Origin: a virus
IMG/VR virus record: IMGVR_UViG_3300028581_000113
Span: 1 to 36,739 of that record
Direction: 5' to 3' (one strand)
Length of the DNA stretch: 36,739 nucleotides
Shown here: positions 1 through 36,739 of the stretch, piece by piece
Position numbering within the stretch: the stretch's first letter is position 1
Layout of the letters: each line of letters opens with the position of its first letter
Notes under the pieces: generated by a model
Database searches by the model: none
Told to the model about the DNA's origin: nothing
Seen by the model: the letters and a program-made list of their open reading frames with translations, nothing else
Position numbers and translations under genes: made by a program

Positions 1-924
1 CCCGAGGATTATATTTTCGGTGCTTCCGAAGTGATTGAAAAGGTAAAACTATTTGATTCTTTAGATAAAATAAAATACTTGCCTATAGGTGAAAGACAAA
101 GAGGGGTATTATTTGATGACTACGGTTGCGTTTCTAGACATCTTCTTGACCCAGCCGAAATGCTTTTCAAGCGTCAAATAGAATTAGGAATGATCACCGA
201 AGATAATTTAAAGTGGCTAAAGGACAACGACTACTTCATAAAAGGTGAGGTAAATTTTTCAGACAGGTTTCTTGTTGTTCTTTCGGGAACAACACCTCAC
301 TACGGTAACAGTGGGGCGGTAGTAGCTCAATATGCTCGTGATTTAGGTCTAGCACCACAAACACTTTGCGATTGGCAAGGCGAAGGAACGCAAGCAGAAT
401 ATTATGACAGGAACACTATCAGCCAAAAAGCCATAGATACTGCTCTAGAGTTTAAGAAGAGGTTTAATATACAATATGAATGGGTGCGTCAGAAAGACTG
501 GAAAGATGCTTCCCAATATGGTTGCCTAGAGATGTTTACTTATGCTTGGTTTTTATCACCAGACGGAGTTAAATATTACAACCCTAAACCAGGAACTTCA
601 AATCACGCAGTCAACGAAGCAAACCTAGATGAAGTTAAGTTTGGTGACAGCTATTCTCCATTTATTAAACAAATGACCAGCCTAGAAGATTTATTAGATT
701 TTGCCCTGTGCATCTATGTTTCTGACAGGTCATATAATAAAACTATGAGTAATGTAAAAATTGCAAAAGATGTAAACTCAAAAACAGTTTATATGTGCTT
801 ACCAATTTCAGATGAAAAATCTTTTGAAAGCTACTGTTCTAATTTTGGGATAGAAGTAAAAAAGCACGCTGATTATTCTATTGATTGGCAGGCTATGCTT
901 AACGGAAATTTAACTTTAAATTAA
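1..924 (+). CDS. Papain-like cysteine protease, 5' end cut by window edge
   Basis: The frame is open from base 1 (reading PEDYIFGASE) to the stop at 922-924, so the GTG at 31 is probably internal and the true start lies outside this edge, probably the ATG at 36711 if the map is circular. Counting from the GTG, Cys33 lies in a DDYGC segment followed by a helix-like stretch, His192 in NHAV and Asp206 in GDSYSP. This Cys...His...Asn/Asp order and the DSYxP context resemble papain-like (C1-type) phage proteins, where DSWGP/NSWG follows the catalytic His. Role is inferred: virion or scaffold processing, or host protein cleavage. It is separated by one base from a structural gene and belongs to the late unit. 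The fold call is by motif only; the Asp in place of the usual Asn is tolerated in some homologues but weakens certainty. Confidence 0.5.
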   Translation, partial: PEDYIFGASEVIEKVKLFDSLDKIKYLPIGERQRGVLFDDYGCVSRHLLDPAEMLFKRQIELGMITEDNLKWLKDNDYFIKGEVNFSDRFLVVLSGTTPHYGNSGAVVAQYARDLGLAPQTLCDWQGEGTQAEYYDRNTISQKAIDTALEFKKRFNIQYEWVRQKDWKDASQYGCLEMFTYAWFLSPDGVKYYNPKPGTSNHAVNEANLDEVKFGDSYSPFIKQMTSLEDLLDFALCIYVSDRSYNKTMSNVKIAKDVNSKTVYMCLPISDEKSFESYCSNFGIEVKKHADYSIDWQAMLNGNLTLN

Positions 925-925
925 A

Positions 926-2680
926 ATGGCTTATCGAATTGAAGGTCAGGACATTGTGATAGACGGCTGGGAAAAAGGTATATCAGACAACCCCTATGAG
1001 GGCATAAATGATATGCGAGGGGTTAATATTATATCAATACCAGGAGAAGTTAGTGTTTCATTTGACCAAACTAATTCAGCGTTTCCAACCTGCACTGGTA
1101 ATTTAGTTTCAGCGGACGCTGGGGCTGACACAATTACGATTAGTGTTACTGCTGGTAGTTTATGGAGTGGCGCTGCCGTTACTTTTACTGGGGCTAGTTT
1201 GCCCGCAGGTATAACAGCTTCCACTCCGTATTGGGTCACAGAAGTTTCAAGTAATGTATTTCAACTTTCTAATGATTGTAGAAGAAATGCCGCAATCAAT
1301 ATAACAGGGAACGGCAATGGAACTTTTGCCACCATCAATATGGGTGAAATAACTTATTTTGAAAAAAACACAGGAGTAGCTTTGGATAAAAATGGAAGAG
1401 CTTGGGACACTAAATCAACTTTCCCTTACTACGTATATCTAGGTAACGATGTAACCACTACCGTCGGGCTAAGAAACACTGTAGGTAATGGATTAATTTG
1501 GTATAAAGGATATTTATTTCTTTTCTATAATTCAAGGATTTGCTATACTCCTTATAGTTTGTCTGGGTATTCTACACAGACTTGGATAAACGAATGGGAT
1601 CCGACCACTGGGGCTGTAGCCGTCGGGACAGCTGTTTTTAATACAACCACAGGAACGGGGAACTCTCACGAAGCGCTTGTTTCTATACAAGACGGTTATG
1701 TTTATATTTGTGACGGAAGCTATATTGCTTCACTTACTCAAAAAGTAGGACAAACCTTTGACCCTGCTAACACAGCCACCTATACTTGGGCTAAACAGGC
1801 GTTGCCACTTCCAAACTCTGACATAGCTCGATGCCTAGAAGAGCTTGGAACTTACTTGCTTATTGGGGGGCAACAGAATCTTATTTACCCCTGGAGCAAG
1901 ATTGCAACCGACACAGCTCCAAAAAACCCAATAAAAATTGCTGATAACTTTATTGCCCACCTTTTGACGGTAAACACAAACACTTATATCTTCGCAGGTA
2001 AAAGGGGCAGAATTTACGTGACAAATGGTTCACAGGCTAACCAATACATTAAAATGCCCGACCATATTTCAGGGGTTGAACCTATTTTTACTTGGAATAA
2101 TTGTTGCTACAACAAGAACCAGATTTATTTTGGAATATCAGCTCAAAATAACTCCCAATCAGCATCAACGGCTTATTATGGGCTATGGGCGGTTGATATA
2201 ACTACAAATGCCTTACGTTGTGTAAATATTCAATCAACCCCGACAGCGGCAGTTTCAGCTGTTTATGCATTTACTGGAGGATCTTCGGGTTACGGTTTAG
2301 CAGTCGCTTGGAAAACAACCAATACTTACGGTATAGACATATCTTATTCAGCGCCTTACCAAACATATACATCATTTATTGAAACTGAATTGATTCCTAT
2401 TGGCAACTACTTGAACAAGAAAACATTTGAAAATATAGAGTTCAGACTTTCAACTCCGTTAGTAAGTGGCGAGGGTATTAGAATTTCTTATCGCAACTAC
2501 AAAAGTGGCGCTTACACAGTTATTGGTGAAACAACCACAGCAGGAGCTTTAAGTGATTATTACACAGTCAATTTTGACCAATCACAACTTTTGCAGCTTA
2601 AAATTGAAATGAAAAGCACCAGCTCAAGCCCTAGCTATGTTAGGTTAAGAGAAATTAGGCTTAGAAGTTTAACCCAATAA
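926..2680 (+). CDS. Virion structural protein, tail/nozzle-like beta-rich
   Basis: A 584-residue protein dominated by short beta strands with many Gly, Thr, Ser, Asn and Tyr. The N-terminal GWEKGISDNPYEG followed by a strand-rich segment resembles the opening of tail or nozzle-type beta-propeller proteins in podoviruses. Residues around 60-130 form an Ig-like strand set (ADTITISVTAGSLWSG, TPYWVTEVSSNVFQLS). The middle has propeller-like strand clusters (GYVYICDGSYIASL, TNTYIFAGKRGRIYV). It lies one base after the protease gene and upstream of the adaptor-like gene, so a place in the tail or the head-tail connection is likely. No catalytic motif is seen. It could equally be a tail-associated receptor-contact protein. 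Confidence 0.5.
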   Translation: MAYRIEGQDIVIDGWEKGISDNPYEGINDMRGVNIISIPGEVSVSFDQTNSAFPTCTGNLVSADAGADTITISVTAGSLWSGAAVTFTGASLPAGITASTPYWVTEVSSNVFQLSNDCRRNAAINITGNGNGTFATINMGEITYFEKNTGVALDKNGRAWDTKSTFPYYVYLGNDVTTTVGLRNTVGNGLIWYKGYLFLFYNSRICYTPYSLSGYSTQTWINEWDPTTGAVAVGTAVFNTTTGTGNSHEALVSIQDGYVYICDGSYIASLTQKVGQTFDPANTATYTWAKQALPLPNSDIARCLEELGTYLLIGGQQNLIYPWSKIATDTAPKNPIKIADNFIAHLLTVNTNTYIFAGKRGRIYVTNGSQANQYIKMPDHISGVEPIFTWNNCCYNKNQIYFGISAQNNSQSASTAYYGLWAVDITTNALRCVNIQSTPTAAVSAVYAFTGGSSGYGLAVAWKTTNTYGIDISYSAPYQTYTSFIETELIPIGNYLNKKTFENIEFRLSTPLVSGEGIRISYRNYKSGAYTVIGETTTAGALSDYYTVNFDQSQLLQLKIEMKSTSSSPSYVRLREIRLRSLTQ

Positions 2681-2684
2681 TAAA

Positions 2685-2981
2685 ATGGAACCATTAGAAA
2701 TTTATTCTCTAATTCAAAGCTTTGTATCAAAGGAAATTGATGACAAAATAAAAAAACACGCCAATGATGCGCAGTTTAAAGTTACAGATATTCCAATTCA
2801 CAGCCACACGGGTGTTGACGCTCCTCGTATAGAGTTCAATGATATAACGGGAGTTGATATAATGGCTTCTGATCCACTTGATTCTCCCGAGAATGGAACA
2901 GTGAGGCTTTATGATGCAGGGGGAACTAGAAGAATTTACGCTTTTATAAATGGCACTTGGAGATATTCTAATTTAACATAA
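2685..2981 (+). CDS. Small structural-cassette protein
   Basis: A 98-residue protein with an alpha-helical N-terminus (IYSLIQSFVSKEIDDKIKKH) and a C-terminal beta part (NGTVRLYDAGGTRRIYAFINGTWRYSNL) typical of small phage fibre or tail-associated proteins, where a GTxRLY...GTWRY ending is common. IHSHTGVDAP resembles the HxHxG region of some tail-fibre tips, but no metal-binding repeat follows. It lies 4 bases after the beta-rich tail gene and 5 bases before the adaptor-like gene. Function is unknown; a minor tail component is the best guess. Confidence 0.5.
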   Translation: MEPLEIYSLIQSFVSKEIDDKIKKHANDAQFKVTDIPIHSHTGVDAPRIEFNDITGVDIMASDPLDSPENGTVRLYDAGGTRRIYAFINGTWRYSNLT

Positions 2982-2986
2982 ACTTT

Positions 2987-3925
2987 ATGAGAACTTTTAC
3001 TAGCTACAGCAAGGATTTCGCCACATTTTCTGGCAATTCCTCGACTACAGCAAATTCAACAAACTCTTTCGACAACATCAGTTGGGGAATGAGAATGATT
3101 AATGACTCAATTCGTTATCTTGCCACCATCTTTTATTTCAATGAAACGAGTTATGCTGTTCCTGGTGGCACAGTAGCCAATCAGCAAGGGTATTCTTTGC
3201 CAGGTGATTTTGAGCAGATGATGAATATTACCGTCCAAGTCGGAGGGATTCTTTATCAACCCAAAGAAAGCCCTTCCCGAAGACATTTTGACTCTTTAAA
3301 TGTTATCCCTTTTTACAATGATTTTCCTCAGTATTTTTATATTTATGACGGAAAAGCTTTGATTTACCCAACACCAGCATCAGATGCAAATGTTATCACC
3401 TTTAATTACAAGAAAAGAGTTACTGATTTATCAATGGCTGATAAAACAGGAACTACGACCTCACAGACTGTTGGGGTTACAACTAACACAACCACAGTAA
3501 CTGCTACTGGTTCAGCTTTTAGGGATTGGATGGCTTCTAGTGGTTGGTTGCAAATTAATAAAAATGACACAAACGCAGCAAATGGTGATGGCAAGTGGTA
3601 TCAAATTTCTACAGTTACAAGCCTAACAGCCCTTGAATTAAAAAATCAATATCAAGGCGCAACGGTTGCTGGCGGTTCATTTACTATTGGTGATGTGCCT
3701 ATTTTGCCAGAAGATTACCAAGATTTGCCACTTTACAGGGCTTTAAGCCTATATTTCACGGCTCGTGTTCCTGACCCTAACAGAGTGGCGGCTTTTGACG
3801 CTAAATACACAGAAGGATATGGGTTGCTTGACGCTAAGTATGGTTCAAAAAGCAATTCACCAGTGCTTACTGACACTGAATCTCCTGTTTATAACCCAAA
3901 TTTGTTTCCAAGAAACATTGGTTAA
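2987..3925 (+). CDS. Head-to-tail adaptor-like protein
   Basis: A 312-residue protein. The first 55 residues are polar and Ser/Asn-rich. Residues about 45-150 carry a pattern common to adaptor or gatekeeper-like proteins in podovirus-type genomes: helices (MRMINDSIRYLATIFYF), GYSLPGDFEQMMNITVQVGGILYQP, SRRHFDSLN, then FPQYFYIYDGKALIYPTPASDANVITFNYKKR. An Ig-like Thr-rich insertion (about 155-235) is followed by a helical end beginning LPEDYQDLPLYRALSLYFTARV. The role would be joining the portal to the tail nozzle. It sits with other tail and ejection genes, separated from portal and capsid only because the linear window splits the late unit. Family assignment is by sequence pattern. Confidence 0.55.
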   Translation: MRTFTSYSKDFATFSGNSSTTANSTNSFDNISWGMRMINDSIRYLATIFYFNETSYAVPGGTVANQQGYSLPGDFEQMMNITVQVGGILYQPKESPSRRHFDSLNVIPFYNDFPQYFYIYDGKALIYPTPASDANVITFNYKKRVTDLSMADKTGTTTSQTVGVTTNTTTVTATGSAFRDWMASSGWLQINKNDTNAANGDGKWYQISTVTSLTALELKNQYQGATVAGGSFTIGDVPILPEDYQDLPLYRALSLYFTARVPDPNRVAAFDAKYTEGYGLLDAKYGSKSNSPVLTDTESPVYNPNLFPRNIG

Positions 3926-3944
3926 TACATAAAATAAAAATATT

Positions 3945-5615
3945 ATGGCTACACTAAATTTAGGTAACCCAGCTACCTTTGCTAGCAATTTAAAAGCTAA
4001 AGGAGGTTTACTGGTACCACAAAACAAACAAACGTTTTCAGGTGGTAATGTTAACACTGCACCTAGCGTTATTTTATTGGGTAACCCCCAAGACTCTGCT
4101 TCTGGGTTAAAAAACCTTTCAGCCTCTTCTTTTTTTGCTAGCCAGGTTGGGCTTCCTTTGAATGCCAAATTTGGGACTGCAGCAAAAGCGCCTGAGCAAA
4201 ACATAACAGCCCCTGCAAACACTATTTCACCAGCACAAGCTAAAGTTCCTTCTGCTCCCGCTACTCAGAAAACCTTTACAGCAGAACAAAACACAGGGCT
4301 AATGGCTGCGCTTGATCGCCAAAAGAACGGTATTGTAGACCCTACTGGTGCTGATAAACGCAACCTAGACTACGCTATCGCTAATGGTTGGAAAGCCCCA
4401 ACAACTAACTCTGGAATTTTACAAACAACTCCTCCAGTAGTTAACCAAAATTCAGCCCCCGTTATAGACACTACTTCAAAAGGGCTGCTTGGTAGTTTAG
4501 CCAACGCTTCTCTTAACCCTGATAACCAAAACGCTGCGGCTACTGCAGGGCTTATGAACACTGCTGCCAGTAATCCTGCTACATCTGCGCCAGGTTATGA
4601 GGCTTATACAAAAACACAAAAAGATTTGGCTGACTTAGATAAACAATATGCCGAACAAAAAGCTCTTTACTCAACCGCTCCGATGACTCTAGAGGTTAAG
4701 CAGGGCGCTGAACGTGCTTTAGATTTGCAATACGAAGCAAAACGTGCAGCTCTTTCAGGTTTAATGTCTAACCAACAAAAATCAATCGACCAGTATATCA
4801 CTGGAACTGGCGTCCAACAAACTGGTTATACTGGTGCTGGAAATCTTTCAAACACAGGACAAAGCCTAGAACAATCTGGATTGACTTCAGCCGCACAACT
4901 TGCTCAACCAACACAACTTCCTTATGGAACTCCTTTGGTAAACCCCCAAACAGGACAGCAAATTGGTGGTGGAACTGCTTCTGGTGTTCAACCAAGCGAC
5001 CCTTTTTACCAAACAATGAAAACTTACGCCCAGCTTTTAGCTAGCAACCAGGGTTCAACCATCCCTACTTCAATAACAGGAAACTCTGTCTTGAACGCAC
5101 AGTTGATAAATATGGCTAAACAGATAAACCCTAGCTTCAATGCCAACGTGGCTAGTGGAGTTGGCTCTGCCCAGGCGGCAACAGCAGGAGCGCAATCTGC
5201 TCAAGTTCAACAATGGACATCAGCTCTTCAACAGGGTAAAAACTTGCAAGCTCAACTTTCAGATTTACTTAACACCTTTGGGCTTAACCCAAGCGACCTA
5301 AACAAGGTGAACCAAGGACTACAAACTATCGCAACCAATATCAGTGACCCAAAATATGCTATGTTGAAGAACTATGTTAACGACATCGCAAATACTTATT
5401 CACAGATTCTTACACCTGCAGGCGGAAATGCCACTGATACAACACGTGGTATCGCTGCCAGTATGCTTGATTCTTCTATGAAAGGACAAGGTTTGCAACA
5501 GGTGATGGCTAGTATGGATGCTGCCGCACAGGCTAAAATTGCTGGTGTTTCAACTTCCGGAGGTATGAATTCGGGAGTTACCCAGGTTAATGGACAAGGT
5601 TTATATAATTGGTAA
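3945..5615 (+). CDS. Ala/Gln/Asn-rich protein, probable internal or ejection protein
   Basis: A 556-residue low-complexity protein rich in Ala, Gln, Asn, Thr and Ser with no cysteine visible. There is a helical stretch at about 215-275 (KDLADLDKQYAEQKALY, EVKQGAERALDLQYEAKRAAL) and further helices near the C-terminus (LQAQLSDLLNTFGLNPSDLNKV). This composition and the position directly before the lysozyme-like virion protein fit the internal virion proteins that podoviruses eject ahead of DNA. An alternative is a tape-measure-like or scaffold-type protein, but no long coiled coil or membrane segment is seen. The start ATG follows ATAAAATAAAAATATT with no Shine-Dalgarno. Confidence 0.45.
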   Translation: MATLNLGNPATFASNLKAKGGLLVPQNKQTFSGGNVNTAPSVILLGNPQDSASGLKNLSASSFFASQVGLPLNAKFGTAAKAPEQNITAPANTISPAQAKVPSAPATQKTFTAEQNTGLMAALDRQKNGIVDPTGADKRNLDYAIANGWKAPTTNSGILQTTPPVVNQNSAPVIDTTSKGLLGSLANASLNPDNQNAAATAGLMNTAASNPATSAPGYEAYTKTQKDLADLDKQYAEQKALYSTAPMTLEVKQGAERALDLQYEAKRAALSGLMSNQQKSIDQYITGTGVQQTGYTGAGNLSNTGQSLEQSGLTSAAQLAQPTQLPYGTPLVNPQTGQQIGGGTASGVQPSDPFYQTMKTYAQLLASNQGSTIPTSITGNSVLNAQLINMAKQINPSFNANVASGVGSAQAATAGAQSAQVQQWTSALQQGKNLQAQLSDLLNTFGLNPSDLNKVNQGLQTIATNISDPKYAMLKNYVNDIANTYSQILTPAGGNATDTTRGIAASMLDSSMKGQGLQQVMASMDAAAQAKIAGVSTSGGMNSGVTQVNGQGLYNW

Positions 5616-5625
5616 ATAAAAACAT

Positions 5626-7467
5626 ATGGAAAATACACTAGACCAAGACGCCGTAAATTTGTCTAAGGCTATTAGGCAAATGGAGAGCGGTAACAGGGCA
5701 GTCACCCCATCAGAAGGCTCAACTTTGGGTGGTGCTAGCCGTTACCAATTTACCCACGGCACCTGGAAAAAATACGCCAAAGAAATTTTAGGTGATGAAA
5801 ATGCTCCTTTAAGTTTGGAAAATGAAAACCAAGTTGCCTACACAAAGATTAAAAAATGGAAAGACCAAGGCTACAATGTTGGACAAATTGCTTCAATGTG
5901 GAATGCTGGCGAAGGACGTCCAGACGCCTACAAAGAAAACTGGAGAGGAACAAACAAATACGGAGTAAAATACGACACCCCTGCTTATGCTGAAAAAGTG
6001 GCGGCTGAATACCACAAACTTAAAGGTTCAGCGGCGCCTACTTTCAATCCAGCCCCATTTTCTAACCCAGGGGCGGTTGATTACAGTGGGCTTACTCCTG
6101 AAACACCGTCAGCGTCCGCTGAGGCTGGCGGTGGTGGCTTAGGCAAGCAGTTACTTGGAAGAACGGAAGAAGCTGGCAATGCGATTAAAGACGCTATGTC
6201 AGGCAAGATAAACCCTTTATCTGGAATACTCCAGACAGCAGGCGCAGCGGCAGGTGGCTTAGGAGATGTCGTAAACGCAGGCATTGAATTAATACCTGGC
6301 GTGAAAGCTGTTGAAAAAGTTATTGGAAAAGGCGTTCAGTCTTTTATGGGAACAGAAGTCGGGCAAAGCATAGGAAAAGCCTTGACTGATTTTTCAACAT
6401 CTCACCCTGAATTAGCAAAAGATATGGGCGCAGTATTTAACATTGCCACTGCATTGCCTATTCTTAAAGGCTTGAGTGTAATTAAAAATGTAACCCTAAA
6501 CGCTTCGGCTCGTGCCTTAGAAAGAGTAGCTGAAAGAAGTGTTGCTAAATCACTTGAAGAAGCAGCGGTCAAGGGTTCATTTAAAAAAGCCACTACGGCT
6601 TTACGTAATGACAAAGGTTTGTTCGGGGATATGGTTTCGGCTAAAGAAATACCCGACGTTGATGGAAAGATTAGAATGGAAAGACTTTTACCTGATATCG
6701 AGGACGGAAAATACGCCACTCAAAACGCAGTGGATACTAGCTGGGGTAATATTAATCAGTTATCAGATAAGATTAATGACCGAGTAAGCGGAAAACTATT
6801 AGCAAGGCAAGAGGGCGGAAACGCTGTTCTAAAAATAGTAGACCCGACTGAAGTGGTTAACAACGTAACAAAGGTAATGCCCCACTCTGGTCTAGATGGA
6901 AATGACCTAATAAGAACAGCAAAACAGTTAGACCCTGGTAATACTACAATGTGGGATAAGTTTGCCAGAGGTGAAGCCACTATTGATGAGGTTAACACCC
7001 TTAGAAGTAACTTAGGAAGAAAAATAGGCAGTAAAGTTTTCGATGCCCCTGAAGTTACTTTTCAAAAAGAGGTGGGCAAAAACCTTTACGGAGCTTTAAG
7101 CGAATACGTAAAAAAAGAAGTCCCTGAAACTAGGCACTTATTTGACGCTATTAAAAAGCAATTTGATTATCAGAAAGCTCTTGATATGTTGAATGGTAAA
7201 AAAGCTAAATCAGGATTTCTTGGCACAGCGCTAAGAGGTAGCGTTGCTGGAGCAGGTGAATTAGCAGGCAGAGCATTAGGCACTCCGATGATTGGTGGAT
7301 ATTTAGCCTATCAAGGGGCTGGGGCGGCTGAAAAAAGATTAGCTGGCGGTTTACCCCAATACATACTAAACAAAGCAGGACAACGTGTTCCCGCTAGTCA
7401 GGTTAAGTCTAAAATAGGAGGGCTATTAGGTTCAGCTTTATATCAAAAGGCAGCTAGCCAGAAGTAA
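5626..7467 (+). CDS. Virion protein with N-terminal lysozyme/transglycosylase-like domain
   Basis: A 613-residue protein. Residues about 10-133 resemble the lysozyme-like transglycosylase fold: AIRQMESGN with candidate catalytic Glu20, SRYQF at 38-42, GTWKKYA, and SMWNAGEG at 90-97. Such domains open the peptidoglycan during DNA entry when part of a virion protein. The remainder is long, Ala/Gly-rich and helical, with apolar stretches at about 205-265 and at the end (about 530-570) that could contact membrane. It is the last gene of the plus unit, followed by the terminator at 7590. The size and architecture fit an ejected internal virion protein rather than a free endolysin; no separate endolysin is obvious in the window. 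Confidence 0.6.
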   Translation: MENTLDQDAVNLSKAIRQMESGNRAVTPSEGSTLGGASRYQFTHGTWKKYAKEILGDENAPLSLENENQVAYTKIKKWKDQGYNVGQIASMWNAGEGRPDAYKENWRGTNKYGVKYDTPAYAEKVAAEYHKLKGSAAPTFNPAPFSNPGAVDYSGLTPETPSASAEAGGGGLGKQLLGRTEEAGNAIKDAMSGKINPLSGILQTAGAAAGGLGDVVNAGIELIPGVKAVEKVIGKGVQSFMGTEVGQSIGKALTDFSTSHPELAKDMGAVFNIATALPILKGLSVIKNVTLNASARALERVAERSVAKSLEEAAVKGSFKKATTALRNDKGLFGDMVSAKEIPDVDGKIRMERLLPDIEDGKYATQNAVDTSWGNINQLSDKINDRVSGKLLARQEGGNAVLKIVDPTEVVNNVTKVMPHSGLDGNDLIRTAKQLDPGNTTMWDKFARGEATIDEVNTLRSNLGRKIGSKVFDAPEVTFQKEVGKNLYGALSEYVKKEVPETRHLFDAIKKQFDYQKALDMLNGKKAKSGFLGTALRGSVAGAGELAGRALGTPMIGGYLAYQGAGAAEKRLAGGLPQYILNKAGQRVPASQVKSKIGGLLGSALYQKAASQK

Positions 7468-7589
7468 AATAAGCATAGAAAACTACCACCAACAAAAAAG
7501 CAGACACTGGGTTTGGAAAAAAACATACCAGTAAAACAGCGCCACCTAATACCCAATTTTTCATATAATTAAATAGTAAATTATTAGAT

Positions 7590-7618
7590 AAGAGGCTTAA
7601 TTAAAAAGCCTCTTTTTT
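7590..7618. terminator. Bidirectional intrinsic terminator between converging units
   Basis: AAGAGGCTT (7590-7598) pairs perfectly with AAGCCTCTT (7606-7614) across a 7-base loop and is followed by T's to 7618. On the minus strand the same hairpin is preceded by A's and followed by an A/T-rich stretch. It lies where the plus-strand late unit and the minus-strand early unit meet, and the stop codon of the last minus gene overlaps it. The 120 bases between 7467 and the hairpin hold no recognisable gene. Confidence 0.85.
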
Positions 7619-7829
7619 AGACCCAACCAAGAGCTGAAGAATAACCTTCAGGAAACATTTCGAAGATTTCGGTTTGTCCGATTTTAACTTCCTTTGTTTC
7701 CCGTTCTTCACCTGGCTTATCTCGGTAGATCATAATAAATTTACAAGGATGTATACTTTTTACTTCCCTGTAATAACGTGGCAACATTGCTGAATACCAC
7801 TTTTCCCCTTCGTAAACAACACTAATCAT
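7617..7829 (-). CDS. Small protein of unknown function, end of early unit
   Basis: A 70-residue protein beginning MISVVYEGEKWYSAML. I chose the ATG at 7829 because GGAGGT lies 4 bases upstream, one of very few clear Shine-Dalgarno sites in the window; an upstream in-frame start at 7871 would lack one. The protein is beta-rich with Lys/Glu-rich middle and aromatic residues (KFIMIYRDKPG, EIFEMFPEGY). I do not recognise it. It is the last gene before the convergent terminator. Confidence 0.6.
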   Translation of the reverse strand: MISVVYEGEKWYSAMLPRYYREVKSIHPCKFIMIYRDKPGEERETKEVKIGQTEIFEMFPEGYSSALGWV

Positions 7830-7839
7830 CTTGACCTCC

Positions 7840-8028
7840 CTAATTTTTACCACTCGGCGGAGTAAATCCAATCGGATGGCTTTTGTTTAATAACTCGGTT
7901 TGCTGACCGACAAGAAGTGAAAGTTCATTACACTCGTTGTCTAAAGCAGCGACCCTTTCTCTAAGTGTCTTGATTTCTAGGTCTTTGACCGCTATCAAGG
8001 CTACTAAAACATCAATACTTGTTTTCAT
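7840..8028 (-). CDS. Small coiled-coil protein
   Basis: A 62-residue protein, mostly one amphipathic helix (IAVKDLEIKTLRERVAALDNECNELSLLV) with a heptad-like spacing of Leu, Val and Ile, ending in a Pro/Gly-rich tail. It overlaps the end of the HNH-like gene by 17 bases. Function unknown; a small oligomerising accessory protein is possible. Confidence 0.5.
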   Translation of the reverse strand: MKTSIDVLVALIAVKDLEIKTLRERVAALDNECNELSLLVGQQTELLNKSHPIGFTPPSGKN

Positions 8029-8311
8029 TGCTAAACTTTTTGATTGTTAGTAACTGCGGATAAATTTCATAAGCGTCTTTTCCTTTTGACTCACAGAATT
8101 TTACCCATTTTTTTAAACACTTAGCCCTAGTCCACAAATAAGGCAATAGACTAGGAAATTCGTGATGAAAATCACTGTGGCATTCTTGGCACACATTTAC
8201 CACTAGATGTGTATTCTTGTAAAAATACTTAGGGTAAATATGATGCCTAGACTTTCTCCTTTTTGTGTTTCCTGATGAATAATCATTATCACACAAAGGA
8301 CACTTTCCCAT
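8012..8311 (-). CDS. HNH-type endonuclease-like protein
   Basis: A 99-residue protein with two zinc-knuckle pairs, Cys4xxCys7 and Cys41xxCys44-His45, flanking RHHIYPK (His23-His24) and ending with DFHHEF (His49). This CxxC...HH...CxxCH...H arrangement is the core of small HNH nucleases. Free-standing HNH proteins of this size act in phages as homing endonucleases, packaging-associated nickases or defence-like nucleases; here it lies far from the terminase. AAAGGAG lies 6 bases before the ATG, inside the end of the upstream gene, and the stop and start overlap as TAATG, so the two are probably translationally coupled. Confidence 0.65.
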   Translation of the reverse strand: MGKCPLCDNDYSSGNTKRRKSRHHIYPKYFYKNTHLVVNVCQECHSDFHHEFPSLLPYLWTRAKCLKKWVKFCESKGKDAYEIYPQLLTIKKFSNENKY

Positions 8312-8475
8312 TACTTGCTCCTTTCTTTTTTGATTTGATACTTACTTGTTATTTCTTCGGTAACTGGATTCCAGATAATACGCTCATCACCGCATCCCCA
8401 GATTTCACAGTCAGCGAAATAATCTAACTTGATATACTCCCAGCGTATCAAGTCATCTCTTGTTACTTTTCCCAT
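8311..8475 (-). CDS. Small protein upstream of the HNH gene
   Basis: A 54-residue protein reading MGKVTRDDLIRWEYIK and ending in KKERSK. It has several Trp residues and two cysteines (CEIWGC), and its last codons contain the ribosome-binding site of the HNH gene. Not recognised. The TAATG overlap suggests that it is translated and coupled to the HNH protein. Confidence 0.5.
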   Translation of the reverse strand: MGKVTRDDLIRWEYIKLDYFADCEIWGCGDERIIWNPVTEEITSKYQIKKERSK

Positions 8476-8497
8476 TGTTCTTTATTTAGTTGTTAAA

Positions 8498-8740
8498 TTA
8501 CTTTAAGTTATTTAAACACTCTTTGATTTGTGCTATCGAAAAATGAGCTTCATTAACTGTTTCATAATCTTTTTTATTTTGTCTAGCATAATTCATTAAC
8601 TCCTCCATTTTATCTAATAAAACCATTCTATGTTTTTCAAACTGTTCTATTCTATATTCCTTTAAAACCTCCCTCGCCTTACTCTTAGACAAACAAGAAG
8701 GTGCTTCACATAGTTTCTTTACTGCTTCATCTATGGTCAT
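8498..8740 (-). CDS. Helical small protein
   Basis: An 80-residue, highly charged helical protein (MTIDEAVKKLCEAPSCLSKSKAREVLKEYR). The ending EAHFSIAQIKECLNNL and the AREVLKEYR segment suggest a helical bundle. It overlaps the next upstream gene by 14 bases and has no Shine-Dalgarno. Function unknown. Confidence 0.5.
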   Translation of the reverse strand: MTIDEAVKKLCEAPSCLSKSKAREVLKEYRIEQFEKHRMVLLDKMEELMNYARQNKKDYETVNEAHFSIAQIKECLNNLK

Positions 8741-8975
8741 ATTGCTTTAAGTTAAAATGTTCTAAATATCCATATTTAATTCCTTGTTCCATCCAATTAG
8801 AAGCACCCATCGGTAAGTCTGGTGTTTCTCCCACTTCCCTCCCATATTCTTCAAGAGAGGTGCGGAGGAATTCCCAGATGTCTTCTGCTCTTATCATAGC
8901 TCCTCCACAATCGTTTACTTTATCACCATCAAGGAAATTTGATTCAAAAGTTTCTTTTATTTTTTCAATAGACAT
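8727..8975 (-). CDS. Small protein of unknown function
   Basis: An 82-residue protein starting MSIEKIKETFESNFLDGD and containing IRAEDIWEFLRTSLEEYGREVGE. It is charged and helical with no cysteine cluster. It lies one base after the stop of the preceding small gene and overlaps the following one, as expected in a tightly packed early operon. Not recognised. Confidence 0.5.
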   Translation of the reverse strand: MSIEKIKETFESNFLDGDKVNDCGGAMIRAEDIWEFLRTSLEEYGREVGETPDLPMGASNWMEQGIKYGYLEHFNLKQYDHR

Positions 8976-8976
8976 A

Positions 8977-9126
8977 TTATTGTTTATCTAAAAGTTTTAT
9001 TATTTCTTTAATAGCAAACTCTTTCTTTCTTTGTAAATTGTGAGGTGAGCATTCGTGGACTAAATCAAAGCAATTATCTATGAATCTTATTAGCTCATCT
9101 CTTTTTGATATTGTTTCGTTAGTCAT
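8977..9126 (-). CDS. Small helical protein
   Basis: A 49-residue ORF (MTNETISKRDELIRFIDN, ending KEIIKLLDKQ). The operon spacing is exact: it starts 6 bases after the stop of the zinc-ribbon gene and ends one base before the next start. The protein is charged and helical with no known motif. Confidence 0.45.
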   Translation of the reverse strand: MTNETISKRDELIRFIDNCFDLVHECSPHNLQRKKEFAIKEIIKLLDKQ

Positions 9127-9132
9127 ATTATT

Positions 9133-9303
9133 TTAAGTTAAATCTTCTGGGTAAATTGTAAATCCAACCTCTCCCCAATCGTGATTCCAAGTTCCGCATT
9201 TACAAACATAGGGATTGATATAAGAATTATCACCTCGTAATTGTTCTCCACAAGTAGGACAATATGGCATTCTTACTTTTACTATTTTGTATACTGGTAT
9301 CAT
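9133..9303 (-). CDS. Small zinc-ribbon protein
   Basis: A 56-residue protein with CPTC at residues 15-18 and CKC near 34-36, a knuckle pair typical of zinc ribbons (PYCPTCGEQL...YVCKCGTWNHDWGE). Such small ribbons in phage early regions are usually of unknown role, often DNA-, RNA- or protein-binding. AAGGAG is present upstream on the mRNA but about 14 bases from the ATG, which is long. Confidence 0.55.
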   Translation of the reverse strand: MIPVYKIVKVRMPYCPTCGEQLRGDNSYINPYVCKCGTWNHDWGEVGFTIYPEDLT

Positions 9304-9324
9304 ATAATTACTAATTACTCCTTA

Positions 9325-9350
9325 AATGCCGACTAGTTATGGTTGGCATT
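9325..9350. other. Intergenic hairpin without T-tract
   Basis: AATGCCGAC pairs with GTTGGCATT (9 bp including one G-T) around an 8-base loop, in the 66-base gap between the GNA-repeat gene and the zinc-ribbon gene. No run of T's follows on the minus strand, so it is more likely an mRNA stability or processing element than an intrinsic terminator. Confidence 0.55.
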
Positions 9351-9369
9351 TCTCTCATATTATTTAATG

Positions 9370-9978
9370 TTAGTTAGTGATTAGACTATTTTCTTCTTCA
9401 ATTTCAATTTTATAATCTCCTAATACATATTGTTTTTTCCAATAAGTTGAGCCAGTTTTATCGGTTATTTCTGTAATTTTCCCACTGTCGTCTCCCCCAA
9501 TAAACCAACCTAGAGTGAAAGACGCTTTTAATTCTAAGCGAGCATCGCCATAAACCCAAGCATTGCCATAGACCTGAGCATCGCCATAAACCCAAGCATT
9601 GCCAGAGACCCGAGCATTGCCATAGACCAAAGCATTGCCAGAGACCCGAGCATTGCCAGAGACCCGAGCATTGCCATAAACCCAAGCATCGTCATAAACC
9701 CAAGCATCGCCATAGACCTGAGCATTGCCAAAGACCCGAGCATTGCCATAAACCCAAGCATTGCCATAGACCTGAGCATTGCCAAAGACCTGAGCATTAC
9801 CAAAGACCCGAGCATCGCCATAAACCCAAGCATCGCCAGATTCACTTAAATTTTCTTTCTTTTCAATATAACCCCCTAACTCTCCCTTACTTACATTACC
9901 AAATGACATTTCTGCCTTAATTTGGAATAATGTAATTCCGCCCCATTCTTTTGTGTTTTTTGTGAGACTAAATTTCAT
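9370..9978 (-). CDS. GNAxVY hexapeptide-repeat protein, predicted beta-solenoid
   Basis: A 202-residue protein in three parts. Residues 1-47 form a conserved head (GGITLFQIKAEMSFGNVSKGELGGYIEK). Residues 48-149 hold 17 tandem six-residue units of the form G(N/D)AxV(Y/F/S). Residues 150-202 form a non-repeated cap with TLGWFIGG. The six-residue period with a small residue and a Val in fixed places is what left-handed beta-helix and hexapeptide-like solenoids show. Similar GNA-repeat proteins occur in phages and bacteria without an assigned role. Variation between units is mostly at one position (W, R, Q, L) and in Y/F/S, suggesting a binding face. It has no signal peptide. Confidence 0.6.
   Translation of the reverse strand: MKFSLTKNTKEWGGITLFQIKAEMSFGNVSKGELGGYIEKKENLSESGDAWVYGDARVFGNAQVFGNAQVYGNAWVYGNARVFGNAQVYGDAWVYDDAWVYGNARVSGNARVSGNALVYGNARVSGNAWVYGDAQVYGNAWVYGDARLELKASFTLGWFIGGDDSGKITEITDKTGSTYWKKQYVLGDYKIEIEEENSLITN
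9532..9837 (-). repeat. 17 tandem 18-bp coding repeats
   Basis: The DNA encoding the hexapeptide units is a near-perfect 18-bp tandem array. Because the period is a multiple of three, other frames also stay open through it and produce spurious ORFs. Slippage or unequal recombination could change the copy number. Confidence 0.85.
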
Positions 9979-9988
9979 ATTGTTTTTA

Positions 9989-10324
9989 TTATTTATAAAT
10001 CTTAACTAACTTATTTTTAGTGCCTTCAAAGTTATCACAGCCTTCTTCTTGAAATATATCAATCGTTGAATACTTAAACTTTTTATCAACCCATTTAGCT
10101 GTCCTATCCTCAACTACATAAACCTTTCCGTCTATCTCTATCTTAGTGCCGAAAGGAATAGCACGATTGCTTACTGCCACCATCCCATTCTTAGGGACCT
10201 TCATTGATGCTGTGCGGTAGCCAGTGGGTTCGTAGCAGGTAATACGGCAACATACTTCTATATAAGGTGGGGGAGTTGGTGTGGAGCAGAATAGGAGAGA
10301 TGAGAAAAATAGGGAGCAAATCAT
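9989..10324 (-). CDS. Secreted 3D-domain (double-psi barrel) protein
   Basis: A 111-residue protein. Residues 1-19 are a short apolar segment (CSLFFSSLLFCS followed by Thr/Pro) that looks like a secretion signal. The rest matches the 3D/RlpA-like barrel pattern: CRITCYEPTGYRTAS, then GMVAVSNRAIPFGTKIEIDGK, then VEDRTAKWVD and TIDIF, with Asp73 and Asp89 in the places of the family's acidic residues. Proteins of this family act on or bind peptidoglycan. The start overlaps the upstream stop as ATGA at 10321-10324. It sits in the early unit, not with the late membrane cassette. Alternatives are envelope modification or superinfection exclusion rather than lysis. Confidence 0.6.
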   Translation of the reverse strand: MICSLFFSSLLFCSTPTPPPYIEVCCRITCYEPTGYRTASMKVPKNGMVAVSNRAIPFGTKIEIDGKVYVVEDRTAKWVDKKFKYSTIDIFQEEGCDNFEGTKNKLVKIYK

Positions 10325-10695
10325 AAATATAGGTCATCAGGATTTGGAGCAATAACTCCGCATTCCAATTCTATTGAGTCAATATACTTACCAAATTCTT
10401 CTTTTGTGAGTTTAGTTGTGCTAGCTGGTATTTTAATTTCCTGTCCCATCGCCGAGATAAACTTCGGTGATAAGTGCTTCCGCTTAAAATACTCGTGTAA
10501 GTCATTAGAAGTATCGCCTAGCTCGTCGCTAATAATCTTTAAATAAGCCCAGTAGTAGCGATTTTGCTGGTTGCTTCTATCTTCTTTCCACTCTTCAAAT
10601 ATTAATCTGTAGTTACCTTTAGTATTCTTTATAAAAGAAATAACTATATCAGTTAAATTTCCGTCTTCTATTTTCCACTGTCTTGAAAGTTTCAT
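10321..10695 (-). CDS. NinB-like recombination accessory protein
   Basis: A 124-residue protein. Key patterns are RSNQQNRYYWAYLKIISDELGD, DLHEYFKRK, PASTTKLTKEEFGKYIDSIELECG and a Pro-rich end, the signature of NinB-type phage proteins that bind ssDNA and assist recombination. I start it at the ATG at 10695 because that ATG overlaps the upstream NinG-like stop as ATGA; a longer upstream frame reaching 10776 would lie inside the NinG-like gene. It belongs to the recombination cluster with ERF, exonuclease and NinG-like genes. Confidence 0.65.
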   Translation of the reverse strand: MKLSRQWKIEDGNLTDIVISFIKNTKGNYRLIFEEWKEDRSNQQNRYYWAYLKIISDELGDTSNDLHEYFKRKHLSPKFISAMGQEIKIPASTTKLTKEEFGKYIDSIELECGVIAPNPDDLYL

Positions 10696-11219
10696 TTGTC
10701 TAAAGAAGATATTTTTATTTTTAAATCTTCTATTATTAGTTTTAAATCTTCTACTGAATAACCAGGGTGTGACCAAGAATCAGCCACTAACTTATTAAAC
10801 CATTCTAATCCGTTTTCACTTATTAGCCTTTCAGCGTAAAGGTCAAGCTCACCTGAGTTGCGGTGGTTGCATTTTATACACTGGACTTTTAAATTCCTGT
10901 CATCAAAGTCTAATCTGTCGTGCTTGTAATGTCCTGCGTTTGTTTCCTTATAGTGTTTTATTTCCAGACAGGTGTAGCACTCGACATAACCGTCTAAGTT
11001 AGCGTCTTTTTTTCTAATCCATTCTGACTGTAGTGTCCAAGCCTTTGCGTGTAGTTTTTTTCTTAAACTTTTTAGGTAGCCTTTTGACTGCTCCTTTCGC
11101 TCTTTTTTTCTTGCCAACTTTTCTGTAGCCTTTTGCTTTTCACGCTCCTTGTAGTGCTTCAGACACCAAGACGTGTTAGCAAATCTTTCTTTGTCGCATA
11201 GTTTGCAAGGCTTGTTCAT
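10692..11219 (-). CDS. NinG/Rap-like recombination nuclease
   Basis: A 175-residue protein. It has an N-terminal knuckle (PCKLCDKERFANTSWC), a very basic helical linker (about 20-60) and a C-terminal HNH-like core: CYTC at 81-84, GHYKH at 96-100, RNLKVQCIKCN with Cys114 and Cys117, and then SGELDLYAERL. This order is that of NinG (Rap), which processes branched recombination intermediates in lambda-like phages. Start and stop overlap the neighbouring genes by ATGA on both sides, indicating coupled translation. Confidence 0.7.
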   Translation of the reverse strand: MNKPCKLCDKERFANTSWCLKHYKEREKQKATEKLARKKERKEQSKGYLKSLRKKLHAKAWTLQSEWIRKKDANLDGYVECYTCLEIKHYKETNAGHYKHDRLDFDDRNLKVQCIKCNHRNSGELDLYAERLISENGLEWFNKLVADSWSHPGYSVEDLKLIIEDLKIKISSLDK

Positions 11220-11449
11220 CTTTTTATAGATTTACGATTTTGTAAATAAATCTTCCTGTTTCGTTCTGCTGTTTCATCAATCATTTTGTGCTTAACATTT
11301 ATGTATTCCTGTTCACCCATTTCCCTTATCAGACACTCTCGGACGGTAGAGGGGTGTATATTGTGCGTCCGAGCAATGTCTGAAATATGTTTATGGGTTT
11401 TGTAATCAATGACCAACTGTAAATTCCGTTCGGTTTTTTTGTTTGACAT
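11216..11449 (-). CDS. Small helix-turn-helix protein
   Basis: A 77-residue protein. Residues about 12-45 read YKTHKHISDIARTHNIHPSTVRECLI, a compact helix-turn-helix of the resolvase/homeodomain-like type, and a basic C-terminus follows. It sits between an unknown protein and the NinG-like gene. It could regulate the early unit or be a DNA-binding accessory in recombination. No effector domain is seen. Confidence 0.6.
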   Translation of the reverse strand: MSNKKTERNLQLVIDYKTHKHISDIARTHNIHPSTVRECLIREMGEQEYINVKHKMIDETAERNRKIYLQNRKSIKR

Positions 11450-11455
11450 AGTTTT

Positions 11456-11695
11456 TTAGAAAGGGATATTTTCTGTTTTTATTTTATTAGTTTGTTCTTT
11501 TGTTTTGTTTTCGTAAACGCCAATCTTGCAACTAGGCATATGATAGATTTCAACTGTTTGATATGAAGTTCCATCGTCTTTACTCCAGGTGTGTAGCTCA
11601 CCAATGTTGCGGTATATTGATTTTTCTTTTCCGTCAGTAGTGGCGTAAGTTCTCTGCACGGCAGACAGCACTTCTGTTTTAGATTTTTTAATCAT
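11456..11695 (-). CDS. Small protein in recombination cluster
   Basis: A 79-residue protein starting MIKKSKTEVLSAVQRTYA with a beta-rich centre (YRNIGELHTWSKDDGTSYQTVEIYHM) and a Lys/Thr-rich tail. The position next to the exonuclease is where comparable phages carry a single-strand-binding or exonuclease-modulating protein, but I see no OB-fold signature. Function unknown. Confidence 0.5.
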   Translation of the reverse strand: MIKKSKTEVLSAVQRTYATTDGKEKSIYRNIGELHTWSKDDGTSYQTVEIYHMPSCKIGVYENKTKEQTNKIKTENIPF

Positions 11696-11702
11696 ACTTG
11701 GA

Positions 11703-12308
11703 TTATGTTAATTTGTTATATTCGTGTTGTAACTCGGTTATCATTTCTTCTGCTTTTACAAAACCTATTGAAAGTGCTTTGTGTTTTTCTTCGTCTACAT
11801 TAATCCTAAAAATTGTCATTGATTTTTTGTAGTTAGGGTTGTAGTAGATTAGGTCGCACCAAGTTCTTTCAAGTATAAGTAAGTTCATTTGTATCTGCCA
11901 CAAGCAAGAGCTGGCAATGGCATTTTCTTTTTCTAGCAGGATGTTGAAGTAACCTTTGTCATCAGGGCATTTTATTTCAACCATTCCGTCTGGCTCTATA
12001 ATTCCGTCAGGCGAGCAACCTACAAATTCATTATACTCAGCAAAGCCAATCTGTTCTATTTTAACACCTTGTTCTAGCTCATACATACTTCTGGCAACTG
12101 GTTCAAGGTCATTCCCCCTATCTGTGTGTGCGTTAGAATAGTTTTCTTTCTCACCACTAGAAAAGTATTCGGACATTAGCTCTTTGACGTAAGTATGCAA
12201 GCCTTTGCCGTAGTTTCCAATGGCAGTAGCGTGGCTAGCGGTTACTTTTCCTTTTCTAACCCTGAACCACTCTGGGCTTCCTTGCTCTATTTTGTTGTAA
12301 ATTTTCAT
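11703..12308 (-). CDS. YqaJ-type (lambda exonuclease family) 5'-3' exonuclease
   Basis: A 201-residue PD-(D/E)XK nuclease: SPEWFRVRKGKVTAS at 11-25, RGNDLEPVA at 64-72 (Glu69), CSPDG at 98-102 (Asp101), EIKCP at 111-115 (Glu111, Lys113) and QIQ at 138-140. The family resects dsDNA ends to give the 3' overhang used by a single-strand annealing protein. It follows the ERF gene with a 4-base ATGA overlap, giving the usual annealase/exonuclease pair of a phage recombination system. Confidence 0.85.
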   Translation of the reverse strand: MKIYNKIEQGSPEWFRVRKGKVTASHATAIGNYGKGLHTYVKELMSEYFSSGEKENYSNAHTDRGNDLEPVARSMYELEQGVKIEQIGFAEYNEFVGCSPDGIIEPDGMVEIKCPDDKGYFNILLEKENAIASSCLWQIQMNLLILERTWCDLIYYNPNYKKSMTIFRINVDEEKHKALSIGFVKAEEMITELQHEYNKLT

Positions 12309-12838
12309 AAATTAAATGACGCAGACTTTTCAACAACATACTTATCAAAGTCAGCTCCGTAACCACGATGTTTTGCATAGAAATCTCTCAAATCTTCAAC
12401 ACTTTTTATGGCATCAACTTTCTTTTTAAGCTCATCTACAATATCAATTTTACTATTATCTCTAGTGTCAGCGTCCTTTGTATCGTCAATTAGGAACAAG
12501 CCATTCAAGGCGTATTTTCGGGCGTATGAAGATGCTGAACCAGTTATTTGTGCTTCGTCCATTCCTTTTTTTAATTCTGCTTCACGTGCGAATGCTGAAG
12601 TTCTTATAACAGATTCACCGTTAGTAATTGATGCGGTAGCTTTCACATAGTATCTGTCGCCTAATTGAACCATTTCATCTTTAATTGTTAGTGTATATTC
12701 GGCTGGTATTAAAGGCTTAACAGCTTCTAAAATATCTTCGCAACTTCGGTAATTGTAGTTGCCAAAAGTGTTTTTTTGGTTCTTTGGGGCTTTTAACTCT
12801 TTTTGTATTTTTGCCAATACGGCTACTAAGCTTTTCAT
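12305..12838 (-). CDS. ERF-family single-strand annealing protein
   Basis: A 177-residue protein. The N-terminal LAKIQKELKAPKNQKNTFGNYNYRS and GSASSYARKYAL at 100-111 followed by GLFLIDDTKDAD are the hallmark segments of the ERF superfamily. ERF proteins anneal complementary ssDNA during phage recombination and recircularisation. It is partnered with the overlapping YqaJ exonuclease. The C-terminal 50 residues are helical and may recruit partners. Confidence 0.8.
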   Translation of the reverse strand: MKSLVAVLAKIQKELKAPKNQKNTFGNYNYRSCEDILEAVKPLIPAEYTLTIKDEMVQLGDRYYVKATASITNGESVIRTSAFAREAELKKGMDEAQITGSASSYARKYALNGLFLIDDTKDADTRDNSKIDIVDELKKKVDAIKSVEDLRDFYAKHRGYGADFDKYVVEKSASFNL

Positions 12839-12843
12839 AAATG

Positions 12844-13152
12844 TTACCCTCGGGCTGGATTAGACGGGGAATATTCCTCGTGCCAAACCTGCTCATTTAA
12901 TCTTCTTTGTTTAATTACTTTAGGGTCAGTTGGAAGATATTTTCCTTCCTCGTTAAACTTAGCCCTTATTCTTTTGACGTGGTCTTCCCTAATAATCTTT
13001 TGGATTTCGCAACTTACCCACCATTTTCCGTCTATTATTCTTATGTGCTGGTTATAAAAGAGGTGAATTATCCTAAATGTTAGTTGAACATCACTGTTGG
13101 CTGTTTCTGGGTATGCCTTCAGGCAGTATTCAACCATTTCCTTTGTTTTCAT
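12844..13152 (-). CDS. Conserved-looking small early protein
   Basis: A 102-residue protein (MKTKEMVEYCLKAYPETANSD) with a helical N-terminus, the segment IRIIDGKWWVSCEIQKIIREDHVKRIRAKFNEEGKYLPT and a polar tail. The second part could be a winged-helix-like DNA-binding arrangement, but no family is identified. It sits 5 bases before the ERF gene. Confidence 0.5.
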   Translation of the reverse strand: MKTKEMVEYCLKAYPETANSDVQLTFRIIHLFYNQHIRIIDGKWWVSCEIQKIIREDHVKRIRAKFNEEGKYLPTDPKVIKQRRLNEQVWHEEYSPSNPARG

Positions 13153-13153
13153 A

Positions 13154-13249
13154 TTATTTTCTTAACCTAAACATCATTGCTCCAATAGAACCTATTGTTC
13201 TGCTAGGAAAGAACTGTTTTTTTAACTGTTTTTTTGTCATAGAACCCAT
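13154..13249 (-). CDS. 31-residue basic ORF
   Basis: A very short ORF (MGSMTKKQLKKQFF, ending MMFRLRK) whose stop lies one base before the start of the next gene. It is strongly basic. Gene status rests only on packing. Confidence 0.3.
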   Translation of the reverse strand: MGSMTKKQLKKQFFPSRTIGSIGAMMFRLRK

Positions 13250-13270
13250 ATTGTCAATTAGATTGTTTAA

Positions 13271-13420
13271 TTATTCATCTGTCCAAAGGGCTCTACTGTG
13301 GCGTTTTCTTGTCTTTTTTACTACAGGCTTTTCTTCTTTTTTAACCGTTAACGAAGTCAGCACTTTAAGCACTTCTTCGATTGTTCACTCGGCTTTGTAG
13401 CCATTGATTTCAATTGTCAT
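13271..13420 (-). pseudogene. Small early gene interrupted by one in-frame TGA
   Basis: The frame reads MTIEINGYKAE, then TGA at 13385-13387, then TIEEVLKVLTSLTV and a basic tail ending RHSRALWTDE, with TAA at 13271-13273. The start has the AAAACTATG context shared by several neighbouring genes, and the whole 48-codon frame looks like one protein. A single substitution (GGA or TGG to TGA) would explain the break. There is no ATG just after the stop for re-initiation. TGA ends several other genes here, so general recoding is unlikely. It could be a true nonsense mutation, a base-call error or programmed readthrough. Confidence 0.5.
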
Positions 13421-13424
13421 AGTT

Positions 13425-13562
13425 TTATTGATTAATTAGTATAAATGATAACACGCAAACTTCTGCTATAAGAGCGAAACTGGCAAACCACATAAACTCG
13501 CTCATTTTTCTTTCTGCTAAAGGGGTTTTAACCCAAAACTTTTTAGCGTAATCTTTTTTCAT
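13425..13562 (-). CDS. Small single-pass membrane protein
   Basis: A 45-residue protein with a basic start (MKKDYAKKFW) and an apolar C-terminal segment (FMWFASFALIAEVCVLSFIL) long enough to span the membrane. AATTATATG start context. Function unknown; small early membrane proteins in phages often interfere with host envelope functions or superinfection. Confidence 0.5.
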   Translation of the reverse strand: MKKDYAKKFWVKTPLAERKMSEFMWFASFALIAEVCVLSFILINQ

Positions 13563-13566
13563 ATAA

Positions 13567-13689
13567 TTATTCTTCATCTTCATCGAACTCCATCTCAAAA
13601 TCACAGTGTTCTTTGCAGTCAGGACATATACCCATACCCCTCACCACTTCACTTCCTACCGCACCGCAACAATTAGAAAAGTAATTCAT
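13567..13689 (-). CDS. Small zinc-ribbon protein, acidic tail
   Basis: A 40-residue protein with CC at residues 7-8 and CPDCKEHC near 22-29, then an acidic tail (EMEFDEDEE). The CCGA...GICPDCKEHC pattern recurs in tiny phage and bacterial ribbon proteins of unknown role. AATTATATG start context. Confidence 0.5.
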   Translation of the reverse strand: MNYFSNCCGAVGSEVVRGMGICPDCKEHCDFEMEFDEDEE

Positions 13690-13693
13690 ATAA

Positions 13694-13888
13694 TTAATCT
13701 TCGATATCAGAAGCCATTGACTCTTGATAATCTAGCTTGTTATTTTCTTCTAAAAGTTCTTGGGTTTCTTGTTCTTCTAGTTTTGTGTATTCACTCCACT
13801 GGGCGGTTGTGCCAATATAATCATCATTTCCTTCAAAGTCTTTTCCTGAATAAATAAGTCCTGCTTGTTGTGCCAATTCCTTGTTCAT
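13694..13888 (-). CDS. Acidic small protein
   Basis: A 64-residue protein (MNKELAQQAGLIYSGKDFEG) with a strongly acidic, Glu/Gln-rich C-terminal helix. It is preceded by an AAAACTATG-type start. Acidic early phage proteins can mimic DNA, but nothing in the sequence proves this here. Function unknown. Confidence 0.45.
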   Translation of the reverse strand: MNKELAQQAGLIYSGKDFEGNDDYIGTTAQWSEYTKLEEQETQELLEENNKLDYQESMASDIED

Positions 13889-13916
13889 AGTTTTGTTAGC
13901 GCCGTTAGCGCTGTAA

Positions 13917-14036
13917 TTAATTTTTAGGGTAAAGTGTTTCTAATGTAATAAGTGAACCAACGCTTATTTTGCTTCTTTCTTTTTTATCTTCGCCTATGTT
14001 CTTGTCGGCGTCGAATAAGTCTTTAAATTGATACAT
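13917..14036 (-). CDS. Small protein downstream of structured RNA
   Basis: A 39-residue ORF (MYQFKDLFDADKNIGED, ending TLETLYPKN), first after the structured element at 14077-14153 and the promoter candidate at 14172-14200. The AAAACTATG start context matches its neighbours. Not recognised. Confidence 0.4.
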   Translation of the reverse strand: MYQFKDLFDADKNIGEDKKERSKISVGSLITLETLYPKN

Positions 14037-14076
14037 AGTTTTAGTCGTTAGCTAATTTATAAATTTTGTTAGAACC

Positions 14077-14153
14077 GCCCCCAGGGCTTACGGGTTACTT
14101 GTTGTGTTTTTGCCTATTGGCTTAAACCGTCTTTCGTCGTAAGTCTCAGGGGC
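14077..14153 (-). ncRNA. Structured RNA element in 231-base gap
   Basis: On the minus strand nested complementary arms fold one extended hairpin: GCCCC/GGGGC (14149-14153 with 14077-14081), CTTACG/CGTAAG (14138-14143 with 14087-14092), GGTT/AACC (14125-14128 with 14093-14096) and GCC/GGC with a 4-base loop (14119-14121 with 14112-14114). It follows a promoter-like sequence by about 20 bases and precedes a small gene. It is the only G+C-rich patch in an A/T-rich gap. It has CUGAGA in an internal loop, as TPP riboswitches do, but lacks the other TPP motifs. Known family: none recognised. Confidence 0.5.
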
Positions 14154-14171
14154 TGTGTTCTTTACTCTTAA

Positions 14172-14200
14172 ATACTACCACCATTTTATTTTTAAAACAA
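14172..14200 (-). promoter_or_regulatory. Sigma70-like promoter candidate
   Basis: TTGTTT (14195-14200) and TAGTAT (14172-14177) lie 17 bases apart on the minus strand. The -35 box is identical to that of the promoter at 17203. It would start a transcript just upstream of the hairpin at 14077-14153. Confidence 0.4.
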
Positions 14201-14238
14201 GGGTGTTTATTTAACTAATTATAGCTAAAATTTAGGGC

Positions 14239-14247
14239 TGTGGATAA
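14239..14247 (-). promoter_or_regulatory. DnaA-box-like 9-mer
   Basis: TTATCCACA on the minus strand exactly matches the strong DnaA box and lies in an A/T-rich intergenic gap. A single copy in a window of this size can arise by chance. Confidence 0.3.
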
Positions 14248-14267
14248 ACTATTTTATTTTTTAAAGA

Positions 14268-14699
14268 TTATTCTCCTTTTTCAGCCACCCTTTTTAGGTA
14301 AGTTCTTAGCCCTGCTTCTTTTCTTTTATCAGCTGGCAAGTTGTTTGCTTCCCTAAAAATCTTTTCCATTTCTTTTAAGCACCTAATGCAGTATATTTTT
14401 TCTTTATTAGATGAGTAGTATCTCTTTCCGCACCGCAGGCAAGTGCCTACCATAAAAATACTCCTATTGTCTTGCCCGTTGTAGTGGTGCAAAGCCCACC
14501 CAGTCTTAGAGCAAATAATGTTGTGGGTAATGCACTTTTGATTGAAACAGTGTTCTTCATTGCACTCCCTTCTTTTTTCACCATTAATTCCATAATGGTA
14601 ATTTTCTATTGTTGTTAATTCACAGCCCTTATCAGGTGAGTGAAAGTGTTCGTTATCCAGGCAATCAATAAAATTGTCTGATTGAAATTGTCTAAACAT
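14268..14699 (-). CDS. Cysteine/histidine-rich zinc-binding protein
   Basis: A 143-residue protein with 12 cysteines. The N-terminal half has CELTT...CNEEHCFNQKC and CSKTGWALHHYNG; the C-terminal half has a clear ribbon, TCLRCGKRYY...IYCIRCL, then a basic helix. Two zinc sites are likely. The role is unknown; position after the methyltransferase suggests DNA metabolism or regulation. The A/T-rich gap following it holds the promoter and RNA candidates. Confidence 0.5.
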   Translation of the reverse strand: MFRQFQSDNFIDCLDNEHFHSPDKGCELTTIENYHYGINGEKRRECNEEHCFNQKCITHNIICSKTGWALHHYNGQDNRSIFMVGTCLRCGKRYYSSNKEKIYCIRCLKEMEKIFREANNLPADKRKEAGLRTYLKRVAEKGE

Positions 14700-14738
14700 A
14701 AGCCGACAAGCTAATTATGTTAATTAAATTGTTAATTA

Positions 14739-15722
14739 TTACCACTCACAGAAACATTCCTCACAACAAATTTTACCTTTTTTTTCACCAGTCATTTTAA
14801 AGACAAACTTGCTACCGCAATCAGGACATATCTTTGTTTTTTCGTATCCAGTGGTTATTTTTTGTCTTAGTTTTTCATCAATATCACCGCTCTTTTTAAA
14901 ACATAAAATATTTTGATGAACCTTTACTAATTTTTTACTGGCAAAAGTGTTATTAGCCCTAATCATTGCTGTTCCTATAGGGTCAAGCAAGATAGCTTCA
15001 TTATAAAGTTTAGCGCCAGCTTCTATAAAGGCTTTTTTGGTGTCGCTAATAAAGTCATAATAATAGCCATCTACTCCCCTGACATCTCCCACGACAAACA
15101 CCGCAAAGCCCCCGTCGTTAAGTTTTAACACCGCTTTCGCTATAATGGAGCGATATAGGAGTAAAAACTCGTCATAGGGCTTATTTGAAAGGTCAGCCTT
15201 GTCGTCTGAATACACCTCTAGGTCTGCATAAGGTGGACAACTAAACACAAAATCATATTTGTCGTTTATTGTATCAAGAACTTTGTTGCTATCTCCGCAA
15301 ATCCAAACTGGTTCTTTGCCTGGGCAAATTTCATTGCCTTGCTCAACATTACTTTCAACTTGCTCGGCACGTAGTTCAATGCCTGTATAGTCATAACCCA
15401 TTTTGCTAGCCACTATGCCACGAACACTTCCGCCAGCGAATGGGTCTAGTATTTTACCACCAGCAGGGGCAAACCAGGTATAAAGAAGTTCACACAAAGC
15501 TGGGTCAAACACACTAACCCCAGTTTCCATTGACGGCATATAATCAGAATCAGTCTTGCCAATAAGGCAAGTTGCATCTCTGCCTAACTCACTTTTAATA
15601 CCTAACTCTTTCCATTTGTTTTTCCTTGCTTTCCATAAGCCAGTTTTAGCGTCAATAACGCTGAATGGTGGCTCGATATAACGACTTCTTAGCGCTCCGT
15701 TTGATTGTTCTAACATTTCCAT
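14739..15722 (-). CDS. DNA methyltransferase with C-terminal zinc ribbon
   Basis: A 327-residue protein. PPFSVIDAKTGLWKARKNKWKELGI at about 18-42 is the usual opening of phage DNA methylases. DPFAGG at 93-98 is the SAM-binding motif I, and SCPPY at 161-165 is motif IV of amino-methyltransferases (N6-adenine or N4-cytosine). Motif I precedes motif IV. Residues about 298-325 add a zinc ribbon (CPDCGS...CCEEC), probably for DNA binding. No restriction partner is adjacent, so it is likely an orphan enzyme protecting phage DNA or marking it. The AAAACTATG start context is clear. Confidence 0.75.
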   Translation of the reverse strand: MEMLEQSNGALRSRYIEPPFSVIDAKTGLWKARKNKWKELGIKSELGRDATCLIGKTDSDYMPSMETGVSVFDPALCELLYTWFAPAGGKILDPFAGGSVRGIVASKMGYDYTGIELRAEQVESNVEQGNEICPGKEPVWICGDSNKVLDTINDKYDFVFSCPPYADLEVYSDDKADLSNKPYDEFLLLYRSIIAKAVLKLNDGGFAVFVVGDVRGVDGYYYDFISDTKKAFIEAGAKLYNEAILLDPIGTAMIRANNTFASKKLVKVHQNILCFKKSGDIDEKLRQKITTGYEKTKICPDCGSKFVFKMTGEKKGKICCEECFCEW

Positions 15723-15752
15723 AGTTTTGTAAATTAATTATATGTTTATTAG

Positions 15753-16220
15753 TTAAAAGATATTTGCTGGTATTTCTCGGTAAGCTGATACTAGCGGTGT
15801 GTTAATTTCTTCGGCATATTTTGAAGCTAGTGCATTTTCTTGTTGCTCTTTTTTATACATTACCCATTGACTGTAAACCCTGGGGCAGTAAACTATTTTT
15901 ATGTTAGTAGCCTGTCCACTGGCTTTTAATTCCTCAGCTTTTGTTCGTATGATGTGTATATTGCCGTCAAAGTCCTGGGTTATGTCTTTTTCTCCGTTTT
16001 TGCTTTTAATAGTTACTGATAAAATTGGGTAGTCGCAAATTATTCCCTGTTTGTTAATAGCCCCAATATCGGTTAGCATTTCGTATTCCCATATAGTCAT
16101 AAGGCAATTATTCCATTCAACATAATTGTCAATATTTGGCTTTCTTTTGTCTTCTGACTTTATGTATTCGAATGATTCTTTGTATTTTTTAATCAATTCG
16201 TTAAAGTTGTAGTTTTTCAT
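15753..16220 (-). CDS. Unknown early protein beside replication initiator
   Basis: A 155-residue mixed alpha/beta protein (MKNYNFNELIKKYKESFEYI). The middle (YPILSVTIKSKNGEKDITQDFDGNIHIIRTKAEEL) is beta-rich, and the end is helical, rich in Glu/Gln/Ala. It lies 4 bases after the initiator stop, so it is co-transcribed. The place next to an O-type initiator is often that of a helicase loader, but there is no AAA+ Walker motif, so that role is not supported. Confidence 0.5.
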   Translation of the reverse strand: MKNYNFNELIKKYKESFEYIKSEDKRKPNIDNYVEWNNCLMTIWEYEMLTDIGAINKQGIICDYPILSVTIKSKNGEKDITQDFDGNIHIIRTKAEELKASGQATNIKIVYCPRVYSQWVMYKKEQQENALASKYAEEINTPLVSAYREIPANIF

Positions 16221-16224
16221 AGTT

Positions 16225-16998
16225 TTATGAATTTAATATTTTTTTAATAATATCCTCGTTGTCATCACTTTTGCTTTTTATTGCTGTCAAGTCATCGTCA
16301 ATAAATTTTCCCACTGATTCTAGCGTCCACTTAAAATCCGCATTATCACGTAAATACTTCATCACCTCTATTATCCTAGGCATACCATAGGAAGCTAAAT
16401 TCTGGGCGCTACGCAGGTTTCTTCTAATAAACGAACTTTGGTGCTCTGTGCTAGTAAAAGGAACATCCTTAGCCCTTGCATAAAGTCCTATTATCTGGAT
16501 ATGTTTTTGTTTGTCTTTTAATAGGTCTGGTATATCCCTAATAGGAACTAAAGCTGAACTTTCGAGCGGAGCGACAGCTTCCGCAATATTCTTTCTCTTC
16601 TTCTTATTCTTATATTCTTTAGTCGTGGTTAGTTGCTGGTTAGTTGCTGGTTGATACGCTGGTTGATTCGCTGGTTGGTCTTTTGCGTTAGACTGGTAAT
16701 CATTATATTTTATAACAGTGATAATTGAAAATTTGCTGGTTGATTCGATGGTTATTTCGCTGGTTGATTTTAGCCTTTCGAGACAAGTGCGTATAGTTTG
16801 TTGGGAAATTCCTGTGTTTTTTGAAAGAGAAACACGCCCAGTGGCTAATTGCCCACGTTTTATTACTTGCCCTTGCCAGCTCTTATCTTCGGTGTTAGCG
16901 GTCAATAAAAGATGCAAAAACAAGTGTGTTGTTTCAGGGGTTTGATACCAACCCCAATCTAGTATTTTTCTGTTTATTTTAATCCAGCCGTTGTTCAT
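16225..16998 (-). CDS. Replication initiator / replisome organiser
   Basis: A 257-residue protein. Residues 1-100 match the N-terminal winged helix of phage replication proteins: GWIKINRKILDWGWYQTPETTHLFLHLLLTAN, GQVIKRGQLATGRVSLSKNTGISQQTIRTCLERLKSTSEI, then SIITVIKYNDYQS. A Gln/Pro-rich linker (about 110-125) and a KNKKKRK basic patch lead to a helical C-terminal domain (about 165-257) expected to recruit helicase or loader. The linker and part of the wing are encoded by the iteron array described at 16635-16765, as in lambda O-type origins. It is the first gene of the early unit, directly after a terminator-bearing RNA. Confidence 0.7.
   Translation of the reverse strand: MNNGWIKINRKILDWGWYQTPETTHLFLHLLLTANTEDKSWQGQVIKRGQLATGRVSLSKNTGISQQTIRTCLERLKSTSEITIESTSKFSIITVIKYNDYQSNAKDQPANQPAYQPATNQQLTTTKEYKNKKKRKNIAEAVAPLESSALVPIRDIPDLLKDKQKHIQIIGLYARAKDVPFTSTEHQSSFIRRNLRSAQNLASYGMPRIIEVMKYLRDNADFKWTLESVGKFIDDDLTAIKSKSDDNEDIIKKILNS
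16635..16765. repeat. Iteron array, probable replication origin
   Basis: GCTGGTT occurs exactly at 16635, 16646, 16658, 16670, 16735 and 16759, and with one mismatch (GATGGTT) at 16747. Spacing is 11-12 bases within clusters of four and three, and an A/T-rich segment (16700-16734) lies between the clusters. The copies are read in all three codon phases in the initiator gene: as QPA in one cluster, NQQ at the array edge and STS in the other. A protein repeat would keep one phase, so selection is on the DNA. This fits binding sites for the initiator encoded by the same gene. Confidence 0.65.
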
Positions 16999-17004
16999 AT
17001 AATT

Positions 17005-17088
17005 AAAAAAACCGAGAGGCTTCCCTATTGCCTACACCACTCAAGAGGTGCCACGGATTGACTACCGTGTATAGAGAAACCTTTCGGT
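17005..17088 (-). ncRNA. Structured leader RNA ending in intrinsic terminator, before initiator gene
   Basis: On the minus strand a 15-position stem (17074-17088 with 17011-17025; one mismatch, two G-U pairs) closes a junction holding two hairpins, CACGG/CCGTG (17065-17069 with 17052-17056) and CACC/GGTG (17047-17050 with 17035-17038). Seven T's follow the closing stem. The initiator ATG lies only about 7 bases after the T-tract. The sigma70 promoter at 17135-17163 would start transcription near 17128. The layout fits a transcription attenuator or a small terminated RNA made from the early promoter. A 39-codon ORF starting at 17122 crosses it; its status is uncertain. Confidence 0.6.
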
Positions 17089-17134
17089 CCTTTGAATTAA
17101 ATTGAGTATTTAGGCATTTCATATTGTTAACTCC

Positions 17135-17163
17135 ATTGTAGTTTAAAAAAATTATTATGTCAA
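17135..17163 (-). promoter_or_regulatory. Sigma70 promoter of the early unit
   Basis: TTGACA (17158-17163) and TACAAT (17135-17140) are separated by exactly 17 bases on the minus strand. This is the best promoter match in the window and sits upstream of the replication initiator. Transcription should begin near 17128. Confidence 0.8.
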
Positions 17164-17202
17164 GGGGGTGTAGTTTATTTAATATTACCAAAATTGCATC
17201 TC

Positions 17203-17231
17203 TTGTTTTAAAGGCATTGCTATGTTATAAT
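17203..17231 (+). promoter_or_regulatory. Sigma70 promoter of the plus unit, extended -10
   Basis: TTGTTT (17203-17208) and TATAAT (17226-17231) have 17-base spacing, with TG one base before the -10 box (extended -10). It diverges from the early promoter about 40 bases away and would start the transcript carrying the structured leader, the chaperonin genes and probably the structural genes. Confidence 0.75.
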
Positions 17232-17235
17232 TAAA

Positions 17236-17529
17236 TCAGGTGGAAAGATTTCTGTAACCTGACAGTCTGAAAGGGCTGACAAATAAGATTTCAGAATCCT
17301 CGTGGGCAACCCACGGCTGATATGGACGCAAGCCTATTCAGCACTAAACTTTCTTTCAGTGTTTATTGTTTTATCTGCCCACTTAAAAGGTGCGCTTGAT
17401 TTCATAGTCACTACCTGTTCATTTTGGATGGGTGGATAAGATAATAAGAATTGATTTCAAAATGGATACTATTGCAGTTCCAAAAATCAAGAACAGAAAA
17501 TAAACCCAGAGGACGCAGTTTCCATCTGG
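17236..17529 (+). ncRNA. Long structured leader or noncoding RNA
   Basis: This roughly 300-base stretch between the promoter and the first gene holds no convincing ORF but a chain of complementary arms: TCAGGT/ACCTGA (17236 with 17257), CAGTC/GGCTG (17263 with 17274), CGTGGG/CCCACG with a 3-base loop (17301 with 17310), GCTGA/TCAGC (17316 with 17338), an 11-bp stem with two G-U pairs (17371-17381 with 17429-17439), TTGATT/AATCAA (17451 with 17485) and CCAGA/TCTGG (17506 with 17525). The third and fourth helices abut and could stack. The motif GGACGCA appears in two hairpins (17324 and 17511). I recognise no known riboswitch or ribozyme family. A regulatory 5' UTR or an abundant phage RNA is inferred. 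Confidence 0.55.
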
Positions 17530-17548
17530 TCAATTTCTGTATAAAAAG

Positions 17549-17758
17549 ATGATATCACAGACTATCAGAACTAAATACCAAATAAAGGTTTTGAAGAAAA
17601 GGAAAAGTGATTTTCTAAAATTATTAGAAGAAGCAATAGAATATAGCGACACGGAATATTTAAAATTTAAAATAGCTGAGTTTGAAAACAGTATCAAACA
17701 GCTAAAAATTAAAAGTATGACAATAACCGATAAAAAATTACTAAATAAGCTAAAGTAG
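17549..17758 (+). CDS. Small coiled-coil protein, first of plus unit
   Basis: A 69-residue, Lys- and Glu-rich helical protein (YQIKVLKKRKSDFLKLLEEA, ending KLLNKLK) with Leu/Ile spacing suggesting a two-helix hairpin or coiled coil. The ATG directly follows the structured leader, and the stop is one base before the next gene. Not recognised. Confidence 0.5.
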   Translation: MISQTIRTKYQIKVLKKRKSDFLKLLEEAIEYSDTEYLKFKIAEFENSIKQLKIKSMTITDKKLLNKLK

Positions 17759-17759
17759 T

Positions 17760-17999
17760 ATGTTTTTATACGGTTTTTTTTGTGGCTTTGCCCTTTGTTT
17801 ATTTATTTGTTGGTTAGCACTTGAAGTAGTCAAGATGATTTTTAATAAATATGGCAAACTCGTGGTGAGTAGTGCCGACAAAGTTATTAGTAAAATGGCT
17901 GATGTAAGCGTAAATGGTGCTGAAATAATTTACGAAGACCAGTCAAAAGAAATATTTAAAAGTGAAGGCACAAGTATTGATGACCTTCTAAAAAATTAA
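17760..17999 (+). CDS. Membrane-anchored small protein upstream of chaperonin
   Basis: A 79-residue protein. Residues 1-27 (MFLYGFFCGFALCLFICWLA) form one strong membrane span, followed by a soluble part (KYGKLVVSSADKVISKMADVSVNGAEIIYEDQSKEIFKSEG) that looks alpha/beta. It ends 11 bases before the chaperonin start. It is not recognised; its conserved position beside the chaperonin genes, if confirmed in relatives, would suggest a related job. Confidence 0.5.
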   Translation: MFLYGFFCGFALCLFICWLALEVVKMIFNKYGKLVVSSADKVISKMADVSVNGAEIIYEDQSKEIFKSEGTSIDDLLKN

Positions 18000-18010
18000 A
18001 AGAACCAATT

Positions 18011-19525
18011 ATGTCAAAAGAACTATCCTTCGGTAAAACGGCTATGGATAAAGTCCTAGTCGGTCTATACAAAACAGCTGATGCCGTTACTGGCACCCTC
18101 GGACCAAGAGGGAAAAACGTAATGATTGAAGATTCTATCCTTCCGCACATCACAAATGACGGAAGCACTATTGCAGAATCTATTTCGTTCCCAGACAAGT
18201 ATGAAAATTTAGGTGCCTGGGTTGTTAAAAACACCTGCTCACAAACCAATGAAGATGTTGGCGACGGAACAACCACAACTGCTGTGCTATTAAAGGAAAT
18301 TATCAGATTATCGTTAACCAGACCTGAAAGCCCAATGGTTATTAAAAACAGCTTGAAGAACGCTTGCGATGTTATGGTTGAAAACTTAAAAGATATGTCC
18401 ACCCCAATTACAATGGACGATATTAAAAAAGTTGCCCTTATTTCATCTGAAAGTGAAGAAATTGCCAATATTGTATGCGATGTATTTCAAAAAGTAGGGG
18501 AAAAGGGAACAATTGTAGTTGAAGAATCAAAGACCTTTGAAACCAGCACCGATGTTCAAGAGGGCTACGAGTGTAATAATGGCTTTGTAAACGCTTTCTT
18601 TTCAAATGATGGTATTGGCGCAGTTGCCACCTATGAGAATATTCCAGTTCTTTGTTCAGCCAAAAAGATTTCAACAGTAATGGACGTAAAACCTTTATTT
18701 GAACAATTAGACAATAGTCAAATTGGTGAAATAGTAGTTGTTGCCGCAGACTTTGACGCCACCATTTTGGGGGTATTTGCTAACACAAAAGCTCGTGGTG
18801 GTTGCAACATCTTGCCTATTAAAGTGGTGGGAACCCAATTAGAAGATATTTGTGCCACAGTTGGTGCCACGATGATTAGTGATGAAACAGGCGTGCAATT
18901 TAAAAACTTAAATGTGAAAGAACACCTAGGAAGCGCTGACAAAGTTGTCGCTAACAGTAAGAAATCATTATTTATTGCTAAGACAGCGTCAGGGCAAGAG
19001 CTTGCTAACCGACTAAAAGAACAGGCTGAAGTGTGTGAAAACTTATTTGAAAAGGCTGAAATTAAAAAGCGTATTGCTAAACTTACTGGAGGGATTGCTG
19101 TTATTAAAATTGGCGGCACAACCGACTTAGATAGAGTTTACAAAAAACACAAGACTGATGACACGGTAGCGGCGGTAAAAGCAGCGCTAGAAGAAGGAAT
19201 TGTTGAGGGTGGTGGTATGGCTCTTTGGAGAACAGCACAAGATATGCAACCAATGACAGTTGGTGAAATTATATTAAAAGAAGCACTAACAGCACCATTG
19301 AGAACTATCTGTGAAAATGCTGACAAGAAGTATGAGGAGGTTGTTATAAAAATGCCAGCAGGTATGGGCTATAACGCCAAAGATGATATTTACTGCAAAA
19401 TGATTGAATCAGAAATAATTGACCCTACTAAAGTTGAAAGGGTTAGTCTAGAGAACGCCGTCAGTAATTCAAGTGTATTTATCACGACCCATTGTGTAGT
19501 CGTTGATGCTAAAATTGAAAAATAA
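18011..19525 (+). CDS. groEL: Phage-encoded group I chaperonin (GroEL homologue)
   Basis: A 504-residue protein that aligns along nearly its full length with GroEL (548 residues in E. coli). The ATPase residues are kept: LGPRGKNVMIE at 30-40, ITNDGSTIAESI with Asp50 (E. coli Asp52), GDGTTTT at 84-90 with Asp85 (Asp87), and DDTVAAVKAALEEGIVEGGG with Asp384 (Asp398). The apical domain keeps aromatic groove residues (GFVNAFFSN; Phe192, Phe196, Phe197 for Tyr199, Tyr203, Phe204), but Lys227 stands where E. coli has Leu234, and the segment matching PGFGDRRK is missing. The C-terminal GGM tail is absent (ends DAKIEK). Expected role: folding of phage proteins, probably capsid or tail subunits, in the infected cell. 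The co-chaperonin gene follows one base later. Confidence 0.95.
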   Translation: MSKELSFGKTAMDKVLVGLYKTADAVTGTLGPRGKNVMIEDSILPHITNDGSTIAESISFPDKYENLGAWVVKNTCSQTNEDVGDGTTTTAVLLKEIIRLSLTRPESPMVIKNSLKNACDVMVENLKDMSTPITMDDIKKVALISSESEEIANIVCDVFQKVGEKGTIVVEESKTFETSTDVQEGYECNNGFVNAFFSNDGIGAVATYENIPVLCSAKKISTVMDVKPLFEQLDNSQIGEIVVVAADFDATILGVFANTKARGGCNILPIKVVGTQLEDICATVGATMISDETGVQFKNLNVKEHLGSADKVVANSKKSLFIAKTASGQELANRLKEQAEVCENLFEKAEIKKRIAKLTGGIAVIKIGGTTDLDRVYKKHKTDDTVAAVKAALEEGIVEGGGMALWRTAQDMQPMTVGEIILKEALTAPLRTICENADKKYEEVVIKMPAGMGYNAKDDIYCKMIESEIIDPTKVERVSLENAVSNSSVFITTHCVVVDAKIEK

Positions 19526-19526
19526 T

Positions 19527-19784
19527 ATGAATATTAAACCTATTGGAAATAAATTACAGATTTCCATTGAAAAACCAACGGCTGGTAAATTAGACCTTTC
19601 CTCTCTATCTGCAGCAACAGAGTATGGTAAAATAATAGCACTAGGAGAAAACGTGAAAGGGTTTAATATTGGTGATATGATTTTCTTCAAGGCGTGGGCT
19701 ACAGACATTATTGGTTATGAGGGAGAACAGTATTACTTTATAAACTCAGACAGTGAAGGTATATGCGCTATTGTGACGGAATAA
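19527..19784 (+). CDS. groES: Phage-encoded co-chaperonin (GroES homologue)
   Basis: An 85-residue protein; GroES has about 97. It opens MNIKPIGNKLQISIEKPTAGKLDLSS and continues EYGKIIALGENVKGFNIGDMIFF...TDIIGYEGEQYYFINSDSEGICAIV, the beta-barrel pattern of GroES (G-K-V-hydrophobic-G, GD-V-F, tail with ILAIV). The mobile loop that carries the GroEL-binding Ile-Val-Leu in E. coli is short and reads GKLDLSS here, so docking to the chaperonin may differ. I start at 19527 because the homology begins there; an in-frame ATG at 19503 lies inside the chaperonin gene. Only one base separates the two genes, so they are co-expressed. Confidence 0.85.
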   Translation: MNIKPIGNKLQISIEKPTAGKLDLSSLSAATEYGKIIALGENVKGFNIGDMIFFKAWATDIIGYEGEQYYFINSDSEGICAIVTE

Positions 19785-19996
19785 ACTTCGCTCACGACAA
19801 CTTAACCACTAATGAAACAGAAGATGGAATTAGGGTTGTGTGTCGTGAATGCAAGCAAGTAAACATACTACGCAAGGAAAGGGAAACTGGAAGATTTAAC
19901 AACAGAGATTATTCAAAAATATTTAAAAGAGATATCGTGCAGCCAGGGAGCAATCTTTATTACAAGTATTACCCCTCGGCTATGAACATTATATAA
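19763..19996 (+). CDS. Small zinc-finger phage protein
   Basis: A 77-residue protein with YCDG at the start (Cys4), CRECKQ at about 28-33 and an ending GSNLYYKYYPSAMNII. The pattern CDGxNFAHDNL...VVCRECKQ...YSKIFKRD is one I associate with conserved small phage proteins placed before terminase genes. It overlaps the co-chaperonin stop by 22 bases in another frame. Function unknown; zinc binding is likely. Confidence 0.55.
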   Translation: MRYCDGINFAHDNLTTNETEDGIRVVCRECKQVNILRKERETGRFNNRDYSKIFKRDIVQPGSNLYYKYYPSAMNII

Positions 19997-19997
19997 T

Positions 19998-20216
19998 ATG
20001 GCAAACAAAATTGATTACAAAAAACTTGATATGGCTGGCAAGCTAAAAGCTATAGGAGCTGAAGCTGACCAAATATTTACTAAGAACCGCAAGGACTTGG
20101 CTGATGCTAATGGCAATTTTCAGAAGATTGACAAGAACACCAATCCAACTTACCGAAAGGAATATGAGCGGACTTACAACCAGGTAAGGGACACCAGGCT
20201 TAACCAGTGGAAATAA
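19998..20216 (+). CDS. Small basic phage protein
   Basis: A 72-residue protein (MANKIDYKKLDMAGKLKAIG) with many Lys/Asn/Asp and several Tyr and Arg in the C-terminal half (YRKEYERTYNQVRDTRLNQW). It is helical in character. It lies one base after the zinc-finger gene and one base before the next ORF. Not recognised. Confidence 0.5.
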   Translation: MANKIDYKKLDMAGKLKAIGAEADQIFTKNRKDLADANGNFQKIDKNTNPTYRKEYERTYNQVRDTRLNQWK

Positions 20217-20217
20217 T

Positions 20218-20364
20218 ATGACTAACCAAGACAAGAAGTATTGTATGTCAAAGAAAGCCGCCAAAGCTGAACACGAAAGAATTATTCCCGAACTAAAGAA
20301 AGTAGGGTTACATAAAGAAGCTAAGGCACAAGAAAAAGATTTAAAAGAAATTAATAAGGCATAG
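20218..20364 (+). CDS. 48-residue basic helical protein
   Basis: A short Lys- and Glu-rich ORF (MTNQDKKYCMSKKAAKAEHER, ending KDLKEINKA) with AATAATATG start context, fitting the packed operon. Its stop lies 5 bases before the tRNA-like element. Function unknown. Confidence 0.45.
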   Translation: MTNQDKKYCMSKKAAKAEHERIIPELKKVGLHKEAKAQEKDLKEINKA

Positions 20365-20369
20365 CCTTT

Positions 20370-20439
20370 GCACAGTTCGTCTAGCAGCGAGGACAATCGC
20401 CATAAACGATCAACGAGGGTGCAATTCCCTTACTGTGCG
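20370..20439 (+). tRNA. Degenerate tRNA-like element before the terminase genes
   Basis: A cloverleaf can be drawn: acceptor GCACAGT/ACTGTGC (7 bp perfect), D arm GTCT/GGAC (one G-U) with the GTCTAG...AGGAC pattern of tRNA-Glu/Gln, T arm GAGGG/CCCTT with a 7-base loop TGCAATT, and a 4-base variable loop. The anticodon arm is abnormal: its stem is only 4 bp (ATCG/CGAT), and the loop CCATAAA has C at position 33 and would give anticodon AUA. The D loop lacks GG, and position 55 is G. No CCA is encoded. It may be a decayed tRNA or a tRNA mimic. Confidence 0.5.
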
Positions 20440-20451
20440 CAAACTAAATGT

Positions 20452-20937
20452 ATGGCAGAAGCAGGAAGACCAACAGACTTAACAGACGAACTATTTGCTG
20501 AAATCAAAAAGTCTATTATGGACGGTAACGACCTAAGAGAAACAGCTAGGGTTTGCAAAATATCTGAAAGCACTTTATATCATTGGCATTGCGATAATTA
20601 TGCAAATATTACTGATAAGATTGAAGGCTGGAAGAGAGATAGGAAGCTTTTGTTAGCAGATAAAAACATTGATGGAATACTATGCTTAGGTATCAGTGAC
20701 AAAGACAGTTTAAAGGTAGTAGCTGATATGTCTAAGTTTGTCAAAGAAACATTAGACAAAGAGAACTATAGCAAGCGGACAGAAAACACAGGCAAAGATG
20801 GAGCACCTTTGTTTAATAGCATTACTCCAGAAGATATAGCCCTTGCAAAGAAACTAAGTGAAATGGAAGATGATAACAGCAGAACAAATAAACAAAGCGA
20901 GGGAGGCTTTACCGAGCTTATGGATAAAGAAGTATAA
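20452..20937 (+). CDS. terS: Terminase small subunit
   Basis: A 161-residue protein. MAEAGRPTDLTDELFAEIKKSIMDGNDLRETARVCKISESTLYHW is the typical opening helix-turn-helix of phage small terminases (AGRPT...ETA...C.IS.STLY.W). The rest is helical and highly charged, as expected for oligomerisation and contact with the large subunit. The ATG at 20452 begins at the conserved AGRPT motif; the frame extends upstream into the tRNA-like element without a better start. It binds the packaging site and delivers DNA to the motor. The end overlaps the large terminase gene by about 70-80 bases. Confidence 0.75.
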   Translation: MAEAGRPTDLTDELFAEIKKSIMDGNDLRETARVCKISESTLYHWHCDNYANITDKIEGWKRDRKLLLADKNIDGILCLGISDKDSLKVVADMSKFVKETLDKENYSKRTENTGKDGAPLFNSITPEDIALAKKLSEMEDDNSRTNKQSEGGFTELMDKEV

Positions 20938-22438
20938 TATTAAAAATGAAGCTGGTATCCCTTTAGAGTTCGTCCATAGGAAGTTTTTAAAAGACATTAT
21001 AGACGACCTAAGCCCTTTGCAAGTTATATTAAAAGCCCCACAGATTGGAATGACTGTATCACAGATTATTAAAAGCCTTTATGTAGCAATGAAGTATAAG
21101 AAGGATATCATTTACACCTTACCTACTGCAGGCGACGTAACTGATATGGCTGGTGGAAAGATAAACCGCATTGTAGCCCAGAACCCTGTGTTACAAGGCT
21201 GGGTGAAAGACCACGACACCGTAGAGCAAAAGAGCGTGGGCGAGAACATTATTCATTATAGAGGAAGTTACACAACCAAGTCAGCTATGATGGTGTCATC
21301 TGACTTAAATATCCACGATGAGGTCGACGCCTCTGACCCTAGTGTTATTGAACAATACGAAACTAGACTACAAGCTAAGAAGGACGGATGGCGCTGGTAT
21401 TTTTCCCACCCTAGTTCAGTTGACTACGGTGTAGATAAGCAATGGCAGTTAAGCGACCAAAAGCATTGGTTTATTACTTGCCCACACTGTAATAAAGAAC
21501 AATATCTAAGCTTTCCTGAAAACATTGACACCACTAAAAGAGTTTATATTTGTAAGCACTGCAAGTGCGAGTTAAAAGATGAGGACAGAGAGAACGGGCG
21601 TTGGATACCTAAATACAGTAAAGCTTGGCAGGAAAAGAATGGAATAGACAAACCCTTTTCAGGTTACTGGGTGCCACAACTAATTTGTAGCTGGATAAGC
21701 GCCGACAAGATATTAAAAGACTATGCGGAAAAAAGCTCAGAATACTTCTACAACTATGTTCTTGGCTTACCCTATGCTGGTGGAGACTCTAAACTTACCC
21801 AACAGCAACTATTTCAAAACCTATCTGGAAAAGGCGCCGCACCTGAATCAAATGAAAGAGTAATAATGGGTGTTGATACAGGATTAAAGTTAGACTATGT
21901 ATTAGGCAACAACAGGCTAGGATTATTCTATCAAGGTGACGCACAGAACTACGACGAACTAGACAAATTGATGACACGCTGGAATAAAATGGTTGTAGTA
22001 ATGGACGCTGGTGGCGATTTAATAGGTTCAAGACAGTTTTACGAGAGATGGGCAGGGAGAGTTACCCTTTGCTACTTCACGGGTGAAAGAAAAGACAACG
22101 ACATTTACACCTGGGGCGAAGGCGATAAGCTAGGACAAGCCAGCGTAGACCGAGAACGTGGAATACAATGGGTAGTAGATGAGTTTAGAAACAAACGCTT
22201 GCCTTTACAAGGGACTGAGTCTGATTGGTATGAATACTTCCTTGACTGGCAAAACCTATCACGCATTAAGATATTTGATAATAAAACAAACCAAGTTAGA
22301 GGGATTAAGTGGGTGCGTAATGGACGTGACCACAGAGCTCTAGCCACTGTCCTTTGGAGAATTGGTGCCGATAAGTTCAAAGACGGGGAATCACAAATAA
22401 TTTACCCAGGCAACGATTTCGCTAGCCAGGGTTACTAA
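20858..22438 (+). CDS. terL: Terminase large subunit, GpA type
   Basis: A 526-residue packaging ATPase/nuclease. The N-terminal half has a Walker A-like KAPQIGMT at 59-66, a coupling region and a Walker B-like LNIHDEVD at 150-157. A zinc finger characteristic of the GpA class follows (CPHC at 208-211, CKHC at 232-235). The C-terminal nuclease has MGVDTG at 337-342, VVMDAGGD and a final DHRALATVLWRIGADKF. Starts at 20858 or 20870 are possible; both lie inside the small subunit gene, an overlap long enough to imply coupled translation. It pumps DNA into the prohead through the portal encoded next. Confidence 0.85.
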   Translation: MKWKMITAEQINKAREALPSLWIKKYNIKNEAGIPLEFVHRKFLKDIIDDLSPLQVILKAPQIGMTVSQIIKSLYVAMKYKKDIIYTLPTAGDVTDMAGGKINRIVAQNPVLQGWVKDHDTVEQKSVGENIIHYRGSYTTKSAMMVSSDLNIHDEVDASDPSVIEQYETRLQAKKDGWRWYFSHPSSVDYGVDKQWQLSDQKHWFITCPHCNKEQYLSFPENIDTTKRVYICKHCKCELKDEDRENGRWIPKYSKAWQEKNGIDKPFSGYWVPQLICSWISADKILKDYAEKSSEYFYNYVLGLPYAGGDSKLTQQQLFQNLSGKGAAPESNERVIMGVDTGLKLDYVLGNNRLGLFYQGDAQNYDELDKLMTRWNKMVVVMDAGGDLIGSRQFYERWAGRVTLCYFTGERKDNDIYTWGEGDKLGQASVDRERGIQWVVDEFRNKRLPLQGTESDWYEYFLDWQNLSRIKIFDNKTNQVRGIKWVRNGRDHRALATVLWRIGADKFKDGESQIIYPGNDFASQGY

Positions 22439-22441
22439 GAT

Positions 22442-24334
22442 ATGGAAGACAATACGATTCAAGGTGGAGCAATATTCAACGCAGTCAAACAGGCTGAGGG
22501 TCTTTTTTCTAACGTTAACAAAGCTAAAAGCAGTGATGGTTTAGTAGCTGAAGACGTAAAAGACGAATATACTTCCAGTTTTACTGACGAGCAGGTAACA
22601 ACGCTTGTCACCGCCTGGAAAAAGGACTACGACACCTATTACCCTGACATTAAAAAGGTACAAGAAAAGTCAACCCAATATTGGTTAGGCAAGCAAAAGG
22701 TTGATATGGTTGACACCATTGAGGGCAAGGACACTGTAGTCAATAAGCTGTTCGAAGCTATTGAAACCTTTTTGCCTATTGCTACCCGTTCAAATCCGGA
22801 GCCATTAGTTAGTTCTGACAATACTGATGAGGGTCAAACCCTAGCCAAAGAACTAAAGGAGGTTTTAGCCTACCAAGCTGATACCCAAAAGCTACGCAGA
22901 AAACTAGCTAAAATGACTCGCCAATGGATGATTTATCTTATTGGAGCCATAGAGGTGGAATACGACAGCGAAGTTGATGACATAAAAACAAGTGTAATCA
23001 ATCCGCAGAGGTTTACCTTTGACAAGGACGGTTACATTGATGAATCTGGTTTCTTTATTGGTGAATACTTTGGCATTGACTGCAAAATGACTGCATCAAA
23101 GCTTGCTGTTATGTTTCCTAAGCACAAAGGCTACATTATGAACGCAGCAGGCGGTAAGGGTGGAACAAAAATTACTTATACAAAATGGTGGTATAGAAAC
23201 ACAGAAGTATTCTTTACACTAGGAACAAAGAAGTGTCTCGGAAAGTTTAAAAACCCACACTGGAACTACGACGGTGAAGAACAAAGGACTGACGCAGAAA
23301 CAGGGCAGACAATGGTTGAACAAGTTATTGGGCGCAACCACTTACTTAAACCTACGGCGCCTTACGTCTTTCTTTCTATCTTTAGCTTAGGCAAGCAACC
23401 ACACGACGAAACTTCTTTAGTACTACAGAATATCCCACAACAGGATAATATCAATAAAAGATACAGACAGCTCGACCGAAACATTGACGGACAAAACAAC
23501 GGCATAATCGTAGACGGCAGAATAATGACCCAAGAGCAAGCGGCTGAAGCTGCAGGTGCTAAACGTAGAGGTGCTGCTATTCGTGTAATGGGTGATGTAA
23601 ATACTGCAATCAAGTTTGACGGTCCACCACAACTGCCTTCAGATGTTTGGGAGTCAGTCAACAAGTCTGAACAGAACTTAGCCAACATCTTTGGCACATC
23701 AGGATCAACCCCATCGGGCATTAAAAGTGAAGAATCAGCCAGGGGCAAGATAATGATTTCCCAAATGGACGCCAGCCGTATTGGCGGAGGAATCACTGAA
23801 TACATTGAGCAAGCAGCTGACACAGTTTACAATCTATGGGTGCAAATGATGTATGTTCACTACGACACCGAGCATTACTTTAATATCTTAGGGTCAGAGG
23901 AGGGCAACGAGTTAGTTAGCCTTTATAACGGCAGATTTAACAAAAGCATAACTGTAACCGTAAAGGAAGGCTCATTGATACCTAAAGACCCATTGACTCA
24001 ACGTAATGAAGCAGTAGACCTTTGGAGCCAGAACGCTATTGACCCATTGACCTTATACAAGAAGCTTGACTTCCCAGACCCAACCGCAGCAACTGAAGCT
24101 CTTATCAAGTGGCAAATGCTAGGCAAAGGAATGATTGAGCCTCAAATGTATTTACCAAGCTTTCGGATACAAGCCCCACAAGCCCCGTTACCAGGCGAAC
24201 AACCAGGAACAGGCGGTCCGGCGGTAAACCCAATGACAGGTCAAGAAGCCCCAATTCCAGCCCCCGACGCACCGTCTAATGAAGCTGGTGCAGTTCAATC
24301 AAAACAACTATTACAAAGCGTTCCCCTACAATAG
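22442..24334 (+). CDS. Portal protein
   Basis: A 630-residue protein directly after the large terminase. The central part matches portal sequences: RKLAKMTRQWMIYLIGAIEVEYD, NPQRFTFDKDGY, QQDNINKRYRQLDRNIDGQ, PSGIKSEESARGKIM and EYIEQAADTVYNLW. The C-terminal 60 residues are Pro/Gly-rich and disordered. Portals form the dodecameric ring at the capsid vertex through which DNA enters and to which the adaptor attaches. The start is 3 bases after the terminase stop. Confidence 0.85.
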   Translation: MEDNTIQGGAIFNAVKQAEGLFSNVNKAKSSDGLVAEDVKDEYTSSFTDEQVTTLVTAWKKDYDTYYPDIKKVQEKSTQYWLGKQKVDMVDTIEGKDTVVNKLFEAIETFLPIATRSNPEPLVSSDNTDEGQTLAKELKEVLAYQADTQKLRRKLAKMTRQWMIYLIGAIEVEYDSEVDDIKTSVINPQRFTFDKDGYIDESGFFIGEYFGIDCKMTASKLAVMFPKHKGYIMNAAGGKGGTKITYTKWWYRNTEVFFTLGTKKCLGKFKNPHWNYDGEEQRTDAETGQTMVEQVIGRNHLLKPTAPYVFLSIFSLGKQPHDETSLVLQNIPQQDNINKRYRQLDRNIDGQNNGIIVDGRIMTQEQAAEAAGAKRRGAAIRVMGDVNTAIKFDGPPQLPSDVWESVNKSEQNLANIFGTSGSTPSGIKSEESARGKIMISQMDASRIGGGITEYIEQAADTVYNLWVQMMYVHYDTEHYFNILGSEEGNELVSLYNGRFNKSITVTVKEGSLIPKDPLTQRNEAVDLWSQNAIDPLTLYKKLDFPDPTAATEALIKWQMLGKGMIEPQMYLPSFRIQAPQAPLPGEQPGTGGPAVNPMTGQEAPIPAPDAPSNEAGAVQSKQLLQSVPLQ

Positions 24335-24339
24335 GGAGC

Positions 24340-24364
24340 CAGGGTGAGCGGAATTCCCACTCTG
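24340..24364 (+). other. Intergenic hairpin after portal gene
   Basis: CAGGGTG (24340-24346) pairs with CACTCTG (24358-24364), one G-U included, in the 49-base gap after the portal gene. No T-tract follows, so processing or mRNA stabilisation is more likely than termination. Confidence 0.4.
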
Positions 24365-24383
24365 CTATAAATAAAATAAACAT

Positions 24384-24611
24384 ATGAAATGTGAAGCTTG
24401 CCAGGGAACTGGCTTAGAAAATCAGAACAAAGTATGTGCCGACTGCCAGGGTTTTGGTGTAATTGGCGAAGACATTGTTCACATTGTTACTGAAGAAGAA
24501 ATAGAAATGAACAATTTAACTGGTATCGTCGAGCTAGGTGATGAAGTAATTATTCCAAAAAGCGTTAAAAAGCGTATTTTAGAACAAAAAACTAAAAAGG
24601 CTAAAAAATAA
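24384..24611 (+). CDS. DnaJ-like CxxCxGxG zinc protein
   Basis: A 75-residue protein with two CxxCxGxG-type repeats, CEACQGTG (residues 3-10) and CADCQGFG (18-25), the knuckles that form the zinc centre of DnaJ/Hsp40 proteins. The rest is an acidic segment followed by a Lys-rich tail. DnaJ needs four such repeats and a J-domain; here there is one pair only and no HPD, so it is not a DnaJ. Such small proteins between portal and scaffold are common but unassigned. Co-occurrence with the chaperonin pair makes a folding-related role possible but unproven. Confidence 0.65.
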   Translation: MKCEACQGTGLENQNKVCADCQGFGVIGEDIVHIVTEEEIEMNNLTGIVELGDEVIIPKSVKKRILEQKTKKAKK

Positions 24612-24612
24612 T

Positions 24613-24792
24613 ATGTCAAACCTAGACGAACACTTAGAAAACCAAGCCAACGAACGCTCTGAAATGCACGACGAAGAAAAGCGTAAGCCTGGCACTAAGA
24701 TTAAACCAGCACTAAAGGACAAGAAAGAAAAAATGGCTAAGAAAATATTAAAACAGATGAAGCACTCAGCTTATCATCCATTTAAAAAATAA
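24613..24792 (+). CDS. Small Lys-rich protein
   Basis: A 59-residue protein (MSNLDEHLENQANERSEMHD, ending HSAYHPFKK) with an acidic start and a very basic remainder (KKEKMAKKILKQMK). It follows the zinc protein by one base and has the AATAATATG start context. Function unknown; it may be a small head-assembly component. Confidence 0.45.
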   Translation: MSNLDEHLENQANERSEMHDEEKRKPGTKIKPALKDKKEKMAKKILKQMKHSAYHPFKK

Positions 24793-24796
24793 TTAT

Positions 24797-25018
24797 ATGA
24801 CAAGACTAGATAAAGACGCTGTCTCAATGGCTAAATTTAAGAAAAGAAATAACGAAGCCCACGAATCCAAATCCCAAGATAAAAAGGAGCGTATGGCAAA
24901 GAAACTTAGTTCAGCTGACAAAATGTATAATATGCTGAAAGACCCAAAACATTTACGAAATGTTTCTAATGGAAAAGCCAAAGAAGCTTACGAAAAAAAA
25001 CATTCAGTTCTAGACTAA
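24797..25018 (+). CDS. Small basic protein
   Basis: A 73-residue, Lys-rich helical protein (MTRLDKDAVSMAKFKKRNNE, then KLSSADKMYNMLKDPKHLRN). It shares with the preceding ORF a Lys-rich KKERMAKK/KKEKMAKK segment, suggesting an old duplication or a shared DNA-binding function. It lies between portal and scaffold genes. Confidence 0.45.
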   Translation: MTRLDKDAVSMAKFKKRNNEAHESKSQDKKERMAKKLSSADKMYNMLKDPKHLRNVSNGKAKEAYEKKHSVLD

Positions 25019-25066
25019 CAAATTAAATAGGCGCTAGGGCTACGCCACAATACCCCGTAGAAAGAT

Positions 25067-25855
25067 ATGTTTGAAATACCACAAGAAGAAATCGACAAAA
25101 TCGATAATGGTTCATCTGAAGGAATTTTCCCTGTCGACGCTGACGAGGAAGAAGAAACAGATGAATCCGATGAAGTCACGCAAGAAGAAGTAAAGGAACA
25201 GGTTTCTGCGCCTACCGATGAAGACGCTGTAGCCGATAAGGCACGAGTCCCTTACTCACGCTTTGAAACTGTCAACGAAGCTAGAATACGAGCCGAAGAG
25301 CGGTTAGCAATTCTAGAATCACAAAGTGAAGCAAAGAAGTCTGACGGCAACAAGGAAACGACGGATGATTTGAAAGATTGGTTAGAGCTATGGGGAGATT
25401 CAGAAGAATCACGCCAAGCCTACGAAATCGACCAACGCCGTCAACAGAGAGCCTATGAGGAATCTCGTAACCGTTTATTAGAAGATATTGAAAATCACCA
25501 AAATCAGAAACAGCAAGAAGTAGAAGACAACCTGAACTACATACAGGAAGGCTTAGACAACTTTCAGGAAAAGCTTGGTAGGAAACTAAGCGAAACGGAG
25601 GAATCCGCTGTTCTAGATATTCAGGATGAATTTACCGCTAAGGACGACAAGGGCAATTATATTGCACCACTGATGTCCACTGACAAGGCATTTGAGATTT
25701 ATACCCTAAGAAACCAAAATGCTAAGGTTGAAAAAAACCAAGCACGAAGACGAGTTGTTTCCATCACAGGTTCATCTAGCGAGAGCGAAGGAGTAAACGA
25801 CGCTTTTGCAAACTATAACCCTAGCGTAGGGGGATTATGGGAGAGTAAACTTTAA
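25067..25855 (+). CDS. Scaffold protein
   Basis: A 262-residue protein just before the capsid gene. The N-terminal 65 residues are highly acidic (DADEEEETDESDEVTQEEVKEQ), the middle is a long Gln/Glu-rich helix with coiled-coil character (about 85-190), and the C-terminal is basic and polar, the usual build of phage scaffolds whose C-terminus contacts the shell. No protease motif is seen within it, so removal or cleavage would need another enzyme. Confidence 0.7.
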   Translation: MFEIPQEEIDKIDNGSSEGIFPVDADEEEETDESDEVTQEEVKEQVSAPTDEDAVADKARVPYSRFETVNEARIRAEERLAILESQSEAKKSDGNKETTDDLKDWLELWGDSEESRQAYEIDQRRQQRAYEESRNRLLEDIENHQNQKQQEVEDNLNYIQEGLDNFQEKLGRKLSETEESAVLDIQDEFTAKDDKGNYIAPLMSTDKAFEIYTLRNQNAKVEKNQARRRVVSITGSSSESEGVNDAFANYNPSVGGLWESKL

Positions 25856-25875
25856 AAAAATAACCTACAATTATT

Positions 25876-26910
25876 ATGGCTTATAATAACCAGGTTGACA
25901 CCTTAACTTTGGAATACATTGCTCCAAGAGTTGTCGACACAGTTTTACGTAGCAACCTCTTAACCACAGAATTGCTTGCTAAGACAAAAGAATTCAAAGC
26001 AGCTACAATTGATTTCCCATTGAAATACAAAAAAGGAACAGCTACACAATCCTTCAGCGGATTTGATGCTCTTGCTACTTCTTTCACTGATACTCGTGTT
26101 GTTGCTAAATACAACCCTCGCTTTAATGCTGCTAACGTCGCTTTGGCTGTTACAGATATTGCTGCGAACAACACTGCTGCTAAAGTTTTATCTTTGACAG
26201 AAGTTGAAATGATGTCCAGAGCCCAGGACTTAGCCGATTCTATTGGTGTCCAGTTCTATGCTGACGGCACAGGCAACGCAAACAAAGATTTCATCGGTTT
26301 GGCTAACATCGTTGATGATACATCAGCTATTGGCGGTCTTTCCCGTTCCACTTACACAACTTTGCAGTCCACAAATACTGCTTCTGGTGGTGCCTTATCT
26401 CTTTATAAGATGAGAACACTTTCAAACGCTATTTCTGATGCTTCTGTTGCTCCTACAAAATGCTATACAGATTACACTGTTTGGGCTTTGTATGAAACTT
26501 TGCTTCAACCACAAGAGAAGATTATGAAAGAAGTAAACGTTGCACCTAACTTCAAAGGCTACACTGGCTTTGACGCTTTAGCATTCGCAGGTCTTCCAGT
26601 AATGGCTGATCGTAAATGCACATCAGGTGTTATGTTTATGCTTAACACTGACTTCTTGAACTTCCACGGTTTACCAACATTTGGTGGCTCTGAAGATTCA
26701 GGCGGTTTCGCTGGTAAACCTGTAAAGGTTGGTGGCAAATTATTTGCTGGTAACTCTTACAGCGATGCTTCTAACTTAGGCTTCTTCTGGACTGGCTGGA
26801 TTAAATCAACCAACCAATTAGCTTACAACTCTTTCATCGTAATGGGTGGTAACTTGGTAACTGATAACCCACGTCGTCACGGTAAATTGACTGGTATCAC
26901 TGGCGTTTAA
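25876..26910 (+). CDS. Major capsid protein, HK97-fold type
   Basis: A 344-residue protein after the scaffold. It begins MAYNNQVDTLTLEYIAPRVVDTVLRSNLLTTELL and has the strand/helix pattern of HK97-type capsid proteins (TIDFPLKY, then a helix with VALSLTEVEMMSRAQDLADSIGVQFYADGT in the spine region, then GFDALAFAGLPVMADRKC). Its codons are richer in C- and T-ending choices than neighbouring genes, consistent with high expression. The start has no Shine-Dalgarno (ACCTACAATTATT before ATG). It is the most probable client of the phage chaperonin, an inference from position and biology only. Confidence 0.75.
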   Translation: MAYNNQVDTLTLEYIAPRVVDTVLRSNLLTTELLAKTKEFKAATIDFPLKYKKGTATQSFSGFDALATSFTDTRVVAKYNPRFNAANVALAVTDIAANNTAAKVLSLTEVEMMSRAQDLADSIGVQFYADGTGNANKDFIGLANIVDDTSAIGGLSRSTYTTLQSTNTASGGALSLYKMRTLSNAISDASVAPTKCYTDYTVWALYETLLQPQEKIMKEVNVAPNFKGYTGFDALAFAGLPVMADRKCTSGVMFMLNTDFLNFHGLPTFGGSEDSGGFAGKPVKVGGKLFAGNSYSDASNLGFFWTGWIKSTNQLAYNSFIVMGGNLVTDNPRRHGKLTGITGV

Positions 26911-26968
26911 TTAACCTATTTACCTTTTACCTTGAGTTTAAAGACTACAAGAGAGGGTCTACAAAAAT

Positions 26969-27508
26969 ATGAGTATCTTATTAGAGGACTACGTACCAGT
27001 CGTGAAGTATAACGGGTTAAATACTGGGGGAGACGCTGCATTAGGTGGAAACTTAACAGTAACAGGAACAGCCGCAGTAACAGGGTCATCTTCCTTCACT
27101 GGCGTTGCTACTTTTACCGCTGCTCCAGTCTTCACTGCAGGTATCCCATCAGGTGCAGTTCTTAGAACAAACACAGACAGTGCAGCAGTCGGAGCCACCG
27201 TGGTTTTAACAGCAGCACAATCTGGCCGAACATTTAACAACGCTTCTACAAGTGGCAGTCCATCCTGGACTTTGCCAACAGCCGCTAACGGGCTCTGGTA
27301 CACTTTCACTGTATCCAACACAACAACTGGGTTCACAGTGACAGGTGGCACAATTAAATGTAAAACAAGCGCTACTGGAACTGCGTTAAGTGGAACAACC
27401 TTAACAAACACCCAGGGAACAGCTGTCGTCGGTGATACTATCACATTGGTATGCGACGGAACAGTTTGGAGAATGGTAGCACAATCAGGTATCTTCGCTT
27501 GTGCTTAG
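26969..27508 (+). CDS. Minor head/fibre-like beta protein
   Basis: A 179-residue Thr/Gly/Ala-rich protein. Residues about 25-60 show short tandem strands of the form GGNLTVTGTAAVTGSSSFTG, which recur in fibre shafts. The C-terminal part is a beta-sandwich-like domain (GLWYTFTVSNTTTGFTVTGG, then VVGDTITLVCDGTVWRMVAQSG) common in phage surface proteins. It lies 58 bases after the capsid gene, and translation could be driven from the A-rich ACAAAAAT before its ATG. A head fibre or decoration role is likely. Confidence 0.5.
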   Translation: MSILLEDYVPVVKYNGLNTGGDAALGGNLTVTGTAAVTGSSSFTGVATFTAAPVFTAGIPSGAVLRTNTDSAAVGATVVLTAAQSGRTFNNASTSGSPSWTLPTAANGLWYTFTVSNTTTGFTVTGGTIKCKTSATGTALSGTTLTNTQGTAVVGDTITLVCDGTVWRMVAQSGIFACA

Positions 27509-27533
27509 AATTAATTAATTAACGAAAACTATT

Positions 27534-28268
27534 ATGGCGACTCAATTAACTGGCTTCCCAATGATTGCTGGTGCTGATGTTTATTCAAACTCATCCACAC
27601 AGCAAATGTCCTTGGGATCCTACAGTGAAACCGACGATGGTCGTGGCTTCCGCTACGCATTAGTTGGTGCAACATCTACCGTCCCAGGTAAAGTTTATCA
27701 GGGACCAGCTGAAGACACTACAAACTTATCTCCTTCAGGTGGTTTGTCTATTGCCGCAGCTGCTTTAGGCGCAACCTCAGTAACATTAACAAGCTCCGTA
27801 ACTTACGCTACAGCCAATGGCTTGGCAGGTGGTTATTTGAGTGTTGTTATTACCCCTGGTTTAGGTCAACTTTACAAAATCGCTGGTAACACCGCAGTTT
27901 CTGGTGCTACTGGTATGGTTATCTATTTAGAAGACCCAATCAGAGTTGCTTTGACAACTTCTTCAAAAATTCAATTACGTGCTGACATCTACGGAGGAAT
28001 CGTTGTTACTCCTGCAACAATGACAAACGTCTGTGTCGGTGTATCTCCTTCTATCGTGACTAACGGTTACTACGGTTGGATTCAGACCCACGGTATGGTT
28101 TCCTGTCTTGAAACAGGAACTGGAACTTGTGGAATCGCTTTAGGTGTATTACAGGGTGGAACAATTGGTTCCTTAGCTCCTGCTATTGCTGGAACTCCAA
28201 TCCTTGCTTATGCAGCTGGGACAAACATCACTGGCGAATACGGCACCGTATTCCTAGTTATGGACTAG
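27534..28268 (+). CDS. Capsid decoration-like protein
   Basis: A 244-residue beta-rich protein with a Gly/Ala/Thr-rich sequence (GLSIAAAALGATSVTLTSSVTYATANGLAGGYLSVV) and a well-conserved end (YYGWIQTHGMVSCLETGTGTCGIALGVLQGG...ITGEYGTVFLVMD). The segment YYGWIQTHG is one often seen in phage cement or decoration proteins encoded after the capsid gene. It is followed by a strong hairpin at 28279-28302. Confidence 0.55.
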   Translation: MATQLTGFPMIAGADVYSNSSTQQMSLGSYSETDDGRGFRYALVGATSTVPGKVYQGPAEDTTNLSPSGGLSIAAAALGATSVTLTSSVTYATANGLAGGYLSVVITPGLGQLYKIAGNTAVSGATGMVIYLEDPIRVALTTSSKIQLRADIYGGIVVTPATMTNVCVGVSPSIVTNGYYGWIQTHGMVSCLETGTGTCGIALGVLQGGTIGSLAPAIAGTPILAYAAGTNITGEYGTVFLVMD

Positions 28269-28278
28269 TTGGTTCTTT

Positions 28279-28302
28279 GGGGGGCTCTTTCGAGAGCCTC
28301 CT
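28279..28302 (+). other. Strong hairpin, TTCG loop
   Basis: The arm at 28279-28288 pairs with 28293-28302 around a TTCG tetraloop (ten pairs, two of them G-T). Only TTG follows, so U-tract-dependent termination would be weak. It separates the head genes from the fibre genes and may protect the abundant capsid mRNA or attenuate transcription downstream. Confidence 0.65.
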
Positions 28303-28336
28303 TGTAGAGCCATCTAATTCACTAACTAATAAAACT

Positions 28337-28837
28337 ATGCCAAGAAGCTTTTTAGACTTCGAAGGAGTCTATGATAAAACAAAACGATACCTTGTTAACA
28401 ACTGGAGTGATGAGTCTTTCACCCAAGAATTTGGTTCTGAAACGGCTTACAACGACAACAGAATAATTACAACTAGCCCAGCTTACTCGATCACCCTTAA
28501 ACCAGGTGAAATGAGAGAATTGGGGCAATTTGAAGCCCTAATGATTACAAAACACTTTGTAGACCGAGAGATTTTCAAAGTAGCAGCTAAACTTGCTGAT
28601 AAAAAAGAACGAGAGTCAGCCGAGAACGCTGTCAACAACCCTACCTTACGTAAACCATTTGAAGACAAAACTATTTCAGAGATTAAATTGGGCGAAGAAA
28701 CCCCATTTATGGACAAGATTCGTGCCGAAATTAGAGCTGAAGAAATTGCTAAACTTAAAACAACCAAAGAGGATTCTAAAAAGGAAGATAATAAAAAAGA
28801 CGAAAAATCAACTGGTGAATTCGACGGTGTAAAATAA
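28337..28837 (+). CDS. Structural-module protein of unknown function
   Basis: A 166-residue protein. Residues 1-100 are compact (MPRSFLDFEGVYDKTKRYLV, SPAYSITLKPGEMRELGQFEALMITKHFVDREI) and the last 60 are Lys/Glu-rich and disordered (KEDSKKEDNKKDEKSTGEFDGVK). The ITLKPGEMRELGQFEALMITKH segment is common in phage proteins near the capsid gene. I start at 28337, which follows AATAAAACT, rather than at an upstream frame opening inside the previous gene. Role unknown. Confidence 0.55.
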   Translation: MPRSFLDFEGVYDKTKRYLVNNWSDESFTQEFGSETAYNDNRIITTSPAYSITLKPGEMRELGQFEALMITKHFVDREIFKVAAKLADKKERESAENAVNNPTLRKPFEDKTISEIKLGEETPFMDKIRAEIRAEEIAKLKTTKEDSKKEDNKKDEKSTGEFDGVK

Positions 28838-28838
28838 T

Positions 28839-29555
28839 ATGAAACTATTTACTCCCGTAGAAGTTTTAACCACAAAGGAAAAACAGACGGAGATAAATCT
28901 AAAAAGGGCAATTACAGTTGATTCAGCGCTAGAAGTAAAAAGGAAACTATTAAACGACATACAACTGGAAACTGATATCGCCCTGGCTAGACAAGCAAAC
29001 GTGCTGGCAGAAGAAAAAGAAGCCCAGTCCGTTAAGATAAGAGAATTAAAATCCGAGGTAATAAACCTGGAGCAAAGAAAAAAAGAGGCTTTAATACCTA
29101 TCACTGCTAAATGGCAGGAACTCGAGGAATACAATTCAAAGGTAAAGGCTGAAAAACTAGAAATTGATATGCTAAGGGTTAAATACCAAGTGAACCTAGA
29201 ACTGCTAGAGGAAAAATTATCAGAGGTTGGCGAGCGAGAACTGAATGTTATTGACAACGAAAAGAGGCAGAAAATAGCCCAGTGGGGCATAGAAAGCCAA
29301 AAGGAGGTAATAACTAACCAGTCTAAAGAATTAAACCGCAGGCTAGCCGAATATCAAGCCTCAACTGAAGCTAGGGAGATAGATTTAACTACCAAACAGA
29401 CAAAACTAGCACTTAAAGAGCAGGAACTAGAAACAAAGGAAAAAGAACTTAAAAATATTGAAAAAGGATTTATTGACAGGGAGCGTTCTTTGCAGGACCG
29501 TTATGCGACTCTTGAAAGAACTACCCAGCGATTTAATGCAAGCGAAAAGAGATGA
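28839..29555 (+). CDS. Long coiled-coil protein
   Basis: A 238-residue protein that is almost entirely helical with heptad-like hydrophobics and strong Lys/Glu/Gln content (KVKAEKLEIDMLRVKYQVNLELLEEKL, TTKQTKLALKEQELETKEKELKNIEKGF). It contains no cysteine. It lies one base after the previous gene and overlaps the next by 20 bases. Coiled-coil proteins at this place could be fibre shafts, fibre chaperones or head-tail spacer proteins; none can be chosen from sequence alone. Confidence 0.5.
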   Translation: MKLFTPVEVLTTKEKQTEINLKRAITVDSALEVKRKLLNDIQLETDIALARQANVLAEEKEAQSVKIRELKSEVINLEQRKKEALIPITAKWQELEEYNSKVKAEKLEIDMLRVKYQVNLELLEEKLSEVGERELNVIDNEKRQKIAQWGIESQKEVITNQSKELNRRLAEYQASTEAREIDLTTKQTKLALKEQELETKEKELKNIEKGFIDRERSLQDRYATLERTTQRFNASEKR

Positions 29556-29805
29556 AAACCGAATAACAACCCTTTTGGCAGCACTAAACACCGATGGAAA
29601 AACTCCTCAAGTCATTAAAGTTAATTCTGTTAACAAATCAATAAAAGTTGTTGATAGCAACACTGGCTCTGATTTTTCAGTGGCTAGCGCACCAAGAGAT
29701 GAAAACAGGGTGCCAGTTATGTTAGGGGTTTCTGACGCCGACGGGGTTACTCCTGTCGAATTATACGCTGATGTTAATGGAAATTTATTAATTCAAAGCA
29801 CTTAA
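29536..29805 (+). CDS. RDENR-repeat fibre-module protein, two repeats
   Basis: An 89-residue protein made of two copies of a roughly 40-residue unit: KRDENRITTLLAALNTDGKTPQVIKVN... and PRDENRVPVMLGVSDADGVTPVELYAD.... The following gene begins with a third copy. I choose the ATG at 29536 because the first unit starts there; earlier in-frame starts lie inside the coiled-coil gene. Such RDxNRxPxxLGVSxxDGxTPV units are recurrent in fibre modules of uncharacterised phages. Confidence 0.5.
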   Translation: MQAKRDENRITTLLAALNTDGKTPQVIKVNSVNKSIKVVDSNTGSDFSVASAPRDENRVPVMLGVSDADGVTPVELYADVNGNLLIQST

Positions 29806-29810
29806 ATTAT

Positions 29811-30266
29811 ATGGCTGAAGCAAGCAGAGACCAAAACAGAATACCTACTATGTTGGGGGTTTCAAGCGCTGATGGTATTACCCCAGTAGCTATTTATGTT
29901 GACCCAGTAACTCACAGGGCGTTGGTTGATATGCCAGACACAGTTAAGTTAACAAGTGCTGCGTCTTATACAACCGACACAGGAACGTCTTTAGATGTTT
30001 CTGTTTGTAATTTGTTTGTTATTACCGCACAGGCAGGTGCTTTAAAGTTTAATAACCCTAGTGGCTCTCCGATACAGGGGCAGAGATTAATGATTAGAAT
30101 AAAAGACAGTGGCGCCCCAAGAGCGTTGACTTACGATACTCAATACAGAGCACTCGGAGTTTCTTTACCAACAACAACTGTGGCAAGCAAAACTTTGTAT
30201 ATGGGATTTATTTTCAACTCCACTGACACTAAGTGGGATTGCATAGCAACAGCCCAGGAAGCATAA
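29811..30266 (+). CDS. RDQNR-repeat beta protein of fibre module
   Basis: A 151-residue protein. Residues 5-42 are the third RD-NR unit (SRDQNRIPTMLGVSSADGITPVAIYVDP). Then a beta-sandwich domain follows (SAASYTTDTGTSLDVSVCNLFVITAQAGALKFNNPSGSPIQGQRLMIRIKDSG, ending with FIFNSTDTKWDCIA), typical of small phage surface-exposed proteins with a tip or adhesive role. It starts 5 bases after the previous stop. Confidence 0.5.
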   Translation: MAEASRDQNRIPTMLGVSSADGITPVAIYVDPVTHRALVDMPDTVKLTSAASYTTDTGTSLDVSVCNLFVITAQAGALKFNNPSGSPIQGQRLMIRIKDSGAPRALTYDTQYRALGVSLPTTTVASKTLYMGFIFNSTDTKWDCIATAQEA

Positions 30267-30270
30267 TTAT

Positions 30271-31365
30271 ATGGCGAATCGATTTTGGGTAGGCGGAACA
30301 AATACTTGGGATGCGACCGCTGGAACAAAGTGGTCAACTACAAGTGGAGGAGCTGGAGGGGCTTCAGTCCCTGGTGTTAGCGATGACGTCTTTTTTAACG
30401 CTGCCTCGGGAACCTGCACAGTAACACTAGGAGCAGACGTGTCCGTGATCTCAGTAGACTTCTATGGCAATATTTCATTTAATGCTTCCACATACAACAT
30501 CACAACAGCGGGAACTTTTGCTTACGGTTTTAGCAGCCCAACATCGTTTTTAATGGGAAGTGGTTTGTGGACAATAGGGGGAAATCTAAACATAACCTCT
30601 CCAACTGCTACATCGTCAGCTGGGACAGCAAATATAAAAATGCTTGGAAATGGTGGAGTCAACATTGGACTGCCAATTGCATTAAACCAGGTGTGGTTTG
30701 TTGGGACAGGTAGTTCTGGAACTAACCCAGTTTATTTAAGTGTTGATGACGGATGCACAATTAGCGAACTAAAACTAAGTGCTGGCTGTTTTGTTTCTAG
30801 CGTACCTGATAAAACAACAACGATAAACAGCTTCACATCGCTGGGAACATCTGGAAATAAAGCCACAATAACAACAATAAACCCTGGTCAAGTCGGAGAA
30901 GGTGCAACTTATGAAATTGTTAACCCAGGAACAGGATATTCAGCGGCAGGCTATATGTTACTAGAAGCAGGTTCACATAACCCTTTTGGATTGGACCCAG
31001 GCAACTCCTATTTTGAAGTAGCAACAGTAGATGGAAACGGAGCAGTTTTAACCCTAGGTTTTGTGGGTCTTCAATATTGTTTGCTTCCTGGGGACATTAT
31101 AACTGACACAGGAACTGGAGGAGCAACTGGAACTGGGTTTAGTGTTAGAATTTTAACAATATCCGACCAAACATCTAGGCAGTCTCATTTTTCAAAGGCG
31201 AGTGGAAATGTTGACTTCACAAACACTAATTTTTACGCATCAACATTTGAGGGAGGAGCTACATTTAAGGCTCCCATTAAGGACGGAAACTTAGACCTCG
31301 GATATAACAGTGGAATAGATTTTTCGAACGGACAAACTGGGCAATTTTTACAATTTTTTAATTAA
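30271..31365 (+). CDS. Fibre/adhesin-like protein with N-terminal RFWVGG domain
   Basis: A 364-residue beta-rich protein beginning MANRFWVGGTNTWDATAGTKWSTTSGGAGG, a start shared by many phage tail-fibre and head-fibre proteins (RxWVGGTGTWDxxxxxxWSxxSGG). The middle has repeated short strands consistent with a beta-helix or parallel beta solenoid (GSGLWTIGGNLNITSPTATSS), and Ser/Thr/Gly dominate. It is a probable structural adhesin in the fibre module. Confidence 0.6.
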   Translation: MANRFWVGGTNTWDATAGTKWSTTSGGAGGASVPGVSDDVFFNAASGTCTVTLGADVSVISVDFYGNISFNASTYNITTAGTFAYGFSSPTSFLMGSGLWTIGGNLNITSPTATSSAGTANIKMLGNGGVNIGLPIALNQVWFVGTGSSGTNPVYLSVDDGCTISELKLSAGCFVSSVPDKTTTINSFTSLGTSGNKATITTINPGQVGEGATYEIVNPGTGYSAAGYMLLEAGSHNPFGLDPGNSYFEVATVDGNGAVLTLGFVGLQYCLLPGDIITDTGTGGATGTGFSVRILTISDQTSRQSHFSKASGNVDFTNTNFYASTFEGGATFKAPIKDGNLDLGYNSGIDFSNGQTGQFLQFFN

Positions 31366-31377
31366 ATAACAACTAAT

Positions 31378-31692
31378 ATGAAACAGACAATTACAACCGT
31401 AGATTTCGCAAATACCCCAGCCATTGTAACTAGCGCTGGTGTAGCTTTAGCAGACGCTTCCCCAGCGGGTCGTGCAGGGTGGCAAATTCAAAACGTAGGA
31501 ACAAATCCTTTATTCGTAAACTTAGGAGGGACAGCCTCCGCAACTGTTTACCATTTCGTTTTAAAAGGCGGAACAGGCGACAGTGATGGTTTGGGTGCTT
31601 CTTTCTCACAGTTTGGTCCTTGTGTATTTCAAGGTGCTATATCTGTAGCAGGAACATCACCAAAATTTGTAGTATTAGAACATAAAGAATAA
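31378..31692 (+). CDS. Small beta-sandwich fibre-module protein
   Basis: A 104-residue protein. RAGWQIQNVGTNPLFVNLGGTASATVYHFVLKGG and GAISVAGTSPKFVVLEHKE resemble a small beta-sandwich domain found in phage structural regions, often as a hinge or tip in fibres. It lies between two fibre-type genes. Confidence 0.6.
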   Translation: MKQTITTVDFANTPAIVTSAGVALADASPAGRAGWQIQNVGTNPLFVNLGGTASATVYHFVLKGGTGDSDGLGASFSQFGPCVFQGAISVAGTSPKFVVLEHKE

Positions 31693-31696
31693 CTAT

Positions 31697-32176
31697 ATGA
31701 TTACAGTGCCAGAAAACGAAATAGTGTTACCAAATGAATTGCAGATAAAAATAGAAAAGGCTCGAAATAATGTGACAATTATGGAGGGCGAGTTTGTTAG
31801 GTTAAAGGGTTTAGTAACCGCCGAGACTTATACAATAAATGAGCTAGCCAAACAAAAAGCAGAGCTAAACAATGAGCTAGAGGGTTTTGAAGCAAGAAGT
31901 GTCGCAGCAAAAAATGAACTTGAAACAGTAAATAATCAGTTAGTAGTGGCTAGTGATAAACTAGAAAAAATGAAGGCTGAAATAAGCGAACTAACCTTGC
32001 TTGAGGAAAAAATAAAAGAAAGAAACAAAGAAAATATCAACGAAATAAACACAAAAAATCGTGCCATTGAAATAAAAACACTTCACCAAGAAGAAAAAGC
32101 TAAGGAACTATTAGAACGAGAAAACGTTGTTATTGCTAAAGAAGAAAAGTTTAAATCATTTTTGTTAAACATTTAA
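31697..32176 (+). CDS. Coiled-coil protein of fibre module
   Basis: A 159-residue protein, almost entirely helical (KAELNNELEGFEARSVAAKNELETVNNQLVVASDKLEKMKAEISELTLLEEKIKERNKENINEINTK). Its composition and heptad-like spacing resemble those of the protein at 28839, so a duplicated role as oligomeric spacer or fibre assembly factor is possible. Start 4 bases after the preceding stop. Confidence 0.5.
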   Translation: MITVPENEIVLPNELQIKIEKARNNVTIMEGEFVRLKGLVTAETYTINELAKQKAELNNELEGFEARSVAAKNELETVNNQLVVASDKLEKMKAEISELTLLEEKIKERNKENINEINTKNRAIEIKTLHQEEKAKELLERENVVIAKEEKFKSFLLNI

Positions 32177-32180
32177 GTAT

Positions 32181-32417
32181 ATGTCAGCAGTTCAAGCAGG
32201 TTTAAATACAACAGATGTATCGGGACTAGCCACAGAGGAAACCGCACAAGCTATTGCTGGACTAGTTACCGAGCCATATAACACTGTCGAGGTGCAATAT
32301 ACAGACGAAACAAAAGAAGTAATAAGTTCAGTAGTTTATAAAATGGGTGCAACAGTTGTAGCCACAATCACTGCCACATACCCAACCACATCTAAAGAAA
32401 TTTATACTACATTATAA
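32181..32417 (+). CDS. Small protein before the large fibre gene
   Basis: A 78-residue protein (MSAVQAGLNTTDVSGLATEETAQA) ending in a beta part (VEVQYTDETKEVISSVVYKMGATVVATITATYPTTSKEIYTTL). Its stop TAA overlaps the next ATG by one base (TAATG). Possibly a fibre-base or assembly protein; not recognised. Confidence 0.45.
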   Translation: MSAVQAGLNTTDVSGLATEETAQAIAGLVTEPYNTVEVQYTDETKEVISSVVYKMGATVVATITATYPTTSKEIYTTL

Positions 32418-35400
32418 TGCCTTTTAAATGGAACCCCACAACTCAAAAATTTGACTTAGTAAGAGGAATAAACCCTCTAAGAGCTGGTGCTGTTCAATTT
32501 GATACAGCCCACACTCCTCTCAGCTCCGCCCCTGGTCTTATTCAGTGGAATCAAGCTGATGGAACTTATGATATGGGGCTTTTGAATAGCTCTGTTCTTC
32601 AGGTTGGGCAAGAGATGATGTTCTTTGGCAAGGCTCAAGGAGCAATTGCTAACGGAGATGTTTGCGAATTTGCTGGTGTTCAAGGGGACCACATCCTAAT
32701 TAAAAAGGCAGTAGGCTCTGAAATAGAAACTAACCCTCATTATTTAGTCGGTGTAGCCACTGAAAATATTGCTAATGGAGCTTTTGGTTATGTTACTTGG
32801 TTCGGTAAAGTAAATGATATTTATACTAAAACACCTGCCAACCAAGACAGTGCCAACTGGCTAGCTGGTGATATTCTTTACTTCAACAATGTAACAGGGC
32901 AGATGACTAAAACAATGCCATCTGTTCCTAATCGTATTATAACAGTTGCTGCTGTCATTAAAGAACAAACAGGAGCTAGTGAGAACGGTAAAATTATTGT
33001 TCGTCCAACTATCGGAACTAAACTTCAGGACTTGGATGATGTAAACGGAACTCCGCTAACTACTTCTGGTCAAATACCAGTATGGAATAATACAGGAAAA
33101 TATTTTGATTTTACTTCAAATATTTTAACTGACTACGTTCCATATCGTGAAGCAACTGCTGATGTTAACTTAGGCTCTTATAGTCTTTTTGCTAATACTA
33201 CAGGGGCTAAGTTTAGTCAGTTCGGACCAGACCCAATATCTACAACATTAACCGATGCTGTAGACGGTTTAATGTCAATAAAACAGTCATCTGCCACATC
33301 AGGAACTATTAGAGGTTTAACTGGCGTCGGAGAATTTACTGGTGCTTTAGCTTCCATCTCTAGCATAGGTGGAGTAGATGGTCTTGCTTATACAACAGCC
33401 GCATCTTCAGGAAATTTAACCGCAACTACTAGTGGTGGAGGTCTTAGAAATAGATATATCGCAGGTCATTATGGGGCAGGATTATTAACCCAAGCGAGTG
33501 CTGTTTCAGGCGGAATTACAAATTCAACAACTGGTGGAAATATTACAGACGCAGCGTCATTCCACGCAGAAAGCCCAACAGTAAAATCAGGCTCAACTTG
33601 GGGTTCTCATTCTGGTCTTTGGGTTAGAGGTGGCTCTATATCAGGTACTATTACTAATAGATACGGTTTGAGGGTAGATACTCTAACAGGCGGAACAAAT
33701 AAATATGGTGTTTATGTTCAGTCAGATAATTCTTATTTCGGTGGTAATGTTGGGATTGGAACAACGAATCCAGTCTCAATATTGGATATAAAAAGTCCAA
33801 TTACTCCAATTCTAACTTTATCATCTGGCTCTGCCACCATTCTTGCAGGTAATATTGTTTCATCAATCGATACTTATATACCAAATGAGGGCTCTGGAAT
33901 AACAAACAGAATAATATCTTCAATCCAATCTATCGCTGATGTTAATTATGAGGGAACTCAAGCTCCTACGTCATTAGCTTTCCTAACTCAGTCAGCGGGA
34001 GGTGTTGCAGTTAGCGAAAAAGTAAGAATTAATGCCAGTGGCAACGTTGGGATTGGAACAACTGCCCCAGCCTATAGTTTAGACGTTAAAGGATTAACTG
34101 CCACATCAGGTATTCGAGCTGACGTTGGTTTTGATATAAACCCAGTTGCTACACCTGGAGCGTTTACTGGAACAGTTTCATCAGGCGGAGCAGTTGATAC
34201 TGGACTTCATTATTACTACATAACTTACTACACAGCAGTCGGAGAAACAGCTATCAGCATTGTAACTGGTGGAAGTGTAACAACAACCTCAGGAAATAAT
34301 ACCGTTACTCTTACACTACCAGTTTCAACTGATTATCGAGTTGTTGGAAGAAAAATTTACAGAAGTAAGGTTGGTTCAGGCACAGAATATTTTCTTGCAA
34401 CTATCGCAAATAATGTTGGTGTTTCTTATGTTGATACAGCGGCAGATTCAACTTTAACAACTGGAGCTGGAACTGCTGCTAGCAGAGAAAACACAACTTC
34501 AAAATATCTTACGTTAAGAGGAACTCCTTTGATGCTCGCTGGTTCCAACACAACTTATTTAGGGGTCAATTCTCTTATATCTCAAACAACTGGATCATAT
34601 AACACTGGGTTTGGTGCTTCTGTTATGACTCACGTTACTACTGGAACCAATAACGTTGGTATTGGTTATTCAATAATGTTGAATGGTAACGGTTCTCAAA
34701 ACGTTGGGATCGGACCATATGCTTTAAGGTCTGGCGTTGCCAATACTAATAGTTATAATGTCGGAATTGGTGTTTGTTCTCTTTTTGACTTAGCTGTAAA
34801 TAACCCTGGTAACACTGCGGTTGGTAATTATTCAGGTAGAGGTGCTCAAGGAAGTAATAATATTTTCTTTGGTAACTATGCTGGTTTTCAAACATCTAAT
34901 CGAACAGTAGGAGCGCAAAATATTGCCATTGGTTATTACGCAGGAAGAGTTCTCGGAACTGGTGCAAATAACATCTTAATCGGCAACCAAGTAGAATTAG
35001 CAAGTCCAACAACATCAGATCAATTAAACTTAGGAAATGTTATTTATGCCACTGGACTAGCGACTGGCTCAACTCCTAGTGCCACAAGTAAGGTCGGTAT
35101 TGGAACTTCAACCCCTGATTCCACACTTCAAGTAGTAGGAGATGCTAGATTTGGTGAAGATACAGCTAGCTATTCCGAGTTTGAGTCAGACGGAACTTTA
35201 ATCTTGCACGGAGCAGCTACCACTTACGAAGATTTAACTAGCCCCGCTCTTGCTTTAAAGGTTAAAGGAACTGGTATTGAAGTCAATGATTCTGAGAACA
35301 CAATGGATTTTCAAGCCACGGCTGATTACTCTGACGACTATCTCTATACCAACTTTCAGATGTCGCATACAAAGGAGATGGATACTCGTATTAATCTCCA

Positions 35401-35746
35401 TATCCACTGGGAGCAGACTGAGAATATATTGCCAAACTTCTTGTTTGAATATCGCTGGCAGACACAATGCGCAGAGAAAACTACTGATTGGACTAAATTG
35501 CCAGTAACCACCAGTGCTTGCTCTTTCGCAGGAACTACACTCAACCAAATCTCTTTTGGTGAAGCGATATCTATTAGTGGAGAAAACTTATCTGACATAT
35601 TACAAATCAGACTTTATAGAGATACAGCGAATGACAGTGGCGAGTTCAGTGGGGTTGATACTTATTCAACCACAGCTAGTGTAGTATTTGTAGATGTTCA
35701 TTATCTTAGAAATTCTCTTGGTAGCCACGATGAATTTAATAAATAA
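32417..35746 (+). CDS. Large tail fibre / receptor-binding protein
   Basis: A 1109-residue protein, the largest in the window. Residues about 1-210 form a beta-rich attachment region (VQFDTAHTPLSSAPGLIQWNQADGTYDMG). A shaft region with Gly/Ser/Thr repeats follows. GNVGIGTTNPVSILDIK and GNVGIGTTAPAYSLDVKG are two copies of the GNVGIGTT-P unit used in phage fibre shafts. About 720-870 has trimeric-adhesin-head-like strands (NTGFGASVM, NNVGIGYSIM, QNVGIGPYAL, NTAVGNYSG, NNIFFGNYAG, QNIAIGYYAG). The last 180 residues (from about 930) are a folded domain with INLHIHW and SGVDTYSTTASVVFVDVHYLRNSLGS, probably the receptor-binding tip. No S74 chaperone ending is seen. Confidence 0.7.
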   Translation: MPFKWNPTTQKFDLVRGINPLRAGAVQFDTAHTPLSSAPGLIQWNQADGTYDMGLLNSSVLQVGQEMMFFGKAQGAIANGDVCEFAGVQGDHILIKKAVGSEIETNPHYLVGVATENIANGAFGYVTWFGKVNDIYTKTPANQDSANWLAGDILYFNNVTGQMTKTMPSVPNRIITVAAVIKEQTGASENGKIIVRPTIGTKLQDLDDVNGTPLTTSGQIPVWNNTGKYFDFTSNILTDYVPYREATADVNLGSYSLFANTTGAKFSQFGPDPISTTLTDAVDGLMSIKQSSATSGTIRGLTGVGEFTGALASISSIGGVDGLAYTTAASSGNLTATTSGGGLRNRYIAGHYGAGLLTQASAVSGGITNSTTGGNITDAASFHAESPTVKSGSTWGSHSGLWVRGGSISGTITNRYGLRVDTLTGGTNKYGVYVQSDNSYFGGNVGIGTTNPVSILDIKSPITPILTLSSGSATILAGNIVSSIDTYIPNEGSGITNRIISSIQSIADVNYEGTQAPTSLAFLTQSAGGVAVSEKVRINASGNVGIGTTAPAYSLDVKGLTATSGIRADVGFDINPVATPGAFTGTVSSGGAVDTGLHYYYITYYTAVGETAISIVTGGSVTTTSGNNTVTLTLPVSTDYRVVGRKIYRSKVGSGTEYFLATIANNVGVSYVDTAADSTLTTGAGTAASRENTTSKYLTLRGTPLMLAGSNTTYLGVNSLISQTTGSYNTGFGASVMTHVTTGTNNVGIGYSIMLNGNGSQNVGIGPYALRSGVANTNSYNVGIGVCSLFDLAVNNPGNTAVGNYSGRGAQGSNNIFFGNYAGFQTSNRTVGAQNIAIGYYAGRVLGTGANNILIGNQVELASPTTSDQLNLGNVIYATGLATGSTPSATSKVGIGTSTPDSTLQVVGDARFGEDTASYSEFESDGTLILHGAATTYEDLTSPALALKVKGTGIEVNDSENTMDFQATADYSDDYLYTNFQMSHTKEMDTRINLHIHWEQTENILPNFLFEYRWQTQCAEKTTDWTKLPVTTSACSFAGTTLNQISFGEAISISGENLSDILQIRLYRDTANDSGEFSGVDTYSTTASVVFVDVHYLRNSLGSHDEFNK

Positions 35747-35757
35747 CTAATAATTTT

Positions 35758-35952
35758 ATGGAACAAACAATCGAAAATGGACAAGTAGTCCAGACAACAA
35801 CAATTGATTTAGCTACATTTATCCAGCAAAAAACTGAAGAAATAAATATGGCTTTAATGGAAAAAACAAACATCGAACAAAGACTAGCTAATCTAGCTGA
35901 TGAGCTAAATAGCTTATTGCCAGTAGAGCCAACACCAGAACCAACAAACTAA
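35758..35952 (+). CDS. Small helical protein after fibre gene
   Basis: A 64-residue protein (MEQTIENGQVVQTTTIDLATF) with a helical middle (LMEKTNIEQRLANLADELNSLL) and a Pro-rich end. Small helical proteins after fibre genes sometimes act as fibre chaperones or caps. Function unknown. Confidence 0.45.
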   Translation: MEQTIENGQVVQTTTIDLATFIQQKTEEINMALMEKTNIEQRLANLADELNSLLPVEPTPEPTN

Positions 35953-35964
35953 TTAACTGGTCAA

Positions 35965-35994
35965 TGTAGATTCTCTCGGTAGAGTAGAACTACA
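35965..35994 (+). other. Strong intergenic hairpin between fibre and lysis genes
   Basis: TGTAG/CTACA, TTCT/AGAA and CTC/GAG pair in series (12 bp with one bulge and one extra base) around a GGTA loop. No T's follow. It is placed at the boundary between the fibre module and the small membrane-protein cassette, like the other U-less hairpins of this genome. Confidence 0.6.
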
Positions 35995-36006
35995 ACCAAC
36001 AAAAAT

Positions 36007-36198
36007 ATGTTTAAGTATGAAATGACAGCAGAGCAAGCAAACATCCTATTAGACATCATCAATCGCACACAGTTTTCAGGAGTTGATGGTGCTAATACAA
36101 TTCTAGGATTAGTAAATTTATTAAAAAGCCCTAGCAATTTAGAAGAACTAGAAAAAGAACAGTTTGATAAATTAAAGGGGAAATTTGAGAAGAAATAA
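36007..36198 (+). CDS. Small helical protein of lysis-type cassette
   Basis: A 63-residue helical protein (MFKYEMTAEQANILLDIINR, then NTILGLVNLLKSPSNLEELEKEQFDKLKGKFEKK) with no membrane segment. It precedes the membrane proteins by one base. Not recognised. Confidence 0.45.
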   Translation: MFKYEMTAEQANILLDIINRTQFSGVDGANTILGLVNLLKSPSNLEELEKEQFDKLKGKFEKK

Positions 36199-36199
36199 T

Positions 36200-36361
36200 A
36201 TGGAAATATTTAAATCAGCATCAAAGTTAGTTTTTATCCTGATAACTGTTGCCCTTTGCATCTTTACCGCTATGGGTATTGTTAGTGGAGAAATGTTTTT
36301 TACAGCAGTCGGAATGGTTTTCGGCTACTACTTTAAGTCAGTTGAACAGCCAAAACTATGA
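36200..36361 (+). CDS. Holin-like membrane protein, two spans
   Basis: A 53-residue protein with an apolar segment at 9-27 (KLVFILITVALCIFTAMGIV) and a second at 32-45 (FFTAVGMVFGYYF) followed by a short polar tail. The VGMVFGYYFKS ending resembles small phage membrane proteins of holin type. Its TGA stop overlaps the next ATG as ATGA. It would form pores or lesions in the membrane late in infection. Confidence 0.5.
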   Translation: MEIFKSASKLVFILITVALCIFTAMGIVSGEMFFTAVGMVFGYYFKSVEQPKL

Positions 36362-36621
36362 ATGAGAAATTTAGCCCTGAAAACCAGGCATTAGAAATTA
36401 ATACACTTCAACAAAACTACAAATCTATGCAAGAGCAAAATGGCAAGGAACACTTAGAAATTAAATCAGCCTTGCTTGATTTAGGGGCTAAAATAGATAA
36501 ATTAGAAGATAAGTTTGCTGGTAAGTGGACAGAGAAGATACTTATTTGGTTAGCTATCACTGCTGGTGGCTCAGCTATTGGCTTAATTATTAGATGGGTA
36601 GTATTACTAGAAATTAAATAA
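36358..36621 (+). CDS. Coiled coil plus C-terminal membrane span, XhlA-like
   Basis: An 87-residue protein: residues 1-55 are a helical coiled-coil-like stretch (LQQNYKSMQEQNGKEHLEIKSALLDLGAKIDKLEDKF) and residues about 60-82 one membrane span (ILIWLAITAGGSAIGLIIRWVVLL). This layout matches small lysis accessory proteins of the haemolysin XhlA type. It is translationally coupled to the preceding holin-like gene. Confidence 0.5.
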   Translation: MNEKFSPENQALEINTLQQNYKSMQEQNGKEHLEIKSALLDLGAKIDKLEDKFAGKWTEKILIWLAITAGGSAIGLIIRWVVLLEIK

Positions 36622-36622
36622 T

Positions 36623-36724
36623 ATGCAATGGCTAAGGGGGACAATAAAGTGGTTTGGGTGCTTACTTTATGTAGCGATAATTCCAATAACAATTTATTTA
36701 TACAAAATTTATGAAGGATTATAA
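36623..36724 (+). CDS. 33-residue membrane protein
   Basis: A very short ORF starting MQWLRGTIKWFG with one apolar segment (CLLYVAIIPITIYLYKI). The ATG lies one base after the previous stop. Its end overlaps the protease gene start at 36711 by 14 bases. It may complete the lysis cassette, for example as a small holin or spanin-like peptide, but nothing more can be said. Confidence 0.45.
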   Translation: MQWLRGTIKWFGCLLYVAIIPITIYLYKIYEGL

Positions 36725-36739
36725 TTTAATTAGCCAAAT
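36711..36739 (+). CDS. Probable 5' end of the papain-like protease gene, cut by window
   Basis: The frame ATG AAG GAT TAT... reads MKDYNLISQ and runs off the edge at CAA AT. The left edge of the window begins with a frame reading PEDYIFGASE. Joined with one additional base (CAA ATx CCC), the reading is MKDYNLISQ-I/M-PEDYIFGASE, a natural protein start. Joined with no extra base, the frame would meet TGA after about 19 residues. Confidence 0.5.

Follow-up and report, generated by a model that had tools for sequence, protein, structure and literature searches.

The window analysed here, 36,739 bases long, is an entire IMG/VR record and encodes on its plus strand a GroEL-type group I chaperonin of 504 aa (18011–19525) followed by a GroES-type co-chaperonin of 85 aa in which the roof hairpin is missing (19527–19784). 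The GroEL assignment is based on Pfam, PHROG and PDB matches, on the ATPase residues and on an AlphaFold model. The protein matches Pfam Cpn60_TCP1 at 5.8e-36 (124.7 bits, against a cut-off of 34.3), and its residues 2–501 match PHROG groEL at 1.3e-105. In E. coli numbering, which is used for GroEL residue positions throughout, all residues of the ATP site are kept (T30, D52, D87, T89–T91, I150, S151, D398, G415 and D495), in agreement with the intact ATPase site described in the first-pass annotation of this DNA. D87 and D398 are present in every member of the window's GroEL group in our alignment, and K51 is replaced by Asn, as it is in Firmicutes references. The AlphaFold model (pLDDT 89.4) superimposes on solved GroELs over the whole chain (TM 0.85–0.87, Z 39–44), with predicted equatorial, intermediate and apical domains and no predicted built-in lid. 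The description of the chaperonin as full-length holds in that almost the entire chain is matched, but the 548-aa enterobacterial GroEL exceeds it by 44 aa, and the window protein has deletions near residues 102–108, 280–285 and 424–434 and is missing the GGM tail.

GroELs of the window's group are without residues near 102–108, the apical FGDRR segment, some ten residues near 424–434 and the Gly-Met tail. Most of them have Arg in place of A109, V464 is acidic (V464E in the window), and R197, of the R197–E386 ion pair, is Asn, Ser or Val. As some of the altered positions lie within the classical ring-ring interface, the protein may form a single ring or join its rings through a different interface. 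Positions 452 and 461 vary in functional double-ring GroELs too, so altered ring joining can be proposed but not read directly from these changes. The deletion or replacement of canonical contact residues hints that the rings may meet through a different interface.

The ATG of the GroES gene, at 19527, lies one base past the GroEL stop, as had been noted. The assignment of this gene combines a PHROG groES match (3.4e-5), a sub-threshold Pfam match and an AlphaFold model. Against the curated Pfam Cpn10 cut-off of 21.1 bits, the window protein scores 17.2 and its counterparts in two related contigs 20.2 (L002) and 20.4 (L098); a syntenic homologue in L096 reaches 29.9 bits, and those of G055 and G057 are also over the cut-off. 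A tblastn search with GroES against phage records returned zero matches. The top structural matches to the model (pLDDT 84.8) are cpn10 chains and T4 gp31, with Z up to 10.4, and gp31 gives the best query TM-score (0.77) among the solved structures listed. Residues 19–24 are predicted to be disordered, and coincide with the site of the mobile loop, as expected of a lid.

The sequence of this loop is altered. In nine of ten group GroES proteins G-x-[LF]-D-[LVT]-S replaces the hydrophobic triplet of E. coli (Ile-Val-Leu), such that two hydrophobic-type positions flank an Asp; the window has Leu-Asp. The mobile-loop triplet varies among functional lids, and is typical of them without being strictly defining. 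With an Asp in mid-triplet, binding to the phage GroEL is not assured; confidence in the fold is not lowered by this change. A compensatory salt bridge between a Lys at GroEL position 234 and the loop Asp was considered and rejected: the window, L002 and G057 fit it, but L098 has Glu, and G053, G055 and G059 have Ala or Ser.

Two small plus-strand ORFs flank the pair. A 79-aa ORF with an N-terminal membrane helix lies directly upstream of GroEL (17760–17999; positional homologues in L002 and L098), and a 77-aa cysteine-containing ORF overlaps the end of GroES (19763–19996; conserved in L002, L098, L095, G055 and G057). A family search with these two ORFs gave zero family matches; conserved beside the pair, with their membrane helix and cysteine pairs, they could be components of the chaperonin system. 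The genes for packaging and head follow on the same strand. These are a terminase small subunit (20452–20937; PHROG 1.1e-5), a terminase large subunit of GpA type (20858–22438; Pfam 7e-17, PHROG 8.4e-81), a P22-type portal protein (22442–24334; Pfam 1.1e-12, PHROG 1.1e-18), a probable scaffold (25067–25855), assigned from its position and composition, which G055 and G057 also have between their portal and capsid genes, and the major capsid protein (MCP) of 344 aa and 37 kDa (25876–26910; PHROG major head protein 1.6e-42 and a family alignment). A very large tail protein of 1109 aa is encoded at 32417–35746. End repeats were sought in the 36,739-base record and none were found; relatives join the window's last genes to its first, and the window therefore looks like a near-complete, circularly permuted genome with the pair internal to it. 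Elsewhere in the window, a minus-strand ORF of 202 aa (9370–9978) contains an 18-bp tandem repeat (9487–9882) with hexapeptides of YGNAxV type, likely a beta-helix; in its early region L002 carries a repeat ORF of another kind, rich in Ala and Ser (4617–5252).

The order GroEL–GroES–small ORF–TerL–portal–scaffold–MCP is shared by L002, L098 (as far as TerL), G055 and G057, with GroELs 44–65% identical to that of the window. L002 (GroEL 65% identical) and L098 (53%) both have the same upstream membrane ORF and downstream cysteine ORF, and then the terminase; L098 also retains the one-base gap between GroEL and GroES. In L002 an extra 116-aa ORF lies between the two genes (10696–11046). G055 (38,250 bp) and G057 (40,370 bp, of which 40,000 were read) have the same order and run on into homologues of the window's left-end genes, and in the related contigs L100 and L101 GroEL alone is found just upstream of TerS–TerL–portal–MCP. 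The recurrence of the same order and flanks in independent contigs indicates that the pair belongs to the phage and is not a product of chimeric assembly. Taken with the ORFs, the family matches and the AlphaFold folds, it upholds the initial view that GroEL and GroES are both real, intact and owned by the phage.

Gene order differs by capsid group. Genomes with capsids like that of the window (at least 58% identity) have GroEL–GroES, and those with capsids 36–45% identical have GroES–GroEL. In L152, a 38-kb record, GroEL (13653–15227) and the capsid gene are on opposite strands, an arrangement shared with the TM7 phage discussed below. A GroES match was not found in L152, and this branch seems to be rearranged.

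The distribution of the pair was followed through the capsid, for which an alignment search gave 47 related viral contigs. GroEL is present in eight and GroES in seven of the nine such records that are at least 30 kb long. Where a record extends 9 kb or more upstream of the capsid, or is at least 30 kb long, GroEL is present in 13 of 19 cases, and short records with less than 7 kb upstream of the capsid have it in 0 of 18. Within the nearest capsid group, GroEL is found in every record reaching far enough upstream (G001, G053, G054, G055, G057, G059 and G060). Besides the two complete phages described below, seven IMG/VR records of 31–46 kb share the capsid family and carry both genes. Overall, the window's GroEL has a match in 260 of 50,697 phage records, a count that includes some bacterial sequence. 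Two records of the phage collection, AFYI01000007 and AGRM01000005 (organism Salmonella), are bacterial contigs of 0.5 Mb, and matches to Listeria and Enterococcus 'phage' GroELs were set aside as probable bacterial sequence.

Across 15 genomes the GroEL and MCP distance matrices correlate with r 0.93 (0 of 5000 permutations as high), and r is still 0.93 in the nine genomes outside the window's group. GroEL evolves faster than the capsid. The correlation shows that the two genes have been inherited jointly; it does not follow that their products interact, since core genes of one lineage would behave in this way whichever two were compared. Nor is the capsid family strictly dependent on the pair. 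GroEL is missing between the early genes and TerS in L125, a GroES-like gene accompanies a related capsid in L140 (record G077, 7529–7738) with no GroEL match on the 18.9 kb contig, and G093, which has the most distant capsid, has neither gene. L140 could represent a lid-only (gp31-like) relative, or a fragment.

Among the sequences compared, no GroEL from outside the window's own group exceeds about 38% identity to that of the window, which points to an old phage lineage. A tree of 73 rows unites the window with L002 and L098 (100/100), and this clade neighbours other viral contigs, although with few cellular references and long branches the deep placement is weak. Recent capture from a host was rejected on the basis of this low outside identity and of the clade's placement with other viral contigs. 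The first-pass annotation had named, as evidence against a phage pair, a position of both genes inside one bacterial genus with host-like flanks; no such position was found, the clade lying beside viral contigs. A scan of genome contigs for GroEL recovered only a partial Pelagibacteraceae GroEL, at 35%. A GroEL with a nearby GroES also occurs on a 44-kb viral contig (L041, 3001–4578), where a TGA stands at a conserved glycine, as in code 25 of Gracilibacteria/Absconditabacteria. On the evidence of gene order and sequence divergence, the pair has long been inherited within the head-building block of a whole group of 37–46 kb phages and is not a one-off capture.

Searches of phage records gave only two full-length matches for the capsid and only two for the portal, and these come from the same two phages, DolZOral124_53_65 and MW202566. 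The TM7 phage DolZOral124_53_65 (MG269973, 38,840 bp, complete) has a related capsid (31%) and portal (27%) and encodes a Cpn60 (CQ476_27) that is only 21% identical to the window's GroEL. The Cpn60 is preceded by a 100-aa ORF that is GroES-like by eye and has no Pfam family match. Caudoviricetes sp. cthkR962 (MW202566, 38,956 bp, complete) has a related capsid and portal, with the pair upstream of terminase and portal in the order GroES–GroEL. Its GroES-like gene is a sub-threshold Pfam Cpn10 match, and its GroEL, 31% identical to that of the window, keeps the canonical apical loop.

More distant systems offer further points of comparison. Flavobacterium elemoviruses, podoviruses of 59–61 kb, have adjacent GroEL and GroES in the same order as the window, but the GroEL is about 30% identical and the pair does not lie beside the terminase gene. 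In Cellulophaga phage phi38:1 and its relatives, Cpn10 and GroEL are one gene apart among replication genes in a 72 kb genome, and 36 phi38:1-like environmental genomes carry GroEL (PMC5332604). The giant phages EL, OBP and AR9 encode group I-like chaperonins, those of EL and AR9 being about 25% identical to the window's GroEL. T4 gp31 and the window GroES are both without roof loops (PMC6318259 for gp31), but gp31 works with the host GroEL, and its mobile loop is longer whereas that of the window GroES is shorter.

These comparisons bear on the earlier suggestion that a full pair is uncommon in so small a genome. The pair is real in 36,739 bases, but MW202566 and the seven 31–46 kb relatives carry both genes as well, and the complete phages of about 39 kb, the capsid relatives of 31–46 kb, the elemoviruses (60 kb) and phi38:1 (72 kb) together weaken the case for its being unusual in small phages. 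That some phages have both GroEL and GroES is also on record (PMC7185714, introduction). The lineage itself appears to be the new element, with its small genomes, its pair in the head block, and its altered lid and ring. A non-exhaustive literature search found no earlier description of this combination, nor any of chaperonins in phages of TM7 or other CPR bacteria.

Signals of the host disagree. Saccharibacteria (TM7) are the host of the nearest phage for which one is named, and the kinship of capsid and portal would point to them, but the start-codon context in the window is of another kind. Shine-Dalgarno sites occur at 5 of 45 gene starts against 2.6 in shuffles, which is no enrichment, while A is found at −6 in 37 and T at −1 in 38 of the 45 starts. 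This pattern recalls Bacteroidota (PMC6847099), which is suggestive and not proof. The start context of L002 is like that of the window, whereas L146, L147, the TM7 phage and MW202566 use Shine-Dalgarno sites (the last two mostly). A host switch within the lineage is possible.

It seems probable, at roughly 0.6, that the pair is a group I chaperonin dedicated to the phage, with a lid to match, produced along with the packaging and head proteins, and that the folding of head proteins is its most likely task. This reading draws on the fixed place of the pair in the head block and on the analogy with T4, in which gp31 and the host GroEL fold the capsid protein gp23 (PMC6318259). In the proposed mechanism, the GroEL ring would bind a newly made, aggregation-prone head protein, with the 37-kDa capsid protein as the first candidate client and the portal and scaffold as others. 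Once ATP is bound, the phage GroES would dock by means of its mobile loop; folding would take place inside, and the client would then be released to assemble. We infer a partnership between GroEL and GroES, a client among the head proteins, and independence of the phage from the host GroEL and GroES. The position of the pair and its co-inheritance with the capsid, both taken from sequence, would lend indirect support to capsid folding in particular.

A fuller version of head-protein folding can be offered tentatively. Here a 37–46 kb lineage, kin to the TM7 phage by capsid and portal, would possess a self-contained head-folding machine with a single or unusually joined ring, a roofless lid and a different docking motif, as a core part of the head operon. 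A counterpoint to any head-protein client comes from the phage chaperonins that have been studied, since those of EL, OBP and AR9 reportedly have endolysin as their substrate and function without a lid (PMC9598537, PMC7185714). A working phage chaperonin whose main client lies outside the head is thus conceivable, if rather unlikely, and the endolysin, the 1109-aa tail protein or early replication proteins could fill this role; the window does encode that very large tail protein, but in the close relatives examined the pair heads the packaging-head block and is not beside lysis or tail genes.

Chaperonins have broad clients, and the pair might accordingly act as an auxiliary gene set that keeps host proteins folded during infection or stress. 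Head-gene synteny, co-diversification with the capsid and the limit of about 38% on outside identity argue for a dedicated role, and render host support improbable. It is more improbable still that the two products form no closed pair, with GroES acting on the host GroEL like T4 gp31 (PMC6318259) or GroEL serving as an open, lid-independent ring. The window GroEL has lost contact residues and R197, the OBP chaperonin is said to lack the R197–E386 ion pair too (PMC9598537), and L140 has a GroES without a GroEL on its contig. Against this, the genes are adjacent or nearly so and both are retained across the window's group, fitting a matched pair. Assembly chimera or bacterial contamination has a negligible probability: although the record is a metagenomic contig and some GroEL 'phage' records are bacterial (AFYI01000007 among them), it is ruled out by the independent syntenic contigs, the GC of the GroEL gene equals that of the genome (39%), and a near-identical bacterial GroEL was sought and none was found.

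What leads some phages to encode a chaperonin of their own is an open question, and one that has been studied mostly in giant phages, whose chaperonins are reportedly active without a lid. With a barrel, a roofless lid and a capsid gene that travel together in a small, conserved lineage, the dedicated head-folding pair proposed here would provide a compact system for identifying the phage protein that requires a private chaperonin. It also allows one to ask whether a barrel without the usual ring-ring contacts works with a lid. Our results further caution that phage GroEL genes should not be equated with recent captures or taken as markers of large genomes.
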